A stretch of 64,000 nucleotides of DNA from an uncultured Oscillospiraceae bacterium (GTDB lineage Bacteria; Bacillota; Clostridia; Oscillospirales; Oscillospiraceae), in assembly GCA_947585425.1 (NCBI GenBank), contig CANPWZ010000005.1, forward strand, positions 40,506 to 104,505, read 5' to 3'. Positions 1 to 64,000 of this stretch are shown here, piece after piece. Every line of letters starts with the position of its first letter. The first letter of the stretch is position 1. Under the pieces are notes generated by a model that was not told the origin of the DNA, did not search any database, and saw only the letters and a program-made list of their open reading frames with translations. The translations under genes were made by a program, and so were the position numbers.

Positions 1-2757
1 ACCTCTTCGGGCACCGGTTCCGGCGAGTCCGCCACCACGGGCGCGTCTCTGGCGGAGTCCCTGAAAGCGGCGGGCTTTGCCGTCAATGAGCGGGTAGTGG
101 AACACTACCGGAACAACAGCACGGCCCACGGGAAGGGCACGGCCGCCGGCGGCGGCGGCGACAAGGGCGACTGGTCCCTGGGTAAGGAGGCGGATTTCCC
201 CACCGGCGATCTGGCCGCTACCTTTGCCGATTATAGCGACGCCGCCATTCTGGTCCTGAACCGCAGCGGCGGCGAGGGCGGCGATCTGGCCCGCACTATG
301 GACAACCACGGGGGCGCCCATGAGGAGAGCTATCTGCAGCTGTCCCCCTCTGAACGCGCGACCCTGAAAGGCATCAAGGACAGCGGCGCTTTTGATATGG
401 TCATTGTCCTTGTTAACTCCGCCAACGCCATGGAGCTGGGCTTCCTGGATGAGTACGGCGTGGACGCCTGCCTGTGGTACGCCGGACTGGGTACCAACGG
501 CATCGCATCCGTGGGTGAGGTCCTGGCCGGTAAGGTGAACCCTTCCGGCAGGCTGGTGGATACCTATGTGTACGACAACTTCTCCGCGCCCGCCATGCAG
601 AACATGGGCGACTACCGGTTCCTGTTTGACGGAAAGCTCTCGGATTACTCGTACACCAACTATGCGGAGTCCATCTATGTGGGCTATCGCTACTATGAGA
701 CCCGGTATGAGGACGTGGTCATGGGAACGCCCAATGCCGGTGAATACGACTACAGCAAGACCGTGATCTATCCCTTCGGCTACGGACTGTCCTACACCGA
801 CTTTGAATGGAGCAATTACTCCGTTGCCGTAGAGGGCGATACCGTCAAGGTGAGCGTTGACATTAAGAATAACGGCTCCATGGCGGGCAAAGAGGTCGTT
901 GAGGTCTACTTCCAGTCCCCCTATACCCAGTATGACATCGACAATCGGATCGAGAAAGCCGCGGTCAATCTGGTGGCCTTCGACAAGACGGATATGATCC
1001 AGCCCGGCGACACCGCCCATATGGAGATCACCTTCCCGCTGAGCGATATGAAGTCCTATGACGCCTACGGCGAGTATAAGACCTATTTCCTTGAGGCGGG
1101 CGATTACTACATCACCGCCGCGAAGAATGCCCATGAGGCGGTCAATAACATCCTGGCCGCCAAGGGCTACACCGATCTGGTGGGGAATGGCGACGCGGCT
1201 TTTGCTGGCAAGCACACACAGGCCGAAGCTCTTGTCTGCGACGAGAGCGCAAATGAAGATGTAAAGATCACCAATCAGTTCGATGACGCCGTGCTGGCGG
1301 CTGACACCTATCTCTCCCGCAGCAACTGGTCCAGGATGGACGGCGGGGCCGGCTCCGCTTACGCGGACGTGCTGGGCGCGGGCAGCCTTTCCACCGCCAC
1401 AGGTCAGCAAGGGGGAGCCTCCAATACTATGGGAGCCAATGGAACGGTAGGTACCCTTGAGGCCCCGGCGGATGTCCGTGAAGCCGTTGTGACGGAGGGA
1501 TATGAGGCATCCGGCAATCCTACCCCCATCGACTCCTATACCGCCAACCGCACCTACAGCGAGGAGAACGGCCTGGAGCTCGTGGATCTCCGCGGGGTCG
1601 AGTATGACTCTCCCGAATGGGATCTGCTGCTGAACCAGATGAAGTTCTCCGAGATTTATGAGCTCTTCGGCCACGCCGGTTACGGCACCATCGAGGCCGC
1701 CACCATCAACAAACCCAAGACGCTGGAATACGACGGACCTACCGGTATCAACAGCTTTGTCAATGATATGTCGGGATACAGCTTCCCCAACGAGATCTCG
1801 GTGGCAGCTACCTGGAATGTGGATCTGGTCATTGAAGAAGGCCGCATGATCGGCAATGATATGATCAAGATGTCCGAGGGACAGTACAAGGTCTCCGGTT
1901 GGTATGCCCCCGCTGTCAACATCCACAGGACTCCGTTCTCCGGGCGGAACTATGAATACTACAGCGAAGATCCCATCCTGTCCGGCAAAATGGTGACTGC
2001 GGTGATCCAGGGAGTGCAGTCCAAGGGCGCTTACGTCTATCTGAAACACTTTGCCCTGAATGACCAGGAGACCAACCGCTCTGTCAATGGCCAGGTATCG
2101 ACTTTCTCCACCGAGCAGGCCATTCGTGAGATCTACCTGAAACCCTTTGAGCTTGGCGTAACAGCGGGTGGAGCCAAGGGAATCATGACGTCGATGAACC
2201 GTGTGGGCACCTGCACGGCCGCCGGAAACTATGCCCTGATCACCTCGGTCCTGAGAAACGAATGGGGCTTCCACGGCGCTGTCATTACCGACTACAGCAG
2301 CAGCCTCAGCCCGGCCGCGGCCGACCAGATCCTCGCCGCGGGAGGCGACCTCATAATGTGCAGCGCCTGGAATGCACAGACCGGCGCGCTGTCTGACTTC
2401 AACGCTGAGTGGATTCGTTCCCTTCTGCGCGGCGCGATCCATAACGTCCTGTACGTCCAGGCCAACAGTCTGGCCATGAACGGTCTGGCACACGGTGCGG
2501 TCTACGACCCCGGCTTCCCGGTCTACAAGATCATCCTGATCGCGGCCTGGGTGCTGGTGGGTATCGGGATCGTGGTAGGCGGCTTCTTCGTCTATCGGAC
2601 GATCCCCTGGAACGAGGATCGCTGGTACGGCAGAAAACGCATTACAAAGAAAGGCTGGATCATCATCGGCTGTGTTGCGGCGGCCATCGTTGCGGCCATC
2701 GTCATCGCGTTCTGTGTGCTGATCCTGCCTGAGTTGACCAAGGCGCTTGTCATGTGA
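1..2757 (+). CDS. Glycoside hydrolase family 3 beta-glucosidase-like protein, permuted domains, 5' truncated by window
   Basis: The frame is open from base 1, so the gene starts before the window; the GTG at 97 is only an internal codon. Domain order is swapped relative to most GH3 enzymes: first the alpha/beta sandwich domain, then a fibronectin-III-like domain (around VVEVYFQSPY), then the TIM-barrel domain. The barrel shows the substrate-binding GRNYEYYSEDP block, the KHF motif, and the nucleophile region VITDYSSS, whose Asp is the likely catalytic base/nucleophile position. This reversed order is known from beta-glucosidases of Butyrivibrio and Ruminococcus. Two hydrophobic segments near the C-terminus (IILIAAWVLVGIGIVVGG and IIIGCVAAAIVAAIVIAF) suggest membrane anchoring, so it probably hydrolyses glucosides at the cell surface. 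Substrate is not predictable. A GC-rich hairpin follows. Confidence 0.88.
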   Translation, partial: TSSGTGSGESATTGASLAESLKAAGFAVNERVVEHYRNNSTAHGKGTAAGGGGDKGDWSLGKEADFPTGDLAATFADYSDAAILVLNRSGGEGGDLARTMDNHGGAHEESYLQLSPSERATLKGIKDSGAFDMVIVLVNSANAMELGFLDEYGVDACLWYAGLGTNGIASVGEVLAGKVNPSGRLVDTYVYDNFSAPAMQNMGDYRFLFDGKLSDYSYTNYAESIYVGYRYYETRYEDVVMGTPNAGEYDYSKTVIYPFGYGLSYTDFEWSNYSVAVEGDTVKVSVDIKNNGSMAGKEVVEVYFQSPYTQYDIDNRIEKAAVNLVAFDKTDMIQPGDTAHMEITFPLSDMKSYDAYGEYKTYFLEAGDYYITAAKNAHEAVNNILAAKGYTDLVGNGDAAFAGKHTQAEALVCDESANEDVKITNQFDDAVLAADTYLSRSNWSRMDGGAGSAYADVLGAGSLSTATGQQGGASNTMGANGTVGTLEAPADVREAVVTEGYEASGNPTPIDSYTANRTYSEENGLELVDLRGVEYDSPEWDLLLNQMKFSEIYELFGHAGYGTIEAATINKPKTLEYDGPTGINSFVNDMSGYSFPNEISVAATWNVDLVIEEGRMIGNDMIKMSEGQYKVSGWYAPAVNIHRTPFSGRNYEYYSEDPILSGKMVTAVIQGVQSKGAYVYLKHFALNDQETNRSVNGQVSTFSTEQAIREIYLKPFELGVTAGGAKGIMTSMNRVGTCTAAGNYALITSVLRNEWGFHGAVITDYSSSLSPAAADQILAAGGDLIMCSAWNAQTGALSDFNAEWIRSLLRGAIHNVLYVQANSLAMNGLAHGAVYDPGFPVYKIILIAAWVLVGIGIVVGGFFVYRTIPWNEDRWYGRKRITKKGWIIIGCVAAAIVAAIVIAFCVLILPELTKALVM

Positions 2758-2844
2758 GCAGGCTGCCTGCCCCGCTTCTTTTGAGCGCGGGGAGAACTGA
2801 TCTGAAGAAACCGCGTTAAGCGCGTTTCCTCCTACTTTTCCAAA

Positions 2845-2882
2845 CGGCAGAGGCCGGGCCTGAAAAGGTCCGGCCTTTGCCG
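2845..2882 (+). terminator. Hairpin after the GH3 gene
   Basis: GGCCGGGCC and GGTCCGGCC pair around a TGAAAA loop, and the stem extends outward through CGGCA/TGCCG. There is only a short T run, so it is a weak intrinsic terminator or a simple 3' stabilising hairpin. Confidence 0.5.
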
Positions 2883-2929
2883 TGAATTACGCATAAGTCC
2901 ATATTATCAAAATCCTGTCATACGAGGCT

Positions 2930-3151
2930 TTAGCGTGGTAGTTTTTGCTGCCACACCCCGCCAGCATGGTCTAGGAGCAGGTGCAGCCTCTGTCGGATCG
3001 TTGCAGGGTCTATAGGCGCGTCCTCCTTCTTGCTGGAAGGAAACATCCATCTGGAATCGATTCTGTCCTTGTATCTCTTTAGGACCTCTGCCACCATACC
3101 CGGTTTTTCAGCATTTGCCAACTGAATTAAAAAGCACCTATATGTATCCAT
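2930..3151 (-). CDS. Small hypothetical protein, 73 aa
   Basis: Not recognised. The ATG lies inside the last codons of the upstream winged-helix gene (14-nt overlap), suggesting translational coupling. The protein is mixed charged and hydrophobic, with no membrane segment. It is the last possible gene of the island on its left side and could equally be a fragment cut by the island boundary. Support is limited to the open frame, plausible composition and coupling. Confidence 0.35.
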   Translation of the reverse strand: MDTYRCFLIQLANAEKPGMVAEVLKRYKDRIDSRWMFPSSKKEDAPIDPATIRQRLHLLLDHAGGVWQQKLPR

Positions 3152-4271
3152 TCTCCCGCAGCACCCGAACCGCCGCCCCGAATTTCATCCGTTTGACATC
3201 GACCGTCGGCCCACAAACCCGGCGCATCATCTCCTCCTGAAAATCAAAGCAATACACTGTCCCCTTGACCTCTAGAGTCTCTATGCCCCAAACAAACCGC
3301 CTGATCCGGGGCATATCGCAGGTATAGCCGAACAGCACCAGCCCGCCGTTCCCATCAGCGGCGTCACACTCGATTCTTTTGGAACTTTCGGGGATCAGGG
3401 TCAGTCCCTTCAACAAAATGCTGTCGATAAGCTTCTTCGCGCTCGGGTTGCATAGTATATTGAGGATTATTTCGCCATGATAGTCGCTTGTCAGGTAATG
3501 AAAGTGTTCAAAATCATCCAGCACCGTTTGGTTGCGGCCTTTTTTCTTTCCGCCGCGCATCAGGACTTCCATCTGGCCCATGTCCGAGGCAAACATGATG
3601 GCGTCTGGCCTTTTCATCAGATAGCGGCCCGCATGCTCGCAGTTGCTAAGATCGTAGGTGATAAACACCCTAAGCCGCGCTTCAGAGTCGGAATCCCACT
3701 TCATTTCCGATGACCCGGTATTGAAGATGAGATAGATGTCGTCATAACAGAACAAAATGCCGGTGGCCCGGGAGCCGGTGAACTTTCTGCCCTCGTCTCC
3801 ACTGCCCTTGACCTCCAGCGAGGTGTAGTAAGCGGGGTATCTGATAGCCGAGAGCGCTGTCCCGCCGTTCTCTCGAAAAATATCGGACTTTTCCCAGGGG
3901 AACACATAGAATCCGGCGTTGAACATGGTCACAAGCACCTCTGCCATACGGTGGAGCCGGATCCGTCTCGCGGCGGCGTATTTGGGGGCGTTCAGTACGG
4001 AGTCGCCGGCGAGGATACTGCCATATCGATCCGGCTGCCGGGTGAGCAGCAGGTCTTTCGCTTTTGATGTCAGCCGCAGTCCGTGCAGCCCGTCATGGCT
4101 GTATTTATAGATCAGACCCGCCTTCTTCATCTGTGTGATGGCATTACGTTTATAGTATTCTGAATAGGGCAAACTGCTCACCAGAGCGGAGGGAAACTCG
4201 CCGGACAGAGCGATCAGAATGAGCAGCAGATCGGGAAATGTGTTCGGCGTCGGCAGAGATACATTGTTCAT
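3138..4271 (-). CDS. Winged-helix protein of plasmid/ICE type (replication-relaxation-like), 377 aa
   Basis: The ORF track begins at 4574, but the ATG at 4271 has a good Shine-Dalgarno (GGAAGGAG) and starts the protein-like part (MNNVSLP). Residues about 10-75 resemble a winged helix-turn-helix (LLLILIALSGEFP, AITQMKKAGLIYKY, LRLTSKAKDLL), as in replication-relaxation proteins of mobile elements. The remainder is a globular domain I do not recognise. It is the fourth gene of a minus-strand run after parB, parM and the ParR-like gene, which suggests a plasmid-maintenance role. A perfect hairpin (4291-4308) sits directly before the ribosome-binding site. Confidence 0.6.
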   Translation of the reverse strand: MNNVSLPTPNTFPDLLLILIALSGEFPSALVSSLPYSEYYKRNAITQMKKAGLIYKYSHDGLHGLRLTSKAKDLLLTRQPDRYGSILAGDSVLNAPKYAAARRIRLHRMAEVLVTMFNAGFYVFPWEKSDIFRENGGTALSAIRYPAYYTSLEVKGSGDEGRKFTGSRATGILFCYDDIYLIFNTGSSEMKWDSDSEARLRVFITYDLSNCEHAGRYLMKRPDAIMFASDMGQMEVLMRGGKKKGRNQTVLDDFEHFHYLTSDYHGEIILNILCNPSAKKLIDSILLKGLTLIPESSKRIECDAADGNGGLVLFGYTCDMPRIRRFVWGIETLEVKGTVYCFDFQEEMMRRVCGPTVDVKRMKFGAAVRVLRENGYI

Positions 4272-4290
4272 TGACAGATCGTCTCCTTCC

Positions 4291-4308
4291 CATGGGCTAA
4301 CGCCCATG
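4291..4308 (-). promoter_or_regulatory. Hairpin immediately upstream of a ribosome-binding site
   Basis: CATGGGC and GCCCATG form a perfect 7-bp stem with a 4-nt loop. On the minus strand it ends at the GGAAGGAG of the winged-helix gene, so it could affect translation initiation or be a protein-binding site. Confidence 0.4.
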
Positions 4309-4455
4309 CTCAGTCGACTTGGGCGTATCCTTTCGGTTAAAGTGTTCCTGAAAGCGTGATATTGCAACGGTTCCCGGCTTCGGCTGGGATGCGGAAAAAA
4401 TTTTTGCGAAAAATGGCTCAAATTCCATGTGGTTTTTGTGTCGGATAATGGGGAT

Positions 4456-5115
4456 TCAGCCCTCGATTTCCTTGTGGTCTTCCCGCTCCTGAAGCCACCG
4501 TGGGAAGCGGTCACGTTCCATAAAATACATCTCAACGGTATGGCGATTGCCCAATTCCACCGAGTGATAAACATCGATGTACTTCATGCTGTCGTCAACC
4601 AGCAGATACGCCGCAGCAGCATCCAGATACAACTTCAGTTCCAGGTTGTCCGCGTCAGGGATCACCCCTTTGAACGTCTCCTGGTCATAGGTAAGGATGA
4701 AACTGACGACACAATGGCGGCGATACCGCGAAAAGCGGTGTTCTTTACAATACGCCTCCAACGAGAAGAATAATGGGTCATACAGAAATTCAGAGGGCCG
4801 TTTCTTGCTGTTTCCCGGAGCGATACCCGGCAAGGTGATCTTGAAGATCCCGTCCTGTTCACAGAATTTGATCCCCATTTCCTCCGCTGCCCAGAGCAAA
4901 TATTTATACTTCCTGATCGATGTTGTCTCGTAGAGCAGATGCCGGAGCCGGCAGGCCAGCCATTCGGCTCGCCGCTGGGCCTCCTCCTGGCAGGTCACAT
5001 ACTCGTCCGGGAACCGCTCGATATCGACAGTGTCCATGGCACGGACTGTCTCTTCAAGGCGTTCTGCATCCCGTGTGATACTTTTGATCCTTTTGTCCAG
5101 TTGTTCCTGTGTCAT
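4456..5115 (-). CDS. Hypothetical island protein, 219 aa
   Basis: No confident family; it resembles small Clostridia ICE/plasmid proteins catalogued only as domains of unknown function. The start is supported by GGAGG six bases upstream. The N-terminus is helical and charged (MTQEQLDKRIKSITRDAERLEE), consistent with a short coiled coil; the centre and C-terminus are mixed alpha/beta without membrane segments. It lies between the candidate centromere repeats (5148-5253) and the winged-helix gene, in the same orientation as the par genes. Confidence 0.55.
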   Translation of the reverse strand: MTQEQLDKRIKSITRDAERLEETVRAMDTVDIERFPDEYVTCQEEAQRRAEWLACRLRHLLYETTSIRKYKYLLWAAEEMGIKFCEQDGIFKITLPGIAPGNSKKRPSEFLYDPLFFSLEAYCKEHRFSRYRRHCVVSFILTYDQETFKGVIPDADNLELKLYLDAAAAYLLVDDSMKYIDVYHSVELGNRHTVEMYFMERDRFPRWLQEREDHKEIEG

Positions 5116-5147
5116 AATAAACCTCCATTTTTTGTAGTTGAGTTACC

Positions 5148-5253
5148 GATAGCAGAAAAGTATCGCTCTGCTGTCATGTCGTTTGCATATTGGAATTCTG
5201 ATAGCAGAAGCGGTCCTATCTCATATCAGCCGGTTCACGCATCCGATAGCAGA
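5148..5253. repeat. Three direct repeats of GATAGCAGA, candidate parC-like centromere
   Basis: GATAGCAGA occurs at 5148, 5200 and 5245 in the gap after the ParR-like gene, with a near-match inverted copy (TCTGCTGTC) at 5167. Spacings are 52 and 45 bp. ParM-type segregation systems use repeat arrays bound by the small adaptor protein, so this is a reasonable centromere candidate. Inference from position and repetition only. Confidence 0.45.
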
Positions 5254-5274
5254 CCGGGCCGCTTTTGCTATTGC

Positions 5275-5619
5275 TCAGAGGCCGTTGATAAAATCCAGCG
5301 CCGCGTCAAAGTCCTCCGTCGATTCCGGTGAGGGGGCGGGTGGGGATGTGATCGGCGCCGCCGCGGGAACAGACCGCAGGCTCTGCTCGATGGTCTCCTG
5401 CACCCGCCTCAGGAAAGCGTCCTCCTTCTCCCTCGTTTCGAGGTACGGGTCGGCGGCAAGACAGGACTTTCGGAGGAAATGATCGTTGACCGCCGCGACG
5501 ACCGCCTTGTTCAGCGACTTGTACTCCTCTTTGCCAATACCCTGTAGATACTCAAGGGCCGTCCGATCGCCGGGCCTGTCCAGATTGAAGCGAAGTATTG
5601 TGGTGTAGACGCGGCTCAT
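5275..5619 (-). CDS. ParR-like partition adaptor, 114 aa
   Basis: A small protein encoded directly after parM, with the ATG overlapping the parM stop (ATGA), so the two are translationally coupled. The N-terminal 50 residues (TTILRFNLDRP, then a helix with KSLNKAVVAAVNDHF) fit a ribbon-helix-helix DNA-binding fold as in ParR/AlfB adaptors. The C-terminus is proline-rich and then acidic (FDAALDFINGL), suited to contacting the actin filament. Its role would be to bind centromere repeats, likely those at 5148-5253, and link DNA to ParM. Assigned by context and fold pattern. Confidence 0.6.
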   Translation of the reverse strand: MSRVYTTILRFNLDRPGDRTALEYLQGIGKEEYKSLNKAVVAAVNDHFLRKSCLAADPYLETREKEDAFLRRVQETIEQSLRSVPAAAPITSPPAPSPESTEDFDAALDFINGL

Positions 5620-6551
5620 ACCACGCCCCCAGAGCCGCCCCGGAGCTTGTACTTTGCCAGAACCTCATAGCCCTTCGCCGTAGCGTGGATGTCGCTGTTG
5701 ATCTCCACCCGCTCCGGGTCATACCGACCGAAGTTCCGAATAAGACAGCCTCCGCCGCCCAAAACGTAGAGCTTCATCAGGCCGGCGTCGTACTCATGCT
5801 CCCGCAGGCGGCGCATGATGCCGGCGGCATATTCGGAGGCGCTCTGCCGGATCACGTCCAGATAGCGTTCGTCGATGTCAGCCGTACCGTACCGAAGCAC
5901 CGCCTCGATAACAGAGTCATCCGCCGCTGTACCGAATTTTTGCATCAGCTTTTCCCGCGCCGCCAGCATGCACTGGTGGGTGCCGTACTTCTCCGTGAAG
6001 CATTTGGAGGGGACCGGCTTTCCGTTGTTGATGTACATGATGTTCATAGTGCCGTTCCCGATGTCGCAGAGCATATTGATGCCCCGGAACTCGCGCAGCC
6101 GGTTCGCAACCGCTGAGAAGTCCTGGGGAAAGATATCAGCCCCCGCGAACTCCACATGGCAGGCCCTTCCCCGAAAGGTGAAATCTGCCGCGTCATTCTG
6201 GAGCAGATATGCCTTGAATACGTCCTTCTGCCCGCTGACCCAGGTGAGGGGCAGCCCCGCCGCCAGGTGGACGCGGGCGGAAGTGAGATCCATGATGTGC
6301 ATCTCGCGGGCAATGGCCGCCAACGTCAGGATATAGAAATCCATGTCCTGGATCTTGTCCGCTGTAATTTCCTTGTGCCCGTCCCCCACGGTATAATAGC
6401 GGCCGCCGTAGACGAGCAGATTGCTCTTGAAGGTGGGTTCCCGGTCATAGGCGGTCACGCCGGTCTGGAAACAGGTGTGGGCGGTTTTGATGTTCCCATA
6501 GCCGTGGTCGATCCCAATGATGACAGGCTCCTCAAAATGAAAGCTGTTCAT
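5616..6551 (-). CDS. parM: ParM/StbA-family actin-like plasmid segregation ATPase
   Basis: The actin-fold nucleotide motifs are visible: phosphate-1 (IGIDHGYGNIKTA) at the N-terminus, phosphate-2 (LCDIGNGTMNIMYI) in the middle and the adenosine motif (LYVLGGGGCLI) near the C-terminus. Length (311 aa) is normal for ParM. These proteins polymerise on ATP and push plasmid copies apart using an adaptor and a centromere. The start overlaps the parB stop by ATGA, and the stop overlaps the ParR-like start by ATGA, giving a tightly coupled parB-parM-parR unit. A segregation cassette in a chromosomal island implies an extrachromosomal stage. Confidence 0.85.
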   Translation of the reverse strand: MNSFHFEEPVIIGIDHGYGNIKTAHTCFQTGVTAYDREPTFKSNLLVYGGRYYTVGDGHKEITADKIQDMDFYILTLAAIAREMHIMDLTSARVHLAAGLPLTWVSGQKDVFKAYLLQNDAADFTFRGRACHVEFAGADIFPQDFSAVANRLREFRGINMLCDIGNGTMNIMYINNGKPVPSKCFTEKYGTHQCMLAAREKLMQKFGTAADDSVIEAVLRYGTADIDERYLDVIRQSASEYAAGIMRRLREHEYDAGLMKLYVLGGGGCLIRNFGRYDPERVEINSDIHATAKGYEVLAKYKLRGGSGGVV

Positions 6552-7453
6552 GATACTCTCCTCTCACCGTCCCCGGTTTCCCCCGGCTGGGCGCCTAACA
6601 GTTTGATGAATCGCTCCAGGCTGGCAGCCGCTTGCGCCGCGAACTCCACCAACTTTTTTTGCTGCACGGTGGACAGTAATTCAAAATAGGTCTCTTGGCG
6701 TTCCTGAACCAGTCCGGTCAAATAGCAGATCCGCATCGCGGCCTCCTCAAAGGTTTGCGTATAGAGGGCGGCGCTGTCATAGCCGGCACTTTTATCTTTC
6801 CACTGGTCTGGCTGGATACCGTACTGGTCTATTGTTTTGATTTTCCCTCTGGCGAGCAGGCCGGCCGCTTCCTCCTGCTGTTCGGGGTCCAGACGGGCAA
6901 GCTTCTCCAAGGTCTGCTGCGTGACCCCGCCCTCGATCCCTTTCAGGATATCGCGCGTTTTGTCCGTCAGCCTTTCCGCGATCTGGACACGCCGTTCAAC
7001 GGTCCGCGGCGAGACGCCCAGCCGTTCGGCGGCATCCTCCGCAAAGGACTTGACCTGACCATCCCGACAATTTGGCGGCTTGACCGCCGCGCTCCGCCTA
7101 TCGCCCCCGTGCCTTTTCTCCGGGTGGAGCTCCTCGTAGAGCTTTTTCCTGCTTGCAAGCAGTTGACCCAATTCCAGATCGGAAGGCGAGGTGCGGAACA
7201 GGTTTTCGTCGATCTCCATGATTTTCGCCTGCACCGGATCCAGTTCCAGAACAGAGCATTCAATCTCCGTCCATCCAAGCAGCTTTGCCGCCTCCAGACG
7301 GTGCAGGCCGGCCACCAGGCGATACCCTGCGTCCACCGTGATGGGGTTCGCCAGGCCGACCTCATCCATGCTCCCCGCGAGCTTTTCCACTGCCTCCGGC
7401 TCAACTTTCCGCCGGCCGGGCGGGACCTTGATTTTTTTGATGGCTATTTTCAT
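6548..7453 (-). CDS. parB: ParB/RepB/Spo0J-family partition protein
   Basis: The N-terminal ParB/sulfiredoxin-like domain has the signature pattern (PITVDAGYRLVAGLHRLEAAKLLG, which includes the GxHR nucleotide-binding element), followed by a helix-turn-helix (AERLGVSPRTVERRVQIAERL) and a helical C-terminal region. I choose the ATG at 7453 (AAGGAG upstream) rather than the TTG at 7480. It lacks a ParA partner; instead it is coupled to ParM. It may regulate the cassette or bind island DNA. Confidence 0.82.
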   Translation of the reverse strand: MKIAIKKIKVPPGRRKVEPEAVEKLAGSMDEVGLANPITVDAGYRLVAGLHRLEAAKLLGWTEIECSVLELDPVQAKIMEIDENLFRTSPSDLELGQLLASRKKLYEELHPEKRHGGDRRSAAVKPPNCRDGQVKSFAEDAAERLGVSPRTVERRVQIAERLTDKTRDILKGIEGGVTQQTLEKLARLDPEQQEEAAGLLARGKIKTIDQYGIQPDQWKDKSAGYDSAALYTQTFEEAAMRICYLTGLVQERQETYFELLSTVQQKKLVEFAAQAAASLERFIKLLGAQPGETGDGERRVS

Positions 7454-7480
7454 AAATGTCTCCTTATAATTTGATTTCAA

Positions 7481-7696
7481 CTATTGCCTCCGGCGCCGGG
7501 TATCGGTCCCCGCCCCGTGGTCATCCGTTTCGTCCAGGTTCAGCTGCCTCAACAGCTCAGGAACATTGATGTAGTAGGTCGAACCGCTCTTGACGTGCGG
7601 AACCGTCCCGTTCTTGCAGCCCTTCCGGAGAAAGTACTGTGACAGGCCCGTCGTCCTGCAGGCATCCCCAATTTTCTGAAATGGAACCGTAGACAT
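7481..7696 (-). CDS. Excisionase-like small DNA-binding protein, 71 aa
   Basis: A MerR/excisionase-type helix-turn-helix covers most of the protein (IGDACRTTGLSQYFLRKGC, then VPHVKSGSTYYINVPEL). The ATG at 7696 follows GGGGAGG. It is the first gene after the strong minus-strand promoter at 7767-7795 and lies directly upstream of parB. In this position it may act as recombination directionality factor for the integrase at 8486, or as a regulator of the par operon. Confidence 0.65.
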   Translation of the reverse strand: MSTVPFQKIGDACRTTGLSQYFLRKGCKNGTVPHVKSGSTYYINVPELLRQLNLDETDDHGAGTDTRRRRQ

Positions 7697-7742
7697 CACC
7701 TCCCCTCGTTCAAATTTCGCATTTTAGCGTTATCTATTATAT

Positions 7743-7762
7743 TTATCGCTTATTTGCGATAA
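7743..7762. promoter_or_regulatory. Inverted repeat operator between divergent genes
   Basis: TTATCGC-TTATTT-GCGATAA is a perfect 7-bp inverted repeat lying just downstream of the minus-strand -10. A related half-site (GCGTTATC) lies at about 7727. It is the likely operator for the XRE regulator encoded at 7905. Confidence 0.55.
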
Positions 7763-7766
7763 CTGC

Positions 7767-7795
7767 ATCATACATCATCTTCCTTATTTTGTCAA
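7767..7795 (-). promoter_or_regulatory. Strong promoter for the excisionase-parBMR operon
   Basis: On the minus strand TTGACA (7790-7795), a 17-bp spacer and TATGAT (7767-7772) form a near-consensus sigma-A promoter. The initiation region overlaps the inverted repeat at 7743-7762, consistent with repression by the neighbouring XRE protein. Confidence 0.75.
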
Positions 7796-7844
7796 TCACT
7801 ATTTTACAATTTCTAAAATCTTTCTTTTGCGCCCCATTCTATTC

Positions 7845-7873
7845 TTGCATTAGTGCGACAGCCGTGCTATAAT
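7845..7873 (+). promoter_or_regulatory. Promoter for the XRE regulator and integrase
   Basis: TTGCAT (7845-7850), a 17-bp spacer and TATAAT (7868-7873) lie just before the GGAGG of the XRE gene. Confidence 0.7.
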
Positions 7874-7904
7874 AAGGCTCACCTTAACGCAAGGAGGGCG
7901 GATC

Positions 7905-8471
7905 ATGACGACAGGAGAAAAAATGCGCGTCCGGCGCAAAGAGCTGGGTATGAGCGTGGATGAACTGGCGGCCAAGGTGGGCAAGAACCGCGCCACCATC
8001 TACCGCTACGAGAACGACGCCATCGAAATGCCGGCCAGTATGCTCAAACCCCTGGCTGACGCGCTGGACACCACTCCGGACGACCTGATGGATTGGAATA
8101 TGCTGCTCAAAGAAATCGCAGAGCGCGACGCAAAGATGGATAGCGTACTTCCCCTCATCGAAAACGGTGTCTCCGTTGGAGGCGGCGCCCACAGCTACAT
8201 TCTGCTCAAAGCGCTCAACCGCGGGGGGCATCTGGGGCACGATCTCCAATCCCTGCTTGACGTACTGTACCGGCTCAACTCGGCGGGCTGCGACGTGGAA
8301 ATGCACGGCATCCGCATCCTGGCCGAGCTGGCGGCTTCATTCGACCAAAAGTCCCTGGAGAATTTGATCTCTTACGCCGAGTACCTGGACGTAAAACACC
8401 AGGAGAAGATAGGAGAATCTATCACCCATCCCTATCAGCTTGAACGCTCCGATGCACTTCTGTTGGACTAA
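7905..8471 (+). CDS. XRE-family transcriptional regulator
   Basis: The N-terminal helix-turn-helix (residues about 5-60) is clear: MRVRRKELGMSVDELAAKVG, then NRATIYRYENDAIEMP. The rest (to 188 aa) is a helical domain of unknown ligand. It is preceded by AGGAGG and followed 14 bp later by the integrase, so both are probably co-transcribed. By analogy with phage and ICE repressors it likely controls the divergent excisionase-par operon through the operator at 7743-7762. Confidence 0.82.
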   Translation: MTTGEKMRVRRKELGMSVDELAAKVGKNRATIYRYENDAIEMPASMLKPLADALDTTPDDLMDWNMLLKEIAERDAKMDSVLPLIENGVSVGGGAHSYILLKALNRGGHLGHDLQSLLDVLYRLNSAGCDVEMHGIRILAELAASFDQKSLENLISYAEYLDVKHQEKIGESITHPYQLERSDALLLD

Positions 8472-8485
8472 AGAAAGGAACTCAT

Positions 8486-9682
8486 ATGGCATCAACACGC
8501 AAACTTACCACAAAAGACGGCCGCGTTTTTTATGAGATCAGCGTCAGCCGGGGCCGGGGCAAGTCCCGTCTCACCCGCCGCTGGTATCCCCCGAAGGGTT
8601 GGAGCCGCAAGGCTATTGAGCGGGAGTTGACAGCTGTAGCCGCCGAGTTTGAGCGCCAGAGCGACGCCGGCGAGGTCGTCAGCCGGGCGGAACACCGGGA
8701 GCGGGAGGCCCAGGAGGCGGCGGAGGCGGCAAAGATCCTCACCTTCCGGCAATATGGGGAACGGGTCTTTATGCCGGCCAAGACGGTCACCATGAGCGAG
8801 AACAGCCGCGCCAACTACCAGGGCTATTTGGACAAGAAGATCTATCCGGCCCTTGGCGACATCAAGCTCCCGGAGATCACCCCAGCACAGATCACCGCCC
8901 TGCTCTTGGACATTCAGACTGAGGGTAAAGCACACAGCACGGTCCTCAAGGTCTACACCATCCTGCACAGCTTTTTCAAAATGGCCTACCTGGGAGACAT
9001 GATCCAGCGCAATCCGATGGACAAGGTAGAGCGTCCGAAGCCCAGAAAAGATGAGGTCAAGCCCGCCGAAGTCAGCGCCTACACCGCTCAGGAAGTCCAG
9101 CAGATCATAGCGGGGCTGAAGGATGAGCCTCTAAAATGGCAGGCATTGATTCATCTGCTGATCGACACTGGTATCCGGCGAGGTGAGTGCTGTGCCCTCC
9201 AGTGGAAGAATATCGACTTCAAGACCGGAGCTGTCACTATCTGTGGGAATCTCTGCTACACCAAGCAGAAAGGCGTCTATCTGGACACCCCCAAGAACGG
9301 CCGCACCCGCACCGTTTATGCGGGTGATGATACTGTCGCCCTGCTCCGTCAACTCCGAACCGAACAGGCCAAGAAGGCGCTCAGCACTTATGTATTCACT
9401 CAGGAGGGAAGCCCGGAGCCGATGCACCCCCAGAGCCCCACAAGGTATTTGAAGAAGTTTTCAGAGCGATGCGGCGTCCCTGGCCTGCATCCGCACAAGC
9501 TCCGGCACACCTTCGCCAGCGTGGCCATCATCAGCGGTGCCGATGTAGCCAGCGTGTCTGAGGCCCTGGGGCACAGCGACAAGGCCGTGACCCTGCGGAT
9601 GTATACCCATGCGGACCAGGAGAGCATCAGCAAGGCCGCTCAAATCTACCGGGAGGCAATAAAAAAAGCCGGGCAGGGATGA
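8486..9682 (+). CDS. int: Tyrosine site-specific recombinase (integrase)
   Basis: Full-length phage-type integrase (398 aa). An N-terminal arm-binding domain is followed by the SAM-like core-binding domain (about 90-180) and the catalytic domain with LLIDTGIRRGE (first Arg), HPHKLRHTFAS (HxxR), LGHSDKAVT (His) and the Tyr in RMYTH. The gene reads towards the 3' end of the tRNA-Thr gene, the usual arrangement for islands in tRNA genes. A terminator overlaps its stop codon. It probably moves the 2.9-9.8 kb island. Confidence 0.9.
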   Translation: MASTRKLTTKDGRVFYEISVSRGRGKSRLTRRWYPPKGWSRKAIERELTAVAAEFERQSDAGEVVSRAEHREREAQEAAEAAKILTFRQYGERVFMPAKTVTMSENSRANYQGYLDKKIYPALGDIKLPEITPAQITALLLDIQTEGKAHSTVLKVYTILHSFFKMAYLGDMIQRNPMDKVERPKPRKDEVKPAEVSAYTAQEVQQIIAGLKDEPLKWQALIHLLIDTGIRRGECCALQWKNIDFKTGAVTICGNLCYTKQKGVYLDTPKNGRTRTVYAGDDTVALLRQLRTEQAKKALSTYVFTQEGSPEPMHPQSPTRYLKKFSERCGVPGLHPHKLRHTFASVAIISGADVASVSEALGHSDKAVTLRMYTHADQESISKAAQIYREAIKKAGQG

Positions 9683-9703
9683 CCTGTCCGGCTTGCTTTT
9701 TCA
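9667..9703 (+). terminator. Integrase terminator
   Basis: AGCCGGGCAGG pairs with CCTGTCCGGCT around the stop codon, flanked by A and T runs; a standard intrinsic terminator overlapping the end of the gene. Confidence 0.75.
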
Positions 9704-9789
9704 TGTCGGTGTCGGTTTCTGTGTCGGTTTCTCTGAAAAACCGGATTTCGGCAAAACAACGAAAATGTCAAAAAGTTGTAGTCTAAAAA

Positions 9790-9827
9790 CAAAAGGCACT
9801 TAAAACCGAAGTTTTAAGTGCCTTTTG
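9790..9827 (-). terminator. tRNA-Thr terminator with a UUCG-type tetraloop
   Basis: A perfect 17-bp stem (CAAAAGGCACTTAAAAC and its complement) encloses CGAA; read on the minus strand the loop is the C(UUCG)G tetraloop and a T run follows. It directly follows the tRNA-Thr 3' CCA. Confidence 0.88.
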
Positions 9828-9828
9828 T

Positions 9829-9904
<76 letters not shown>

Positions 9905-9907
9905 GGA

Positions 9908-9984
<77 letters not shown>

Positions 9985-10049
9985 ATCTGCTGTACAGGTC
10001 TGCGGATGCGCCGTCCGGCGGGCGGCGTCTGCATCAACAGAACGTGCTG

Positions 10050-10078
10050 ATTATACTCTGCCCAGCGCCGTTTGTCAA
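10050..10078 (-). promoter_or_regulatory. Promoter of the tRNA-Asp/tRNA-Thr operon
   Basis: On the minus strand TTGACA (10073-10078), 17-bp spacer, TATAAT (10050-10055): full consensus, as expected for stable RNA genes. Confidence 0.85.
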
Positions 10079-10214
10079 TCCTTTTTTTCGGATATTTTTG
10101 ACCGCCCGCCCGTCTATCAAGGCCGCCGCAGCATGACAACGGCACCCCCCCCGCCGGCGTCAACAGAATTTTTATGCCGCCGCCCCATCTTTAATACACA
10201 TTTAATGAAATTTA

Positions 10215-10223
10215 TGTTATAAT
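10215..10223 (+). promoter_or_regulatory. Extended -10 promoter of ktrB
   Basis: TG-T-TATAAT lies about 30 bp before the ktrB start, in an AT-rich stretch, with no good -35; an extended -10 promoter is likely. Confidence 0.6.
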
Positions 10224-10254
10224 ATGTGAAATCAAACTGGGGAGGTGGGGAGAT

Positions 10255-11580
10255 ATGGGTATGTTGGAAAAGCGCCTGAGCACCTCCCAGCTCATCATCC
10301 TGGGCTTCGCGGCGCTGATCCTGCTGGGCACGCTGCTGCTCATGCTGCCCTTCGCCTCCGCCGACGGCAGGGCCGCCCCTCCGCTGGAGGCGCTGTTCAC
10401 CTCCACCTCCGCCGTGTGCGTCACCGGGCTGGTGGTGCGGGACACGGCCCTGTCCTGGTCCCCCTTCGGCCAGGCGGTCATCCTCTGCCTCATCCAGATC
10501 GGCGGCATGGGGGTGATCACGGTGGCCATGGCGGTGTACACCGCCGCGGGCAGCCAGGCCAGCCTCAAGCAGCGCTCCACCATGCAGGAGGCCCTCTCCG
10601 CCCCGCAGCTGGGGGGCATCGTCAGGCAGGGGAGATTTTTCATCAAGATGACCGTCCTGTTCGAGCTGCTGGGGACCCTGGCGCTGGCCCCGGTGTTCTG
10701 CGGGGCGTTCGGGCCGGGGAAGGGGCTGTGGTACGCCCTGTTCCACTCGGTGTCCGCCTTCTGCAACGCCGGGTTCGATCTGATGGGGACCGCCGCCCCC
10801 TACTCCTCCCTGACGGGGTATACCGCCCAGCCGGCGGTGAACCTGACGGTGATGGCCCTCATCATCGTGGGCGGCATCGGCTTTCTGGTGTGGGGGGATG
10901 TGCAGGACAACGGCCTCCGCCTGAAAAAGTACCGGATGCAGACCAAGGTGGTGCTGGTCACCAGCGCCCTGCTCATCGTCCTCCCCGCCGTGTATTTCTT
11001 CTTCGGGGAGTTTGGCGCCCTCCCCCTGCCGGAGCGACTGTGGGCCTCCCTGTTCCAGTCGGTCACCGCCCGGACGGCGGGCTTCAACACCGCCGATCTC
11101 ACCGCCATGAGCGGCCCGGGCCAGGCGGTGATGATCCTGCTGATGCTGGTGGGCGGCTCCCCCGGCTCCACCGCCGGCGGCATGAAGACCACCACCCTGG
11201 CCGTCCTGCTGGCCACCGCTCTGGCCGTGTTCCGCCGCCGGGAGAACACCCAGTTCTTCGGCCGCCGGCTGGCGGACGGGGCCGTGCGGCAGGCCGTGGC
11301 GGTGCTGACCATGTACCTGACCCTGTTTCTGACCGGGGGCTGCGTCATCAGCCGGGTGGAGGGCCTGCCCCTGTCCGTCTGCCTGTTTGAGACCGCCTCG
11401 GCGGTGGGCACCGTGGGGCTGACGCTGGGCGTCACCCCGGCCCTGGGCGCCCTGTCTAGGGTCATTCTGATCCTGCTGATGTACTTTGGCCGGGTGGGAG
11501 GGCTCACCCTCATCTTCGCGGCTCTGTCCGGCAAGCGGAGCGCCGCCCGCCTGCCCCAGGAGTGGATCACCGTGGGCTGA
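10255..11580 (+). CDS. ktrB: KtrB/TrkH-family potassium uptake membrane subunit
   Basis: A 441-aa polytopic protein with the four K+-channel-like repeats of the Trk/Ktr/HKT family. The pore-loop segments can be seen as STSAVCVTGL, SVSAFCNAGFDL, SVTARTAGFNT and ETASAVGTVGLT, each holding the conserved Gly of the selectivity filter, between pairs of hydrophobic helices. A gating-type GGSPGSTAGG stretch occurs in the third repeat. It transports K+ (probably Na+-coupled) together with KtrA, encoded 21 bp downstream. The start is backed by GGGGAGGTGGGG. Confidence 0.9.
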   Translation: MGMLEKRLSTSQLIILGFAALILLGTLLLMLPFASADGRAAPPLEALFTSTSAVCVTGLVVRDTALSWSPFGQAVILCLIQIGGMGVITVAMAVYTAAGSQASLKQRSTMQEALSAPQLGGIVRQGRFFIKMTVLFELLGTLALAPVFCGAFGPGKGLWYALFHSVSAFCNAGFDLMGTAAPYSSLTGYTAQPAVNLTVMALIIVGGIGFLVWGDVQDNGLRLKKYRMQTKVVLVTSALLIVLPAVYFFFGEFGALPLPERLWASLFQSVTARTAGFNTADLTAMSGPGQAVMILLMLVGGSPGSTAGGMKTTTLAVLLATALAVFRRRENTQFFGRRLADGAVRQAVAVLTMYLTLFLTGGCVISRVEGLPLSVCLFETASAVGTVGLTLGVTPALGALSRVILILLMYFGRVGGLTLIFAALSGKRSAARLPQEWITVG

Positions 11581-11601
11581 TATGGAGAACAGGAGGTCAC
11601 C

Positions 11602-12249
11602 ATGAAAAGCATCCTTTTGATTGGATTGGGACGGTTCGGCAGCAATATCGCCGCCAAGCTCAATGAGTTGGGCCATGAGGTGATGGCGGTGGACAGCTGC
11701 GAGGATCGGGTGAACGCCGTGCTGCCCCTGGTCACCGCCGCCCAGATCGGCGACAGCACCAGCGAGGAATTCCTCTCCTCCCTGGGGGTGCCCAGCTTCG
11801 ACGTGTGCATCGTCGCCATCGGGGACGACTTTCAGAACTCCCTGGAGACCGCCTGGCTGCTGAAGGATCTGGGGGCGAAAAAGGTCATCGCGCGGGCCTC
11901 CCGTGGGATGCAGGAGAAGTTTTTGCTCCGCAACGGCGCCGACGAGGTGGTCTACCCGGAGAAGCAGCTGGCCGCCTGGACCGCCATCCGCTGCACCTCG
12001 GAGCACATCCTGGACTACACCGAGCTGGACGACGGCTACGCCATCTACGAGCTGTCCGTGCCGAAGTCCTGGCTGGGCAAGACCATCCTCCAGCTGGACG
12101 TGCGGCGGAAGTACGACATCAACATCCTGGCCGTCCGGGAGAACGGACGGCTGAACATGAACGTGGGCCCGGACACCCTGCTGGACAATGAGCGGTCCAT
12201 CCTGGTGCTGGGCCACGAGACGGCCATCCAAAAGTGTTTCAAGCTGTGA
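11602..12249 (+). CDS. ktrA: KtrA/TrkA-family regulatory subunit (RCK domains)
   Basis: The N-terminal Rossmann RCK domain has the GLGRFGSNIA motif and the acidic residue after the second strand (VMAVDS), binding nucleotide. A C-terminal RCK_C domain follows (from about residue 135). Length (215 aa) is typical for KtrA. It forms a cytoplasmic ring that gates KtrB in response to ATP/ADP. Preceded by AGGAGG and in an operon with ktrB. Confidence 0.9.
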   Translation: MKSILLIGLGRFGSNIAAKLNELGHEVMAVDSCEDRVNAVLPLVTAAQIGDSTSEEFLSSLGVPSFDVCIVAIGDDFQNSLETAWLLKDLGAKKVIARASRGMQEKFLLRNGADEVVYPEKQLAAWTAIRCTSEHILDYTELDDGYAIYELSVPKSWLGKTILQLDVRRKYDINILAVRENGRLNMNVGPDTLLDNERSILVLGHETAIQKCFKL

Positions 12250-12311
12250 CGCTGGATTTTTTGTCCAGGGTGTGGTATCATCCCAGCAGAGCTCTGTGAA
12301 AGGGGATTTCC

Positions 12312-13385
12312 ATGAAGATCATCCATTGTTCGGACCTGCACCTGGACTCAAGGATGGAGACAAATCTGCCTGTTGAGAAGGCGCTGCTCCGCAACAATGA
12401 GATCGTCAACACCTTCTCCAGGATGGCCGCGTACGCCCAGGAAAATCAGGTCCGCGCCGTTCTGATCTGCGGCGATCTGTTCGATACCCGGCGGGTGACC
12501 GGCAAAACTGCGGATCTCGTCCTGTCAGCGATCGCGCGGGCGAGCGGCGTCGACTTCCTCTATCTCCGGGGCAATCACGACGAGAGCGAGCGCGCGTTTG
12601 CCGGTAGGGCCCTCCCGGAGAATCTCAAGCTGTTCTCGGAGGGCTGGCGGTCCTACCGGTACGGCTCTGTCGTCATCGCCGGCGCCGAGCTCAGCCGGGA
12701 CAACGCCGCGGACATCTACTCCGGGCTCTCCCTGTCCGCAGAGGACACGAACATCGTCATGCTCCACGGCCAGATCTCAAATCAGCGCGGGGACGGCCTG
12801 GTCTGCCTCCCCATGCTGCGGGAGAAGAACATCCACTACCTGGCTCTGGGGCACCTTCACAGCTACCAGGAGGGCAGGCTGGATCTGACCGGCAGGTATG
12901 CCTATTCCGGCTGCCTTGAGGGCCGGGGCTTCGACGAGTGCGGGGAGAAGGGGTTTGTCCTGCTGGATGCGGGAGACCGCAGGGTGTCCGCTCAGTTCGT
13001 CCCCTTTGCCTCCCGGCAGCTTTATGACATCCCCGTAGACATCTCCGGCCTGCGGACCATCAGCCAGATCCGGGACGCCATGGAGCGGGCCGGCGCCGGC
13101 GTAGACGCCAGACATCTGGTCAAGTACACCCTGCGGGGCACGTATACCCTGGAGACCCAGAAGGACCTCCCTTACCTTCTGAAAAGCGTGGAGCCGGAGT
13201 TCTTCTTCGTCAAGATCAGGGACGAGAGCCGGCTGGCCATGGACAGCGGCAATTACGAACACGATATTTCCTTAAAGGGCGAGTTCATCCGCATGGTGAT
13301 GGCGTCCGACAAAAGCCCCGAAGAGAAGGAAAAGATCATCTGCATGGGCATCCAGGCCCTGAGCGGAGAGGCGGTCATCCTGTGA
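12312..13385 (+). CDS. SbcD/YhaO-like metallophosphoesterase, DNA repair exonuclease subunit
   Basis: Calcineurin-like phosphoesterase motifs are complete: SDLHLD, GDLFD, RGNHD (GNHD), an HGQ block and GHLH. These bind two metal ions in Mre11/SbcD-type nucleases. The 357-aa length and the C-terminal cap fit the Firmicutes YhaO group. The stop overlaps the GTG start of the next gene (GTGA), coupling it to the ATPase subunit; the two likely form an SbcCD/YhaON-like nuclease that processes DNA ends or hairpins. Confidence 0.82.
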   Translation: MKIIHCSDLHLDSRMETNLPVEKALLRNNEIVNTFSRMAAYAQENQVRAVLICGDLFDTRRVTGKTADLVLSAIARASGVDFLYLRGNHDESERAFAGRALPENLKLFSEGWRSYRYGSVVIAGAELSRDNAADIYSGLSLSAEDTNIVMLHGQISNQRGDGLVCLPMLREKNIHYLALGHLHSYQEGRLDLTGRYAYSGCLEGRGFDECGEKGFVLLDAGDRRVSAQFVPFASRQLYDIPVDISGLRTISQIRDAMERAGAGVDARHLVKYTLRGTYTLETQKDLPYLLKSVEPEFFFVKIRDESRLAMDSGNYEHDISLKGEFIRMVMASDKSPEEKEKIICMGIQALSGEAVIL

Positions 13386-15787
13386 AGCTCATAAGCTGCC
13401 ACATCATAAACTTCGGCGGGCTGGCAGGATACGACTGCCGGTTCGACCCCGGGCTCACCGTGCTGATGGAGCCCAACGGGTCCGGAAAGACCACCCTGGC
13501 CGAATTTATCCGCGCCATGTTCTACGGATTCCCCCGCGCCAGCAGGGATCTGGAGAAGAACCGCCGGAAGAAATATCTGCCCTGGCAGGGCGGGACATAC
13601 GGCGGGAACCTGGTCTTTGAGCACGAGGGGGTCCAGTATCGCATCGAGCGCGCCTTCGGGGAGCGCCCCGCGTCGGACACGTTCGCCCTTTACGATCTGA
13701 GGACGAACCGGCGGTCCGACCGGTTCAGCGAAAACATCGGGATAGAGCTCTTTCAGCTGGACGCGGACTCCTTCGAGCGCAGCACCTATCTGCCCCAGCT
13801 CCGGTCCGACATCGCCTCCCTCTCCACCGACAGCATCCAGGCCAAGCTCGGCGATCTGGTGGACGACACCAACGACGTCAACAACTACGAGGCCGCGCGG
13901 AACGTCCTGCTGCGGAAGCGGAGCGCCCTTATCCCCTTCCGGGGCGCGGGCGGCCTGGTCGAGCAGGCATATGCGAAGGTCTCGGAGCTGGAGGAGCGCA
14001 TCAGCGCCGCCAAGGGCGGGAGCGAAACGCTGGCCGCCCGGCGGGACGCCCTTTCCGCCGCGAAGGAGGCGCTGGATCGGAAAATCGAGGAGCGCGACGG
14101 CATCCTGGAAAAGATCAGTCAGGCGTCCCAGGCGGCCGGCCGCAAGGGAGTCATGGACCGCTGGCGGCAGCTCCGGGACGAATTCGACCGGGACCGCGCC
14201 AGGGAGAGACAGCTTGCGGAGCGGTATCCTGAGGGCTTCCCCGGCGCGGAGCAGGTGGAGCTGGCCGTCCGGGCCGTGGACGGCGCGGCGGAGCTGAGCG
14301 TCCGGCTGGAGCCCTCCCAGGAATATCTGGCCGCAAGATCCCGGCTGGACGCTGAGACGCGGTTCGCGTCCGGGGTCCCCTCCGAGGACGACTTTCAACA
14401 CTATCAGGCGCTCTGCTCCACCTATGAGGAGACCAGAGCGAGCCTCCGGGACGCCGCCCTTCCGGCGGAGGATGCGGACAGGCTGGCGCGGCTGGAGGAG
14501 CTCTTCTCCCCCGCCGTGTCCCGGGAGCCGCCGCCGAAAACCGGCTGGGCCTCCCTCGCCGTGCTGATCCTCGGCGTCCTCTCCGCCGCCGCCGGCGCGG
14601 TCCTCCTCTTCCTGCGCTTCTACGCGGCGGGCGGCTGTCTGGCCGGCCTGGGGGTCATCCTCCTCATCGCCGCCGTCTATCTCCGCCTGAAGGATATGCT
14701 GGGCCGCGCGGTCACGGGATCCGACCTCGCCGTCAAGCGGCAGCAGTACGCGGATCTGAAAGCGCGCCGGGACGCGGCCGCCCGGCGGGCGGAGGAGCTG
14801 ACGGAAACGCTCGAAGCGCTGGGCGGCGACATCGCCGCCTTCCTGGCCCCCTATGCGGGCAGCGTCGCGCCGGATGAGTTCAGGCCACAGCTCAACGCCC
14901 TGCAGGTGAGCTGCGGCAGCTACCTGCGCGACAGGGAGCTGGTCTCCGGCCAGGACGCCCAGCGGAGGGAAAACGAGCGCTCCCTGCGCGAATGCCGGTC
15001 CGTGCTCTCCGCTTTTTCCCAGCGGTACGGCCTCTCCGGCGATCTGACCCGCGACGCTTTGCAGGGGATAAAGGCAGACATCCGTGAGCACGCCGCCCTG
15101 GAACAGAGCCTTGAGAAAAAGAAGCGGGAGCTGGGCGCCTACTATCGGGAGAACGAGTCCATCCTCACCCTGCCCGAGGCGGACGAGGGGTATGACCTCG
15201 ATGAACTGAAAGCCGCGGAAGCCCGGTCGAACGGCGAGATCAAGGAGCTGTCCAGCCGGATCTCCGAGCTGGAGCGGTCCATCCGGGAATTGCAGGAGGA
15301 GGCCGATCAGATCCCGGCCCTGGAGGACGAGCAGGCCGGCTGGATCGTGAAGCTTGACGAGGGCAGGAAAAACGCCGCCCTGCTGGACGCGGCCATCGGC
15401 TTTCTGGAGAGGGCAAAGGAGAGCCTGTCGGCCAGCTATCTCACCCCCATCCGGCAGGCGTTCGACGGCTACCTCCAGCGGCTGACCGGCGAGTCCGCCG
15501 GGCACGTCAGCATCGACCCGGCGCTGGACGTCACCATGGAGCGCGGCGGGGCGGCCCGCGAGATCAAATACTTCAGCGCGGGCCAGTCGGACGCCGTTAT
15601 GCTCTGTATGCGCCTGGCCCTGGTGGACGCCCTGTTCAAGGGCGCGGAGCCCTTCCTCATCCTGGACGACCCCTTCGTCAACCTGGATGACGAGCGCACG
15701 GCCGCCGCCACCCGCCTCTTAAAGGACCTGGCCAGGGATCGTCAGATCATCTACCTGGTCTGCAACAGCAGCCGCGGCGTATCATAA
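13382..15787 (+). CDS. YhaN/SbcC-like AAA ATPase with central membrane segments
   Basis: Rad50/SbcC-type split ATPase. Walker A is near the N-terminus (MEPNGSGKTT); the ABC-type signature (FSAGQSDAVMLCMRLAL), Walker B (FLILDDPF) and D-loop region are at the C-terminus. The long middle is coiled coil, interrupted near residues 385-435 by two strongly hydrophobic segments. A membrane-inserted hairpin of this kind is typical of YhaN and not of classical SbcC. The GTG start overlaps the nuclease gene, so a 1:1 complex is expected, perhaps held at the membrane. Confidence 0.8.
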   Translation: MKLISCHIINFGGLAGYDCRFDPGLTVLMEPNGSGKTTLAEFIRAMFYGFPRASRDLEKNRRKKYLPWQGGTYGGNLVFEHEGVQYRIERAFGERPASDTFALYDLRTNRRSDRFSENIGIELFQLDADSFERSTYLPQLRSDIASLSTDSIQAKLGDLVDDTNDVNNYEAARNVLLRKRSALIPFRGAGGLVEQAYAKVSELEERISAAKGGSETLAARRDALSAAKEALDRKIEERDGILEKISQASQAAGRKGVMDRWRQLRDEFDRDRARERQLAERYPEGFPGAEQVELAVRAVDGAAELSVRLEPSQEYLAARSRLDAETRFASGVPSEDDFQHYQALCSTYEETRASLRDAALPAEDADRLARLEELFSPAVSREPPPKTGWASLAVLILGVLSAAAGAVLLFLRFYAAGGCLAGLGVILLIAAVYLRLKDMLGRAVTGSDLAVKRQQYADLKARRDAAARRAEELTETLEALGGDIAAFLAPYAGSVAPDEFRPQLNALQVSCGSYLRDRELVSGQDAQRRENERSLRECRSVLSAFSQRYGLSGDLTRDALQGIKADIREHAALEQSLEKKKRELGAYYRENESILTLPEADEGYDLDELKAAEARSNGEIKELSSRISELERSIRELQEEADQIPALEDEQAGWIVKLDEGRKNAALLDAAIGFLERAKESLSASYLTPIRQAFDGYLQRLTGESAGHVSIDPALDVTMERGGAAREIKYFSAGQSDAVMLCMRLALVDALFKGAEPFLILDDPFVNLDDERTAAATRLLKDLARDRQIIYLVCNSSRGVS

Positions 15788-15883
15788 GGCGTCCCGCGCC
15801 CCCGCCGGTCACCGATCCCCCGGCGGCCGCCCGTGGGCCCAGGCTGTCATACATCGATCAAAACAAGTACAGGAGATGGAAGC

Positions 15884-16828
15884 ATGGCAAAAAAGCCCGT
15901 TTTAGTGGTCATGGCCGCCGGCATGGGCAGCCGATACGGCGGATTGAAGCAGATCGACCCCGTGGGAGCGCACGGCCAGTTGATCATCGACTATTCGATC
16001 TACGACGCCCTCCGCGCCGGTTTTGAGACGGTGATCTTCGTCATCAGCCGCCGCATCGAGGAGACCTTCAAGGCCGCCATCGGCGACCGGCTGTCCAGGG
16101 TCATCGACGTGAAGTACGCCTTCCAGGAGCTGGACGACTTGCCGGCGGGCTGCTCCGTGCCCGCGGGCAGGGTAAAGCCCTGGGGCACCGCCCACGCCGC
16201 CCTGGCCGCCCGCCGGCTCATCGACGGCCCCTTCGCGGTCATCAATTCCGACGACTACTACGGCCCCCGCAGCTATAAAATGATCTACGACTACCTCTGC
16301 GGCCATCCCGACGGGGACCTCTATGAGTACGCCATGATCGGCTATCTGCTGAAAAACACCGTCACCGAGCACGGCACCGTGGCCCGGGGGGTGTGCGAGG
16401 TGGACGGCGGCGGCTATCTGACCTCCGTGGTGGAGCGGACTAAAATCGCCAAGGACGGGGACGACGCCCGGTATACCGAGGACGACGGCGCCACCTGGAC
16501 CCCCCTCTCCGGCGGCACGGTGGTGTCCATGAACCTGTGGGGCTTCCACCGAAGCTTTCTGGACGAGGCGTGGGCCAGGTTCCCGGCGTTTTGGGAGGAG
16601 ACGATGGCCAAAGACCCGGAAAAGGGAGAATATTATCTCCCCACCGTGGCCAGCCAGCTCACCCATGAGGGCAAGGCCCGGGTGAAGGTGCTCACCAGCG
16701 GCGACAAGTGGTACGGCGTCACCTACAAGGAGGATAAGCCCGCCGTGGTGGCCGCCATCGCGGACCTCACCGCCCAGGGGCTCTACCCCGACGCCCTGTG
16801 GGAAGGAGCTCAAAAGGGCCGGGGCTGA
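15884..16828 (+). CDS. Sugar-phosphate nucleotidyltransferase-like protein
   Basis: The ATG at 15884 (AGGAG eight bases upstream) is preferred over the track start at 15833. The N-terminus carries the nucleotide-binding signature of the NTP_transferase fold (VVMAAGMGSRYGGLKQ), and INSDDYYG is the metal-binding segment. The family includes glucose-1-phosphate nucleotidyl transferases, but this 314-aa protein is a diverged member and its sugar and nucleotide are unknown. No pathway partner is adjacent. Confidence 0.75.
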   Translation: MAKKPVLVVMAAGMGSRYGGLKQIDPVGAHGQLIIDYSIYDALRAGFETVIFVISRRIEETFKAAIGDRLSRVIDVKYAFQELDDLPAGCSVPAGRVKPWGTAHAALAARRLIDGPFAVINSDDYYGPRSYKMIYDYLCGHPDGDLYEYAMIGYLLKNTVTEHGTVARGVCEVDGGGYLTSVVERTKIAKDGDDARYTEDDGATWTPLSGGTVVSMNLWGFHRSFLDEAWARFPAFWEETMAKDPEKGEYYLPTVASQLTHEGKARVKVLTSGDKWYGVTYKEDKPAVVAAIADLTAQGLYPDALWEGAQKGRG

Positions 16829-16855
16829 ACAGACACGGAGAGAGGTGCCGGTGAG

Positions 16856-18130
16856 ATGAATCATTTGGCCGTGACGTCCATGCTCATTGCGGTCACGCAT
16901 ATTCTCTGGTTTGCCGCCATGACCGAGCGGAAATACTCTGTGAGAAAAACCGCGTTGATCTACGGAGCGCTTGTTGTGTTCTTTATCGTCTGGGACCTGC
17001 TGATCTATGCGCTGCTCGGCATCGACTCGCCGTACTTCGTGTCCGCCATGTTTTCCGGCACGATCATCGTTTCGCTGTTTGTGTTCCTCATGACCTCGTC
17101 CGACGCGTTCTGCAAAAAGCTGTTTATGTTCCTCAGCTACGCGAACCTGTTTTGTATCTTTTACTGCGCGTCCGCTCTGATATGCGGCGCGCTTTTCCCC
17201 GCGCTGTCCGACGCCGGGATGGCGTACGCGCGGACGCTCACAAGGACGCTGCTATATATCCCCACGATCGCGGTATACCTCAGGTTCCTCCGCCCCTATG
17301 TGCGCACGGTGCCGGGAGAGCAGAAAAGGACCTGGTATTCCATTTTGCTGGTCTCAGCGTTGTTTCTGATCATCAACGCGATCTTTGTGACCGTGTTCTT
17401 CCTTCCTTCTACGCACACGGCCCCGTCCGTTCTCCTGTTTATCACCTTTACGCTGGTCTATTGCGCCGTGCTGTGGGTCATTTTTGATATTATCCGGCAG
17501 ATACGCGCGGAAAGCCAGCGAAAACTGGCCGTCAAAAATGTGGAGTATCTGCAGGGGCAGCTGGTCATGGCCAGAGAAAACGCATTGGCGACCAAAGCCA
17601 TGCGCCACGATTTCCGGCACCATATGCAATATATCGACCGGCTCCTGAAAGGGGAGAACGTGCAGGAGGCGACGCGTTATATCGAGGAGTTTATCAATGG
17701 CCTGGACGCGGCGAGCCAGCTTGATTTTTGCCCCCATATTACGGTCAACGCGATCCTGAACAGCTTTTACAACAAAGCGCAGAAAGAGGGGATCTCTATT
17801 TCTGTGACGGCCGATCTGCCGGAGCATACGGCGATCGCCGACATGGATTTTGTTGCGATCCTCTCAAACCTTCTGGAAAACGCGGTAAACGGATGTGTGG
17901 AATGCGGCTCCCACGGCGAGATCAAGGTAAATATCCGCACGAAAAAGGGAAAGCTTGTGATCGTGTGCAGCAACCCCTGTAAGCCGGACCTTGTGATCGA
18001 AGACGATATGATCAAGCCGAAAGGGACGGGCATCGAAAGCGTCCTGATGGCCACCGAGAAATACGATGGGAATATCCGTTACCAGCTGGAAGGCGGGATC
18101 GTGACGGTATGCGTCGTCCTCAACTGCTGA
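16856..18130 (+). CDS. GHKL (AgrC/LytS-type) sensor histidine kinase
   Basis: About six hydrophobic segments in the first 210 residues form a membrane sensor, followed by a short coiled linker and the kinase. The H-box is AMRHDFRHHMQYI, the N-box ILSNLLENAVNG, and the G-box PKGTGIESV (HATPase_c_5 type). Kinases of this type sense peptides or small molecules and phosphorylate LytTR regulators. No regulator is adjacent; the best partner is the LytTR protein at 25670, last gene of the following operon. A strong terminator follows, so the kinase has its own transcript. Confidence 0.85.
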   Translation: MNHLAVTSMLIAVTHILWFAAMTERKYSVRKTALIYGALVVFFIVWDLLIYALLGIDSPYFVSAMFSGTIIVSLFVFLMTSSDAFCKKLFMFLSYANLFCIFYCASALICGALFPALSDAGMAYARTLTRTLLYIPTIAVYLRFLRPYVRTVPGEQKRTWYSILLVSALFLIINAIFVTVFFLPSTHTAPSVLLFITFTLVYCAVLWVIFDIIRQIRAESQRKLAVKNVEYLQGQLVMARENALATKAMRHDFRHHMQYIDRLLKGENVQEATRYIEEFINGLDAASQLDFCPHITVNAILNSFYNKAQKEGISISVTADLPEHTAIADMDFVAILSNLLENAVNGCVECGSHGEIKVNIRTKKGKLVIVCSNPCKPDLVIEDDMIKPKGTGIESVLMATEKYDGNIRYQLEGGIVTVCVVLNC

Positions 18131-18160
18131 ACAAATACATGATGATCGGATCGACGGGAA

Positions 18161-18194
18161 AAAGAGCGGCCAACGTCGCCGGCCGCTCTTTTTT
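18161..18194 (+). terminator. Terminator of the histidine kinase gene
   Basis: AAAGAGCGGCC pairs with GGCCGCTCTTT across a 9-nt loop and is followed by a T run; it separates the kinase gene from the LytTR-type promoter. Confidence 0.88.
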
Positions 18195-18247
18195 GTGCCC
18201 GGGCCGGTCCGCTTATCCTGCTGATATACGAAATGCTCCCCGCTGTA

Positions 18248-18311
18248 TTTCACGCAGAAAAAAGAGTGTTTCACGCAAAAAGCGGCCTTTCTGAGTGTTT
18301 CCTCTTATAAT
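18248..18311 (+). promoter_or_regulatory. LytTR-type promoter 1: TTTCACGCA direct repeats and -10
   Basis: TTTCACGCA occurs at 18248-18256 and 18269-18277 (21-bp period, 12-bp spacer), exactly 28 bp before TATAAT at 18306-18311. There is no -35 box at the right distance, which fits activator-dependent transcription. The same layout recurs at 26407-26470. Two 9-bp direct repeats two helical turns apart are the usual binding site of AgrA/LytTR regulators; the regulator encoded at 25670 is the obvious candidate. Confidence 0.72.
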
Positions 18312-18336
18312 CAATCATTATTTGGAGGTGCCTGAT

Positions 18337-18411
18337 ATGGACATCAACAAGACGACCATTCTGGATATGTTTGAAGCGACCGGCTTTATCGCCATACTCG
18401 CCGTCGAATGA
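18337..18411 (+). CDS. 24-aa ORF: internally deleted STAS-domain remnant
   Basis: Too short for the ORF track. It has a strong GGAGGTG ribosome-binding site and its stop overlaps the next start (ATGA). The product begins MDINKT and ends TILDMFEATGFIAILAVE. The intact STAS protein at 32874 begins MNIIKT and ends TIREVFEVTGFIDILTIE. It therefore looks like a STAS gene that lost about 74 internal codons in frame but kept its start, ribosome-binding site and coupling. It may now serve only as a translated leader for the next gene. Confidence 0.6.
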   Translation: MDINKTTILDMFEATGFIAILAVE

Positions 18412-19070
18412 AGCGGGAAACGAGCATGAAACTGCTGGAGCAGACTGCCCGGGAGGCAAAGGCGGACAGGCGGCTGGAGGACGTCGCCGTTTTACATATC
18501 AACCACTGCATGGACAACACCTTCTCCTTCAACGATGTACTGCGGAGCCTGTTTGGCCATGTGACGCTTGTGACGCCGCCTTACAGCAATCAGGATATTC
18601 CCGAAGGATACCCGGGGCCATGCTACCACGGCATGCGGCAGGGCGGCGTCTATCGCCTGATGAGGAACCAGGCGGAGCTGGGGCGCGGCGGCATGGGATT
18701 TCAGGAGGCCGCCCTGGCCTTGATGGAGGAGGCGTTCCGGCGGGAACTGATCCCTCTGCTGCGCGGGGGGAAAAAGCTGCTGATCATCGAGGACGGCGGC
18801 TATCATTTTGAGGCGCTGCCCCGGGTGAAGGAACTGTTCCCGGATGTGGAGAGCAGGATCATCGGCGTAGTGGAGCAGACCACCTCCGGCACCCGCCGGA
18901 GTATGAGCCGGCAGGGATACCAATACGCCTATCCCTGTGCCAGCGTCGCCCGGTCGGACATCAAAATGAATGTGGAGTCCATTTTCATCGGGCAGCGGAT
19001 CGTGGAGGAGCTGGGGCTGATGCTCTATGCGGCGGACGCCTTTTCCCCTTCCACTCCGTACTGCTGGTAG
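18408..19070 (+). CDS. S-adenosylhomocysteine hydrolase-like protein, N-terminal half (frameshifted)
   Basis: First part of one gene broken by a frameshift near 19045. The segment IIGVVEQTTSGTRRSM matches the substrate-domain EETTTG region of adenosylhomocysteinases, and YAYPCASVARSDIKMNVES lines up with their NVNDS...K...DN region, though key residues differ. The first codon overlaps the stop of the STAS remnant. The frame ends soon after AADAFSPSTPYCW; one extra C in the TTTTCCCC run would give ...AFSPFHSVLLVGYGVVGRS and join the second half. Function is probably nucleoside-related but unproven, and the family resemblance is remote. Confidence 0.6.
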   Translation: MKRETSMKLLEQTAREAKADRRLEDVAVLHINHCMDNTFSFNDVLRSLFGHVTLVTPPYSNQDIPEGYPGPCYHGMRQGGVYRLMRNQAELGRGGMGFQEAALALMEEAFRRELIPLLRGGKKLLIIEDGGYHFEALPRVKELFPDVESRIIGVVEQTTSGTRRSMSRQGYQYAYPCASVARSDIKMNVESIFIGQRIVEELGLMLYAADAFSPSTPYCW

Positions 19071-19081
19071 GCTATGGCGTC

Positions 19082-19798
19082 GTGGGGCGCAGCTGCCGCA
19101 TGGCGCTGGAGGGGCGGTTCTGCCGGATAGAGGCCTACGATACCGATCCGGGCGTCCTGAGGGCGGCGGAGAAAGACGGCCTGCGCGCCTATCCCGACCC
19201 GGATCCGGCCATGTTTTCGGGGGATACCATCGTGATCGGATGCGTGGGCAGGCCCTCTTTTGGGGAAGGGCTGTTCCGCGCCTTTCTTGACGGACAGGGG
19301 ACAAATCTCTATCTGGCCAGCGGCTCCTCTAAGGACGTGGAGTTTTCCTGGCTTTTGCGGTACCTGGCGGGAAAAGAGGCGGAGATCCCCGGGCTTTCAC
19401 TGGAAGCGCAGGAGGCGGCGGAGTGGCATACCTGTTACCGTTTCCGCTATGACGGCGCCGAAAAAAATGTGTATATCATGGCGGAAGGGAAGCCGGTGAA
19501 CTTTTACCGGGAGGGCGTGATCAGCCTGACCTACCGGGTGATCGACCTGGTGTTCACAGAGATGCTTCAAATGGCGCTGTACCTGTGCCGTGACCGGGAC
19601 CTCCCCCCTCGGCTGTATATCCTGGGAGAGGACAACGCCATCACCAGGGCGGTCTCTGAAAAGGAACTGCTGGACCGATGGTTCCGGGAAAACCGCTTTT
19701 GGCGCCAGGGGGAGCTGGAAACATTCCTGCGGCCCCATCCCCTGGCCGCTGAACTCAGGAAAACCACATGGGAGAAAGAGCATGGAGAAGATCATTAA
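19082..19798 (+). CDS. S-adenosylhomocysteine hydrolase-like protein, NAD-binding half (frameshifted)
   Basis: Second part of the broken gene, in the -1 frame. Reading back from the GTG start used by the track, the same frame encodes VLLVGYGVVGR, the glycine-rich NAD-binding turn, so the true second half begins at or before about 19050. IEAYDTDPGVLRAAEKDG matches the acidic end of the second Rossmann strand (the EIDP region in adenosylhomocysteinases), and VIGCVGRPSF the next strand. If the indel is real, the gene is a pseudogene; if it is a sequencing error, the intact protein is about 460 aa. It overlaps the MATE start by 17 nt. Confidence 0.6.
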   Translation: MGRSCRMALEGRFCRIEAYDTDPGVLRAAEKDGLRAYPDPDPAMFSGDTIVIGCVGRPSFGEGLFRAFLDGQGTNLYLASGSSKDVEFSWLLRYLAGKEAEIPGLSLEAQEAAEWHTCYRFRYDGAEKNVYIMAEGKPVNFYREGVISLTYRVIDLVFTEMLQMALYLCRDRDLPPRLYILGEDNAITRAVSEKELLDRWFRENRFWRQGELETFLRPHPLAAELRKTTWEKEHGEDH

Positions 19799-21551
19799 AC
19801 GGACATTTTTCAGATTCTTCGGCCCTACGTTGGTGGCGTCGCTGGCGTTGGCCGTCGTCTCTATGACCGATCTGATCGTGGCCGGCCAGCTTCTGGGCGG
19901 CAGCGCGTTTACCGCGATCAGCCTGGCGCTGCCGGTGACCATATTTGTCCAGATCATTGCCGCTGTTTTCGGAGGCGGCGCGGGGATCGTGCTGTCCAAC
20001 CTTTTAGGCCAGGGGGAGCGGGAACACTGCGACCGGGTGTTCACCGCCGCGCTGGTCTCGGCGGCGGCCATAGGCGTCGCGGCAGCGGCGCTGGGCCTGC
20101 TGTTTTTAGACCCGCTGATCCTGCTGCTGGGCGGCCAGCCCGGGGCGGGCATGGACGCCGCCCGCCAGTATATCGGGATCCTGCTTCTGGGGCTGCCCTT
20201 TTTGATCCTGGCGCCGGTCCAGCTCACCTTTCTGCGCAATGACAGCAACCCTCGGTACTCTATGTTTTGCGTGCTGGCGGGCGGCGTGTGGAACCTGATT
20301 GCTAATCTCTCTCTGGTGCTGCTGTTCGATCTTGGGATCGCGGGCATCGCGGTGGGTACGGTCACATCGCAGCTGCTCAGCTGCTTCCTCTCAGGCCGGA
20401 AGCTCTACCGAAAGGGCAGCAGCTTCCATCTGACGGGAAAGCCCTGCTGGTCCTTTTCCGCCGTCCGGGAGATCGCCTTGCCCGGCCTGCCCGCCGCCAT
20501 GATCTTTTTCTTCCAGGTGGTGCTCACCGTGGTGATCAACCGCACGCTGGCTCTTACCGGAGGCGACAGCGCGGTGGGGGTATACGCGGTGGTGAAGTAC
20601 CTGATCACGTTCCTCTACGCCTTTTATGATGGCGTTACCGGCGCTGTTCAGCCCATGCTGGGCGTCTACCGGGGCGAAGGAGAGATCGGCAATCTGCGCC
20701 GCACGGTTTCCGTGTCCTTTCGGATCATGCTGCTGATGTCGGTGGGGATCACCCTGCTGCTGGAATTGGGCGCCCCGCTGTTCTGCGTGATCTTTGGCGT
20801 GGAGCAGGAGATGCGGGAGATCACGATAACAGCGATCCGGATCCAGGCGCTGTTTTGCATCACCGCCGGGATCCTGGCCTATTTGGGGGCGTTTTACCGC
20901 TGCACCGGCCATGCGGGCGTGGCGATGGTCATTGCCGCATGCGACAACCTGATCTTCCCGGTGTCCATTATCCTGCTGCTGGCGAATTTCACGCCCCTGG
21001 GCAGCAACAGCGTCTACTGGGGGCTGGTGTTTGCGGATTACGCTACGCTGCTGGTCCTGTTCTGCGCCTTGCCCGTCTCCCGCAGGGAGGGAGAGTCCCC
21101 GCTGCTGCTGGTCCCCGTTCAGGACGTCCAGGATGGAGCCGTGTTCCAGGTGCTGATCCAGGACAAATATGAGGACATTCCCAAAATTTCTGCGGAAATC
21201 GACGATTTCTGCGAGGAACACGGCGTACCGATGAAGAAACAGTACACCATATCCCTGTGTATGGAAGAACTGGTGGTCAACGTCATCCAGATGGGATTTC
21301 GCAGGGAACAGGGCAACTACATCGACATCCGGGTATCGGTACTGCCTGACCAGCGGGTGGTCCTGCGCATCCGGGATGACGCGGTGGAGTTTGACCCCAC
21401 CCAGTCCCATGAGGCGTCGCTGGACGACCTGATGGACGGCTCCCACCAGGAGGATCACAACGAACTGGGTCTGCTCATGGTAAAAAAGATGGCGCAGTCC
21501 TATTCGTATAAACGTACGGTTGGATTTAATGATTTTATGGTGGTGCTTTGA
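19782..21551 (+). CDS. MATE-family transporter fused to a C-terminal RsbW-like ATPase domain
   Basis: The ATG at 19782 (GGGAGAAAGAG upstream) starts the MATE domain; the 64 residues before it in the track are a shadow. Residues 1-440 form about twelve membrane segments typical of MATE exporters (cation-coupled drug or metabolite efflux). Residues about 446-589 are soluble and match the GHKL ATPase fold of anti-sigma kinases: N-box MEELVVNVI, G1-like IRDDAVEFDP (Gly replaced by Ala) and G2-like ELGLLMVKKMAQSYSY. The fusion suggests that phosphorylation or a STAS partner controls transport. Catalytic ability of the ATPase domain is doubtful. Confidence 0.82.
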   Translation: MEKIIKRTFFRFFGPTLVASLALAVVSMTDLIVAGQLLGGSAFTAISLALPVTIFVQIIAAVFGGGAGIVLSNLLGQGEREHCDRVFTAALVSAAAIGVAAAALGLLFLDPLILLLGGQPGAGMDAARQYIGILLLGLPFLILAPVQLTFLRNDSNPRYSMFCVLAGGVWNLIANLSLVLLFDLGIAGIAVGTVTSQLLSCFLSGRKLYRKGSSFHLTGKPCWSFSAVREIALPGLPAAMIFFFQVVLTVVINRTLALTGGDSAVGVYAVVKYLITFLYAFYDGVTGAVQPMLGVYRGEGEIGNLRRTVSVSFRIMLLMSVGITLLLELGAPLFCVIFGVEQEMREITITAIRIQALFCITAGILAYLGAFYRCTGHAGVAMVIAACDNLIFPVSIILLLANFTPLGSNSVYWGLVFADYATLLVLFCALPVSRREGESPLLLVPVQDVQDGAVFQVLIQDKYEDIPKISAEIDDFCEEHGVPMKKQYTISLCMEELVVNVIQMGFRREQGNYIDIRVSVLPDQRVVLRIRDDAVEFDPTQSHEASLDDLMDGSHQEDHNELGLLMVKKMAQSYSYKRTVGFNDFMVVL

Positions 21552-21577
21552 CCTGACCGCCGGAAAGGATGGAAACC

Positions 21578-23953
21578 ATGAGGGAAATATTTACTGTTTT
21601 CCGAAAGAAAGAGACCTGGGGGCATATGCTGCTCAGCGCCGTGGTGTTTTTCGCCATCGCCCTGCCGTTCCGCAGCCTGTTCACCCTTCTGCCGGGCGTG
21701 ACGGAAATCCGGCCGGCCAATATGGTCCCGATCGTATTTGGGATCCAGTTCGGCCCCGCGGCCGCCTGGGGCATCGCCATTGGGAACCTGATCTCCGATT
21801 ACCTGTCAGGCTCCAACCCTTTCATCTGTATCACAGGGTTTTTGGTCAACTTTTTTTATGCCTACATCCCGTATAAGCTGTGGTATACCCTTCGTATCGG
21901 GAAGGAGCCCATCCATCCGGTGCGCCTGAACACGGTGCTGGAGATCGTCAAATATATCCTGGTGGTCCTGATCGATTCCTTCATCACCACTGTGTCCCTC
22001 TCTCTGATCTTCGAGGCGGCGGGGTTCCAGTCGTTTTCTTCTTCGTTCCCGCTGCTGTTTTTCAACAATTTCGATTTCGCCATCATTTTGGGCATTCCGG
22101 TGCTGTCTTTTTGGAACAAGACCCATCTGCGTTCTGTGGTGCCGGAGTATCGGGAGGACGCGACGCCCCGGCGCGGCGTCCATTGGCTGGATCTGCCTCT
22201 AATCGTCATCGCCGCCATCGGGGCGGGATACTTCTTCTATTCCCTCCTCCGGGGCGGCGCTGTGATGAACAGCTCCCTCGCATTGGGATTCCTCTGCGCG
22301 GCGCTGGCAGGACTGCTCATCTACGCGTTCCGCCCGGCGGGGAAAGTGGAGCCTCTGCCCGCCCGCAGGGAGGGCGTCAAGATCTCCATCAAGGCGAAAG
22401 TGACCATCGGCTTTCTGCTGATGACGCTGATCTTCCTGATCCTGCTGGCGATCGTGTCCTATACCGCGCTGCAGGTCGGGGGCGAGCTGAACCGCCTGGA
22501 GGTTTGGAACTATATCTATCTGGTGCTGGGTATCACCATCAATCTGCTTTACGGTGTCGCTATCCTGTTTTTGTGGTATGTGGAGCGGAATATCACCACC
22601 CCTGTGGAGCGCCTTTCCGACCTTACGGAACTGTACGCCAGGCAGGAGCATAAGCACGAGAAAAACCTCGCGCAGAGCCTGCAGCAGCTGGCGGACACCA
22701 TCCCCCAGGGGGATGAGATCGGCGCGCTGGCAGTGTCCTTCCGAAACATGGTGGGCGAGCTGGATGAATACATGGTGAACCTGGCCGCCGTAACGGCGGA
22801 CAAGGAGCGCATCGCCACGGAGCTGAATGTGGCCACCCAGATCCAGGCAAGTATGCTGCCCTGCATTTTCCCCGCCTTCCCGGGCCGAAAAGAATTTGAC
22901 GTTTACGCTACCATGACGCCGGCGAAGGAGGTAGGAGGAGATTTCTACGATTTCTTCCTGGTGGATGACGACCACCTGGCTTTGGTCATGGCCGACGTAT
23001 CCGGCAAAGGGGTGCCGGCGGCGCTGTTTATGGTCATCGCCAAAACCCTGCTGAAAAATGCCGCCCAGACCGGCATGTCTCCCAAGGAGGTCTTGGAGAA
23101 GGTCAACAACCAGCTCTGTGAAAACAATGAGGCGGAGATGTTTGTCACGGTCTGGCTCGGGATCTTTGAAATTTCCACAGGAAAGCTGACGGCTTCCAAC
23201 GCGGGCCACGAATATCCGGCGGTCAGACATAGGGACGGGAAATTCGAGCTGTATAAGGACAGGCACGGCTTTGTGCTGGCCGGTATGGAGAACGCGCGCT
23301 ACCGGGAGTACGAGATGGATCTGGGCGCGGGAGACACCCTGTTTGTGTATACCGACGGCGTGGCGGAGGCCACCGACGCGGAGAATACCCTGTACGGCAC
23401 GGATCGGATGCTGGCAGCGCTCAACCGGGACGAGGACGCCGAACCCGAAGCGCTGCTGCATACCGTGAAAGAGGACATCGACGCGTTCGTGGGCAGAGCG
23501 CCCCAGTTTGACGACATCACCATGCTGGCGCTCAAAATAAAAGATGTCCCCTCCAAAAAGATGAAAAAAATGGATGTGGCGCCGCAGCTGAGCAGTATCG
23601 ACGCCGTGATCGCTTTTTTTGAGGAGTGCCTGAAGGAACAGGGCGCTCCCACGAAGGTCGTTTCGCAGGTCGACGTAGCGATAGACGAGATTTTTTCCAA
23701 TATCGCCCGATACAGCGGGGCGACTGCCGTTTCGGTGGGCTGCGCGGCGGAGAAGAACAGCGTCGTGCTCCGTTTTGCGGACAATGGCCGTCCCTACGAC
23801 CCGACGGAAAAGGCGGACCCGGACGTTACGCTTTCGGCGGAGGAGCGGGACATCGGCGGACTGGGCATTTTCATGGTGAAAAAAACCATGGATGAGGTCC
23901 AATATCAGTATGAAGATGGATCAAACATCCTGACCATTCAAAAGCGCTGGTAG
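21578..23953 (+). CDS. Membrane SpoIIE/RsbU-type PP2C phosphatase with C-terminal RsbW-like kinase
   Basis: I prefer the ATG at 21578 (AAGGATGG upstream) to 21569. Domains: a polytopic N-terminus (to about 260) whose FGIQFGPAAAWGIAIGNLI stretch resembles ECF transporter S-components; a second pair of membrane helices (about 275-345) followed by a HAMP-like linker; a PP2C/SpoIIE phosphatase (about 440-640) with VGGDFYDFF, ADVSGKGVPAALFM, YTDGVAEA and FDDITML; and an RsbW-like kinase (about 650 to end) with intact N-box (VAIDEIFSNI), G1 (FADNGRPYDP) and G2 (GGLGIFMVKK). Phosphatase and kinase in one chain would set the phosphorylation state of a STAS protein, probably the one at 32874. Confidence 0.88.
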   Translation: MREIFTVFRKKETWGHMLLSAVVFFAIALPFRSLFTLLPGVTEIRPANMVPIVFGIQFGPAAAWGIAIGNLISDYLSGSNPFICITGFLVNFFYAYIPYKLWYTLRIGKEPIHPVRLNTVLEIVKYILVVLIDSFITTVSLSLIFEAAGFQSFSSSFPLLFFNNFDFAIILGIPVLSFWNKTHLRSVVPEYREDATPRRGVHWLDLPLIVIAAIGAGYFFYSLLRGGAVMNSSLALGFLCAALAGLLIYAFRPAGKVEPLPARREGVKISIKAKVTIGFLLMTLIFLILLAIVSYTALQVGGELNRLEVWNYIYLVLGITINLLYGVAILFLWYVERNITTPVERLSDLTELYARQEHKHEKNLAQSLQQLADTIPQGDEIGALAVSFRNMVGELDEYMVNLAAVTADKERIATELNVATQIQASMLPCIFPAFPGRKEFDVYATMTPAKEVGGDFYDFFLVDDDHLALVMADVSGKGVPAALFMVIAKTLLKNAAQTGMSPKEVLEKVNNQLCENNEAEMFVTVWLGIFEISTGKLTASNAGHEYPAVRHRDGKFELYKDRHGFVLAGMENARYREYEMDLGAGDTLFVYTDGVAEATDAENTLYGTDRMLAALNRDEDAEPEALLHTVKEDIDAFVGRAPQFDDITMLALKIKDVPSKKMKKMDVAPQLSSIDAVIAFFEECLKEQGAPTKVVSQVDVAIDEIFSNIARYSGATAVSVGCAAEKNSVVLRFADNGRPYDPTEKADPDVTLSAEERDIGGLGIFMVKKTMDEVQYQYEDGSNILTIQKRW

Positions 23954-23976
23954 CGCGCGGTAAGGAAGTAAGGCAT

Positions 23977-25650
23977 ATGACAAGGAAAAAAACGATCTGC
24001 CGGCTGGGAGCGCCGCTCCTTGCGCTGGTCCTGGCGCTGTCCTGCCTGGCGGGATGCGGTGCGAAAAAACAGCGGGAGGATATTGTGATCCTCTATACCA
24101 ACGACGTCCACTGCGCGGTGGACGCCGACATAGGGTATGCGGGGCTTGCGGCGTATAGAGACTGGGTGAAGGAGAAAACGCCCTATGTCGCCCTGGTGGA
24201 CTGCGGCGACGCCTTGCAGGGGGACGCCATCGGGACCGTGTCCCAGGGGGAATACCTGGTGGACATTATGAATCAGGTGGGGTACGACTTCGCGGTGCTT
24301 GGCAACCATGAGTTCGACTATGGCATGGAGCAGCTTTCCACCCTTCTGGAAAAGGCGGAAGCCCAGTATCTGGGCTGCAATATCCGATATACCGGGGAGG
24401 GAAACAGCGCTGTTTCGGCTCTCAAACCCTACGAGATCGTTTCTTACGGCGGTACAGACGTAGCGTTCGTGGGCGTTTCCACCCCGGAGAGCATCATCAA
24501 GTCCACACCCGCCTATTTCATGGATGAGTCGGGCAGATTCGTCTATGACTTTTACGGCGGCAGCGGGGATACGCTGTACGCGCAGGTGCAGGAGACGGTG
24601 GACCAATGCCGGGAAGCGGGCGCCGATTATGTGGTGGTCCTGGCTCACCTGGGAGACGACGAGGGCTCCGCCCCCTTCCGTTCCACCGACCTGATCGCCG
24701 GCACAAACGGCATCGACGCGGTTTTGGACGGCCATTCCCACAGCGTGCTTCCCTGCGATGTGGTGGAGAATAAGGACGGGGACAAGGTGCTGCTCTCCTC
24801 CACCGGCACGGGACTCGTCAATATCGGCCAGCTGGTCATCACTGCCGACGGCAATCTCACCGCCGGCCTGATCGGCGATTTCCCGGACAGGGATGCGGAA
24901 ACCGACTCCTTTGTGAAGGGGATCCAACGCCAATACGAGGCGGAGCTGGAACAGGTGGTGACCCACACCGGCGTGTCTCTGACCACCGTGTCGGAATCCG
25001 GCATCCGCCTGATCCGCAACCGGGAGACGAACCTTGGCGACTTCTGCGCCGACGCCTATCGGACGATCGCCGGGGCGGACATCGCCTTTGTCAACGGCGG
25101 AGGCATCCGGGCGGATATGGCAGCCGGAGACGTCACCTATGGGGACATCATCGCCGTCCACCCGTACGGCAATACGCTCTGCGTCGCCGAGGCGACCGGC
25201 CAGGAGATCCTGGACGCGCTGGAAATGGCCAGCCGCTCTACCATGGCGGAAACCGACGACGGTGACGACGCCGTGGGCGAAAACGGCGGGTTCTTACAGG
25301 TGTCGGGACTGAAATACACCATCGACACCTCGATCCCCTCCACCGTGGAGGTGGACGAAGTGGGGATGTTCCTCTCCTGCGGAGAAAACCGCCGGGTCAA
25401 GGATGTGCAGGTGCTGCAGCAGGATGGCGGCTACGCGCCCATCGATCCGGCCAAAACTTATACGCTGGCCTCCCACAATTACCTGATCAAGCAGGGCGGC
25501 GACGGGTTGAATATGTTTATGGACAACACCCTGACCATGAACGAGGGGATGCTGGATTATCAGGTGCTCATCACCTATGTCACCGACCATCTCGGCGGCA
25601 CGGTGGGAAGCGATTACGCCCAGCCGCAGGGGCGGATCACCGTATCATAA
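23977..25650 (+). CDS. 5'-nucleotidase family lipoprotein
   Basis: A signal peptide with lipobox LAGC anchors the protein outside the membrane. The metallophosphatase domain has LYTNDVHC, DCGDALQGD, LGNHEFDYG and DGHSHS. The C-terminal 5'-nucleotidase domain has NGGGIRADMAAGDVTYGD and the aromatic substrate stack region. Such enzymes release nucleosides and phosphate from extracellular nucleotides or UDP-sugars. Within this operon it may produce adenosine-type signals or nutrients, perhaps connected with the adenosylhomocysteinase-like gene; that link is inference. Length (557 aa) is normal. Confidence 0.88.
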   Translation: MTRKKTICRLGAPLLALVLALSCLAGCGAKKQREDIVILYTNDVHCAVDADIGYAGLAAYRDWVKEKTPYVALVDCGDALQGDAIGTVSQGEYLVDIMNQVGYDFAVLGNHEFDYGMEQLSTLLEKAEAQYLGCNIRYTGEGNSAVSALKPYEIVSYGGTDVAFVGVSTPESIIKSTPAYFMDESGRFVYDFYGGSGDTLYAQVQETVDQCREAGADYVVVLAHLGDDEGSAPFRSTDLIAGTNGIDAVLDGHSHSVLPCDVVENKDGDKVLLSSTGTGLVNIGQLVITADGNLTAGLIGDFPDRDAETDSFVKGIQRQYEAELEQVVTHTGVSLTTVSESGIRLIRNRETNLGDFCADAYRTIAGADIAFVNGGGIRADMAAGDVTYGDIIAVHPYGNTLCVAEATGQEILDALEMASRSTMAETDDGDDAVGENGGFLQVSGLKYTIDTSIPSTVEVDEVGMFLSCGENRRVKDVQVLQQDGGYAPIDPAKTYTLASHNYLIKQGGDGLNMFMDNTLTMNEGMLDYQVLITYVTDHLGGTVGSDYAQPQGRITVS

Positions 25651-25669
25651 GCGGAGCGAGGTGAGCGGA

Positions 25670-26392
25670 GTGCTGCGCATAGGGATATGTGATGACGATC
25701 AGGAGGACATCGATCAGATCGAAGGGCTGGCCACCCGCTTTGCGGAAGAACATCCCGAGACGCCTTTGCAGATACAGACGTACAGATCGCCGTATGACTT
25801 GCTGGACGATGTAGAAAAAACAGGCGGATTTGACCTGTATCTGCTGGACGTCGTTATGCCGCATATGACCGGCGTGACTTTGGCCAGACGGCTTCGGGAG
25901 AGAAAAGAGCGGGCGGAGATCCTGTTTTTGACCGTTTCCAAAGAATACGCGGTGGACGCTTTCAGCGTAAAGGCTTCCGGCTATCTGATCAAGCCGGTGG
26001 ACAGATCGGATTTTGACGACGCGGTATCTGACTGCATCCACCGGCTGTCCCCGGAAAACAGCTCGTCTCTCATGCCGAAATCAAAGAACGGTCTCCAGCG
26101 TGTGCCGGTCTGCGATCTGGTGTTCGTGGAGAGCTTTAATCACAAGCAGATCTGTACGTTATCTGACGGCTCCACGCTGGAGACGTCGGTGACCCTGGCA
26201 GAGCTGATGGACGCGTTGAAGGATCATCCCGCTTTTGTCCGGCCCCACAGAGCCTATATCATCAACATGGATTTTATCCGCAGGCTGACCGCCCATGAGC
26301 TGTTCCTGACAAACGGAAAACGGATCCCGGTCTCCCAGAGCGGATATGGGGAGCTGAAAAACGCGTATTTCGCCTATATGGCCCGCACTTAA
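25670..26392 (+). CDS. LytTR-family response regulator
   Basis: Receiver domain (about 1-120) with acidic pocket ICDDD, phospho-acceptor Asp in LYLLDVVMP and Lys in SGYLIKPV; LytTR DNA-binding domain (about 140-240) ending with the usual VRPHRAYIINMDFI and VSQSGYGELK pattern. I choose the GTG at 25670 (GAGG eight bases upstream); GTG at 25661 is possible. It closes operon 1, so it is itself behind LytTR promoter 1, giving positive feedback, and lies directly before promoter 2. The GHKL kinase at 16856 is the likely partner. Confidence 0.88.
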   Translation: MLRIGICDDDQEDIDQIEGLATRFAEEHPETPLQIQTYRSPYDLLDDVEKTGGFDLYLLDVVMPHMTGVTLARRLRERKERAEILFLTVSKEYAVDAFSVKASGYLIKPVDRSDFDDAVSDCIHRLSPENSSSLMPKSKNGLQRVPVCDLVFVESFNHKQICTLSDGSTLETSVTLAELMDALKDHPAFVRPHRAYIINMDFIRRLTAHELFLTNGKRIPVSQSGYGELKNAYFAYMART

Positions 26393-26406
26393 AAAACAGA
26401 TCGCTG

Positions 26407-26470
26407 TTTCACGCAGAAAAAGCGCCGTTTCGCGAAAAAAACCGCTTTTTCTGCGTTTTTCTTTTATACT
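26407..26470 (+). promoter_or_regulatory. LytTR-type promoter 2: direct repeats and -10
   Basis: TTTCACGCA (26407-26415) and TTTCGCGAA (26428-26436) have the same 21-bp period as promoter 1 and the same 28 bp to the -10 (TATACT, 26465-26470). The 65-bp blocks of promoters 1 and 2 align almost base for base, so they are paralogous. It drives the lipoprotein/transporter/STAS operon. Confidence 0.72.
26411..26465 (+). terminator. Terminator of the regulator operon, overlapping promoter 2
   Basis: ACGCAGAAAAAGCG (26411-26424) and its perfect complement at 26443-26456 form a 14-bp stem followed by T-rich sequence. The stem overlaps the LytTR direct repeats, so the same bases end operon 1 and help start operon 2. 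Confidence 0.7.
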
Positions 26471-26534
26471 GATAAAAGGGGAAAAATGTTTGATCGGAGA
26501 GGTCCAATATTCACAGTAGAAGATGGTGAACGGT

Positions 26535-26888
26535 ATGAAATGGTTTCGAAAAAGAAAAGAAAAAAGGGCGCCGCTGAAATTCGGGGACGCCGCCCGCTTC
26601 AACTGGGCGCTGGACACGAACCGCGAGCTTCAGGACGGGATGGCGAAACTGGCGGAAGAATTCCCCAATCTGACGGAAGAGAGCTATACCCAGAGAGCAT
26701 TGGAACTTTATAGAAAAGCGGGCCTAGAATTGAGCGCGGAGGACTTAAAGATGCTGCTGGCGCTGCGCCAGGAGACCGACTGTATGCTTCTGCGAAAGAA
26801 AAGAGGGGATAAGAATGACGATGAAAATGCGGCGGATCCCCGCGCTGCTCCTGACGGCGCTGCTGCTGACGGGATTGACCGGATGTAA
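26535..26888 (+). CDS. Small hypothetical helical protein
   Basis: Not recognised. The ATG at 26535 (GGTGA six bases upstream) seems better placed than 26523. The product (117 aa) starts with a basic stretch (KWFRKRKEKR), then predicted helices (FNWALDTNRELQDGMAKLAEEFP, AEDLKMLLALRQETDCMLL). The last 25 residues overlap the signal peptide region of the next gene by 74 nt and look like read-through of an older, shorter end. First gene of operon 2. Confidence 0.5.
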   Translation: MKWFRKRKEKRAPLKFGDAARFNWALDTNRELQDGMAKLAEEFPNLTEESYTQRALELYRKAGLELSAEDLKMLLALRQETDCMLLRKKRGDKNDDENAADPRAAPDGAAADGIDRM

Positions 26889-27543
26889 AAAGACCGTTCC
26901 TGACACTGGGGCCCTGTGGAAGGCCGCTATGCAGGACGCGGTTTTCAGTGAGGATGAGGAGATCCACGAACTGGTGGAGCTGACAAAGGACGACAGCCGG
27001 GTCATCTGGGACGAGGCCGGAGAGCGGGTGCTGCTGCTGAGCTGGCATGACTATGACGACGCCTGCGCGCCCGGCGGATCGATCCGGACGGAATACGGGG
27101 ATGTGTGGGCCGTCTCCGCCGGGGAGATGCAGGCGTGGTATGAACAAAACCACAGCGGAGTGGAAAACTGGGAGCTGCGGTTCGCCCAACTCCTGGGCGT
27201 TCACGAGGACGAGGGATATACCCGCTTTACCGCCTTCTGGGTCTCTCCAGAGGATGTGATCCGCCCGGCCTATGTCACCGATGTGACAAAGCAAATGGAA
27301 AACGACTACGCCGCCGTGACGGATGAGGCGTATCGGGAATGGTTTGACGGCAACATCCTCTGGTCGTATTTTGAGAGCGATTATCCCTGGACGCGGCTCG
27401 GCTACACCTATGACTGGAGCGGCGGAGGATCGGAATACGGGCTGACCGAATTTTTGGTCGCCGACGGCGGCAAGGTCGAGATCGTCTTTACCTGTTCCAC
27501 CGCGGAATTTGTAGATCGGCTGGAAGAACAGGCGCAAAAATAA
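26815..27543 (+). CDS. Predicted lipoprotein, operon 2
   Basis: The N-terminus has a signal peptide with lipobox LTGC, so the protein should be anchored outside the cell membrane. The mature part (about 215 aa) is acidic and aromatic (LLSWHDYDDAC, VWAVSAGEMQAWYEQ, WSYFESDYPWTRLGYTYDW) and matches no family I know. The ATG at 26815 has AGAGGGG upstream. Its place at the head of a transporter operon suggests a surface ligand-binding or enzyme role, but nothing in the sequence proves it. Confidence 0.65.
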   Translation: MTMKMRRIPALLLTALLLTGLTGCKKTVPDTGALWKAAMQDAVFSEDEEIHELVELTKDDSRVIWDEAGERVLLLSWHDYDDACAPGGSIRTEYGDVWAVSAGEMQAWYEQNHSGVENWELRFAQLLGVHEDEGYTRFTAFWVSPEDVIRPAYVTDVTKQMENDYAAVTDEAYREWFDGNILWSYFESDYPWTRLGYTYDWSGGGSEYGLTEFLVADGGKVEIVFTCSTAEFVDRLEEQAQK

Positions 27544-27566
27544 CAAAAAATAGGGAGAAATGGACT

Positions 27567-27761
27567 ATGGAGACCAAATGCGACAACAAACGGGACTGCC
27601 CCTGCACCTACGACTGCCCGCGGCACGGCAAATGCTGCGCCTGCGTGGCCCATCACCGGGATCACGATGAAGGAGTGCCGGGCTGCTTCTTTTCCAAGGA
27701 GGCGGAGGCGACCTATGACCGAAGCATCGAAGCGCTGGCCAGGGACCACGGTATCATCTGA
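27567..27761 (+). CDS. Small cysteine-rich protein (DUF6485-like), 64 aa
   Basis: Eight cysteines and several histidines cluster in the first 45 residues (CDNKRDCPCTYDCPRHGKCCACVAHH...GCFF), a likely metal-binding site. The pattern resembles a small family of unknown function found in anaerobic Clostridia. A GGGAGA ribosome-binding site precedes it. Co-location in operon 2 suggests a redox or metal-related accessory role; this is inference. Confidence 0.65.
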   Translation: METKCDNKRDCPCTYDCPRHGKCCACVAHHRDHDEGVPGCFFSKEAEATYDRSIEALARDHGII

Positions 27762-27808
27762 GGAAAAACCGTGAGAGGTAAAAAAACAGTTCAGGAAGGT
27801 AAATCGGC

Positions 27809-29398
27809 ATGATAAGCATTCGCGATGAAGAATTTAGGCTGTCCGCGCCGACGATCGACGCGGTATCCGAGATCTGCGTGCAGACGCTTTCCGAGGCGGG
27901 GGCGGATAAAAAGGATATTATCCGCATCCGCCTGTCCCTGGAGGAGATCCTCGGCGTCTGGCTTGAATCGCTGGAGGGCGCTTTGGTCCATGTGGACTGC
28001 GGGCAGAAATTCGGACGGGCCTTTTTGAAAATCAGCGTAGACGGTCCGGCCCTGGACGCATGGGACAACGAGGCGTTGGTGTTCAGCAGCCATCTGCTCT
28101 CCCAGGCGGGGCTGTCGTTTACATACGCCTATAAGAACGGGAAAAACTGTCTGGTCTGCAACCCCAGGAAGAAAAAGTCGTCCATGGGCCAGCTCGCCGT
28201 GCTGATTGGCGCGGTCGTCCTGGCGGCATTCCTGGGCGCCGCCGCAAGGCGGTTCCCGGCCATACAGACAGCGGCCCTCTCGGTCACGGAACCCCTGTTC
28301 AATATGATCCTGGGCGCGCTCCGGGCGGTGTCCTCCCCGCTGGTGTTCCTGGCTGTCTGCTGCGGGATCGTGAGCATCGGCGATCTGGCGGTAGTGGGCA
28401 AAGTCGGCAAAAAACTGTTCCTGAGGATGTTCGCGGGGACGTTTATCCTGGGGACGATCATGGCGTTGGCGGGCAGCCTGCTGTTCCCTGTGGCCGCGGA
28501 GGCGGGCAGTCAGATCTCCGGCAATTTTTCGGCCATCTATCAGATGGTGCTGGATATTGTGCCCTCGGACGTCATCTCGCCGTTTATGAACGGCAACGCC
28601 CTGCAGCTCGTCTTTTTGGGCATCTGCGTGGGAGCCGCCCTTTTGATACTGGGCGAGCGGGTATCGACGGCCCAAAATACTCTGCTGCAGATGAACGACG
28701 CCGTACAGTTCCTGATGAGCGCGCTGGGAAAAGCCATTCCGCTGTTCGTGTTCCTGAGTCTGTTCAACCTTGTCATCTCCGACTTTGACAGCGGATTTTC
28801 CAGCCTGTTCAAGGTGTTTGCGCTGGCGATACCGGCGTGCTTGCTGGTGCCGCTGTTTTACGTCTTTTGGGCGGCGTTTCGGCTGAAGGTCAGCCCTGCC
28901 CTGCTGTTGCGGAAACTGCTGCCGACGTATCTCATCGCCCTGACGACGGCTTCCTCGGCCGCCGCCCTGGCGACGAATCTGGAGACATGCGTCAAGGAAC
29001 TGGGCATCCCGAAAAAGGTGGCGGATTTTTCTATCCCGCTGGGACAGGTGCTCTATAAGCCGGGCTTTGTGGCCGCCCTTTCTATCCTGGACCTGTGCAT
29101 GGCGGAGTCCTATGACGTCCCCATCACGCCGCTGTTCCTGGTCATGTCGGTTTTGACCATCGGGCTTCTTTCCATGGCGGTGCCGCCCATTCCCGGCGGA
29201 TCCCTTTCCGTGTTCACGGTCCTGTTTGCGCAGCTTGGTATCCCCAGTGAGGCCATCGCCCTGGCGGCCGCGGTCAACGCCATCATGGACTTCTTTATGA
29301 CGGCCGCCGGCGTGGCCTGCCTGCAGATCCAGGTGACGCTGGCGGCGGACGGCGTCGGGATGCTTGACAAAAACAAGCTGAAAAGGAGCGTGTCATGA
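27809..29398 (+). CDS. Dicarboxylate/amino-acid:cation symporter with N-terminal degenerate RsbW-like domain
   Basis: Residues 1-118 are soluble and follow the anti-sigma-kinase ATPase plan ([30 protein letters not shown] in place of the N-box, [12 protein letters not shown] in place of G1). The catalytic Asn is missing, so it is probably a binding module rather than a kinase. From about 125 on, the protein is a DAACS/GltP-type symporter with eight or so membrane helices, the serine-rich [12 protein letters not shown] motif and a PPIPGGS substrate-site stretch. It likely imports glutamate, aspartate or C4-dicarboxylates with Na+ or H+. Its stop overlaps the ABC importer start (ATGA). Confidence 0.82.
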
Positions 29399-32300
29399 TG
29401 GGAAACGATCGATTTTTCAGAAAGCATGATAAGAAGCTCTGCCTGGCCCTGGCGATCATCCTGATATGCCTGCTCCTTGGCGGCTGCGCGAAAAGCGCCG
29501 GGAACAGCGAGGCGATCACCGACATCCGCCAGCTGGACGGGCAGGCCATGGGCGTGTTGACCGGCTCCAGCTTTGACGTCATGACCGACGAACTGCTCGA
29601 GGGCACGGACAAGCAGTATTACGACCGGATCCCGGATCTGGCTCTGGCGGTGGAACAGGGAAAGATCGCCGGGTTTTTGATGGACGAACCCATCGCCCGC
29701 CTGCTTTGCCTGGAAAACCCGGCGGTGACCTATCTCCCCGATGTGCTGGTGGAGGAGAGCTACGCCGCCGCGTTTTCCAAGACCGACCGGGGCGCCGCGC
29801 TGCGGGACGAGTATGACGAATTTCTGGCGCAAATCAAGGCGGACGGCACCCTGGAGGAGATCGACGGCATCTGGCTGGGCGCCGACGAGAGCAAAAAAGT
29901 GGTGGAGGACTGGACAGCTTTCCCGGCGGACAACGGCGTTGTTCGGATGGCGGTGAAAACGGACTTGGCGCCCTTCTGCTATATCCTGAACGGCCGGATC
30001 GTCGGGTACGACATCGACATCATGGCCCGCTTCTGCAAGGCCTATGGCTACGGGCTGGAAGTGACCAGCGTGGAGCTCTCGTCTATTTTCACAGGCCTTG
30101 CCACCGGTACCTACGACGTATCGGCCGTCGGCATAACCGTGACGGAGGAACGGGCGGAAAGCGTGAATTTCGCCGAGCCCAATTACACCGGCGGCGTGGT
30201 GGCGGTGGTCGCAAACCGCGGTCAATTTGAGGCGCGCTTCAAAACGTTCCAGGATTTTGCGGGCACGACCGTGGGCGTTATGTCGGGCAGCATTTCGGAC
30301 GAGCTTGTCAGCGCTGTGGTCAGCGGCTGCGAATTCAAGTATTACGATGACGCTACCACTTCGTTTCTGGCGCTCCAGTCGGGCACGCTGGACGCCGTGG
30401 CGCACGATATGCCCGTCGCCCAGCTGGCGGTGGCCAGGCAGCCCGATCTGGCCATATTCCCCGAAACGGTGACGCCCGACATCTACGGCCTGGGCCTGCA
30501 AAAGGACAGCCCGCTGACGGATCAGATCAGCGCCATCATCGAACGATATACGGAGGACGGCACGCTGGACGCCCTGCGGGAGAAATGGCTGAGCGCCGAC
30601 GACAGCAAAAAGACCATCGATGTGGGGGAGTACGACGCGCCCAACGGCACCCTGCGGTATGCCCATGACTCTACGCTGGAGCCTATGAGCTATGTGGGCG
30701 GGAACGGCCAGTCCCTTGGATATGAGGTGGAGCTGGTCACGCTCATCGCCAAAGAGCTGGGGATGAAGCTGGAGATCACCCAAAGCACCTTCAGTTCGCT
30801 GATCCAGATGCTGAGCAGCGGCCGGGCGGACATCGTGTCCGGCGCCATGAGCATCACCGACGAGCGGAGGCAAAGCATCGATTTCCCCACCTCCCACTAT
30901 GTGGGCGGCATGGTGCTCGTCGTCCGGGGCGAAGATATTGGCATGGCCGTTGAGGCGGAAAAAACGGACTTCTGGACCGCGCTGAAAAATAGCTTTTATA
31001 AGAACTTCATCCAGGAAAACCGGTGGCAGATGATCCTCTCCGGCCTGGGCGTCACGTTTGTCATCTCGTTCTTTTCCGCCCTGTTCGGCACGGTGCTGGG
31101 CTTTGGCCTGTGCCTGCTGCGCCGCAGCCGCAACAGGATCGCCTCCGGCGTCGCGGCGGTCTTTGTCCGGCTGATCCAGGGGGTCCCCGTCCTGGTGCTG
31201 CTGATGGTGCTGTTCTACATCGTGTTCGCCGGCGCGAGACTGGACGGGATCGTCGTGGCCATCATCGGCTTCACCATCAACTTCGGCGTCTATGTCTCCG
31301 AAATGATCCGCACCGGCATCGACGCCGTGGATGTTGGCCAGTGGGAAGCGGCGTCCGCCATGGGCTTCGGACGGGTCAAGACCTTCACAAAGATCATCAT
31401 GCCCCAGGCGGCGCGGCATATCCTGCCGGTGTACAGGGGCGAATTTATCTCCATGGTGAAGATGACGTCTGTGGTGGGGTATATCGCGGTGGAGGACCTG
31501 ACCAAGGCGACCGACCTCATCCGCAGCCGGACCTTTGAGGCGTTTTTCCCGCTGATACTGACCGCGGTGCTGTACTTCCTGCTGGCATGGTGCCTGACCC
31601 TCCTGCTGGGGCTGGTGGAGCGGAAGATCGATCCCCGCCGCCGGCGCCGGGAGCCAAAGGGTGTCGACAGGAACACCTCCCTGCCGGAAGCCCCGGAGGG
31701 GCCGAAGCCCGCCCAGAGCGAAGGGGCGCTGATCACCATTTCCCATTTGAAAAAGGCATTCCCCAACGCGACGCCCCTGAAGGACGTCAACGCCGTCATC
31801 AACCAGGGGGACGTCATCTCCATCATCGGGCCCTCCGGCACGGGCAAAAGCACCCTGCTGCGCTGCATCAACCGGCTGGAAACGCCGACGGAAGGACAGA
31901 TCGAGGTGTTTGGCCAGCCGGTGACCGGCGTGAAGCCGGCGCAGCTTGGCGCCGTGCGCCGCCGCATGGGAATGGTGTTCCAGAGCTTTAATCTGTTCGC
32001 CCATCTGACGGTGATCGAAAACATCATGCTGGGGCCGGTAGAGCTGCTTGGCTGCACCCGGCAGCAGGCCTATGAACGGGGGATGCGTCTGCTGTCCAGC
32101 GTAGGTCTGGCGGAAAAGGCGCTCAACTATCCGGATGAGCTCTCCGGCGGTCAAAAACAGCGTGTCGCCATTGCCCGCACTCTGGGGATGCAGCCGGAGA
32201 TCGTGCTCTTTGACGAGCCGACCAGCGCGCTGGATCCCACCATGGTGGGAGAGGTGCTGGCGGTCATCCGCACCCTGGCCGGGCAGGGGCTGACCATGCT

Positions 32301-32814
32301 GATCGTGACCCATGAGATGAAGTTTGCCCGGGATGTATCCACGCGGGTATTTTACATGGACCAAGGCGTTGTTTACGAGGAGGGGACGCCGGAGCAGGTG
32401 TTCGATCACCCGAAGACCGACCGCTGCCGGGCGTTTGTCCACCGCCTGAAGACCCTCCATCTCGACATCGCCTCCAAGGAGTTCGACTTTATCGGCGCGG
32501 CGGCCGACATCGACCGCTTTGCCCGCAAGCAGCTGCTGAGCGCGCGGCAGTCCCTCAAGTACCAGCAGATCTTTGAAGAGCTGTGCGTGACGAGCATCCT
32601 GCCGGCCCTGCCGGACGACGGGTGCAGCCTGAGTTTTGACGCCCTTTGCAGTGAGGACGGAAACGAATGCGAAGCGGTCATCCGCTGGGATGGGGAAGCG
32701 TTCGATCCGCTGACGCAGGGAGACGAGCTGAGCGCGGCTCTGGCTGTCAGCCGGACCCGGAGCAGCAGGCACGCCTATGCCGACGGGGTCAACACGGTAA
32801 CGATTGTATTTTAA
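29395..32814 (+). CDS. Single-chain ABC amino-acid importer with C-terminal RsbW-like domain (1139 aa)
   Basis: One polypeptide holds a signal/lipobox segment (LGGC), substrate-binding lobes amounting to about two polar-amino-acid receptors in tandem (about 35-525), a HisM-type permease (about 540-760; [17 protein letters not shown] is the EAA-type loop), and a GlnQ-type ATPase (about 775-1020) with [17 protein letters not shown] and [11 protein letters not shown]. The final 115 residues repeat the theme of this locus: [14 protein letters not shown] and [11 protein letters not shown] resemble the N-box and G1 of RsbW kinases, but the Asn is absent. It probably imports a polar amino acid under control of this tail. 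Confidence 0.87.
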
Positions 32815-32873
32815 GAAAGCAGCCGTGAGCCGGCTGCCGATTCTGCAATCACAAAAAAACAGGAGGTCATCAC

Positions 32874-33170
32874 ATGAACATCATCAAAACAGCAGAAGGA
32901 ACCACTCTGAATCTCGCCCTGGAGGGACGGCTGGACACCACTACCGCCCCGCAGCTGGAAGCCGAACTCAAAGATTCTGTGGACGGCGTTACAGAACTGA
33001 ATATGGATTTTGAGAAGCTGGAATACCTGTCCTCCGCCGGGCTGCGGGTGATCCTGGCCGCGCAGAAGGTGATGAACAGGCAGGGGAAAATGGTGATCCG
33101 GCATGTCAACGAGACCATACGGGAAGTATTTGAGGTGACCGGCTTTATCGACATCCTCACCATTGAGTAA
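32874..33170 (+). CDS. STAS-domain anti-sigma-factor-antagonist-like protein
   Basis: A 98-aa stand-alone STAS protein of the SpoIIAA/RsbV type. The phosphorylation loop (YLSSAGLRV, Ser53/Ser54) is intact, as are the N-terminal strand (LNLALEGRLDTTTAP) and C-terminal helix. AGGAGG precedes the ATG. In known systems an RsbW-type kinase phosphorylates this serine and a SpoIIE/RsbU phosphatase removes it, switching partners. Here the kinase and phosphatase are probably the two domains of the 21578 protein, and the partners may be the RsbW-like domains on the three transporters. Confidence 0.88.
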   Translation: MNIIKTAEGTTLNLALEGRLDTTTAPQLEAELKDSVDGVTELNMDFEKLEYLSSAGLRVILAAQKVMNRQGKMVIRHVNETIREVFEVTGFIDILTIE

Positions 33171-33188
33171 AGGAAGGGCCTGATCCGA

Positions 33189-33818
33189 ATGATGAAATCG
33201 AATGAGATCGCGTTATCCAACAGTTTGTCCTGCGCCGTGGACGCGCTCCAGGAAGTAGAGCGGGCCTCCGGGCAGGCAGGGCTGGACCGCGAACAGGCCA
33301 ATATCATGCGGCTGCTGACGGAGGAAATGATCTCCATGACCATCGACATCCTGCGGGACTGCACGGGGTCTCTCTGGATGGAGTGGGAGGGAACGGCCTG
33401 CGAACTGCATCTGACCGCGGTGGCGCCTATTGAGGAAAAGGCAAAAGCCGCCTTTATCGAGGCGTCCAAGGCGAAAGTAAACGCACCCGTCAAGGGCCTG
33501 AAAAATAAGATCAGCGCCCTGCTTGCCTGGATGCTCAGCGGCGGGGACAATCCGAAGCTGTACGCCTATATGAGCGCCGGGTTCATCGGCGATATGCCTG
33601 TGGCCCTGTCTTCCATGAGCATGGCTCCGACCTGGTCGCTGGCGGCTTATACGGAGAGCAGCGAAAAGGAACAAAAGGACGCGGAGCTGGAGGGCGTGGA
33701 GAAATCCATCCTGATCGGCCTGGCGGACGATGTGGTAGTATCCGTGAAAAGCCACTGGGTAGAGATGGTGGTCAAGAAAGCGTTTGCCGCGCCCCTTCAG
33801 ACCGCTGCTGGAAACTAA
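33189..33818 (+). CDS. Degenerate RsbW-like protein, 209 aa
   Basis: The first 80 residues follow the anti-sigma-kinase order (LDREQANIMRLLTEEMISMTIDIL in N-box position, then strands GSLWMEWEGTACELHLTAV) but lack the ATP-binding Asn and glycine boxes. The remaining 120 residues include two moderately hydrophobic stretches (ISALLAWML, FIGDMPVALSSMSMAPTWSL) of unknown role. It follows the STAS gene by 18 bp and is the last intact gene before the serine-recombinase element; cstA would follow 21 bp later if the element were removed. Confidence 0.6.
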   Translation: MMKSNEIALSNSLSCAVDALQEVERASGQAGLDREQANIMRLLTEEMISMTIDILRDCTGSLWMEWEGTACELHLTAVAPIEEKAKAAFIEASKAKVNAPVKGLKNKISALLAWMLSGGDNPKLYAYMSAGFIGDMPVALSSMSMAPTWSLAAYTESSEKEQKDAELEGVEKSILIGLADDVVVSVKSHWVEMVVKKAFAAPLQTAAGN

Positions 33819-33838
33819 AAGCAAAGGAAAGAAAAACC

Positions 33839-33842
33839 AATG
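33839..33842. other. attL core (AATG) of the serine-recombinase element
   Basis: AATG here matches AATG at 40800-40803. GCTGATAAAG at 33849-33858 is mirrored by CTTTATCAGC at 40782-40791; both arms are equally far (nine bases) from the central AA dinucleotide, as expected for the two halves of a large-serine-recombinase attP site. Confidence 0.75.
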
Positions 33843-33867
33843 GGCGCGGCTGATAAAGAATGTTTTA

Positions 33868-35541
33868 TCATCCAACAGCAACAGCATGGTACTTCGGTAT
33901 CATGCTGTTGTTGTTTTTACTGGATCTGCTAAACTCCGGGGAAAAATCAATTTCACCGATGAAATTATAGTGTATGTCAATTCGCTGAACACGGTGGCCA
34001 GTGGATTTGTCCGGGGCATGGACGACGATTTTCTCCACAAACTCCCGCAGGAGCGCCGGCGTCAATTCCGTGGGTTCTGTGTACTTCCTGACGATCTTGA
34101 GAAAACTTTGAAGATTCACCGCCTGTTCCTCGGCGCTCTCAACGGTGGGCCGAAGTTCTGAAACAGTCTGCTTTAATTCGGCCTGCTCCCGTTCATAGTC
34201 CCCGGACATTTTCGCAAAGCGTTCCTCGCTCAGCTTTCCCAGCACATGGTCCTCATACAGCCTTCGGATAATGGCGTCCAGTTCATTGATCCGGTGTTCA
34301 GCTTTCTCTAATTTGCGCTTAGCCTGCTCCCGTTCCGCACTCTGCGCCGCCAGCTTGTTTGTCATCACCAGACGCACAAATTCGTCCTCGTCCTCCTGGG
34401 CGTAGACCACCACCCTTTGCAGGTTTTGAAGTACCAGCTGTTCCAGCACCACAGCCCGGATATAGTGTGCGCTGCATTGTTTTCTTGTGCGGTAGCTGGA
34501 ACAGGTATAACACTCCTGCTCATGGGTCCAGGAGGTAGTCCGGCAATGGTACAACCGTGCGCCGCAGTCGGCGCAGTAAGCCAGCCCGGAGAACATCCCC
34601 ATCTCTCCCATCTTAGTGGGGCGGCGGCGCTGTTCCCTGGCTTTCTGTACTATTTCCCATGTGTCCTTATCAATGATCGCTTCGTGGGTGTTTTCAAAGA
34701 TCGCCCATTTGTCCGGCGGATTTGCAATACGCTTCTTGCTCTTGTAGGACAGTTTCGTGCCCTTAAAGTTGGTGGTGCGGCCCAAATATGCGTCCTGTCC
34801 CAAAATATAGACTACGCTGCTATCCTTCCACCCGCAGGGATCGTCCGGGTGGTAATTCCGAGTCCTGCCTGTTCGCCGGAACTCTATCGTTCCCGGCGTG
34901 GGTATGCCTCGTTCTTTCAGCATACGGGCGATTTTACTGGGGCCATTTCCTTCAACACATAGTTGGAAAATCAGCTTTACCACGGGGGCCGTTTCCTCGT
35001 CGATGATCAGATGGCCGTCCGTGCCCTTTATATAGCCATATGGGGCGCTTGTAGCGAGACGCTGGCCGGACATCCCCTTATTGCGGAATACCGCCCGAAT
35101 TTTCTTGCTGGTGTCCTTGGCGTACCACTCGTTGATGATGTTCCGAAAAGGAGTGAAGTCGCTGCCCATCTGATCGTCGCTGTCCACCCCGTCATTGACG
35201 GCGATGAAGCGTACCCCCATCTCCGGGAAACGTACCTCTGTATAGAGGCCCACCTCCAGATAGTTCCGCCCAAACCGGGACATATCCTTGACGATCACCA
35301 TGCTTACAAGTCCGCTTTCAATGTCCGCCAGCATTTCCTGAAAACCGGGGCGGCGGAAGTTTGTGCCGGAGAACCCGTCGTCTTTATAGATTTTGTAATC
35401 GGTTATTTCCCGGTCTTTGCAATACTTGGCGAGAATATCGATCTGATGGGCGATGCTGTTGCTGTCCCCCTCGTTTTCATCGTCGCGGGAGAGGCGGACG
35501 TAGAGCGCCGCCCATTTTTCATTTGTCAACTGCCTGTTCAT
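33868..35541 (-). CDS. Large serine recombinase (TndX-like)
   Basis: 557 aa, with an N-terminal resolvase domain (ALYVRLSRDDE with the catalytic Ser, KDDGFSGTNFRRPGFQ, VIVKDMSRFGRN), a recombinase domain (about 170-290), a zinc ribbon (CADCGARL...CYTCSSYRTRKQC) and a coiled-coil region. Such enzymes integrate and excise elements between short att sites through a central dinucleotide. The gene lies 26 bp inside the left end of the element. AGGAGGG-type ribosome binding precedes the start. It looks intact, so excision may still be possible. Confidence 0.93.
   Translation of the reverse strand: MNRQLTNEKWAALYVRLSRDDENEGDSNSIAHQIDILAKYCKDREITDYKIYKDDGFSGTNFRRPGFQEMLADIESGLVSMVIVKDMSRFGRNYLEVGLYTEVRFPEMGVRFIAVNDGVDSDDQMGSDFTPFRNIINEWYAKDTSKKIRAVFRNKGMSGQRLATSAPYGYIKGTDGHLIIDEETAPVVKLIFQLCVEGNGPSKIARMLKERGIPTPGTIEFRRTGRTRNYHPDDPCGWKDSSVVYILGQDAYLGRTTNFKGTKLSYKSKKRIANPPDKWAIFENTHEAIIDKDTWEIVQKAREQRRRPTKMGEMGMFSGLAYCADCGARLYHCRTTSWTHEQECYTCSSYRTRKQCSAHYIRAVVLEQLVLQNLQRVVVYAQEDEDEFVRLVMTNKLAAQSAEREQAKRKLEKAEHRINELDAIIRRLYEDHVLGKLSEERFAKMSGDYEREQAELKQTVSELRPTVESAEEQAVNLQSFLKIVRKYTEPTELTPALLREFVEKIVVHAPDKSTGHRVQRIDIHYNFIGEIDFSPEFSRSSKNNNSMIPKYHAVAVG
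33872..33924. terminator. Long hairpin at the recombinase 3' end
   Basis: CAACAGCAACAGCATG and its near-complement CATGCTGTTGTTGTT surround a TTCG loop, in the last codons of the recombinase gene; a T run follows on the plus strand, so it could stop transcripts arriving from operon 2. Confidence 0.55.
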
Positions 35542-35631
35542 TTCACCCTCCTATCCGGCAGTTACCGTCTCTTGCCTTGTGACACTTAAATTATATCAAT
35601 AACCGCATAAAGCGTCAAATTTCTGCACAAA

Positions 35632-35766
35632 TCAGGCGCGGTTTCTTTTTGCTTCTTTGTCAAGCAAACCTCTGATTTTTTCGGAGACGGTAACGCCCTG
35701 GGCGGCGAAGAACCCAGAAACATAATAAACTGTGTTGCCAACCTTGTTCTCTGTCTTTAGCGTTGG
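35632..35766 (-). pseudogene. tnpW-like transposon protein remnant
   Basis: In the gap before the recombinase start, the minus strand encodes KVGNTVYYVSGFF and VSEKIRGLLDKE up to a stop at 35632, matching the pattern of the small TnpW proteins of Clostridia transposons. There is no start codon; a TAG lies in frame just upstream (35767-35769). It is therefore a 5'-truncated fragment. The rest of 35542-35801 shows nothing else recognisable. Confidence 0.5.
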
Positions 35767-35801
35767 CTACTTCTCACTTTGAGTACCAGCCATATGATTA
35801 G

Positions 35802-36653
35802 CTACGGCAAAATAATATCGTTCCTGATGGGCAACTTTTCATCCAGTGCTTTTTTCAAGGCTAAGTCCCAGAAGTCCCATTCATGTGCATAGCCCGGAAC
35901 TTCGTCATAGTCTACATCGTATCCATATTCCGTGAGAAGATCACGGGTGCCAAAGGCAAAATAGCGGATGAAGTCATTTCCCCCACACGTCATATACAGT
36001 TTGGGTAACGCCTTTCCTTCTTCAACATTTTTCTTTGCCGTGATAAACAAATCGTCATTCGGATCTGCGAACTTGACACCTAAACTTTCGAGCAGGGATG
36101 CATCTACTGCAAAGTCTGTCCTTCCATCATTTCCTGCGCTTTGCGAAACGACAGACATGATATTGGTAGCGTCCATGCCACCCCCGGACATGATCAGAGC
36201 AGCGGCGCATTTGTCCGCACCATAAATTGCCCACTTTGTAGCGGCTATTGAACCCATTGAAAGCCCACCAACAAAGGTATCTTCACGCCGATCAGAAATT
36301 GGGAACATTGATGTGCAGACCTTGGGTAGCTCATAGAAAATGTAGTCCCAATATTTCGCGGGCCAAGGAAGGGTATTGTCCGGCTGATTGACATAACACG
36401 AGTTGTAGCCCGCAGGCATTACAACGGCGATTTTATGCTCATCAGCATACCTGAGAATATTAGAGAAATTCAGATAGTCAGAATCATCTCCGGTGCCACC
36501 GTGAAACAGGTAGAGGACTTGGAACTTGGAACCCGGTACATAGCTTTCTGCTTTCCCGTTTGGCGCATCAAATAGCGTCCAGGAAGGGAGGATCATGGTC
36601 ACGTTTGTCTGCTGCATCAATGCCTGCGATAGAAAATTGAATCTAACTAACAT
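35802..36653 (-). CDS. Alpha/beta-hydrolase fold esterase (EstA/esterase D-like)
   Basis: The catalytic triad is visible: Ser in GGLSMGS, Asp in CGGNDF and His in GYAHEWDFW. The oxyanion region is YLFHGGTGDD. The 283-aa length suits the family of tributyrin, feruloyl or acetyl esterases and S-formylglutathione hydrolases. There is no signal peptide, so it is cytoplasmic. It is paired with the GPH sugar transporter 36 bp upstream on the same strand, which suggests deacylation of an imported esterified sugar or glycoside. Its GC content is lower than that of the host genes, indicating horizontal origin. Confidence 0.82.
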   Translation of the reverse strand: MLVRFNFLSQALMQQTNVTMILPSWTLFDAPNGKAESYVPGSKFQVLYLFHGGTGDDSDYLNFSNILRYADEHKIAVVMPAGYNSCYVNQPDNTLPWPAKYWDYIFYELPKVCTSMFPISDRREDTFVGGLSMGSIAATKWAIYGADKCAAALIMSGGGMDATNIMSVVSQSAGNDGRTDFAVDASLLESLGVKFADPNDDLFITAKKNVEEGKALPKLYMTCGGNDFIRYFAFGTRDLLTEYGYDVDYDEVPGYAHEWDFWDLALKKALDEKLPIRNDIILP

Positions 36654-36689
36654 TTTTACCCCTCATTTCTTTTTTGTGTATGTTTGTCA

Positions 36690-38087
36690 TTATCGTTCCA
36701 ATTCTGCCGCTTCGCCAAATTTTGCTTTCAGAAGTTTCTCAGCCTCATCTTTAGAGATTTTATTCGTGTTGTATTGAGCCATAATCTGCACATCCGCAGT
36801 CCTTAACTTGTAAAACTGCAACGTTATTACGGCTAAAATCATTCCAACAGCAGGACCAAGAGTGTAAAGAATCCATACTCCACCTGCGACAGACGGAGGC
36901 TGAATGGCACCCTCACCAGTTACGAATCCAAAACCCGCCAGTATTAGCATCGCAATCGGGCCACTGATTGAACCAACTAATTTAGAGAAAAATGTTTGTA
37001 CGGATGCAGCCATTCCCTCAGCACGTTCGCCCGTATGATATGTACCGTACTCAATGCAGTCAGGTGTGAACGTAAACAGGAGGATATTATTTGCGCCTGT
37101 GAAGAAACCCTGGATAAACATCATGATGAAGAACACGGTCAAATTAGAATACCCGATAAAGAACAACACGATGCCAATTAGGGCTGCGATAATGTTGCTG
37201 GTTAAATAGACGGCGAACTTGTCAACTTTCTTTATGATGATTGGGATCGCAATACCGGAAATCAGCAAAGGAAGTAGCGACAAAAGGCTTATGATCGAAG
37301 CAAGATCCTGATTTCCCAAACAAATACGTGCAAAGTAGATTTGGATGTACTGTGTGAAATTCAGCAGGCCGCTCATAAGAAGTGCGCCATAAAAAATAAT
37401 CAGGTATTTGTTTTTTATGACGTAATTCAGCATTTGCTTCAGTGTGATGGATTTTTCACGCCTTACAATATGACGCTCTTTCCCGTTTACAAGTAACGGA
37501 AACATTGCAATACAAGCCACAATCGTGAAAATAATTCCCACGGCAAGCCATCCAAACCGGGCTTGAAGTATAGGTATTGACACACTTGAAACTGTGACAC
37601 CAATCATGGCAAAAAACCGGCCTATTGCCAGGAGTTGATTGCGCTCTCTCACATCGTCAGTCATAGATGTGGGCAGTACAAAAATGGGAACGTCACATAG
37701 CGTATATGACATACTCCATGCGACATATCCGACTGTCGCCCAAACCACTTTTACTACGGGACTCCCTTGATTCGGCAGTAAGAAAAAGAAAACGGAACTG
37801 ACGAAAATCAAGGGAAAAGAAATCCGTATCCAAGGCAAAAATCGTCCGGATTTGAAATGCACTTTGTCGATAATTACTCCAAGAATAGGATCGTTTACCG
37901 CATCCCAGATTTTAGTGAACAGCATAATTGCGGCTATGGATGTAAGCGTTATGCCGACATCCGTAAAGAACGTCTGCATATTGATGGCGACCAAGCCATA
38001 GAAAATGTTTTGTCCGAGGAAATAGACCCAATAGCTTATTCGTTCTTTTTTTTGCAGAGCTGTACTTTCCTGTTTTGCACTTTCCAT
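36690..38087 (-). CDS. GPH-family (glycoside-pentoside-hexuronide) MFS transporter
   Basis: Twelve membrane segments with GPH signatures: YFLGQNIFYGLV at the first helix, FTKIWDAVNDPILGVIIDK in loop 2-3 and YTLCDVPIF in the middle. Length 465 aa is typical. These symporters import sugars or glycosides with Na+ or H+. AGGAGG precedes the start. It forms an operon with the esterase and is divergent from an AraC regulator, so the three genes make a self-contained sugar-uptake cassette carried by the mobile element. Confidence 0.88.
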   Translation of the reverse strand: MESAKQESTALQKKERISYWVYFLGQNIFYGLVAINMQTFFTDVGITLTSIAAIMLFTKIWDAVNDPILGVIIDKVHFKSGRFLPWIRISFPLIFVSSVFFFLLPNQGSPVVKVVWATVGYVAWSMSYTLCDVPIFVLPTSMTDDVRERNQLLAIGRFFAMIGVTVSSVSIPILQARFGWLAVGIIFTIVACIAMFPLLVNGKERHIVRREKSITLKQMLNYVIKNKYLIIFYGALLMSGLLNFTQYIQIYFARICLGNQDLASIISLLSLLPLLISGIAIPIIIKKVDKFAVYLTSNIIAALIGIVLFFIGYSNLTVFFIMMFIQGFFTGANNILLFTFTPDCIEYGTYHTGERAEGMAASVQTFFSKLVGSISGPIAMLILAGFGFVTGEGAIQPPSVAGGVWILYTLGPAVGMILAVITLQFYKLRTADVQIMAQYNTNKISKDEAEKLLKAKFGEAAELER

Positions 38088-38149
38088 AATACATTCCTCC
38101 TAAAAAGTCTTGTAAAATATTCACCCTAATGCTATCATAGTCTATAAGA

Positions 38150-38190
38150 TGTATCATTTTATGGCTTCATTTGAATAATTGTATCGTTTT
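38150..38190. promoter_or_regulatory. Direct repeats in the GPH/AraC divergent promoter region
   Basis: TGTATCATTTT (38150-38160) and TGTATCGTTTT (38180-38190) are direct repeats 30 bp apart in the AT-rich spacer between the transporter and the AraC gene; candidate operators for the AraC regulator. Confidence 0.45.
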
Positions 38191-38225
38191 CATTATATTC
38201 TTCACTTTTGGGGGAGGAATCTGTT

Positions 38226-39254
38226 ATGAATTTTGATGTAAGAGATGAATCAATAGAGATAATGAACGTCAAGGGAAGAATGAAGAATAAAAAACTATCC
38301 GTGGAAAAACTCCCTGATGTAATTCTAACTGAGCAACCCATTGAGCTTCAATTTGTTTCATTCAGCAGGGATGGATTCGGTCACAGAAGCTCCTTTGGAC
38401 ATCACTGGCAGCTTGAGTTCGATTTTCATGTTGACACAGCATCTTCTTCAATTTTAAGTAAGCCTCACAGGCATGACTATTGGGAAATAATCATAGCTGA
38501 CACAGGCACTTTGGAAATGCAAATCGAATCATCTCTATATCATTTGAATAGAGGAGATATTTGTATATTGAACCGTGCCACCCGTCATGCGGAACATTTC
38601 CAGTCGGGGCAGACCGTTATCTATGTGGTATTGTCAATGGAATACATTGCATCTTGGCCAAAGGATACGAATATTGCATTTGGAAAACCAATATCACAGT
38701 TGTTTGAAAATGGCATGAACCTACCATATTATCAAAATAAAGACTACATTATTGCGGGGCCAGCAAAAGAAAAAGCATATAGTTCTGTTTTAGAAATTAT
38801 CCAGGCAATGAAAGAAGAATTCTTGAATAATTTGCCCGGAAACAGATACTTGATGAAGGGCCTTGTCTACAGACTTATTAACACAGTTACCGTATCAAAA
38901 GCATACACGGTCGATTATTGTGATATGAGGGCTGAGGATAAATTTGGTCTGGCAGATTCGGCAAAAAGAATCATAGACAAGAACAAGCGCCGCACCACTT
39001 TGTTTGAACTTGAAAGAGCGTTACAATACTCTGGCCCATATATCAATCGGTTATTTAAGGAAAAATATCATTGTTCCATAGCTGAATATAATCAAAGCAC
39101 GTGTCTCCAATACATGGCCAACCAGTTGTTGACAACAAGGAAAACAGTAGAAGAAATCTGCCATAAAATAGGCTATACTAATAGAACGAATTTATATAGA
39201 CTGTTTAGGGAAAAGTATGGTTGCTCTCCGAGGGAATTCAGAAAGAATAGGTAG
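38226..39254 (+). CDS. AraC-family transcriptional regulator
   Basis: The ATG at 38226 follows GGGGAGG at eight bases; the TTG at 38208 used in the track is less likely. The N-terminal cupin-like sensor (about 80-150: KPHRHDYWEIIIADTG, LNRGDICILNRATRH) is followed by a C-terminal double helix-turn-helix (about 245-342), with FELERALQYSGPYINRLFKEKY and VEEICHKIGYTNRTNLYRLFREKYGCSPREFR. It most likely activates the divergent GPH transporter/esterase operon in response to a sugar. Low GC like its cargo neighbours. Confidence 0.87.
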   Translation: MNFDVRDESIEIMNVKGRMKNKKLSVEKLPDVILTEQPIELQFVSFSRDGFGHRSSFGHHWQLEFDFHVDTASSSILSKPHRHDYWEIIIADTGTLEMQIESSLYHLNRGDICILNRATRHAEHFQSGQTVIYVVLSMEYIASWPKDTNIAFGKPISQLFENGMNLPYYQNKDYIIAGPAKEKAYSSVLEIIQAMKEEFLNNLPGNRYLMKGLVYRLINTVTVSKAYTVDYCDMRAEDKFGLADSAKRIIDKNKRRTTLFELERALQYSGPYINRLFKEKYHCSIAEYNQSTCLQYMANQLLTTRKTVEEICHKIGYTNRTNLYRLFREKYGCSPREFRKNR

Positions 39255-39332
39255 CATTGTTTTTTGTCTTATCTGCTGACAGAACAGAGAACAATCAATC
39301 TTAGTGGCTATTCACTCAATAGCTCAATCAAA

Positions 39333-39393
39333 ATACACGTCCCACGGTGGGATTCTGTTTTCGACACAAAATGCGTCTCACCGTGGGATTTAT
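39333..39393. repeat. Short palindromes TCCCACGGTGGGA and CTCACCGTGGGA
   Basis: In the 355-bp gap between the AraC gene and mobC, palindromic motifs related to the one at 39949-39967 recur (share the CTCAC/GTGGG core). They may mark rearranged copies of one mobilisation-region sequence. Confidence 0.4.
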
Positions 39394-39492
39394 TTTGCGT
39401 GAGCCGGGTCGTCTCTCCAGCATGGCGAAAGCCGGCCCCTGCCGACTTTGCGGGTATGTTCCCCTTAGTGACCACCAACGCCGCGGGGCGTT

Positions 39493-39565
39493 GCCTGTCA
39501 AGGTCCGCCCGGCAAAGCCGGGCGGCTTGCGACGATTGCGAAAGCAATCGCCGGCCTTGACGGGC
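39493..39565. other. Three-way-junction DNA/RNA structure, candidate origin-of-transfer region
   Basis: An outer stem (GTCAAGG with CCTTGAC) encloses two perfect hairpins: CCGCCCGGC-AAA-GCCGGGCGG (39505-39525) and CGATTGC-GAAA-GCAATCG (39533-39550). No protein-like frame covers it. It lies directly downstream of mobC, where the relaxase gene would be expected; oriT or a single-strand-origin role is inference. Confidence 0.45.
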
Positions 39566-39609
39566 GGCACCCTGCGGCGTATCATCCACCCCAGGGAACG
39601 CCCGCCCCT

Positions 39610-39918
39610 TCACAGGGCGTCCTTGACCATACGATGTACCTGGTTGACCAGCTTGGTGGCCTCCTGTATATCAGTCACAGAAACGCTTTTTTGCAGGTTG
39701 GCCCAGTAAGCGATTTGGTTGATATTCCTGCCGATGGCGGAAAGTTCCCGGAGTAAGGCGGCGTAGGTTTCGGGCGGCTTTGGGCGCAGTTGAACGCCGG
39801 ATGCGAGCATACGGATAAACGGGTCGATCCCCAGACCGGCCTTGTCCGCCTCCGCCTTTAGATGGCGGTACTCCTGCTCATTCATCCACACGCTCACATG
39901 GCGGTTTCGCTTTCTCAT
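39610..39918 (-). CDS. mobC: MobC-like relaxosome accessory protein
   Basis: The ATG at 39918 (AAAGGAG upstream) begins MRKRNRHVSVWMNEQEY, a ribbon-helix-helix start typical of MobC. The family motif around IGRNINQIAYWAN lies near residue 65. The 102-aa length is normal. MobC helps the relaxase open DNA at oriT. The relaxase that normally follows is missing; a structured non-coding stretch and the cargo genes are found instead. Confidence 0.8.
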   Translation of the reverse strand: MRKRNRHVSVWMNEQEYRHLKAEADKAGLGIDPFIRMLASGVQLRPKPPETYAALLRELSAIGRNINQIAYWANLQKSVSVTDIQEATKLVNQVHRMVKDAL

Positions 39919-39948
39919 ACTGGCTCCTTTCGTTGTCGCATAAAAAAT

Positions 39949-39967
39949 GCGTCTCACGGTGAGACGC
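39949..39967. repeat. Palindrome GCGTCTCAC-G-GTGAGACGC upstream of mobC
   Basis: A perfect 9-bp inverted repeat with a single central base, about 30 bp before the mobC start. Candidate MobC binding site or part of oriT. Confidence 0.5.
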
Positions 39968-39999
39968 GAAACGGGTCGGGGTCTTAGGGGCGGATGCCC

Positions 40000-40653
40000 C
40001 TAACAAGGGTCATTTGTGCTACCAAATGACATACTTGCTCGGACAGCGCCGCCTATGGCGTCGCTGTGCGGAGGTGGAGTGTCCTGTTGACAGCGTGGGG
40101 GGCGTTGGTAGTGTTCTGAAGTCGGCCCAGGTTGTTTAGGATTGATAGATTGATTGATATAGCTGAGATCAGTATAGTTCTTATCAGTATAATTTCCGTC
40201 CCCTTTCGGGAAGTGCTGACATTTGAAGATGGGAAGTCCAGAGGTCGGGTTTTCCGACTTCTGGAGGTCGGTTTGTTCATCGCCTTGGAGGTCCTGTTCT
40301 TCGACACTGATAAAATCCTTGACATAGATTTTTGCCGGTTTGCCCTGACCCTGCTTGACCCGCTCAATCAGGGCGTATTTCTCCAACTCGGCCAGCAGGC
40401 GGACGGCCTTATTGTGTCCGCAAGCCAGGGCTTCCTGGATGTTATCCAGAGTGAAATAGATAAAGATGCCGTTCCTTTCGCCCAGCCAGCCATTTTGCAA
40501 AGACAGCCCCATGCGATCCAGCATGAGGCCATAGAGCAGCTTGGCGTCGGTGGACATCCCCCTGAACCGTTCATCTGTCATCAGAGCGCGGGGGATACGG
40601 AAGAAACTGAATTGCTCAGCCTCGTCGCCATGAAAGTAGCTGTTTTCTGACAT
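40000..40653 (-). CDS. repA: RepA_N-type replication initiator of transposon/plasmid origin
   Basis: The ATG at 40653 has AGGAGGT at the right distance. The N-terminal winged-helix RepA_N domain is clear (FFRIPRALMTDERFRGMSTDAKLLYGLMLDRM, then NIQEALACGHNKAVRLLAELEKYALI). The C-terminal half is low-complexity and polar, as in Tn1549-type elements, but the protein (217 aa) may be shortened. It suggests that the element can or could replicate as a circle after excision. Confidence 0.8.
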   Translation of the reverse strand: MSENSYFHGDEAEQFSFFRIPRALMTDERFRGMSTDAKLLYGLMLDRMGLSLQNGWLGERNGIFIYFTLDNIQEALACGHNKAVRLLAELEKYALIERVKQGQGKPAKIYVKDFISVEEQDLQGDEQTDLQKSENPTSGLPIFKCQHFPKGDGNYTDKNYTDLSYINQSINPKQPGPTSEHYQRPPRCQQDTPPPHSDAIGGAVRASMSFGSTNDPC

Positions 40654-40681
40654 TGGTTTACCTCCTGTGCATAAGAAAAGA

Positions 40682-40701
40682 CCACGATTGTCAAATCGTG
40701 G
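40682..40701. terminator. Hairpin near the right end of the element
   Basis: CCACGATT-GTCA-AATCGTGG, followed on the plus strand by CCTTTTCT. Lies upstream of repA and about 100 bp inside the right end. Confidence 0.45.
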
Positions 40702-40799
40702 CCTTTTCTGTCTGTTTGATTTTGTCACTTAGGCTCGCTTTTTGGGTAACTGCCTCATAAAAAGTTGCATTTTGTCTTGTGCTTTATCAGCAGCCACCT

Positions 40800-40803
40800 A
40801 ATG
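40800..40803. other. attR core (AATG), overlapping the cstA start codon
   Basis: See attL at 33839. Here AATG contains the ATG of cstA. Joining the left flank (ending AAAGGAAAGAAAAACC) to AATG and the cstA codons recreates a gene start with a ribosome-binding site. Confidence 0.75.
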
Positions 40804-42222
40804 ATAACATTTTGTTGCGCGATCCTCCTTCTCATCGGAGGCTATTTCCTGTATGGGAAACTGGTTGAAAAAGTATTCCGTCCTGACGACAGGCAGACGC
40901 CGGCCGTTGAGCATCCGGACGGCGTGGACTATGTGCCGATGAAGACCTGGCGGGTGTTTTTGATCCAGCTGTTGAACATCGCGGGCACCGGCCCGATCTT
41001 TGGACCGCTGATGGGCGCGGTATTCGGCCCGGTGGTATTTTTGTGGATCGTATTCGGTTCCATTCTGGGCGGCGCTGTACACGATTACATGAGCGGCATG
41101 ATCTCGGTGCGGATGAACGGCGCGTCGGTGTCGGAGATCGTAGGGAAGTATCTGGGAAAAGCGGCCAAACAGGTGATGCGGGTATTCTCCGTGGTACTGC
41201 TGATCCTGGTCGGGGCGGTGTTCACCACGAGCCCCGCGGCGCTGATCGCCCGGCTCACCCCGGACTGGATGAACGCCACGTTCTGGGTGGTGGTGATCCT
41301 GGCGTATTACCTGCTGGCTACCCTGCTGCCCATTGATAAGGTCATCGGAAAACTGTACCCCGTGTTCGGCGGGGTGCTGGTGCTGATGGCGGTGGGCATC
41401 ATCGGCGGCCTGATCGCAGGCGGCTACCATCTGCCGGAGATCTCCTTTGTGAACCAGCACCCGGACGGGCGGCCCGTCTGGCCGTTTATGTTCGTCACAG
41501 TGGCCTGCGGGGCGGTGTCGGGCTTCCATGCCACACAGTCGCCGATGATGGCCCGGTGCCTGAAAGCCGAAAAGGACGGCCGTAAGGTGTTTTACGGCGC
41601 TATGATCGCGGAAAGCGTCATCGCCCTGATATGGGCGGCGGCCGGCGTGGCGTTTTACGGCGCGACCGGCGGCCTGCAGCAGGCGCTGGCGGATCTGGGG
41701 CAGTCGGGGGTCGTGTACGACATCTCGGTCAAGCTGTTGGGCGCCGTTGGCGGCGCGCTGGCCATCATCGGCGTGGTGGCCTGCCCGGTCTCCTCCGGCG
41801 ACACGGCGTTCCGCAGCGCGCGGCTGACCATCGCCGACTGGTTCCACATCGACCAGTCCAAACTGCCGAAGCGTCTGGCCATCACCCTGCCGCTGCTGGG
41901 GGTGGGGGCGCTGCTGACACAGCTGAACTTCGATGTCATCTGGCGGTATTTTTCCTGGAGCAATCAGACGCTGGCCATGATCACCCTGTGGGCGGCGGCC
42001 ATGTACCTGGCCCGGAACGCGGAGAAATGGTGGTATTCGCTGATGTGCGCGGTCCCGGCCGCCTTTATGTCCGGCGTATCCTCTACCTATATCCTGATGG
42101 CCGAGGAGGGCTTCCGGCTCTCCCAGAGCATCGCCTATCCCGTTGGCGCAGTGTTCGCTTTGGCCTGTACAGCGCTCTACGCGGTAAAGGCCGGCGGAAA
42201 ACGGCATGAGAAAACCCTGTGA
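40801..42222 (+). CDS. cstA: CstA-family carbon-starvation transporter
   Basis: About 14 membrane segments, 473 aa. Family signatures include GGYFLYGKLVEKVF, NIAGTGPIFGPLMGAVFG and VACGAVSGFHATQSPMMARC. CstA/BtsT proteins import pyruvate or peptides. The track start (TTG 40765) lies in element DNA; the native start is the ATG at 40801, precisely at the right att core. The element has cut the gene from its ribosome-binding site, so present expression is doubtful. Before insertion it followed the degenerate RsbW gene by 21 bp and belonged to the LytTR-controlled operon 2. Confidence 0.9.
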   Translation: MITFCCAILLLIGGYFLYGKLVEKVFRPDDRQTPAVEHPDGVDYVPMKTWRVFLIQLLNIAGTGPIFGPLMGAVFGPVVFLWIVFGSILGGAVHDYMSGMISVRMNGASVSEIVGKYLGKAAKQVMRVFSVVLLILVGAVFTTSPAALIARLTPDWMNATFWVVVILAYYLLATLLPIDKVIGKLYPVFGGVLVLMAVGIIGGLIAGGYHLPEISFVNQHPDGRPVWPFMFVTVACGAVSGFHATQSPMMARCLKAEKDGRKVFYGAMIAESVIALIWAAAGVAFYGATGGLQQALADLGQSGVVYDISVKLLGAVGGALAIIGVVACPVSSGDTAFRSARLTIADWFHIDQSKLPKRLAITLPLLGVGALLTQLNFDVIWRYFSWSNQTLAMITLWAAAMYLARNAEKWWYSLMCAVPAAFMSGVSSTYILMAEEGFRLSQSIAYPVGAVFALACTALYAVKAGGKRHEKTL

Positions 42223-42242
42223 CCGTTGAGGTCACAGGGTTT
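42212..42242 (+). terminator. cstA terminator
   Basis: AAACCCTGTGACC pairs perfectly with GGTCACAGGGTTT around a GTTGA loop; it includes the stop codon. Confidence 0.8.
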
Positions 42243-42245
42243 CGA

Positions 42246-42336
42246 TGGCGCGGAAGGAGGGATTTGAACCCTCGCGCGCTTTTAGACGCCTACTCCCTTA
42301 GCAGGGGAGCCCCTTCGGCCACTTGGGTACTTCCGC
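42246..42336 (-). tRNA. tRNA-Ser (GCT anticodon)
   Basis: 91-nt class II tRNA on the minus strand. Acceptor GCGGAAG/CTTCCGC, anticodon loop CTGCTAA (GCT), long variable arm and encoded CCA. Confidence 0.95.
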
Positions 42337-42369
42337 AAGCCGAACATCAGAGAACTGATGGAATTTTTA

Positions 42370-42456
42370 TGGCGGAGAGAGTGGGATTCGAACCCACGGC
42401 CCTTTCGGGTCACCGGTTTTCAAGACCGGCTCCTTAAACCACTCGGACATCTCTCC
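42370..42456 (-). tRNA. tRNA-Ser (TGA anticodon)
   Basis: 87-nt class II tRNA on the minus strand. Acceptor GGAGAGA with its complement, anticodon loop CTTGAAA (TGA) between CCGGT/ACCGG, long variable arm and encoded CCA. Co-transcribed with tRNA-Ser(GCT). Confidence 0.95.
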
Positions 42457-42483
42457 CAATCGGATGGGCCAGACGCGAAAATT

Positions 42484-42512
42484 ATACTACCATATTTGTG
42501 CCCGGATGTCAA
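42484..42512 (-). promoter_or_regulatory. Promoter of the tRNA-Ser pair
   Basis: Minus strand TTGACA (42507-42512), 17-bp spacer, TAGTAT (42484-42489). It is back-to-back with the leuA leader promoter; the two -35 boxes are 22 bp apart. Confidence 0.7.
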
Positions 42513-42534
42513 CGGGAAAATTCCGCCGAAGGGC

Positions 42535-42563
42535 TTGACAAGCGGGATGTTCTCCGATAAAAT
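42535..42563 (+). promoter_or_regulatory. Promoter of the leuA T-box leader
   Basis: TTGACA (42535-42540), 17-bp spacer, TAAAAT (42558-42563). Transcription should start near 42570, just before the T-box stem I. Confidence 0.75.
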
Positions 42564-42569
42564 AGGCGT

Positions 42570-42835
42570 GCTGAAAGGCGCTGATGGGAAGAAGACACGT
42601 CCCATCCCGCTCAGAGAGCCGGCGGTCGGTGCGAGCCGGTGCGGAACGACGTGTGTATACTGGCCCCGGAGCCGCCGCCCCCAACCGGTTACGCAGTAGG
42701 GACGGACGGGAGACCCCGTTACAGGTCATGGCCTTGCTGGAGGCCGAGAGCGCGCATCGGGTGACCGTGCGCGGAACAAGGGTGGTACCGCGTGATCATT
42801 CACGCCCCTGACAAACTTGTCGGGGGCGTTTTTCA
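42570..42835 (+). ncRNA. T-box riboswitch (leucine) upstream of leuA
   Basis: The T-box consensus AGGGTGGTACCGCG is present at about 42778-42791, preceded by a long structured stem I (CCGGCGGTCGGTGCGAGCCGG region) and followed by an intrinsic terminator (CGCCCCTGACAA with TTGTCGGGGGCG, then TTTTT; 42802-42835). The likely specifier is CTG before GCCCCGGAGC, a leucine codon, matching the downstream gene. Uncharged tRNA-Leu would stabilise the antiterminator and turn leuA on. Confidence 0.88.
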
Positions 42836-42866
42836 TCCCCCGGATTTTCCAAAGGAGGAATCTGCT

Positions 42867-44561
42867 ATGAACCTGAAGCCCGGATTTGAGAAGTACATCC
42901 CCTTCACGCCCCAGCCCATTGAAAACCGCACCTGGCCGGACAAGGTCATCACCCGGGCGCCCATCTGGTGCTCTGTGGACCTGCGGGACGGCAACCAGGC
43001 CCTCATCGACCCCATGAACCTCCAGGAGAAGCTGGAGTACTTCCACACCCTGGTGGACATCGGCGTGAAGGAGATCGAGATCGGCTTCCCCTCCGCCAGC
43101 GAGACCGAGTACGAGATCTGCCGGGAGCTCATCGAGGGGAACCACATCCCCGACGACGTGACCATCCAGGTGCTGGTCCAGGCCCGGGAGCATCTCATTA
43201 AAAAAACGTTTGAGGCGATTCGGGGCGCCAAGCACGTGATCTTCCACTTCTACAACTCCACCTCCACCCTCCAGCGGAAGGTGGTGTTCCACACCGATGT
43301 GGAGGGAGTCAAGAAGATCGCGGTGGACGCCGCCGACCTGATCTACGAGATGGCCCAGCCCGTCATCGCGGGGGGGATGGACCTGCGGTTCCAGTACTCC
43401 CCCGAGTCCTTCATGGGCACCGAGATGGACGCCGCCGTGGAGATCTGCGCCGCCGTGCTGGACCACCTCCACGCCACCGCGGACAACAGGACCATCCTCA
43501 ACCTGCCTACCACCGTGGAAAACTGTATGCCTAACCAGCTGGCCGACATGCTGGAGTACTTCATCCGCAAGCTGCCGGGGCGGGAGCGGGCCATCATCTC
43601 CCTCCATCCCCACAACGACCGGGGCACCGGCGTGGCCACCACCGAGATGGGCCTGCTGGCGGGCGCGGAGCGGGTGGAGGCCACCCTGTTCGGCAACGGC
43701 GAGCGCACCGGCAACGTGGACATGGTGACCCTGGCCATGAATATGTACACCCAGGGGGTGGACCCGAAGCTGGACCTGTCCCACATCAATAAGATCCGGG
43801 ATATGTACGAGCGCTGCACCAAGATGAAGGTCCCCGAGCGCCAGCCCTACGTGGGCGAGCTGGTGTTCACCGCCTTCTCCGGCTCCCACCAGGACGCCAT
43901 CAACAAGGGGTTCGACTACACCGAGAAGTCGGGCACCGGCATGTGGGAGGTCCCCTACCTGCCCATCGACCCCACCGACCTGGGGAGGGAGTACGAGCCG
44001 GTGCGCATCAACTCCCAGTCCGGCAAGGGCGGCGCCGCCTTCATCATGCACCACAAGTTCGGCTACGATATGCCCAAGGCCATGCACGCCGACTTCGGCG
44101 CCGTGGTCCAGAAGGAGTCCGACCGGGTGGGCAAGGAGCTCAAAGCCGAGCAGATCTTCGAGCTGTTCGACAAGGAGTACCTCTCCGCCCCCAAAACCTA
44201 TCAGCTGGAGCGCCACTCCTTCCAGGAGGACGCCCGCCACGGCCAGGCCAGCCGGGTCACCTTCGACGGCGAGGTGGGCTACAAGGGCCGTGTGATGGCC
44301 GCCAGGGGCGAGGGCACCGGCCCCATCGACGCCTTCTTCAACGCCCTCCACGATCTGCCCGAGGGGGCCATCAGCGGCTACCAGTTCGTGGACTACAAAG
44401 AGCACGCCATGTCCTCCGGGTCCGACACCCAGGCGGTGTGCTATATCCAGCTGAAGGACCCCCAGGGCCGGGACGTGTTCGGCGTGGGCAAGAGCCACAA
44501 CATCAACCGGGCCTCCCTGCGGGCCATCCTCAACGCCATCAACCGCTCCCTGTTGAGCTGA
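42867..44561 (+). CDS. leuA: 2-isopropylmalate synthase
   Basis: Catalyses the first step of leucine synthesis: acetyl-CoA plus 2-oxoisovalerate to 2-isopropylmalate. The ATG at 42867 (AAAGGAGG upstream) is the start. The TIM barrel has the metal-binding DLRDGNQAL at the N-terminus, HPHNDRGTG and the GNGERTGN motif; the C-terminal leucine-binding regulatory domain begins near 430 (VTFDGEVGYKG...SSGSDTQAVCYIQL). At 564 aa it is the longer LeuA type 2 form. Controlled by the leucine T-box directly upstream; product inhibition by leucine is expected. Confidence 0.95.
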   Translation: MNLKPGFEKYIPFTPQPIENRTWPDKVITRAPIWCSVDLRDGNQALIDPMNLQEKLEYFHTLVDIGVKEIEIGFPSASETEYEICRELIEGNHIPDDVTIQVLVQAREHLIKKTFEAIRGAKHVIFHFYNSTSTLQRKVVFHTDVEGVKKIAVDAADLIYEMAQPVIAGGMDLRFQYSPESFMGTEMDAAVEICAAVLDHLHATADNRTILNLPTTVENCMPNQLADMLEYFIRKLPGRERAIISLHPHNDRGTGVATTEMGLLAGAERVEATLFGNGERTGNVDMVTLAMNMYTQGVDPKLDLSHINKIRDMYERCTKMKVPERQPYVGELVFTAFSGSHQDAINKGFDYTEKSGTGMWEVPYLPIDPTDLGREYEPVRINSQSGKGGAAFIMHHKFGYDMPKAMHADFGAVVQKESDRVGKELKAEQIFELFDKEYLSAPKTYQLERHSFQEDARHGQASRVTFDGEVGYKGRVMAARGEGTGPIDAFFNALHDLPEGAISGYQFVDYKEHAMSSGSDTQAVCYIQLKDPQGRDVFGVGKSHNINRASLRAILNAINRSLLS

Positions 44562-44582
44562 AAACGAAAGCGGGTGTTCCAC

Positions 44583-45404
44583 ATGAAAAAGGCCGCGTTC
44601 ATCGGCACGGGAAACATGGGCGGGGCGCTGGCAAGAGCCGCCGTCCGGGCCCTGGGGCCGGAGCAGGTGATCCTGTCCAACCGCACCGCCGCGAAAGCGG
44701 AGGCCCTGGCCGCGGAGCTGGGCTGTGCCGCGGCAGATAACACTACCGCTCTACAAGAGGCGGAGTATGTCTTCCTGGGGGTGAAGCCCCACCTGATGGG
44801 GGCCCTGCTGGAGGAGCTGGCCCCGGCGCTGGCAGACCTTCACGCCGCCGGAACGGACAAGGTCCTCATCTCCATGGCCGCCGGGAAGCGGATCGCCGAT
44901 CTGCGCCCCGCCCTGGCGGGGGCGGGGTACGACGTGCCCCTGCTGCGGATCATGCCCAACACCTGCGTGGCCATCGGCAAGGGGATGACCGCCCTCTGCG
45001 CCCCGGATGGGACCGACGAGATCCGCCTGGCGGCGGTGAAGGCCATCCTCGCCGCCTCCGGCCGGGTGGAGGTGGTCGGCGAGGAGCAGATGGACGCCTT
45101 CTCCGCCGTGGCGGGCTGCGGCCCGGCCTTCGTGTACCCCTACATCGAGGCCCTGGCCGACGGCGGGGTGATGGCCGGCCTGCCGAGGCAGAAGGCTCTG
45201 GAGTACGCCGCCCAGACGGCGCTGGGGGCGGCGGCCATGGTGCTGGAGACCGGCCGGCACCCCGGCGCTTTGAAGGACGCGGTCTGCTCCCCCGGCGGCT
45301 CAACCATCGCGGGAGTGGCCGCCCTGGAGCGGGACGGCCTCCGCTCCGCCGCCATCGACGCGGTGCTCGCCGCATGGAAACGGAACCAGGAGCTGGGGAA
45401 ATAA
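44583..45404 (+). CDS. proC: Pyrroline-5-carboxylate reductase
   Basis: Final step of proline synthesis, NAD(P)H-dependent. The Rossmann motif FIGTGNMGGALARA starts the protein; the C-terminal dimerisation helix bundle carries GCGPAFVYPYIEALADGGV and the signature VCSPGGSTIAGVAALE. Length (273 aa) is standard. The ATG at 44583 is preferred over the GTG at 44574. It follows leuA by about 20 bp and probably shares its transcript, placing proline synthesis partly under leucine T-box control. Confidence 0.93.
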   Translation: MKKAAFIGTGNMGGALARAAVRALGPEQVILSNRTAAKAEALAAELGCAAADNTTALQEAEYVFLGVKPHLMGALLEELAPALADLHAAGTDKVLISMAAGKRIADLRPALAGAGYDVPLLRIMPNTCVAIGKGMTALCAPDGTDEIRLAAVKAILAASGRVEVVGEEQMDAFSAVAGCGPAFVYPYIEALADGGVMAGLPRQKALEYAAQTALGAAAMVLETGRHPGALKDAVCSPGGSTIAGVAALERDGLRSAAIDAVLAAWKRNQELGK

Positions 45405-45413
45405 GACGCAAAA

Positions 45414-45446
45414 CGGCCCCTCCCGCACGGGAGGGGCCGAATTTTG
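45414..45446 (+). terminator. leuA-proC terminator
   Basis: CGGCCCCTCCC and GGGAGGGGCCG form a perfect stem with a GCAC loop, followed by AATTTTG. It may also serve yebC, which converges from the other side. Confidence 0.82.
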
Positions 45447-45452
45447 ATCGGT

Positions 45453-46178
45453 TCAGTTGTCCCAGTTGTGCCAGACGTTCTGCACGTCGTCGTTGTCCTC
45501 CAGCATATCGATGAGCTTCTCCATGTTGGAGATGTCCTTCTCGTCGGTGAGGGTGACGTAGTTCTGGGGCACCATCTCCACCTTGGCCTCCAGGAAGGAG
45601 TAGCCTTTCTCCTCCATGGTGGAGAGGACGGCGGGGAAATCGTCGGGGGCGGTGTAGACGGTGAACACCTCGTCCTCGGGCTCGAAGTCGGCGGCGCCGC
45701 ACTCCAGGGCGTCCATCATGACGGTGTCCTCGTCCAGGTCCTCCTTCTCGATGACCAGCACGCCCTTCTGGTCGAAGGACCAGGACACGCAGCCGGTGGC
45801 CCCCAGGTTGCCGCCGAACTTGTCGAAGTAGTGGCGCACGTCGGAGGCGGTGCGGTTGCGGTTGTCGGTGAGGGCCTCCACGATGACGGCCACGCCGGAG
45901 GGACCGTAGCCCTCGTAGTTGATGGCCTCGTAGCTGTCGGTATTGCCGGAGCCCACGGCCTTTTCGATGGTGCGCTTGATGTTGTCGTTGGGCATGTTGG
46001 CGGCCCGGGCCTTGGCGATGACGGTGGCCAGGCGGGAGTTGTTGGCGGGATCGCCGCTGCCGCCGGTCTTGACGGCCACGATGATCTCCCGGGCGATCTT
46101 GGTAAAGGCGGCGGAGCGCTTGGCGTCGGCCGCGCCCTTGGTCTTCTGGATATTATGCCACTTGGAGTGTCCGGACAT
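45453..46178 (-). CDS. yebC: YebC/PmpR-family protein
   Basis: The N-terminal signature [21 protein letters not shown] and the [11 protein letters not shown] block identify the family; 241 aa is standard. Members bind DNA or, for some, help translation of proline-rich stretches. The C-terminal acidic region ([16 protein letters not shown]) is typical. It converges on proC with a shared terminator. Confidence 0.93.
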
Positions 46179-46261
46179 ATCAAAAACTTCCCTTCGTTCT
46201 GAGGTATTACAAAATCACCCCAAAATGATACCACACCTTTCGGCGCATTTCAAGAGGAAAA

Positions 46262-46286
46262 GGGCCCATCCGCGGCGGATGGGCCC
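46262..46286 (-). terminator. pgi terminator
   Basis: GGGCCCATCCGC and GCGGATGGGCCC form a perfect 12-bp stem; on the minus strand a T-rich run (TTTTCCTC) follows. Confidence 0.8.
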
Positions 46287-46307
46287 AAATTCGTGGATTT
46301 TGTCGGC

Positions 46308-47570
46308 TCAGGGACGGCCCAGCAGGGCAAACATGTTCTTCTTGTAGGCCTCCACGCCGGGCTGATTGAAGGGGTTGACCCCCAGCATATGGCCGCTGAC
46401 GCCGCAGGACAGCTCGAAGAAATAGAACAGCTCGCCCAGGGCCCGGGGGCTCATCTTGTCCATGCGGATGACGATGGAGGGGGCGCCGCCGTCCTTGTGG
46501 GCGGCAAGGGTGCCCCGGAAGGCCATCTCCCGGACGAAGCTCAGGGGCCTGCCGGCCAGGTAGTTCAGGTTGTCGCCGTTGTCGTCGCTGTACGGGATGG
46601 CCACGTCGCAGCCGGTGTCGTCCACGTAGATGACCGTCTCGAACAGGTGGCGCTCGCCGTCCTGGATATACTGGCCCAGGGAGTGGAGGTCGGTGGTGAA
46701 CTGGGCGGAGGCGGGGAAGATTCCCTTGCCGTCCTTGCCCTCGGACTCGCCGAACAGCTGCTTGAGCCACTCGCCCACAAAGGAGTAGGAGGGCTCGTAG
46801 GTGCAGAACAGCTCGATCTTTTTGCCCTGGCGGTAGAGCAGGTTCCGGGCGGCGGCGTACTGCCACACGGGGTTGCTCATATCCCGCCGGTCGAAGGCGG
46901 TCATGGCGTCCCGGGCGCCGCCCATCAGCTCGGCGATGTCCACCCCGGCGGCGGCGATGGGCAGCAGGCCCACGGCGGACAGCACGGAGTAGCGGCCGCC
47001 CACGTCGTCGGGCACCACGAAGGTCTCCCAGCCGTTGGCGTCGGCCACGCCCTTCAAAGCGCCCCTGGCCTTGTCGGTGGTGGCGTAGATGCGCCGGTTG
47101 GCCTCGGCGCCGTACTGCTTCACCAGGGCGTCCCGGAACACCCGGAAGGCCACAGCGGGCTCGGTGGTGCCGCCGGATTTGGAGATCACGTTGATGGACC
47201 AGTTTTTGCCCCGGACCTTGTCCAGCACCCGATTCAGCTCGTTGGGGCTGAGAGAGCAGCCGGCGAAGCAGATCTCGATGCCCTGGGCGGGGAACACCTC
47301 CAGGGTGGCCCGGGCCCCCAGGTAGGAGCCGCCGATGCCGATGACCACCAGCACATCGGAGTCGGAGCGGATCTTGGCGGCCGCCTTCTGGATGCGGGCA
47401 AATTCATCCTTGTCGTAGTCCTCGGGCAGGCGCACCCAGCCCACGTAGTCGGAGCCGGGGGCGGCGGGGTCGTACAATTTGTCGTGGGCGGCGGCCACCT
47501 CGGCCGTCATAGCGGTGAGCTGCTCCTGAGAGACGGCGCCCTCCAGGTTGGAAAGATCAAGTTTCAGCAT
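46308..47570 (-). CDS. pgi: Glucose-6-phosphate isomerase
   Basis: Interconverts glucose 6-phosphate and fructose 6-phosphate. Motifs include VIGIGGSYLGARA, the phosphate-binding ISKSGGTTEPA, and the C-terminal NPFNQPGVEAYKKNMF with the catalytic Lys. At 420 aa it is the short bacterial form. Placed after glucokinase on the same strand, it links glycogen- or glucose-derived sugar phosphate to glycolysis. Confidence 0.95.
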   Translation of the reverse strand: MLKLDLSNLEGAVSQEQLTAMTAEVAAAHDKLYDPAAPGSDYVGWVRLPEDYDKDEFARIQKAAAKIRSDSDVLVVIGIGGSYLGARATLEVFPAQGIEICFAGCSLSPNELNRVLDKVRGKNWSINVISKSGGTTEPAVAFRVFRDALVKQYGAEANRRIYATTDKARGALKGVADANGWETFVVPDDVGGRYSVLSAVGLLPIAAAGVDIAELMGGARDAMTAFDRRDMSNPVWQYAAARNLLYRQGKKIELFCTYEPSYSFVGEWLKQLFGESEGKDGKGIFPASAQFTTDLHSLGQYIQDGERHLFETVIYVDDTGCDVAIPYSDDNGDNLNYLAGRPLSFVREMAFRGTLAAHKDGGAPSIVIRMDKMSPRALGELFYFFELSCGVSGHMLGVNPFNQPGVEAYKKNMFALLGRP

Positions 47571-47592
47571 AACACATAATCTCCTTTATCAG

Positions 47593-47620
47593 GCCGGGCC
47601 GGCGTCTCCGCCGGCCCGGC
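47593..47620 (-). terminator. Hairpin between glcK and pgi
   Basis: GCCGGGCCGGC and its perfect complement with a 6-nt loop, without a T run. It probably modulates read-through from glcK into pgi rather than ending transcription. Confidence 0.5.
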
Positions 47621-47628
47621 AATATGTA

Positions 47629-48537
47629 CTATTCGCAGAAGAACATGGCGGCCCCGCCCAGGATGCCCGCGTCGTTGCCCAGCTGGGCCCGGGCAAAGGG
47701 GATGTGGGAGCTGGGGCCGAAGGCCTCCAGCCTGAAGGTCTCCTCCACGGGTTCCATCAGCATCCGGCCCGCGGCGGACACGCCGCCGCCGATGAGGATG
47801 ATCTCGGGGTTGAGGACGCAGGTCAGGATGGCGGCGCAGTGGCCCAGGGCGTGGCCGGCCTCGGTCACCACCCGCAGGGCGTTCTGATCCCCGTCCTTGG
47901 CGGCGTCGAACACGTCCTTGGCGGTGACCCGCTCCTGTTCCTTGAAGGGGGAGAACTGCCGGGCGGCCCGAATGATGCCGCTGGCGGAGGCGGTAGCCTC
48001 CAGACAGCCGTACTTGCCGCAGCCGCACTGCCAGTCCGGGTGGAAGGAGGTGGGGATGTGGCCCACCTCGCCGCCGCCGCCGGTGGCGCCGGTGATCATG
48101 CGGCCGCCGGTGATGAGCCCGCCGCCCACGCCGGTGCCCACGGTGAGCAGCACCAGGTCCCTGCAGCCCCGGCCGGCGCCCTGCCACATCTCGCCCATGG
48201 CGGCCAGGTTGGCGTCGTTGGCCACCTTGACGGGCAGGCCGGTGCGGCGGCCAAGCTCGCCGGCCACGTCCACGTCGCCCCAGCCCAGGTTTGCGCAGCC
48301 GTGGACCAGGCGCTCCTCCACCACCGGGCCGGGCACGCCTACGCCGGCGCCCACACACTGATAGTCGGAAAAGTGGCCCATGACCTCTTTCATGTGGGCG
48401 GCGATGTTATCGAACATCTCCCCCACATCGTGGGCGGAGACGAATTCCTGCTTCTCCAGCAGTTCCCCGTCCTGGGTCACCAGACCCAGCTTGACGGTGG
48501 TGCCGCCTACATCAACGCCGAAACAGACCTGACACAT
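47629..48537 (-). CDS. glcK: ROK-family glucokinase
   Basis: Phosphorylates glucose with ATP. The N-terminal phosphate motif VDVGGTTVKLG, the catalytic NDANLAAMGE, the LTVGTGVGGGLI stretch, and the ROK zinc site CGCGKYGCLEA are all present. Length 302 aa is standard for Firmicutes GlcK. It sits between glgP and pgi, converting free glucose from glycogen breakdown to glucose 6-phosphate. Confidence 0.93.
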   Translation of the reverse strand: MCQVCFGVDVGGTTVKLGLVTQDGELLEKQEFVSAHDVGEMFDNIAAHMKEVMGHFSDYQCVGAGVGVPGPVVEERLVHGCANLGWGDVDVAGELGRRTGLPVKVANDANLAAMGEMWQGAGRGCRDLVLLTVGTGVGGGLITGGRMITGATGGGGEVGHIPTSFHPDWQCGCGKYGCLEATASASGIIRAARQFSPFKEQERVTAKDVFDAAKDGDQNALRVVTEAGHALGHCAAILTCVLNPEIILIGGGVSAAGRMLMEPVEETFRLEAFGPSSHIPFARAQLGNDAGILGGAAMFFCE

Positions 48538-48582
48538 GGGGAAACCCTCCTTGGTGTTCTCATTACGCCAGAGGATGCCGGC

Positions 48583-50997
48583 TCACCGGCTGGCCCTGGC
48601 GTGCCAGATGTTTTTCATATACTCCTCCACGGCCCGGTCGGCGGAGAAGAACCCGGCCTTGGCGGTGTTCACCAGGGACATATTGGTGAACTTCCGCTGG
48701 TCGGCGTAGACCTTGGACACCTCCCGCTGGGCGCGGACATAGTCGTGGAAGTCGGCCAGGCACATATAGGGGTCGGCGGTGCCCTTGCTGTTGGTGGTCA
48801 GGGAGCGGACGATGTCGTCGAAGTGCATGCCGCCGATGCCGCCCATGAGCACGTCCATGACCGCCTTGAGCTCCGGGTCGCTGCGGACGTAGTCCAGGGG
48901 GTGATAGCCCTTCTGCCACAGCTCGTTGACCTCCTCGGTCTTGAGGCCGAACAGGAAGATGTTGTCGTCCCCCACCTGCTCGTGGATCTCCACGTTGGCG
49001 CCGTCCAGGGTGCCCAGGGTCACCGCGCCGTTGATCATCAGCTTCATGTTGCCGGTGCCGCTGGCCTCCTTGCCGGCGATGGAGATCTGCTCGGAGATCT
49101 CGGCGGCGGGGCAGATGATCTCGGCCAGGGACACGTTGTAGTCCTCCATGAAGACCACCTTCAGCTTGTCCCGGGTGTCGGGGTCGTTGTTGGTCATCTT
49201 GGACAGGGCCACGATGAGCTGGATGATCTGCTTGGCCATGATATAGCCGGCGGACGCCTTGGCTGCGAAGATGAAGGCCCGGGGCTGGAAGGGGGCGTTG
49301 GGGTTGGCCTTGATCTCCAGATACATGTGGAGGATCTGGAGCACGTTCAGCAGCTGGCGCTTGTACTCGTGGAGGCGCTTGATCTGCACGTCGAACATGG
49401 AGTTGGGATCCACGTACAGGCCGTTGCGCTTCAGGATCAGGTTGGACAGGCGCACCTTATTGGCCAGCTTGATCTCACGCAGCCGCTGGAGGACGGCGGG
49501 ATCGTCATAGTACTTCATCAGCTTTTCCAGCTGGGTGCTGTCGGTAGTGTAGCCGGGGCCGATCAGCTCGTTGAGCAGGTCCCGCAGCTCCGGGTTGGAC
49601 TGGCACAGCCAGCGGCGGTAGGCGATTCCGTTGGTCACGTTGGTGAACTTGTCGGGGTCCATCACGTAGTAGTCGTGGAAGATGCTGTCCTTCAGGATCT
49701 CGGAGTGGAGCTTGGACACGCCGTTGACCTTGTGGCAGCAGGCCAGGCACAGGTTGGCCATGCGGATCTCGCCCTTGGCGATGACGGCCATATAGTCCAG
49801 CTTGGCCCAGTCGTTGCCGTAGAAGGCCTGGAGGTCGATATACAGCCGGCGGTTGATCTCGCACACGATCTGATAGATCCGGGGCAGCTGCTCGGAGAAC
49901 AGGTCCTCGCTCCAGCGCTCCAGGGCCTCGCTCATGACGGTGTGGTTGGTGTAGGACAGGGTGCGGCAGGTGATGTCCCACGCCTTGTCCCAGGAGTAGT
50001 CGTGCTCGTCGATGAGCAGGCGCATCAGCTCGGGCACGCACAGGGCGGGATGGGTGTCGTTGATATGGATGGACACCTTGTCGGGCAGGTTGTCCAGGGA
50101 CTTGTACTCCCTGAGATGCTTTTTCAGGATGGTCTGCACCGAGGCGGACACCAGCAGATACTGCTGGCGCAGGCGCAGCCGCTTGCCGGCCACGTGGTCG
50201 TCGGCGGGATAGAGCACCTTGGAGATGACCTCGGCCATGGTGTCCCCCTCCAGGGCCTTGGCGTAGTCGCCCCGGGAGAAGGCGGACATATCGAAGCTGT
50301 TGGGGGACTTGGCGCTCCACAACACCAGGGGGTTCACCGCGTCGCTCTGATAGCCGGTGATGAACATCTCGTTGGGCACCGCCATGACGGACTGGTAGTT
50401 CAGGTGGGCCACCCGGAACTTGCCGTTGTCGTCCCAGGAGTGGATCTGGCCGCCGAACTTGACCTCAACGGCCTCGCTCTCGTGGGGGACCAGCCACACG
50501 TCGCCCATGGACAGCCAGTCGTCGGGGAACTCCATCTGCCAGCCGTCGATGATCTTCTGCTTGAAGATGCCGAACTCATAGCGGATGGAGTAGCCGGTCA
50601 TGGGCAGGCCCAGGCTGGCCGCGGAGTCCATATAGCAGGAGGCCAGGCGGCCCAGGCCGCCGTTGCCCAGGCCCGCGTCGGGCTCCAGCTCGTACAGGTC
50701 CTGGATGTCGATGCCGAATTTGGCCAGAGCCTTGGTGAACACGTCCTGCATCCCCAGGTTGTAGAGGTTGTTGCGCAGGGAGGTGCCCACCAGGAACTCC
50801 ATGGACATATAGTAGACCTTTTTATTGTGCTCTGCCTCCTGCTTGCGGTAGTAGGCGGCGCTCTGGGTGGCCAGCATACGGTTCACATTGTAGCAAAGGG
50901 CACGGTAAATCTGCTGGGGAGAGGCGTTTTCCATCTGGCAGCCGTAGCGCACCAGCAGCGTATTGTTCAGGTTGGAAATGATCTGTTTCTGATCCAT
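48583..50997 (-). CDS. glgP: Glycogen phosphorylase
   Basis: Releases glucose 1-phosphate from alpha-1,4-glucan. The 804-aa protein covers the whole GT35 fold; the pyridoxal phosphate lysine is in KEASGTGNMKLM, and LGNGGLGRLASCYMDS forms part of the active-site glycine loop. It follows glgA but has its own promoter (51132-51160) and a 5' hairpin. Allosteric N-terminal extension as in animal enzymes is absent. Confidence 0.96.
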   Translation of the reverse strand: MDQKQIISNLNNTLLVRYGCQMENASPQQIYRALCYNVNRMLATQSAAYYRKQEAEHNKKVYYMSMEFLVGTSLRNNLYNLGMQDVFTKALAKFGIDIQDLYELEPDAGLGNGGLGRLASCYMDSAASLGLPMTGYSIRYEFGIFKQKIIDGWQMEFPDDWLSMGDVWLVPHESEAVEVKFGGQIHSWDDNGKFRVAHLNYQSVMAVPNEMFITGYQSDAVNPLVLWSAKSPNSFDMSAFSRGDYAKALEGDTMAEVISKVLYPADDHVAGKRLRLRQQYLLVSASVQTILKKHLREYKSLDNLPDKVSIHINDTHPALCVPELMRLLIDEHDYSWDKAWDITCRTLSYTNHTVMSEALERWSEDLFSEQLPRIYQIVCEINRRLYIDLQAFYGNDWAKLDYMAVIAKGEIRMANLCLACCHKVNGVSKLHSEILKDSIFHDYYVMDPDKFTNVTNGIAYRRWLCQSNPELRDLLNELIGPGYTTDSTQLEKLMKYYDDPAVLQRLREIKLANKVRLSNLILKRNGLYVDPNSMFDVQIKRLHEYKRQLLNVLQILHMYLEIKANPNAPFQPRAFIFAAKASAGYIMAKQIIQLIVALSKMTNNDPDTRDKLKVVFMEDYNVSLAEIICPAAEISEQISIAGKEASGTGNMKLMINGAVTLGTLDGANVEIHEQVGDDNIFLFGLKTEEVNELWQKGYHPLDYVRSDPELKAVMDVLMGGIGGMHFDDIVRSLTTNSKGTADPYMCLADFHDYVRAQREVSKVYADQRKFTNMSLVNTAKAGFFSADRAVEEYMKNIWHARASR

Positions 50998-51093
50998 GCG
51001 CGAAACTCCTTACCGCCGGCCGGTCGCCGGCATTTCTTGGACGGGCTGAAGGACCGTTTTCCGAAGGGCGTGTTCCCCATTGAAACGCCATCG

Positions 51094-51127
51094 GCGCTCA
51101 CAGCCCGGCGTACCGGGCTGTGAGCGC
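51094..51127 (-). promoter_or_regulatory. 15-bp hairpin at the 5' end of the glgP transcript
   Basis: GCGCTCACAGCCCGG and its perfect complement with a 4-nt loop. From the promoter at 51132-51160, the mRNA would begin at or within this stem. No T run follows in the glgP direction, so it looks like a 5' stabiliser or control element rather than a terminator. Confidence 0.5.
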
Positions 51128-51131
51128 GGCT

Positions 51132-51160
51132 ATTATACCAATATGACGCGGGATTTGCAA
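51132..51160 (-). promoter_or_regulatory. glgP promoter
   Basis: On the minus strand TTGCAA (51155-51160), 17-bp spacer, TATAAT (51132-51137), lying right after the glgA stop codon. Confidence 0.65.
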
Positions 51161-51168
51161 GGCTTTTT

Positions 51169-52599
51169 TCAGAGAGAGCGGTAGATGTCCCAGTAGTCCT
51201 CCACAGAAGCCTTCCAGGAGCTGTCCACCCGCATGTCGTTCTTCTGCAGGGCGGCCCAGGCCTCCTTGTCATGGAAGAGGGCGCAGCCCCGGCGGATGGC
51301 GTCCAGCATATCGTGGGCGTTGTAGGTCTTGAAGGTGAAGCCCCTGCCCTCGCCGGTCTCCGGGTCGTAGGCGGGCACCGTGTCGAACAGGCCGCCGGTC
51401 TCCCGGACGATGGGCACCGTGCCGTACCGCATGGCGATGAGCTGGGTCAGGCCGCAGGGCTCCTGCTTGGAGGGCATGAGCACCAGGTCGCCGCCGGCGT
51501 AGGTCTGGTGGGCCAGGGTGTTGTCGAACACGATGTTGGCCGACATCTTGTGGGGGAAGGCGTAGGCGTAGCCCCGGAACATATCCTCATACTGGGCCTC
51601 GCCGGTGCCGATGACCACCAGCTGCATCTCGTCCCACATGAGATCGTCCATAACGGCCTGGATCAAATCCACGCCCTTGTGGCCGGCCAGCCGGGTGATC
51701 ATGATGACCACAGGCACGTCGTCCCGGACGGCGAGCCCCAGCCGCTCCTGGAGGAAGCGCTTGTTTTCCGCCTTCTTCTCCAGGGTATCGGGGGTGAAGT
51801 TGGCGTAGATCAGCGGGTCGGTGGCGGCGTCCCACTCCTCGGTGTCGATGCCGTTGACCACGCCGGCCAGCTTCCAGCCGTTGTCCCGCAGCACCCCGTC
51901 CAGCCCGTGGGCGAAGTAGCTGTTCTGGATCTCGAAGGCGTAGGTGCGGGACACGGTGGTGATCCGATCGGCGGTGACGATGGCGGCCTTCATGAAGTTG
52001 ACGGCGCCGTTCATGTCCACCACGCCGCGCCACTCCTCGCCCAGGCCCATGACCTCGCCCAAAAAGTCGTGGCCGGCCCAGCCCTGGTACTCGATGTTGT
52101 GGATGGTGTACACCGTGCGGATGTTCTGGCAGCCCTCCGCGCCCCGGTACTGGGCATTGAGGAACACGGGGATCAGGGCGGTCTGCCAGTCGTTGCAGTG
52201 GATGATGTCGGGGTACCAGTTCAGATACCGCAGGGACTCCAGGATGGCCTTGGAGAAGTAGGCGAAACGCTCTCCGTCGTCCATGTGGCCGTAGATGGAG
52301 CCGTCCCGGTAGAAGTAGTACTCATTGTCGATGAAGTAGTACTGGAGCTTTTTTTTGCGGCTCACCAGGCGGAACACGCCGGCGTACACATTGCGCCAGG
52401 ACAGGGGGACGGTGAACTCGGCCACCAGCTCCACCTGGAGCTCCGGGTCGTCCTTCAGGGCCTTGTAGTAGGGGATGAACACCGCGATCTCGGAGCCCGG
52501 CGCCTCGCTGAGAGCCCTGGGCAGGGCCGCGGCCACATCGCCCAGGCCGCCCGTCTTGATAAAGGGGGCGCACTCACCGGCGGCGAACAGGATCTTCAT
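51169..52599 (-). CDS. glgA: Glycogen synthase (ADP-glucose)
   Basis: The true start is the ATG at 52599 (AAAGGAG upstream); the longer track ORF is an artefact. The GT5 fold begins with the ADP-glucose-binding KTGGLGDV, and the C-terminal domain has SKQEPCGLTQLIAMRYGTVPIVRETGGL. Transfers glucose from ADP-glucose to the growing alpha-1,4 chain. Its start overlaps the glgD stop by four bases (ATGA). 476 aa, standard. Confidence 0.96.
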   Translation of the reverse strand: MKILFAAGECAPFIKTGGLGDVAAALPRALSEAPGSEIAVFIPYYKALKDDPELQVELVAEFTVPLSWRNVYAGVFRLVSRKKKLQYYFIDNEYYFYRDGSIYGHMDDGERFAYFSKAILESLRYLNWYPDIIHCNDWQTALIPVFLNAQYRGAEGCQNIRTVYTIHNIEYQGWAGHDFLGEVMGLGEEWRGVVDMNGAVNFMKAAIVTADRITTVSRTYAFEIQNSYFAHGLDGVLRDNGWKLAGVVNGIDTEEWDAATDPLIYANFTPDTLEKKAENKRFLQERLGLAVRDDVPVVIMITRLAGHKGVDLIQAVMDDLMWDEMQLVVIGTGEAQYEDMFRGYAYAFPHKMSANIVFDNTLAHQTYAGGDLVLMPSKQEPCGLTQLIAMRYGTVPIVRETGGLFDTVPAYDPETGEGRGFTFKTYNAHDMLDAIRRGCALFHDKEAWAALQKNDMRVDSSWKASVEDYWDIYRSL

Positions 52600-53714
52600 A
52601 CGGTGGCTCCTTTCCGAATGATCACCGGGTTGGTGGCCAGGCCCTTCAGCTCGGCCCCGGCGGTGATGTTGGCCCACTTGTCCACGATGACGTTCTCCAG
52701 CTCCACGTTCTCGCCGACCACGCTGCCCTGCATGATGATGCAGTTCTTCACCTTGGCGCCCTTGCAGATGCGCACGCCGCGGGAGAACACGCAGTGATCG
52801 ACCTCGCCCTCGATGGAGCAGCCGTCGGCGATGACGCAGGCGGACACAGAGCACTCGGGGCCGTAGTAAGTGGGCACCTCGTCGGTGACGCGGGTGTAGA
52901 TGGGCCGGTCGCCCCGGAACAGGGGCCCGCCGACCTCTTCGTTGATGATGGCCAGACTGTTGTTGAAGTATTCGTCCACATCCCGGATGCGCAGGCACAC
53001 GCCCTTGAACTCATACAGGTTCAGGGAAAGCTGGCCCCGGTTGAACTGGTGCTGGATGAAGTCCCGCTCCAGGTGGTAGATGCCCCGGGCGGTGTACTCC
53101 CGGATGGCGCTGGTGAGCAGCTGCCGGGAGATGATCATGCAGCCCATGCCGGCGAAGTCGCCGGGGCGGGCGGTGCAGTTCAGGGCGTAGGAGGTGACCC
53201 GGCCGCTGCGGCCCGCCTGGAACACGGAGGGGTACTCCACGGCGGGGCCGTCCTCCACCCGGGTGGCGGCGATGGTCACGTCGGCCCCGCTGTCGATGTG
53301 GGCCTGGAGCATGGGCCGGTAGTCCATGTTGTAGACCACATAGGCGTCGGCCAGCAGCACATAGGGGGTGCTGGCGTTCTCCAGATAGTTCAGGGCGTTG
53401 CGCAGCTCGTCCAGCTTGCCCCGGTTGTTGTGGTTCACCGCCTCGGAGGCGAAGGGGGGCAGCAGGAGCAGGCCGCCGTTCTTGCGGTTCAGGTCCCACT
53501 CCTGGTTGTTGGCCAGGTGGTCCATCAGGGAGTGATAGTGCTGCTTGGCCAGCACGCCCACGTTGTTGATGCCGGAGTTGACCATGTTGGACAGCACGAA
53601 GTCCACCAGGCGGTACCGGCCGCCGAAGGGAATGGCCGCCAGGTTGCGGTCATGGGTAAAGACGCTCAGATCCTCGCCGTACATCTCGGAGAAAATGATA
53701 CCAGTCATGTTCAT
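52596..53714 (-). CDS. glgD: GlgD subunit of glucose-1-phosphate adenylyltransferase
   Basis: A GlgC paralogue with the N-terminal domain starting MTGIIFSEMYGEDLSVFT, which lacks the glycine-rich GGxGxRL nucleotide loop of GlgC, and a C-terminal left-handed beta-helix (hexapeptide-like repeats from about 285). In Firmicutes GlgD pairs with GlgC to raise its activity and is not itself catalytic. 372 aa. Between glgC (15 bp) and glgA (overlap). Confidence 0.94.
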   Translation of the reverse strand: MNMTGIIFSEMYGEDLSVFTHDRNLAAIPFGGRYRLVDFVLSNMVNSGINNVGVLAKQHYHSLMDHLANNQEWDLNRKNGGLLLLPPFASEAVNHNNRGKLDELRNALNYLENASTPYVLLADAYVVYNMDYRPMLQAHIDSGADVTIAATRVEDGPAVEYPSVFQAGRSGRVTSYALNCTARPGDFAGMGCMIISRQLLTSAIREYTARGIYHLERDFIQHQFNRGQLSLNLYEFKGVCLRIRDVDEYFNNSLAIINEEVGGPLFRGDRPIYTRVTDEVPTYYGPECSVSACVIADGCSIEGEVDHCVFSRGVRICKGAKVKNCIIMQGSVVGENVELENVIVDKWANITAGAELKGLATNPVIIRKGATV

Positions 53715-53729
53715 TGTGCCGCACCCCCC

Positions 53730-54923
53730 TTAAATGATTTCCTTGGCTTTGACCACCGCGCCGGAGGCGATGGTCTTTCTGTGGCCGACCACGGCGATGC
53801 CGTTGTGGGCGAAGGGATCCTCCCCCTCGGGCTTCTCGCCCACGGTGGCGTTCTCCTCGATGACGCACTGCTCGCCGATAATGGCGTAGTTCACGTCGGC
53901 GCCCTTCTTGATGACGGTGTTGGGCATGATCACGCCGCCGGTGACGCAGGCCCCCTCCTCCACCACGCAGCCGGTGTACAGCACGGAGTGGACCACCTTG
54001 CCGCGGATGATGCAGCCCTCGGCCACCAGGGAGTTGGCCACGGTGGCGCCGGGATCGATGCGGGTAGAGGGGCTGGCGTAGTTCCGGGCGTAGATCTTCC
54101 AGTTGGGATCGTGGATGTTCAGGGGATCGTTGGGATCCAGCAGGTCCATGTTGCCCTGCCACAGGCTGTCCAGGGTCCCCACGTCTTTCCAGTAGCCCTG
54201 GAAGGGATAGGCGTACATGGCCCGGCCGTCCTTCAGCATGGCGGGGATGATGTTCTTGCCGAAGTCGTTTTCGGAGTTGGGGTCCTCCTCGTCGGCGATC
54301 AGATACTGGCGCAGCACGTCCCAGGTGAACACGTACACGCCCATGGAGGCGTGGTTGCTCTTGGGGTGCTTGGGCTTCTCCTCGAAGTCGGTGATGGCCA
54401 TGTTGTCGTCGGTGGACATGATGCCCATGCGGGTGGCCTCGGCGTCGCTGACGTCGATGACGGCGATGGTACACTCGGAGCCCTTCTCCTTGTGGAACTC
54501 CAGCATCTTATGGTAGTCCATCTTATAGATGTGGTCGCCGGACAGCAGCACCACATACTTGGGGTTGTAGCGGTCCACAAAGGCGATGTTCTGGTAGATG
54601 GCGCTGGCGGTGCCCTTGTACCAGTCGCTGTGCTTGGCCCGGGTGTAGGGCGGCAGCACGTGGGCGCCGCCGAAGTTCCGGTTCAGGTCCCAGGGCTGGC
54701 CGTTGCCGATGTAGTCGTTCAGCTCCAGCGGCTGATACTGGGTCAGGATGCCCACGGTGTCGATGCCGGAGTTGACGCAGTTGGACAGGGAAAAGTCGAT
54801 GATGCGGTACTTGCCCCCGAAGGGCACCGCGGGTTTGGCGGTGTCCTCCGTCAGCACGTACAGCCGGCTGCCCTGGCCGCCGGCCAGAAGCATGGCGATG
54901 CACTCTTTTTTACGTTCGATCAC
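53730..54923 (-). CDS. glgC: Glucose-1-phosphate adenylyltransferase
   Basis: Makes ADP-glucose from ATP and glucose 1-phosphate, the committed step of glycogen synthesis. [21 protein letters not shown] is the nucleotide loop, [10 protein letters not shown] the metal/substrate segment, FEEKPKHP the sugar-phosphate loop, and a beta-helix domain closes the 397-aa protein. Second gene of the glgBCDA operon, 16 bp after glgB. Confidence 0.96.
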
Positions 54924-54939
54924 GGTTATCGTCCCCCTC

Positions 54940-57126
54940 TTATTTTTTGGTCGCTTTGGGTCTTGCGGTCCTGGTCTTTGCGGTGGTCTTGCGGGCGCTG
55001 GGTTTTTTCTCTGCTTTCACGGCCTCGGCCTTGGGGGCCTCCGCCTTTTTTGCCTTGGATGGGGCCTTTTTCGCCTTGGCGGGCTTTTCCCCGGCGGGGG
55101 CGGCCTCCGCCTTGGGTTTTCTGCCGCGCCTGGCGGCGGGCTTGGGCTCCTCGGCAGGAGCGGCCTCCGCCTTGGGCTTGCGGCCCCGCCGGGCGGGTTC
55201 GGCCTTAGGAGCCTCTTCCCCGCTGTCGGCCTTTTCGCGCCGGAGGACCTTCCGCTCGTAGAACACGGCGGACATGGCGGGCAGGGTCAGCTCGATGGAA
55301 TAGGGCAGGCCGTGCTGCGGCGTCTTCTTGGCGGTGACGGGAGAGAGCGGCGTGCCGCGGCCGCCGTACTTTTCGTCGTCGCTGGACAGCACCGGCACAT
55401 AGGTGCCCGCCTTGGGGGCGCCGATGACGTAGCCGGCACGCTCCACCGGGCAGAAGTTGCACACCACGATGACCTCCTTGCCCTTGGGGTCGATGCGGCG
55501 GAAGGAGATGACGCTCTGGTCCGCGTCGTCGCAGGCGATCCACTGGAAGCCCTGCCAGTCGGTGTCGTTGGCCCAGAGGGCGGGGTGATCCAGATAAAAA
55601 CGGTTCAGGTCCCGCACGTATTCCTTAAGCTGGCGGTGCTTGTCGTAGTCCAGCAGGAACCAGTCCAGGGGCCGCTTCTCGTCCCACTCGATGAACTGGC
55701 CGAACTCGCCGCCCATGAACAGCAGCTTCTTGCCGGGGTGGGTCATCATATAGCCGTAGAAGGTGCGCAGGTTCTGGAACTTGTCGTCGTACTCCCCGGG
55801 CATCTTATTGATAAGGGAGCACTTGCCGTGGACCACCTCGTCATGGGACAGGGGCAGGATGAAGTTCTCCGAGAAGGCGTAGGTCAGGGAGAAGGTGATG
55901 TTGTTGTGCCTCCCCTTGCGGAACAGGGGGTCGGTGGACATATAGTCCACCATGTCGTGCATCCAGCCCATGTTCCACTTGAAGTTGAAGCCCAGGCCCC
56001 CGTCGTACCCCGGCTTGGTGACCATGGGGAAGGCGGTGGACTCCTCGGCGACCATCAGCACGTTGGGGTCGTAGGACAGCACGGCGGCGTTGGTGTCCCG
56101 CAGGAACTGGACGGCGTCCAGATTGATGTTGCCGCCGTCCTTGTTGGGGTGCCACTCCCGGTCCCGGCGGCCGTAGTCCAGGTAGAGCATGGAGGCCACC
56201 GCGTCCACCCGGATGCCGTCGATGTGGTACTCCCGCACCCAGTACATGGCGTTGGACATCAGGAAGGAGCGGACCTCATACCGGCTGTAATCGAACACGC
56301 GGGTGCCCCAGTCTGGGTGGTCCCGCATGACGGGATCGGCGGGCTCGTAGCAGCAGTCGCCGTCGTACTCAAAGAGGCCCTGCTCGTCCCGGGGGAAGTG
56401 GGCGGGCACCCAGTCGATGATGACGCCGACGCCGGCGTTGTGGAGGATGTCCACGAACTTCATGAAGTCCTTGGGGGTGCCGTACCGGGAGGTAGGGGCG
56501 TAGTACCCGGTGACCTGATAGCCCCAGGAGGGATCGTAGGGGTACTCGCTCACCGGCAGCAGCTCCACGTGGGTGTAGCCCATCTCGGTGACATACTGCG
56601 CCACCTGCTGGGCCAGGTCCGTGTAGTTATAGGGGTTCCCGTCGTCGTGGACCCGCCAGGAGCCCAGGTGCATCTCGTAGATGTTCACCGGGCTGTTCAG
56701 CAGCTTCTTTTTGGCCCTGGCCTTCATGTAGGCCCCGTCGGTCCAGGGGAAGCCCTGCAGATCGAACACCTTGCTGGAGTTGCCCGGCCGGGTGGCCCAG
56801 TGGCAGGCGTAGGGGTCCCCCCGGAATACGAAGGAGCCGTCGGGCCGCTCGATGTAGTACTTGTAATCGTCAAAATCGCGGAGCCCGGGCACGAAGCCCT
56901 CCCACACGCCGGAGCCTATGTTCTCCATCGCGGGGCCGTCGGTGGCCCAGCCGTTGAAGGAGCCCGCCACCCGGACGCTCCTGGCGTGGGGGGCCCATAC
57001 CCGGAAGGCGAAGCCCTCCTGCCCGTCCCTGGTCTCCTTATGGGAGCCCATGATCTTGTAGGCGTCGGTGCTTGTCCCCTGGCTGAACCGGCCCAGCGCT
57101 TCATAGAATTCGTCGGTCTTATTCAT
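54940..57126 (-). CDS. glgB: 1,4-alpha-glucan branching enzyme with a basic Lys/Ala/Pro tail
   Basis: Introduces alpha-1,6 branches. A CBM48 N-terminal domain ([20 protein letters not shown]) precedes the GH13 barrel, which holds the catalytic residues: nucleophile Asp in [13 protein letters not shown], acid Glu in VAEESTAFP, and [12 protein letters not shown]. The last 100 residues are unusual: rich in Lys, Ala and Pro, with [13 protein letters not shown] repeated twice and then a run like histone H1 ([20 protein letters not shown]). The first 628 residues alone match normal GlgB length. First gene of glgBCDA; AGGAGGT start signal. Confidence 0.95.
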
Positions 57127-57173
57127 ACGTACCTCCTATCCCCCCCGCGCGGGAGGTATGACTGTTTAACCAT

Positions 57174-57202
57174 ATTATACCGTGCCAGATGTGTAAAGTC
57201 AA
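57174..57202 (-). promoter_or_regulatory. Promoter of the glgBCDA operon
   Basis: On the minus strand TTGACT (57197-57202), 17-bp spacer, TATAAT (57174-57179). Near consensus; about 50 bp before the glgB start. Confidence 0.82.
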
Positions 57203-57295
57203 GGCGGAGAACGGGTAAAAGAGCGCCAAAATCACACCTTTCCCGGCATCTGGAAACCGTTGGCGGGATGGCGCATTTTGGAGGAAACCGCGGTC

Positions 57296-57324
57296 TTGCC
57301 AACCGGGAAAAAGGAGGGTATAAT
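57296..57324 (+). promoter_or_regulatory. Promoter of the patatin-like gene
   Basis: TTGCCA (57296-57301), 17-bp spacer, TATAAT (57319-57324), 24 bp before the start codon. Confidence 0.75.
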
Positions 57325-57347
57325 GCTTAGAGAAAAAAGGGGGCTTC

Positions 57348-58199
57348 ATGATGAAAACAGGGCTGGTGCTGGAGGGCGGCGCGCTGCGCACCATCTACTC
57401 CAGCGGCGTGCAGGACGGTTTTCTGGAGGCAGGGCTGGACTTCGACTACGTGGTGGGCGTCTCCGCCGGCATCGCCTATGGGATGAGCTTCCTCTCCCGG
57501 CAGTTCGGGCGCAACCTGGAGATCCTCACCCGCTTTGCGAACGACAGGCGGTACATGGGCAAGCGCAATCTCATCGACCCCCGCAACCGCAGCTATTTCG
57601 GGCTGGAGTTCTCCTTTGAGCGCATCCCGGCCGAACTGGTGCCCTACGATTTCGCCGCGCTGGAGCGCTGGCCGGGGGAGGCGGAGGCAGGGATCACCGA
57701 CATCGAAAACGGCGTCCCCCGGTACTTCCCCGCCGCCGAGACCGACCCAAAATTCACCCTGATGAAGGCCACCTGCGCCATGCCGGTGCTGTTCCCCGTC
57801 ATCGAGTATCGGGGCGTGAAGTGCCTGGACGGCGGCGCGTCCGACGGCATCCCCTGGAAGCGGGCCCTGGAGAAGGGCTGCGACCGGGTGGTGGTGGTCC
57901 TTACCCGGGAGCGGAGCTATGTGCGCAAGCCGGACAGCCTGCTGCCGGTGATCAAACTATATTACCACAAGTACCCAAAATTCGTGGACGTGATGAAGCG
58001 CCGGGCGGAGGACTACAACCGCTGCCGGGAGGAGCTCTTCGCCGCCGAAAAGAAGGGCGACGTCCTCCTGTTCTGCCCGGACAGCACCAAGGGCTTCTCC
58101 CGGGTGGAGACGGACACGGACAAGATCCGGGCCCTGTGGCAGCAGGGGCTGGACCACGCCCGTGCCCGCACCGACGAGGTGCTGGCCTACCTGAAGTAA
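57348..58199 (+). CDS. Patatin-like phospholipase
   Basis: Ser-Asp dyad hydrolase. The glycine-rich oxyanion loop GLVLEGGALR is at the N-terminus, the nucleophile Ser in GVSAG (about residue 41) and the Asp in DGGASDG (about 165). 283 aa, no signal peptide. Such proteins cleave acyl chains from lipids; this short bacterial type (YjjU/YlbK-like) is of unknown substrate. It has its own promoter and diverges from glgB. Confidence 0.88.
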   Translation: MMKTGLVLEGGALRTIYSSGVQDGFLEAGLDFDYVVGVSAGIAYGMSFLSRQFGRNLEILTRFANDRRYMGKRNLIDPRNRSYFGLEFSFERIPAELVPYDFAALERWPGEAEAGITDIENGVPRYFPAAETDPKFTLMKATCAMPVLFPVIEYRGVKCLDGGASDGIPWKRALEKGCDRVVVVLTRERSYVRKPDSLLPVIKLYYHKYPKFVDVMKRRAEDYNRCREELFAAEKKGDVLLFCPDSTKGFSRVETDTDKIRALWQQGLDHARARTDEVLAYLK

Positions 58200-58261
58200 G
58201 CCGGGCGCTCTCCCCTCCCCCGCGGCCCAGGTGAATGGGCCGTCTCACCCGGCGCGGGGGA

Positions 58262-58290
58262 TTGACATCCTCGGCAAAATGGAATATCCT
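58262..58290 (+). promoter_or_regulatory. Promoter upstream of the tRNA-Ser(CGA) locus
   Basis: TTGACA (58262-58267), 17-bp spacer, TATCCT (58285-58290). A transcript from here would run through both partial tRNA copies before the intact tRNA-Ser. Confidence 0.65.
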
Positions 58291-58354
58291 AATAGGGCCC
58301 CATCGGGGCGGAAGGCGAAAATGCCGGCAGAAATCCCAGCGACAATTTCATCAT

Positions 58355-58525
58355 GGAGATGTACCCAAGTGGTTGAAGGGTCCGCACTCGAAATCATGCC
58401 GCGGCAGTGTCCCCAAAAACGCCGCAAACCCGCATAAACAGGGCATTGGGGGGTTGTCCGGGAGGGTGCGTTTTCAGGCCGTGCTAACAAAATGCTAACA
58501 GAAATCCCAGCGACAATTTCATCAT
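58355..58525 (+). repeat. 171-bp tandem repeat, copy 1, starting with the 5' 40 nt of tRNA-Ser
   Basis: Starts with the first 40 nt of the tRNA-Ser(CGA) gene up to the end of the anticodon loop (CTCGAAAT), then diverges into unrelated sequence ending TGCTAACAAAATGCTAAC and a 24-26 bp block that also precedes the intact tRNA. Nearly identical to copy 2. Probably scars of past integration or a tandem duplication at the att site. Confidence 0.85.
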
Positions 58526-58696
58526 GGAGATGTACCCAAGTGGTTGAAGGGTCCGCACTCGAAATCATGCCGCGGCAGTGTCCCAAAAAACGCCGCAAAC
58601 CCGCATAAACAGGGCATTTGCGGGCTGTTCGGGAGGGCGCGTTTTCAGGCCGTGCTAACAAAATGCTAACAGAAATCCCAGCGACAATTCTATCAT
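58526..58696 (+). repeat. 171-bp tandem repeat, copy 2, starting with the 5' 40 nt of tRNA-Ser
   Basis: Same organisation and length as copy 1 with a few substitutions. It ends directly at the first base of the intact tRNA-Ser(CGA). Confidence 0.85.
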
Positions 58697-58788
58697 GGAG
58701 ATGTACCCAAGTGGTTGAAGGGTCCGCACTCGAAATGCGGTAGGCGTCTAAAAAACGCGCGGGGGTTCAAATCCCTCCATCTCCGCCA
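58697..58788 (+). tRNA. tRNA-Ser (CGA anticodon)
   Basis: 92-nt class II tRNA: acceptor GGAGATG/CATCTCC, anticodon loop CTCGAAA (CGA) between CCGCA/TGCGG, long variable arm, T-loop GTTCAAATC and encoded CCA. Third, complete member of the repeat series. Confidence 0.95.
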
Positions 58789-58796
58789 AATTGAGG

Positions 58797-58851
58797 AACC
58801 CTACCCAATCTGAACAGTTTTCATGCAACTGACAGGTTGGGTAGGGTTTTT
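58797..58851 (+). terminator. Terminator after tRNA-Ser(CGA)
   Basis: AACCCTACCCAA and TTGGGTAGGGTT form a perfect 12-bp stem across a 28-nt loop, followed by a T run. Confidence 0.78.
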
Positions 58852-58886
58852 AAAATTTTGGTGTGCCGAAAGTAGCTAGGGACTAT

Positions 58887-61187
58887 TCATTCGTTATCGG
58901 TCAAGATTTTTACCAGCCAACTCATGTCTTCTCTGAACTGATAGAACTCCTTATCACTCCAGTTTTTTGCATCTTCGTCTATAGGGTGAGCAGGAATCTG
59001 ACGATAGCGGTTAAATCGATTCAGTTTATCAATTACAGAGTCCTTATCTTGGTCAAATATGGCTAAAAACACGGTGTCATAGTTTTGCTCGATGACAAGA
59101 ACCATTACCCAGAAGTAACAGCCGTGATTTACAGTGGGGTCAAACAATTCTTTGTATCCCAAAGTTGCAGCAACCCTCTTTTGGGCTTCAGTTACGCGTG
59201 GATGAGCATTCATGGCATTTAAAATGGCCTTGTGGGGATCCAGTTCCTTTTTGTGAGCGTTTAAAGTTCGCCGCACTAGCGCCCGTAATCGCAACTCGCA
59301 TTCATTCATCCGTGTGTTTATTTCCAAGGCTTGCTCCTTAAAGTTCAAACCAGTTCGCTCGAACTCATATTTGCCCTGCAGGAACCGCTTCACCGTATCA
59401 TATCGGATGGCAAAACGACCACCATTATTTTCGATAAGCCCATATCCCGTTAGGTGAACAATCTGAGCATTGTCCAAGACCCGAGAAAGTTGTCCATCAC
59501 CCTCTGTTGCTAAGATCTTCAAGGTATCGTATTCTCGAGGATAGGAAGTTTGAAGTATCTCCAGAATCATTAAATAAAAGCTCTCTGCATCGTTACTTTT
59601 TTCAAATTCGGTTCTGGCTGCCTCATAGACTGCCTTGGAAACCACAAAGGGCCGTTGGAGCTTGTTTTCCCGGACATATTTATAAATTTGACCACAAAGC
59701 AACCGAATCAAGTAAGGATGGCCCCCGCAATCCTCTACCAACTTGCTAGGGATGGAGTTATTAAACTTGATTCCCATATATCCGCCTAGAGTATCAATCA
59801 TGGTCTTTGTGCTGGAGATATCGAAAGGTTTGAGGTAGATGCCCTGATTAGATGCCGAGAGTTGTTGAAACATGGGATTGGGGATTCTTCTTTCACCTAT
59901 GGCGGGTATCTCATTAATCATTGGATTAGTACCCGCTACAACAATTGACAAGTTGGAGCCGGGCCGGGTGCAATACCCACGCAAAACGTTCCAGAAGTGG
60001 ACGAAATTGTTTCCATCGTACCAGGGACCTGTTGTTTCTCCTACGCTAAAGGTGATGGCTTCGATTTCATCGAACATCAGCACGACGGGGGTAGAGCAGC
60101 CCTGAAGCATGGAATCCATATCTTCCCTAAAAACGTTGGCACCATCAGCTTTGTATTCAGTGTAAGCAGTCAAGATATTGGATGCGAGACCCAGGACACG
60201 TCTAACGTCCTCGGTTACCTGATATAGAGCATCTTTCCAGTCTAAGGTTTCCAACTCTTCTTGGCAGGGAATGAAAACTACTGGACACCCTGTATTTTCT
60301 AGTTGCCGCTGGATGGCATAAAGCATGGAAGTTTTTCCGCTACGCCGCAAGCCAAAAACACCACACAGGTAGGATGAACTTCTGCATTTTGTAGCTACGT
60401 CCAAGGCATAGTCCCGGCGTCCAAAGAAAAAAACATCATTAACAATAGGTTGTGAAGTAGTGAACAGGTCAGCATCGAACAGATACTTTCGAAACCGGTC
60501 TAAGATACGGGCGGGCGTCATCTCACTGGACACAAATTCCCCATAGGAGAAAGGAATAACCACCGAACTGAGATTGCTGTCCCGGAGCAATTCCCCAAGC
60601 TTTTCCTCGATGTCGCTGGCACTACTGATGACAATCTGACAACTCCGCTCTAGCCGTAGACGAGCGGGCACAACCTTAGCTACTTCGGCAGCAACATCTA
60701 AGGAACGAGGTTCAAAATTCTTGTAGTCGGAAAAGATGACTGGAATCTCTCTTTGAAGATTAAAGTTGACTGTAAATTTTTCCGTAGGCTTGACTAAGAT
60801 GTATCTGTATTGCCAACCTGCTACGGTAAGCTCTCTCCCGCCGTTGGTAACGTAAAGCGTTTCACCCAAGACCCGGATGATTTTCTGCTCTTCTTGGTTA
60901 AATTTTTCAAGTTGTACGCTGGGGTGTATCCCGGGATTGGCATATTGGGGCACTGCGGAGGCAGATGTAGTACGCTTGCGAACATTTTCAGCGCTCATTT
61001 TACCCGGATTGCGAAAATCGGGCGTCGGAGTGAACTCCACAGGATCGCCTTCCTGAAGTTGAAAAATAGAGCAGTTCGTGAGGTCACTCTTATGAAAAAA
61101 ATAGTTTTGCCCGTCTTCACCAAGGATAAAACCATAGGTTTGTTGGCCCCAGTTATTTTCGCATATTCTGGTAATATCGCCATTCAC
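58887..61187 (-). CDS. Cold-shock-domain / P-loop ATPase / HEPN-like protein, candidate defence gene
   Basis: I prefer the GTG at 61187 (AGAAAGG upstream) to the ATG at 61235, because it begins at the cold-shock fold. Domains: an N-terminal OB fold like cold-shock proteins (about 1-70; TYGFILGEDGQNYFFHKSDL); an uncharacterised alpha/beta region (about 110-250); a STAND/AAA-type ATPase (about 270-600) with Walker A GLRRSGKTS, Walker B VVLMFDEIEAI and sensor VVAGTNP, then a winged helix; and a C-terminal helical domain ending RYRQIPAHP, matching the R-x4-6-H motif of HEPN ribonucleases. Nucleic-acid sensor, switch and toxin effector in one chain is the plan of many phage-defence proteins. Function is inferred. 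GC is lower than in the host genes. Confidence 0.75.
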   Translation of the reverse strand: MNGDITRICENNWGQQTYGFILGEDGQNYFFHKSDLTNCSIFQLQEGDPVEFTPTPDFRNPGKMSAENVRKRTTSASAVPQYANPGIHPSVQLEKFNQEEQKIIRVLGETLYVTNGGRELTVAGWQYRYILVKPTEKFTVNFNLQREIPVIFSDYKNFEPRSLDVAAEVAKVVPARLRLERSCQIVISSASDIEEKLGELLRDSNLSSVVIPFSYGEFVSSEMTPARILDRFRKYLFDADLFTTSQPIVNDVFFFGRRDYALDVATKCRSSSYLCGVFGLRRSGKTSMLYAIQRQLENTGCPVVFIPCQEELETLDWKDALYQVTEDVRRVLGLASNILTAYTEYKADGANVFREDMDSMLQGCSTPVVLMFDEIEAITFSVGETTGPWYDGNNFVHFWNVLRGYCTRPGSNLSIVVAGTNPMINEIPAIGERRIPNPMFQQLSASNQGIYLKPFDISSTKTMIDTLGGYMGIKFNNSIPSKLVEDCGGHPYLIRLLCGQIYKYVRENKLQRPFVVSKAVYEAARTEFEKSNDAESFYLMILEILQTSYPREYDTLKILATEGDGQLSRVLDNAQIVHLTGYGLIENNGGRFAIRYDTVKRFLQGKYEFERTGLNFKEQALEINTRMNECELRLRALVRRTLNAHKKELDPHKAILNAMNAHPRVTEAQKRVAATLGYKELFDPTVNHGCYFWVMVLVIEQNYDTVFLAIFDQDKDSVIDKLNRFNRYRQIPAHPIDEDAKNWSDKEFYQFREDMSWLVKILTDNE

Positions 61188-61245
61188 ATGAAACGCATCC
61201 TTTCTCAGTTGATTTGTCTCGTCAGCACACAACATTTTTCGTTAA

Positions 61246-61274
61246 ATTATACCATAGAAAACACTTTATGTAAA
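61246..61274 (-). promoter_or_regulatory. Promoter of the CSD/ATPase/HEPN gene
   Basis: On the minus strand TTTACA (61269-61274), 17-bp spacer, TATAAT (61246-61251). Start near 61239 leaves about 50 nt before the GTG at 61187. Confidence 0.75.
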
Positions 61275-61419
61275 GATAATGGGCCAGCCAATTGAACAAA
61301 TTGTTGTCCGAGTTCAAAATTTATATCCTTGCTAATCATTAAACCCCCTTTCCACTCATCTGCTATGTTATTTAGAGTACTTTTCAAAATCCTCCAGGGG
61401 TTCAACGACTCACAAAATG

Positions 61420-61560
61420 AATCGAATTACAAATTTGCTTGGGATCCCATGGTTCCTGCCTAAGAGCGTTGCCCGTCTGATAGCCATCCACACGCCAGTC
61501 CATTTTTGGACACTACATAGGCACCTTGGCATGCCACGCTTTCCAAGGTGCCGTTCTATA
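61420..61560 (-). pseudogene. Remnant copy of the 3' end of the excisionase-like gene
   Basis: The minus strand here matches the last 45 codons of the intact gene at 62081-62641 (blocks such as GAY-VSK-GLA, GGATGGCTATCAGACGG, CAGGAACCATGGGA), but with a frame change and stops. The remaining 61275-61419 holds nothing recognisable apart from AT-rich DNA. Confidence 0.65.
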
Positions 61561-61592
61561 CATGCAGACATACCGTATACTCAGTTCTGTAC

Positions 61593-61907
61593 CTACAGCT
61601 CATCCTTGCGGACATGATGTGACAAATTGGCAGCGTGATCCTTCCCCGCCCTGCTTGCCGCCTCCCGCCGCTGTTCGCTGTAAGGGGCGGTCAGCCGGAA
61701 GGAAAGCCGCCCTTTTTCAATGTCGAATTCCAAACATCCCGTCTCCGGGTCTTCGTCGGTCTGGCGGCATACTCCGGGGTTTCGCCGCGCATAGGCGGCA
61801 AGCCGCTTTTTCAGATCGGTGTTGTGGGTGCGGATGTGGATTCTGGGGTCTTTCTCATCGAACCAGATCTCCGTGGTCTTTTCCCGCTTTGTCAGCCCGG
61901 TGATCAT
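61593..61907 (-). CDS. Small hypothetical ICE protein, 104 aa
   Basis: The ATG at 61907 (AAAGGAG upstream) is chosen over the track start at 61991. The sequence (MITGLTKREKTTEIWFDEKDPRIHIRT...) with an internal WFDEKDPRIHIRTHN strand region and a basic C-terminus resembles small proteins found next to integrases in Clostridia integrative elements. Function unknown. Same strand as, and downstream of, the excisionase-like gene. Confidence 0.55.
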   Translation of the reverse strand: MITGLTKREKTTEIWFDEKDPRIHIRTHNTDLKKRLAAYARRNPGVCRQTDEDPETGCLEFDIEKGRLSFRLTAPYSEQRREAASRAGKDHAANLSHHVRKDEL

Positions 61908-62080
61908 AAAAACTCCTTTCCACGCCTCTGCCCCTCGACAGGGGCACTTTTCGGATATTTCTCCCGGCTCTTGACCGGCAGAAAACAGCAAATGTCCGAC
62001 AGGGCTCCTCCGAGCGACGCACCCCCCGCTCCAAACAGCCCTGTCAGCGAATGTACGGTTTTTATCGGCTCTTGACGATG

Positions 62081-62641
62081 CTATACGAAACGGATGGGAT
62101 CATCAATTTGCCTGGGCTCCCATGGCTCCTGCCTGAGAGCGCCGCCCCGTCTGATAGCCATCCACCCAGCCAGCCCCTCTTTAGACACCATATAAGCGCC
62201 GCGGTAAGCAACGCTTGCCACAGCGCCTATCCGCGCCCACCGGTGCATCGTGTTCTCCGAGCACCCGCACAGCTCCGCCGCCTGCCGCACCGTCAACGCA
62301 TCCGGCCAGCTCTCCCACGCGGCCAGGAGGGATGCCCGCAGTTCCTCTCGTTCTGAAGCGGTAAGAGGAACCCGTCCCGGTTTGCGGACGTGGACCCCAC
62401 TGGAGAACGCTCCCTTGGGCGCAGCCACCGCAGGATCTCCGGCGTCCCGACGCTCCAGGAAAGCAATCACATCCGCCAGCCGGATCTTGAATCGCCGGGT
62501 CTTTTTCCCTGAGTCCCGGCAGGGCACCACCCCGTGCTCCAGCAGCCACCGGGCCTTGCGTTTGCTGATATGACAGATACGGTAGAACTGATCCATGGTG
62601 ATGACGGCGGGATACTGCTCCCGCAGCTTTTGGTAGTTCAC
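62081..62641 (-). CDS. Excisionase-like protein with two helix-turn-helix domains
   Basis: Two MerR/excisionase-type DNA-binding motifs: N-terminal (MDQFYRICHISKRKARWLLEHGVVP...FKIRLADVIAFL) and C-terminal (LTVRQAAELCGCSENTMHRWARIGAV...YMVSKEGLAGWM). 186 aa. It begins with GTG (62641) just after the integrase stop, so both are coupled. Such proteins commonly steer integrase towards excision. A broken copy of its 3' end lies at 61420-61560. Confidence 0.72.
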   Translation of the reverse strand: MNYQKLREQYPAVITMDQFYRICHISKRKARWLLEHGVVPCRDSGKKTRRFKIRLADVIAFLERRDAGDPAVAAPKGAFSSGVHVRKPGRVPLTASEREELRASLLAAWESWPDALTVRQAAELCGCSENTMHRWARIGAVASVAYRGAYMVSKEGLAGWMAIRRGGALRQEPWEPRQIDDPIRFV

Positions 62642-62642
62642 C

Positions 62643-63893
62643 TCACACCCCCATGGTCATGCTGAAGCCGGGGGCCTCGTTCTGCTCCTCTACCTCCCCC
62701 AGCTGTTCTTCTGCCTGTTCGGGCTCCGGCGGGGCGAAGGCCGCGGCGATGGCGGCGGCGGACTCCTGCTTAGAACTGAAATCCAGGTGGGAATAGATGT
62801 CGGCAGTGGTGGAGAAGGTGGAGTGACCCAGCCAGTCTTGGATCTGTTTCATGGGGACGTTTTGGCTGAGCAGCAGGGTGGCGCAGCTGTGTCTGAGATC
62901 GTGGAATCGAATGTGCCTCAGCCCGTGCTGTTCCAGCAGGACCCGGAAATGGTTGGTGACATAGTTTGGCTGGAACAACTGTCCCAACTCGTCGGTGCAG
63001 ACGTAGTCTATGTACTCCCGGCAATAGGACTTGCCAAACATGGCCCGGTACCGCGCCTGCTTCTCCCTCTGTTCTTCCAGCAGCTTTCGGGTGGCCGGAA
63101 ACAGGGGCAGGGTGCGAAAGCTGGACTTGGTTTTGAGCTTGTCCTCGGTGTAGAGCCGGTGTTCGCCATTCTCGGTGAGTTCGGTGACCTTGTGGTTGAT
63201 GGACACGGTCCCCCGCTGGAAATCCACGGCGCTCCAGCGGATGCCCAGCACCTCGCTCCGGCGCAGGCCGTAATAGGCCGCCAACTGGATGACCACTGCC
63301 ATAGAGTCGTCCTTGGTGGCCTCGAACAGCGCCGCCAATTCGTCCTTGGTATAGTAGCTGGCCAGATACTTGCCCTTGCGGGGCCGGGCCACCCGGTCCG
63401 CGGGGTTGCTGGGGATCATGTCGTTCTCCACGGCGTACTGAAGCGCCTTCCGTACTAGGGCGTGGTAGTGGATGACGGTGTTGGCGTTGCAGCCGTCATC
63501 CAGGATGGACTGGTGCAGCTCCCGGATGTGCTTGGGCTCTACGTCGCACAGCTTCAGCTTCCGGGAACGAAAAAACGGGTCCAGCCGAGCCTTGAACAGT
63601 TGCTCATAACTCTGTCTTGTGGTCCGCTCGATGGTGGTGGAGGCGATCTTCAGCCAATCCTTCAGATAGTCCGCGAACAGCGGAGACTCCTCCTTGGGCT
63701 TGGCGGGCTCTCTGAGGGTGAATTCCCGCTTCAATTCCTCCAGCCTGGCCATCGCCTTACGCTTTCCGCCCTTCACCGGGATGCCCAGCGCCACGGACTT
63801 CTGCCGCCGCTTGCCGTCCTCGTCGTAGTAGCTTAGGATGGCGGTAAACTTGCCCCGGCGCTCAAACAAGCTGCCGGTGACCTCCCCTTTCAT
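62643..63893 (-). CDS. int: Tyrosine site-specific recombinase (integrase)
   Basis: 416-aa phage/ICE integrase. An N-terminal arm-binding beta-sheet (GSLFERRGKFTAILSYYDEDGKRR) precedes the SAM-like core domain (about 70-165) and the catalytic domain with YYGLRRSEVLG (Arg), FHDLRHSCATL (HxxR), WLGHSTFSTTADIYSH (His and Tyr). A Glu/Pro-rich tail follows. Start at GGGAGG-ATG. Likely responsible for the island downstream of tRNA-Ser(CGA); its partner end lies outside the window. Confidence 0.92.
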   Translation of the reverse strand: MKGEVTGSLFERRGKFTAILSYYDEDGKRRQKSVALGIPVKGGKRKAMARLEELKREFTLREPAKPKEESPLFADYLKDWLKIASTTIERTTRQSYEQLFKARLDPFFRSRKLKLCDVEPKHIRELHQSILDDGCNANTVIHYHALVRKALQYAVENDMIPSNPADRVARPRKGKYLASYYTKDELAALFEATKDDSMAVVIQLAAYYGLRRSEVLGIRWSAVDFQRGTVSINHKVTELTENGEHRLYTEDKLKTKSSFRTLPLFPATRKLLEEQREKQARYRAMFGKSYCREYIDYVCTDELGQLFQPNYVTNHFRVLLEQHGLRHIRFHDLRHSCATLLLSQNVPMKQIQDWLGHSTFSTTADIYSHLDFSSKQESAAAIAAAFAPPEPEQAEEQLGEVEEQNEAPGFSMTMGV

Positions 63894-63910
63894 AACAGAT
63901 ACCTCCCTTC

Positions 63911-63958
63911 CGCGCCGCTCCAGGGTCTTGTGATGTTACCTTGGAACGGCGCGTTTTT
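63911..63958. terminator. Hairpin before the integrase start
   Basis: CGCGCCGCTCCAGGG and CCTTGGAACGGCGCG pair with one or two mismatches; a T run follows on the plus strand. On the minus strand it sits just before the integrase ribosome-binding site. The remaining 63959-64000 shows no gene. Confidence 0.5.
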
Positions 63959-64000
63959 CAAGTCTTTTCTGCGTTTTCCCCGGCGCAAAGATAGTCGATG

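Follow-up and report, generated by a model that had tools for sequence, protein, structure and literature searches.

The question raised by this locus is whether cstA, which encodes a short CstA-family transporter and now stands directly behind a mobile element, was once the final gene of a LytTR-controlled transporter operon, and to what signal such an operon would respond. Our analysis covered a window of 64,000 nucleotides from an uncultured Oscillospiraceae bacterium, on which an earlier note had made two proposals: that cstA closed the operon before the element arrived, and that the associated GHKL/LytTR pair senses pyruvate or a similar overflow metabolite. On synteny, the CstA tree and promoter anatomy, the structural part of this claim is right. 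We propose, with a probability of about 0.78, that cstA was the 3′-terminal member of a transporter operon read from a LytTR-type promoter and was cut off from it by the element at its start codon.

The element and the cstA junction

The junction contains the following features, given in window coordinates.

33819–33839, forward strand: 21-bp spacer with the Shine-Dalgarno-like sequence AAAGGAAAG (33823–33831)
33840–40799, no strand assigned: inserted mobile element of ~7 kb, with AATG at both edges
33868–35541, reverse strand: large serine recombinase of the element (PF00239, PF07508, PF13408, PF14287)
40682–40701, forward strand: terminator-like hairpin within the element, pointing towards cstA
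40801–42222, forward strand: cstA, short CstA-family transporter, an intact 473-codon ORF (PF02554)
42210–42243, forward strand: strong hairpin at the end of cstA (−29.3 kcal/mol, z −5.4)

The element separates the RsbW-like gene (stop codon TAA at 33816–33818) from cstA, and copies of AATG lie at its edges, at 33839–33842 and 40800–40803. Since this tetranucleotide is common to both edges, excision leaves TAA, 21 bp and then ATG, which is the spacing that had been predicted for the uninterrupted locus. The right edge is supported independently, because alignment to a related RepA end, from a different genome (G078), runs up to 40799 and breaks down beyond it. Searches of the RepA end against 177 genomes, and of the whole element against plasmids, found no empty site in the same lineage, only this distant related end. 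Resolvase, recombinase and zinc-ribbon domains are combined in a single integrase, identifying a large-serine-recombinase element, with the recombinase gene at the left end, a RepA_N gene at the right and genes for an esterase, an MFS_2 sugar transporter, an AraC regulator and NikA/MobC besides. Its closest parallel is the group of Tn4451/TnpX-like mobilisable elements, which likewise have a serine recombinase with recombinase and zinc-ribbon domains, a mobilisation protein and a Rep protein; the window element differs in its esterase, sugar transporter and AraC cargo and in its insertion at a start codon.

The spacer on the left contains a purine-rich ribosome-binding site and lacks a promoter; the sequence now upstream of cstA has no ribosome-binding site. 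It is probable that AAAGGAAAG was the original ribosome-binding site of cstA, and the insertion is likely to have deprived the gene of both this site and the LytTR promoter, so that cstA is probably poorly expressed in the source genome. A possible homology between the rebuilt ribosome-binding site and that of the nearest relative, G024, was rejected as non-significant against shuffles (p about 0.08). The encoded protein belongs to the CstA family (TC 2.A.114), with a PF02554 score of 195.6 bits against a curated cut-off of 27 (E 2e-57), and its gene is the only PF02554 gene in the source genome. A sequence search of solved structures returned none similar to it.

The upstream cluster and its LytTR-type promoters

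Upstream of the element lie a kinase, a regulator and the transporter operon, all on the forward strand.

16856–18130, forward strand: GHKL sensor kinase, not of the LytS type (HATPase_c_5, PF14501, 43.6 bits)
18248–18311, forward strand: LytTR-type promoter 1, direct repeats TTTCACGCA-12-TTTCACGCA, −10 box TATAAT at 18306
25655–26392, forward strand: LytTR response regulator (PF00072 and PF04397)
26407–26470, forward strand: LytTR-type promoter 2, of the transporter operon, TTTCACGCA-12-TTTCGCGAA, −10 box TATACT at 26465
26523–27761, forward strand: small protein, lipoprotein and 63-residue cysteine-rich protein at the operon head, conserved in relatives
27809–29398, forward strand: DAACS (SDF) transporter with an N-terminal RsbW-like domain (PF00375; profile comparison 97.6%)
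29395–32814, forward strand: amino-acid ABC transporter fusion with a C-terminal RsbW-like domain (PF00497, PF00528, PF00005; profile comparison 94.3%)
32874–33170, forward strand: STAS-domain anti-sigma-antagonist-type protein (PF01740)
33189–33818, forward strand: RsbW-like gene

The kinase has a weak second match, to SPOB_a (PF14689), which at 25 bits falls below its cut-off, and the regulator combines receiver and LytTR domains. Between the lipoprotein gene and the rebuilt cstA, counted from 27543, no gap exceeds 59 bp, and no strong internal promoter or terminator was seen in the window operon. SpoIIE phosphatase, STAS and HATPase_c_2 domains occur together within one cluster, which is the domain set of a partner-switching module. 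Fused RsbW-like ATPase domains are found in a MATE transporter (19782–21551) as well as in the SDF and ABC proteins, and the SpoIIE phosphatase (21569–23953) has a QueT-like membrane part.

The gene directly ahead of the element had been called a degenerate RsbW gene, a description that is plausible but weakly shown: a low-confidence structural model (pLDDT 48) has as its top matches only SpoIIAB/RsbW-type anti-sigma kinases, but the ORF has no Pfam match, HATPase_c_2 included, and comparison of its family with HATPase profiles gave weak values. In five close homologues (L040 to L044) the gene continues into a VOC/glyoxalase domain, which is missing from the window copy. The RsbW-like gene is 76–79% identical across these five loci, and as their genomes are variously labelled Dorea, Mediterraneibacter and Oscillospiraceae, this suggests horizontal transfer of the cluster. 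Behind the first promoter, at 18338–18412, lies a truncated STAS remnant, MDINKTTILDMFEATGFIAILAVE, whose counterpart in L206, the upstream portion of the L040 contig, is a full STAS gene (1692–1985). Two conserved ORFs with no Pfam or NCBIfam match follow at 18408–19798 and are also adjacent in L041 and L206 (73–77% identity).

The repeats at 18248 and 26407 precede two sub-operons and have the same anatomy: two 9-bp direct repeats with 12 bp between them and a −10 box 28–29 bp downstream of the second. LytTR sites in general consist of two repeats of 9–11 nt with a spacer of 11–13 nt and have no common consensus (PMC4847170), and they often lie ~10 bp ahead of the −35 box (PMC6193735); the window sites conform to the former rule, being paired repeats of this size and spacing upstream of a target promoter. 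Promoters of this kind recur at homologous places, two in the window, two in L206 and one in L042, with the −10 box at 28–29 nt in all five, and 20 simulations yielded none. A consensus-free scan of 16 loci, for any 9-mer repeated with a period of 20–22 and followed by a −10 box, found 9 distinct sites where 0.3 were expected. One of these, with a different half-site, precedes a cstA-containing gene run in G676, and another, in G356, precedes GGDEF-cstA beside a GHKL-LytTR pair. At L163 (6841–11693) a GHKL-LytTR pair and a GGDEF-cstA pair point away from each other, and a LytTR-type repeat promoter (8893) lies in the interval. The TTTCACGCA repeat itself, sought in all other cluster loci, did not occur beyond chance outside the window, L040/L206 and L042, and none of the L161, L164 and L165 operons showed LytTR repeats upstream.

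These observations support a start of the operon at a LytTR-type promoter, and with it the earlier proposal of LytTR control, through the repeat promoters at 18248 and 26407 and those in L206 and L042; binding by the regulator we infer. The repeats might instead serve another regulator, or the operon might be driven constitutively with the LytTR gene a mere neighbour, and the lack of repeats in three cstA-containing clusters would fit this. We consider it improbable, although the best of the alternatives, since repeat length, the 12-bp spacing and the position relative to the −10 box match the LytTR class and the repeats precede these operons much more often than chance would give. If the preferred reading is correct, class anatomy suggests that the LytTR regulator (25655) probably receives its phosphate from the GHKL kinase (16856), and that the regulator would bind the two 9-bp repeats, 21 bp apart, and activate both sub-operons. 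Transcription from the promoter at 26407 (−10 at 26465) would have run through the SDF, ABC, STAS and RsbW-like genes to cstA, so that CstA would have been co-expressed with other transporters, several of them carrying fused RsbW-like domains, whose activity the SpoIIE and STAS proteins could tune by partner switching. A mobilisable serine-recombinase element would then have entered at the start codon of cstA.

cstA in element-free relatives

CstA homologues were collected from about 780 genomes of the order and class and joined to a separate set of homologues of the RsbW-like gene, and the flanks of both were labelled by tblastn. At five loci cstA lies within the cluster, on the same strand and with no element: L040 (85% CstA identity to the window), L160 (84%), L161 (81%), L164 (72%) and L165 (73%). 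The gene orders are lipoprotein-DUF-ABC-CPBP-STAS-LDH-RsbW::VOC-SpoIIE-CstA in L040, permease-small-DUF-ABC-CstA-binding protein-5′-nucleotidase in L160, DUF-DAACS-ABC-STAS-VOC-SpoIIE-CstA in L161, where no gap on the way from the cysteine-rich gene to cstA exceeds 41 bp, and SpoIIE-ABC-permease-5′-nucleotidase-CstA in both L164 and L165. Except in L160, cstA begins about 20–36 bp behind the SpoIIE gene (L040, L161) or the 5′-nucleotidase gene (L164, L165). More distant CstA proteins (65–68%) are encoded beside SpoIIE and STAS in L175, L176 and L178, and in L042, L043 and L044 no cstA was seen within the flanks examined; L041 ends too early to count. On these comparisons cstA is a recurrent but optional member of the cluster, as some clusters have it and the flanks of L042 to L044 show none. 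Its membership, as claimed, is supported at five element-free loci. Its terminal position holds in L161, L164 and L165, and the hairpin after cstA in the window fits with this, but one or two further genes follow cstA in L040 and L160.

Among the 58 CstA proteins placed on a tree, the cluster label changes 4 times, compared with 8.6 expected from shuffles, and 0/500 shuffles were as low. The window clade has 9 members, 6 of them clustered, with moderate support (SH-aLRT 92).

The nearest relative, G024, of the same genus and with a CstA 97% identical, has a different arrangement. It shares cstA and the downstream tRNA-Ser region with the window at 95.7% identity and diverges exactly at the cstA start; upstream lie acetyltransferase and fucose genes, and cstA stands alone behind a perfect 12/12 sigma-70 promoter (TTGACA-17-TATAAT). 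No SpoIIE cluster was found in the G024 assembly, which is 78% complete. At L268 (13519–16662), in the same genus, STAS and SpoIIE::HATPase genes immediately precede this tRNA-Ser pair and leuA, with no cstA, which makes the tRNA-Ser site a locus that varies between relatives. It could be argued from G024 and from this variability that cstA is a free-standing gene read from a promoter of its own at the tRNA-Ser site, that a fortuitous rearrangement placed it behind the RsbW-like gene, and that in this lineage it was never part of a LytTR operon. We regard this as unlikely: in five further genomes, drawn from several families, close homologues occupy the same cluster, the rebuilt 21-bp spacer is operon-like in having a ribosome-binding site and no promoter, and the fucose genes that precede cstA in G024 sit elsewhere in the window genome. 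Moreover, the tree nests G024 among cluster members, and its stand-alone state therefore looks derived. The earlier note would have abandoned operon membership had cstA lain apart behind its own promoter in all element-free relatives; this is the case in the closest of them, G024, and not in the five clustered ones.

Pyruvate and the proposed regulatory circuit

The E. coli BtsS/BtsR-BtsT system resembles the window locus in its LytTR response regulator, its paired direct-repeat sites and its CstA-family target. A likeness to this system had led to the proposal of pyruvate sensing, with cstA encoding the pyruvate transporter of a GHKL/LytTR sensor. BtsT and CstA of E. coli do carry pyruvate (PMC7730263), and a gene of the L-lactate-dehydrogenase type, slightly under its curated cut-off and absent from the window, lies between STAS and RsbW::VOC in three sibling operons (L040, 9046–10014; L042, 9052–10014; L043, 9046–10014), which is only a hint toward pyruvate. 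BtsS, however, binds pyruvate through a membrane domain that contains 5TMR_LYT (PMC10653868), whereas the window kinase is a GHKL protein (HATPase_c_5) with neither 5TMR_LYT (PF07694) nor PF06580, and its CstA is a short form within a multi-transporter operon. Against the NCBIfam model for the CstA pyruvate/proton symporter equivalog (NF011590), window CstA scores 93.6 bits, over its N-terminal part only, compared with a cut-off of 1188, and the family has been linked to peptide use as well (PMC7730263). A genuine LytS-LytTR-CstA unit in the same order looks different. The closest BtsSR-BtsT look-alike found here, L168 (1648–5727, genome G338), likewise has a LytTR regulator gene directly ahead of cstA, but its kinase is a true LytS with 5TMR_LYT and His_kinase domains, its CstA is 63% identical to that of the window, and no SpoIIE, STAS or RsbW genes were found nearby; its recovery shows that the domain test can detect such a set. 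Since amino-acid, purine and nucleotide genes occur in these operons as often as lactate dehydrogenase, and given the missing 5TMR_LYT and the low symporter score, pyruvate sensing is not favoured and is the least likely of the readings that we weighed.

The SpoIIE phosphatase of the PP2C type, the STAS protein and the RsbW-type ATPase domains recall RsbU/RsbV/RsbW and SpoIIE/SpoIIAA/SpoIIAB, but in the window the RsbW-like domains form fusions with MATE, SDF and ABC transporters and do not stand beside a sigma factor. We speculate, with low confidence, that a modular transporter operon of gut Clostridia may be under the joint command of a GHKL/LytTR switch and a SpoIIE/STAS/RsbW partner-switching circuit. 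Many of its members would carry RsbW-like domains, with CstA as a recurrent unfused one, and the operon would balance what the cell exports against what it imports, be it amino acids, purines or overflow products such as lactate or pyruvate, with control acting on transporter activity and not on a sigma factor.

The locus offers a clean natural case in which a mobile element severs the last gene of an operon at its start codon, and the promoter element described here provides a clear, testable mark for the LytTR regulon. If our preferred reading holds, the link between CstA-family transporters and LytTR regulators is not confined to the known gamma-proteobacterial BtsSR system and can involve a different class of kinase, and LytTR control of this family would extend to a GHKL-kinase system within an operon of transporters that bear fused RsbW-like domains.
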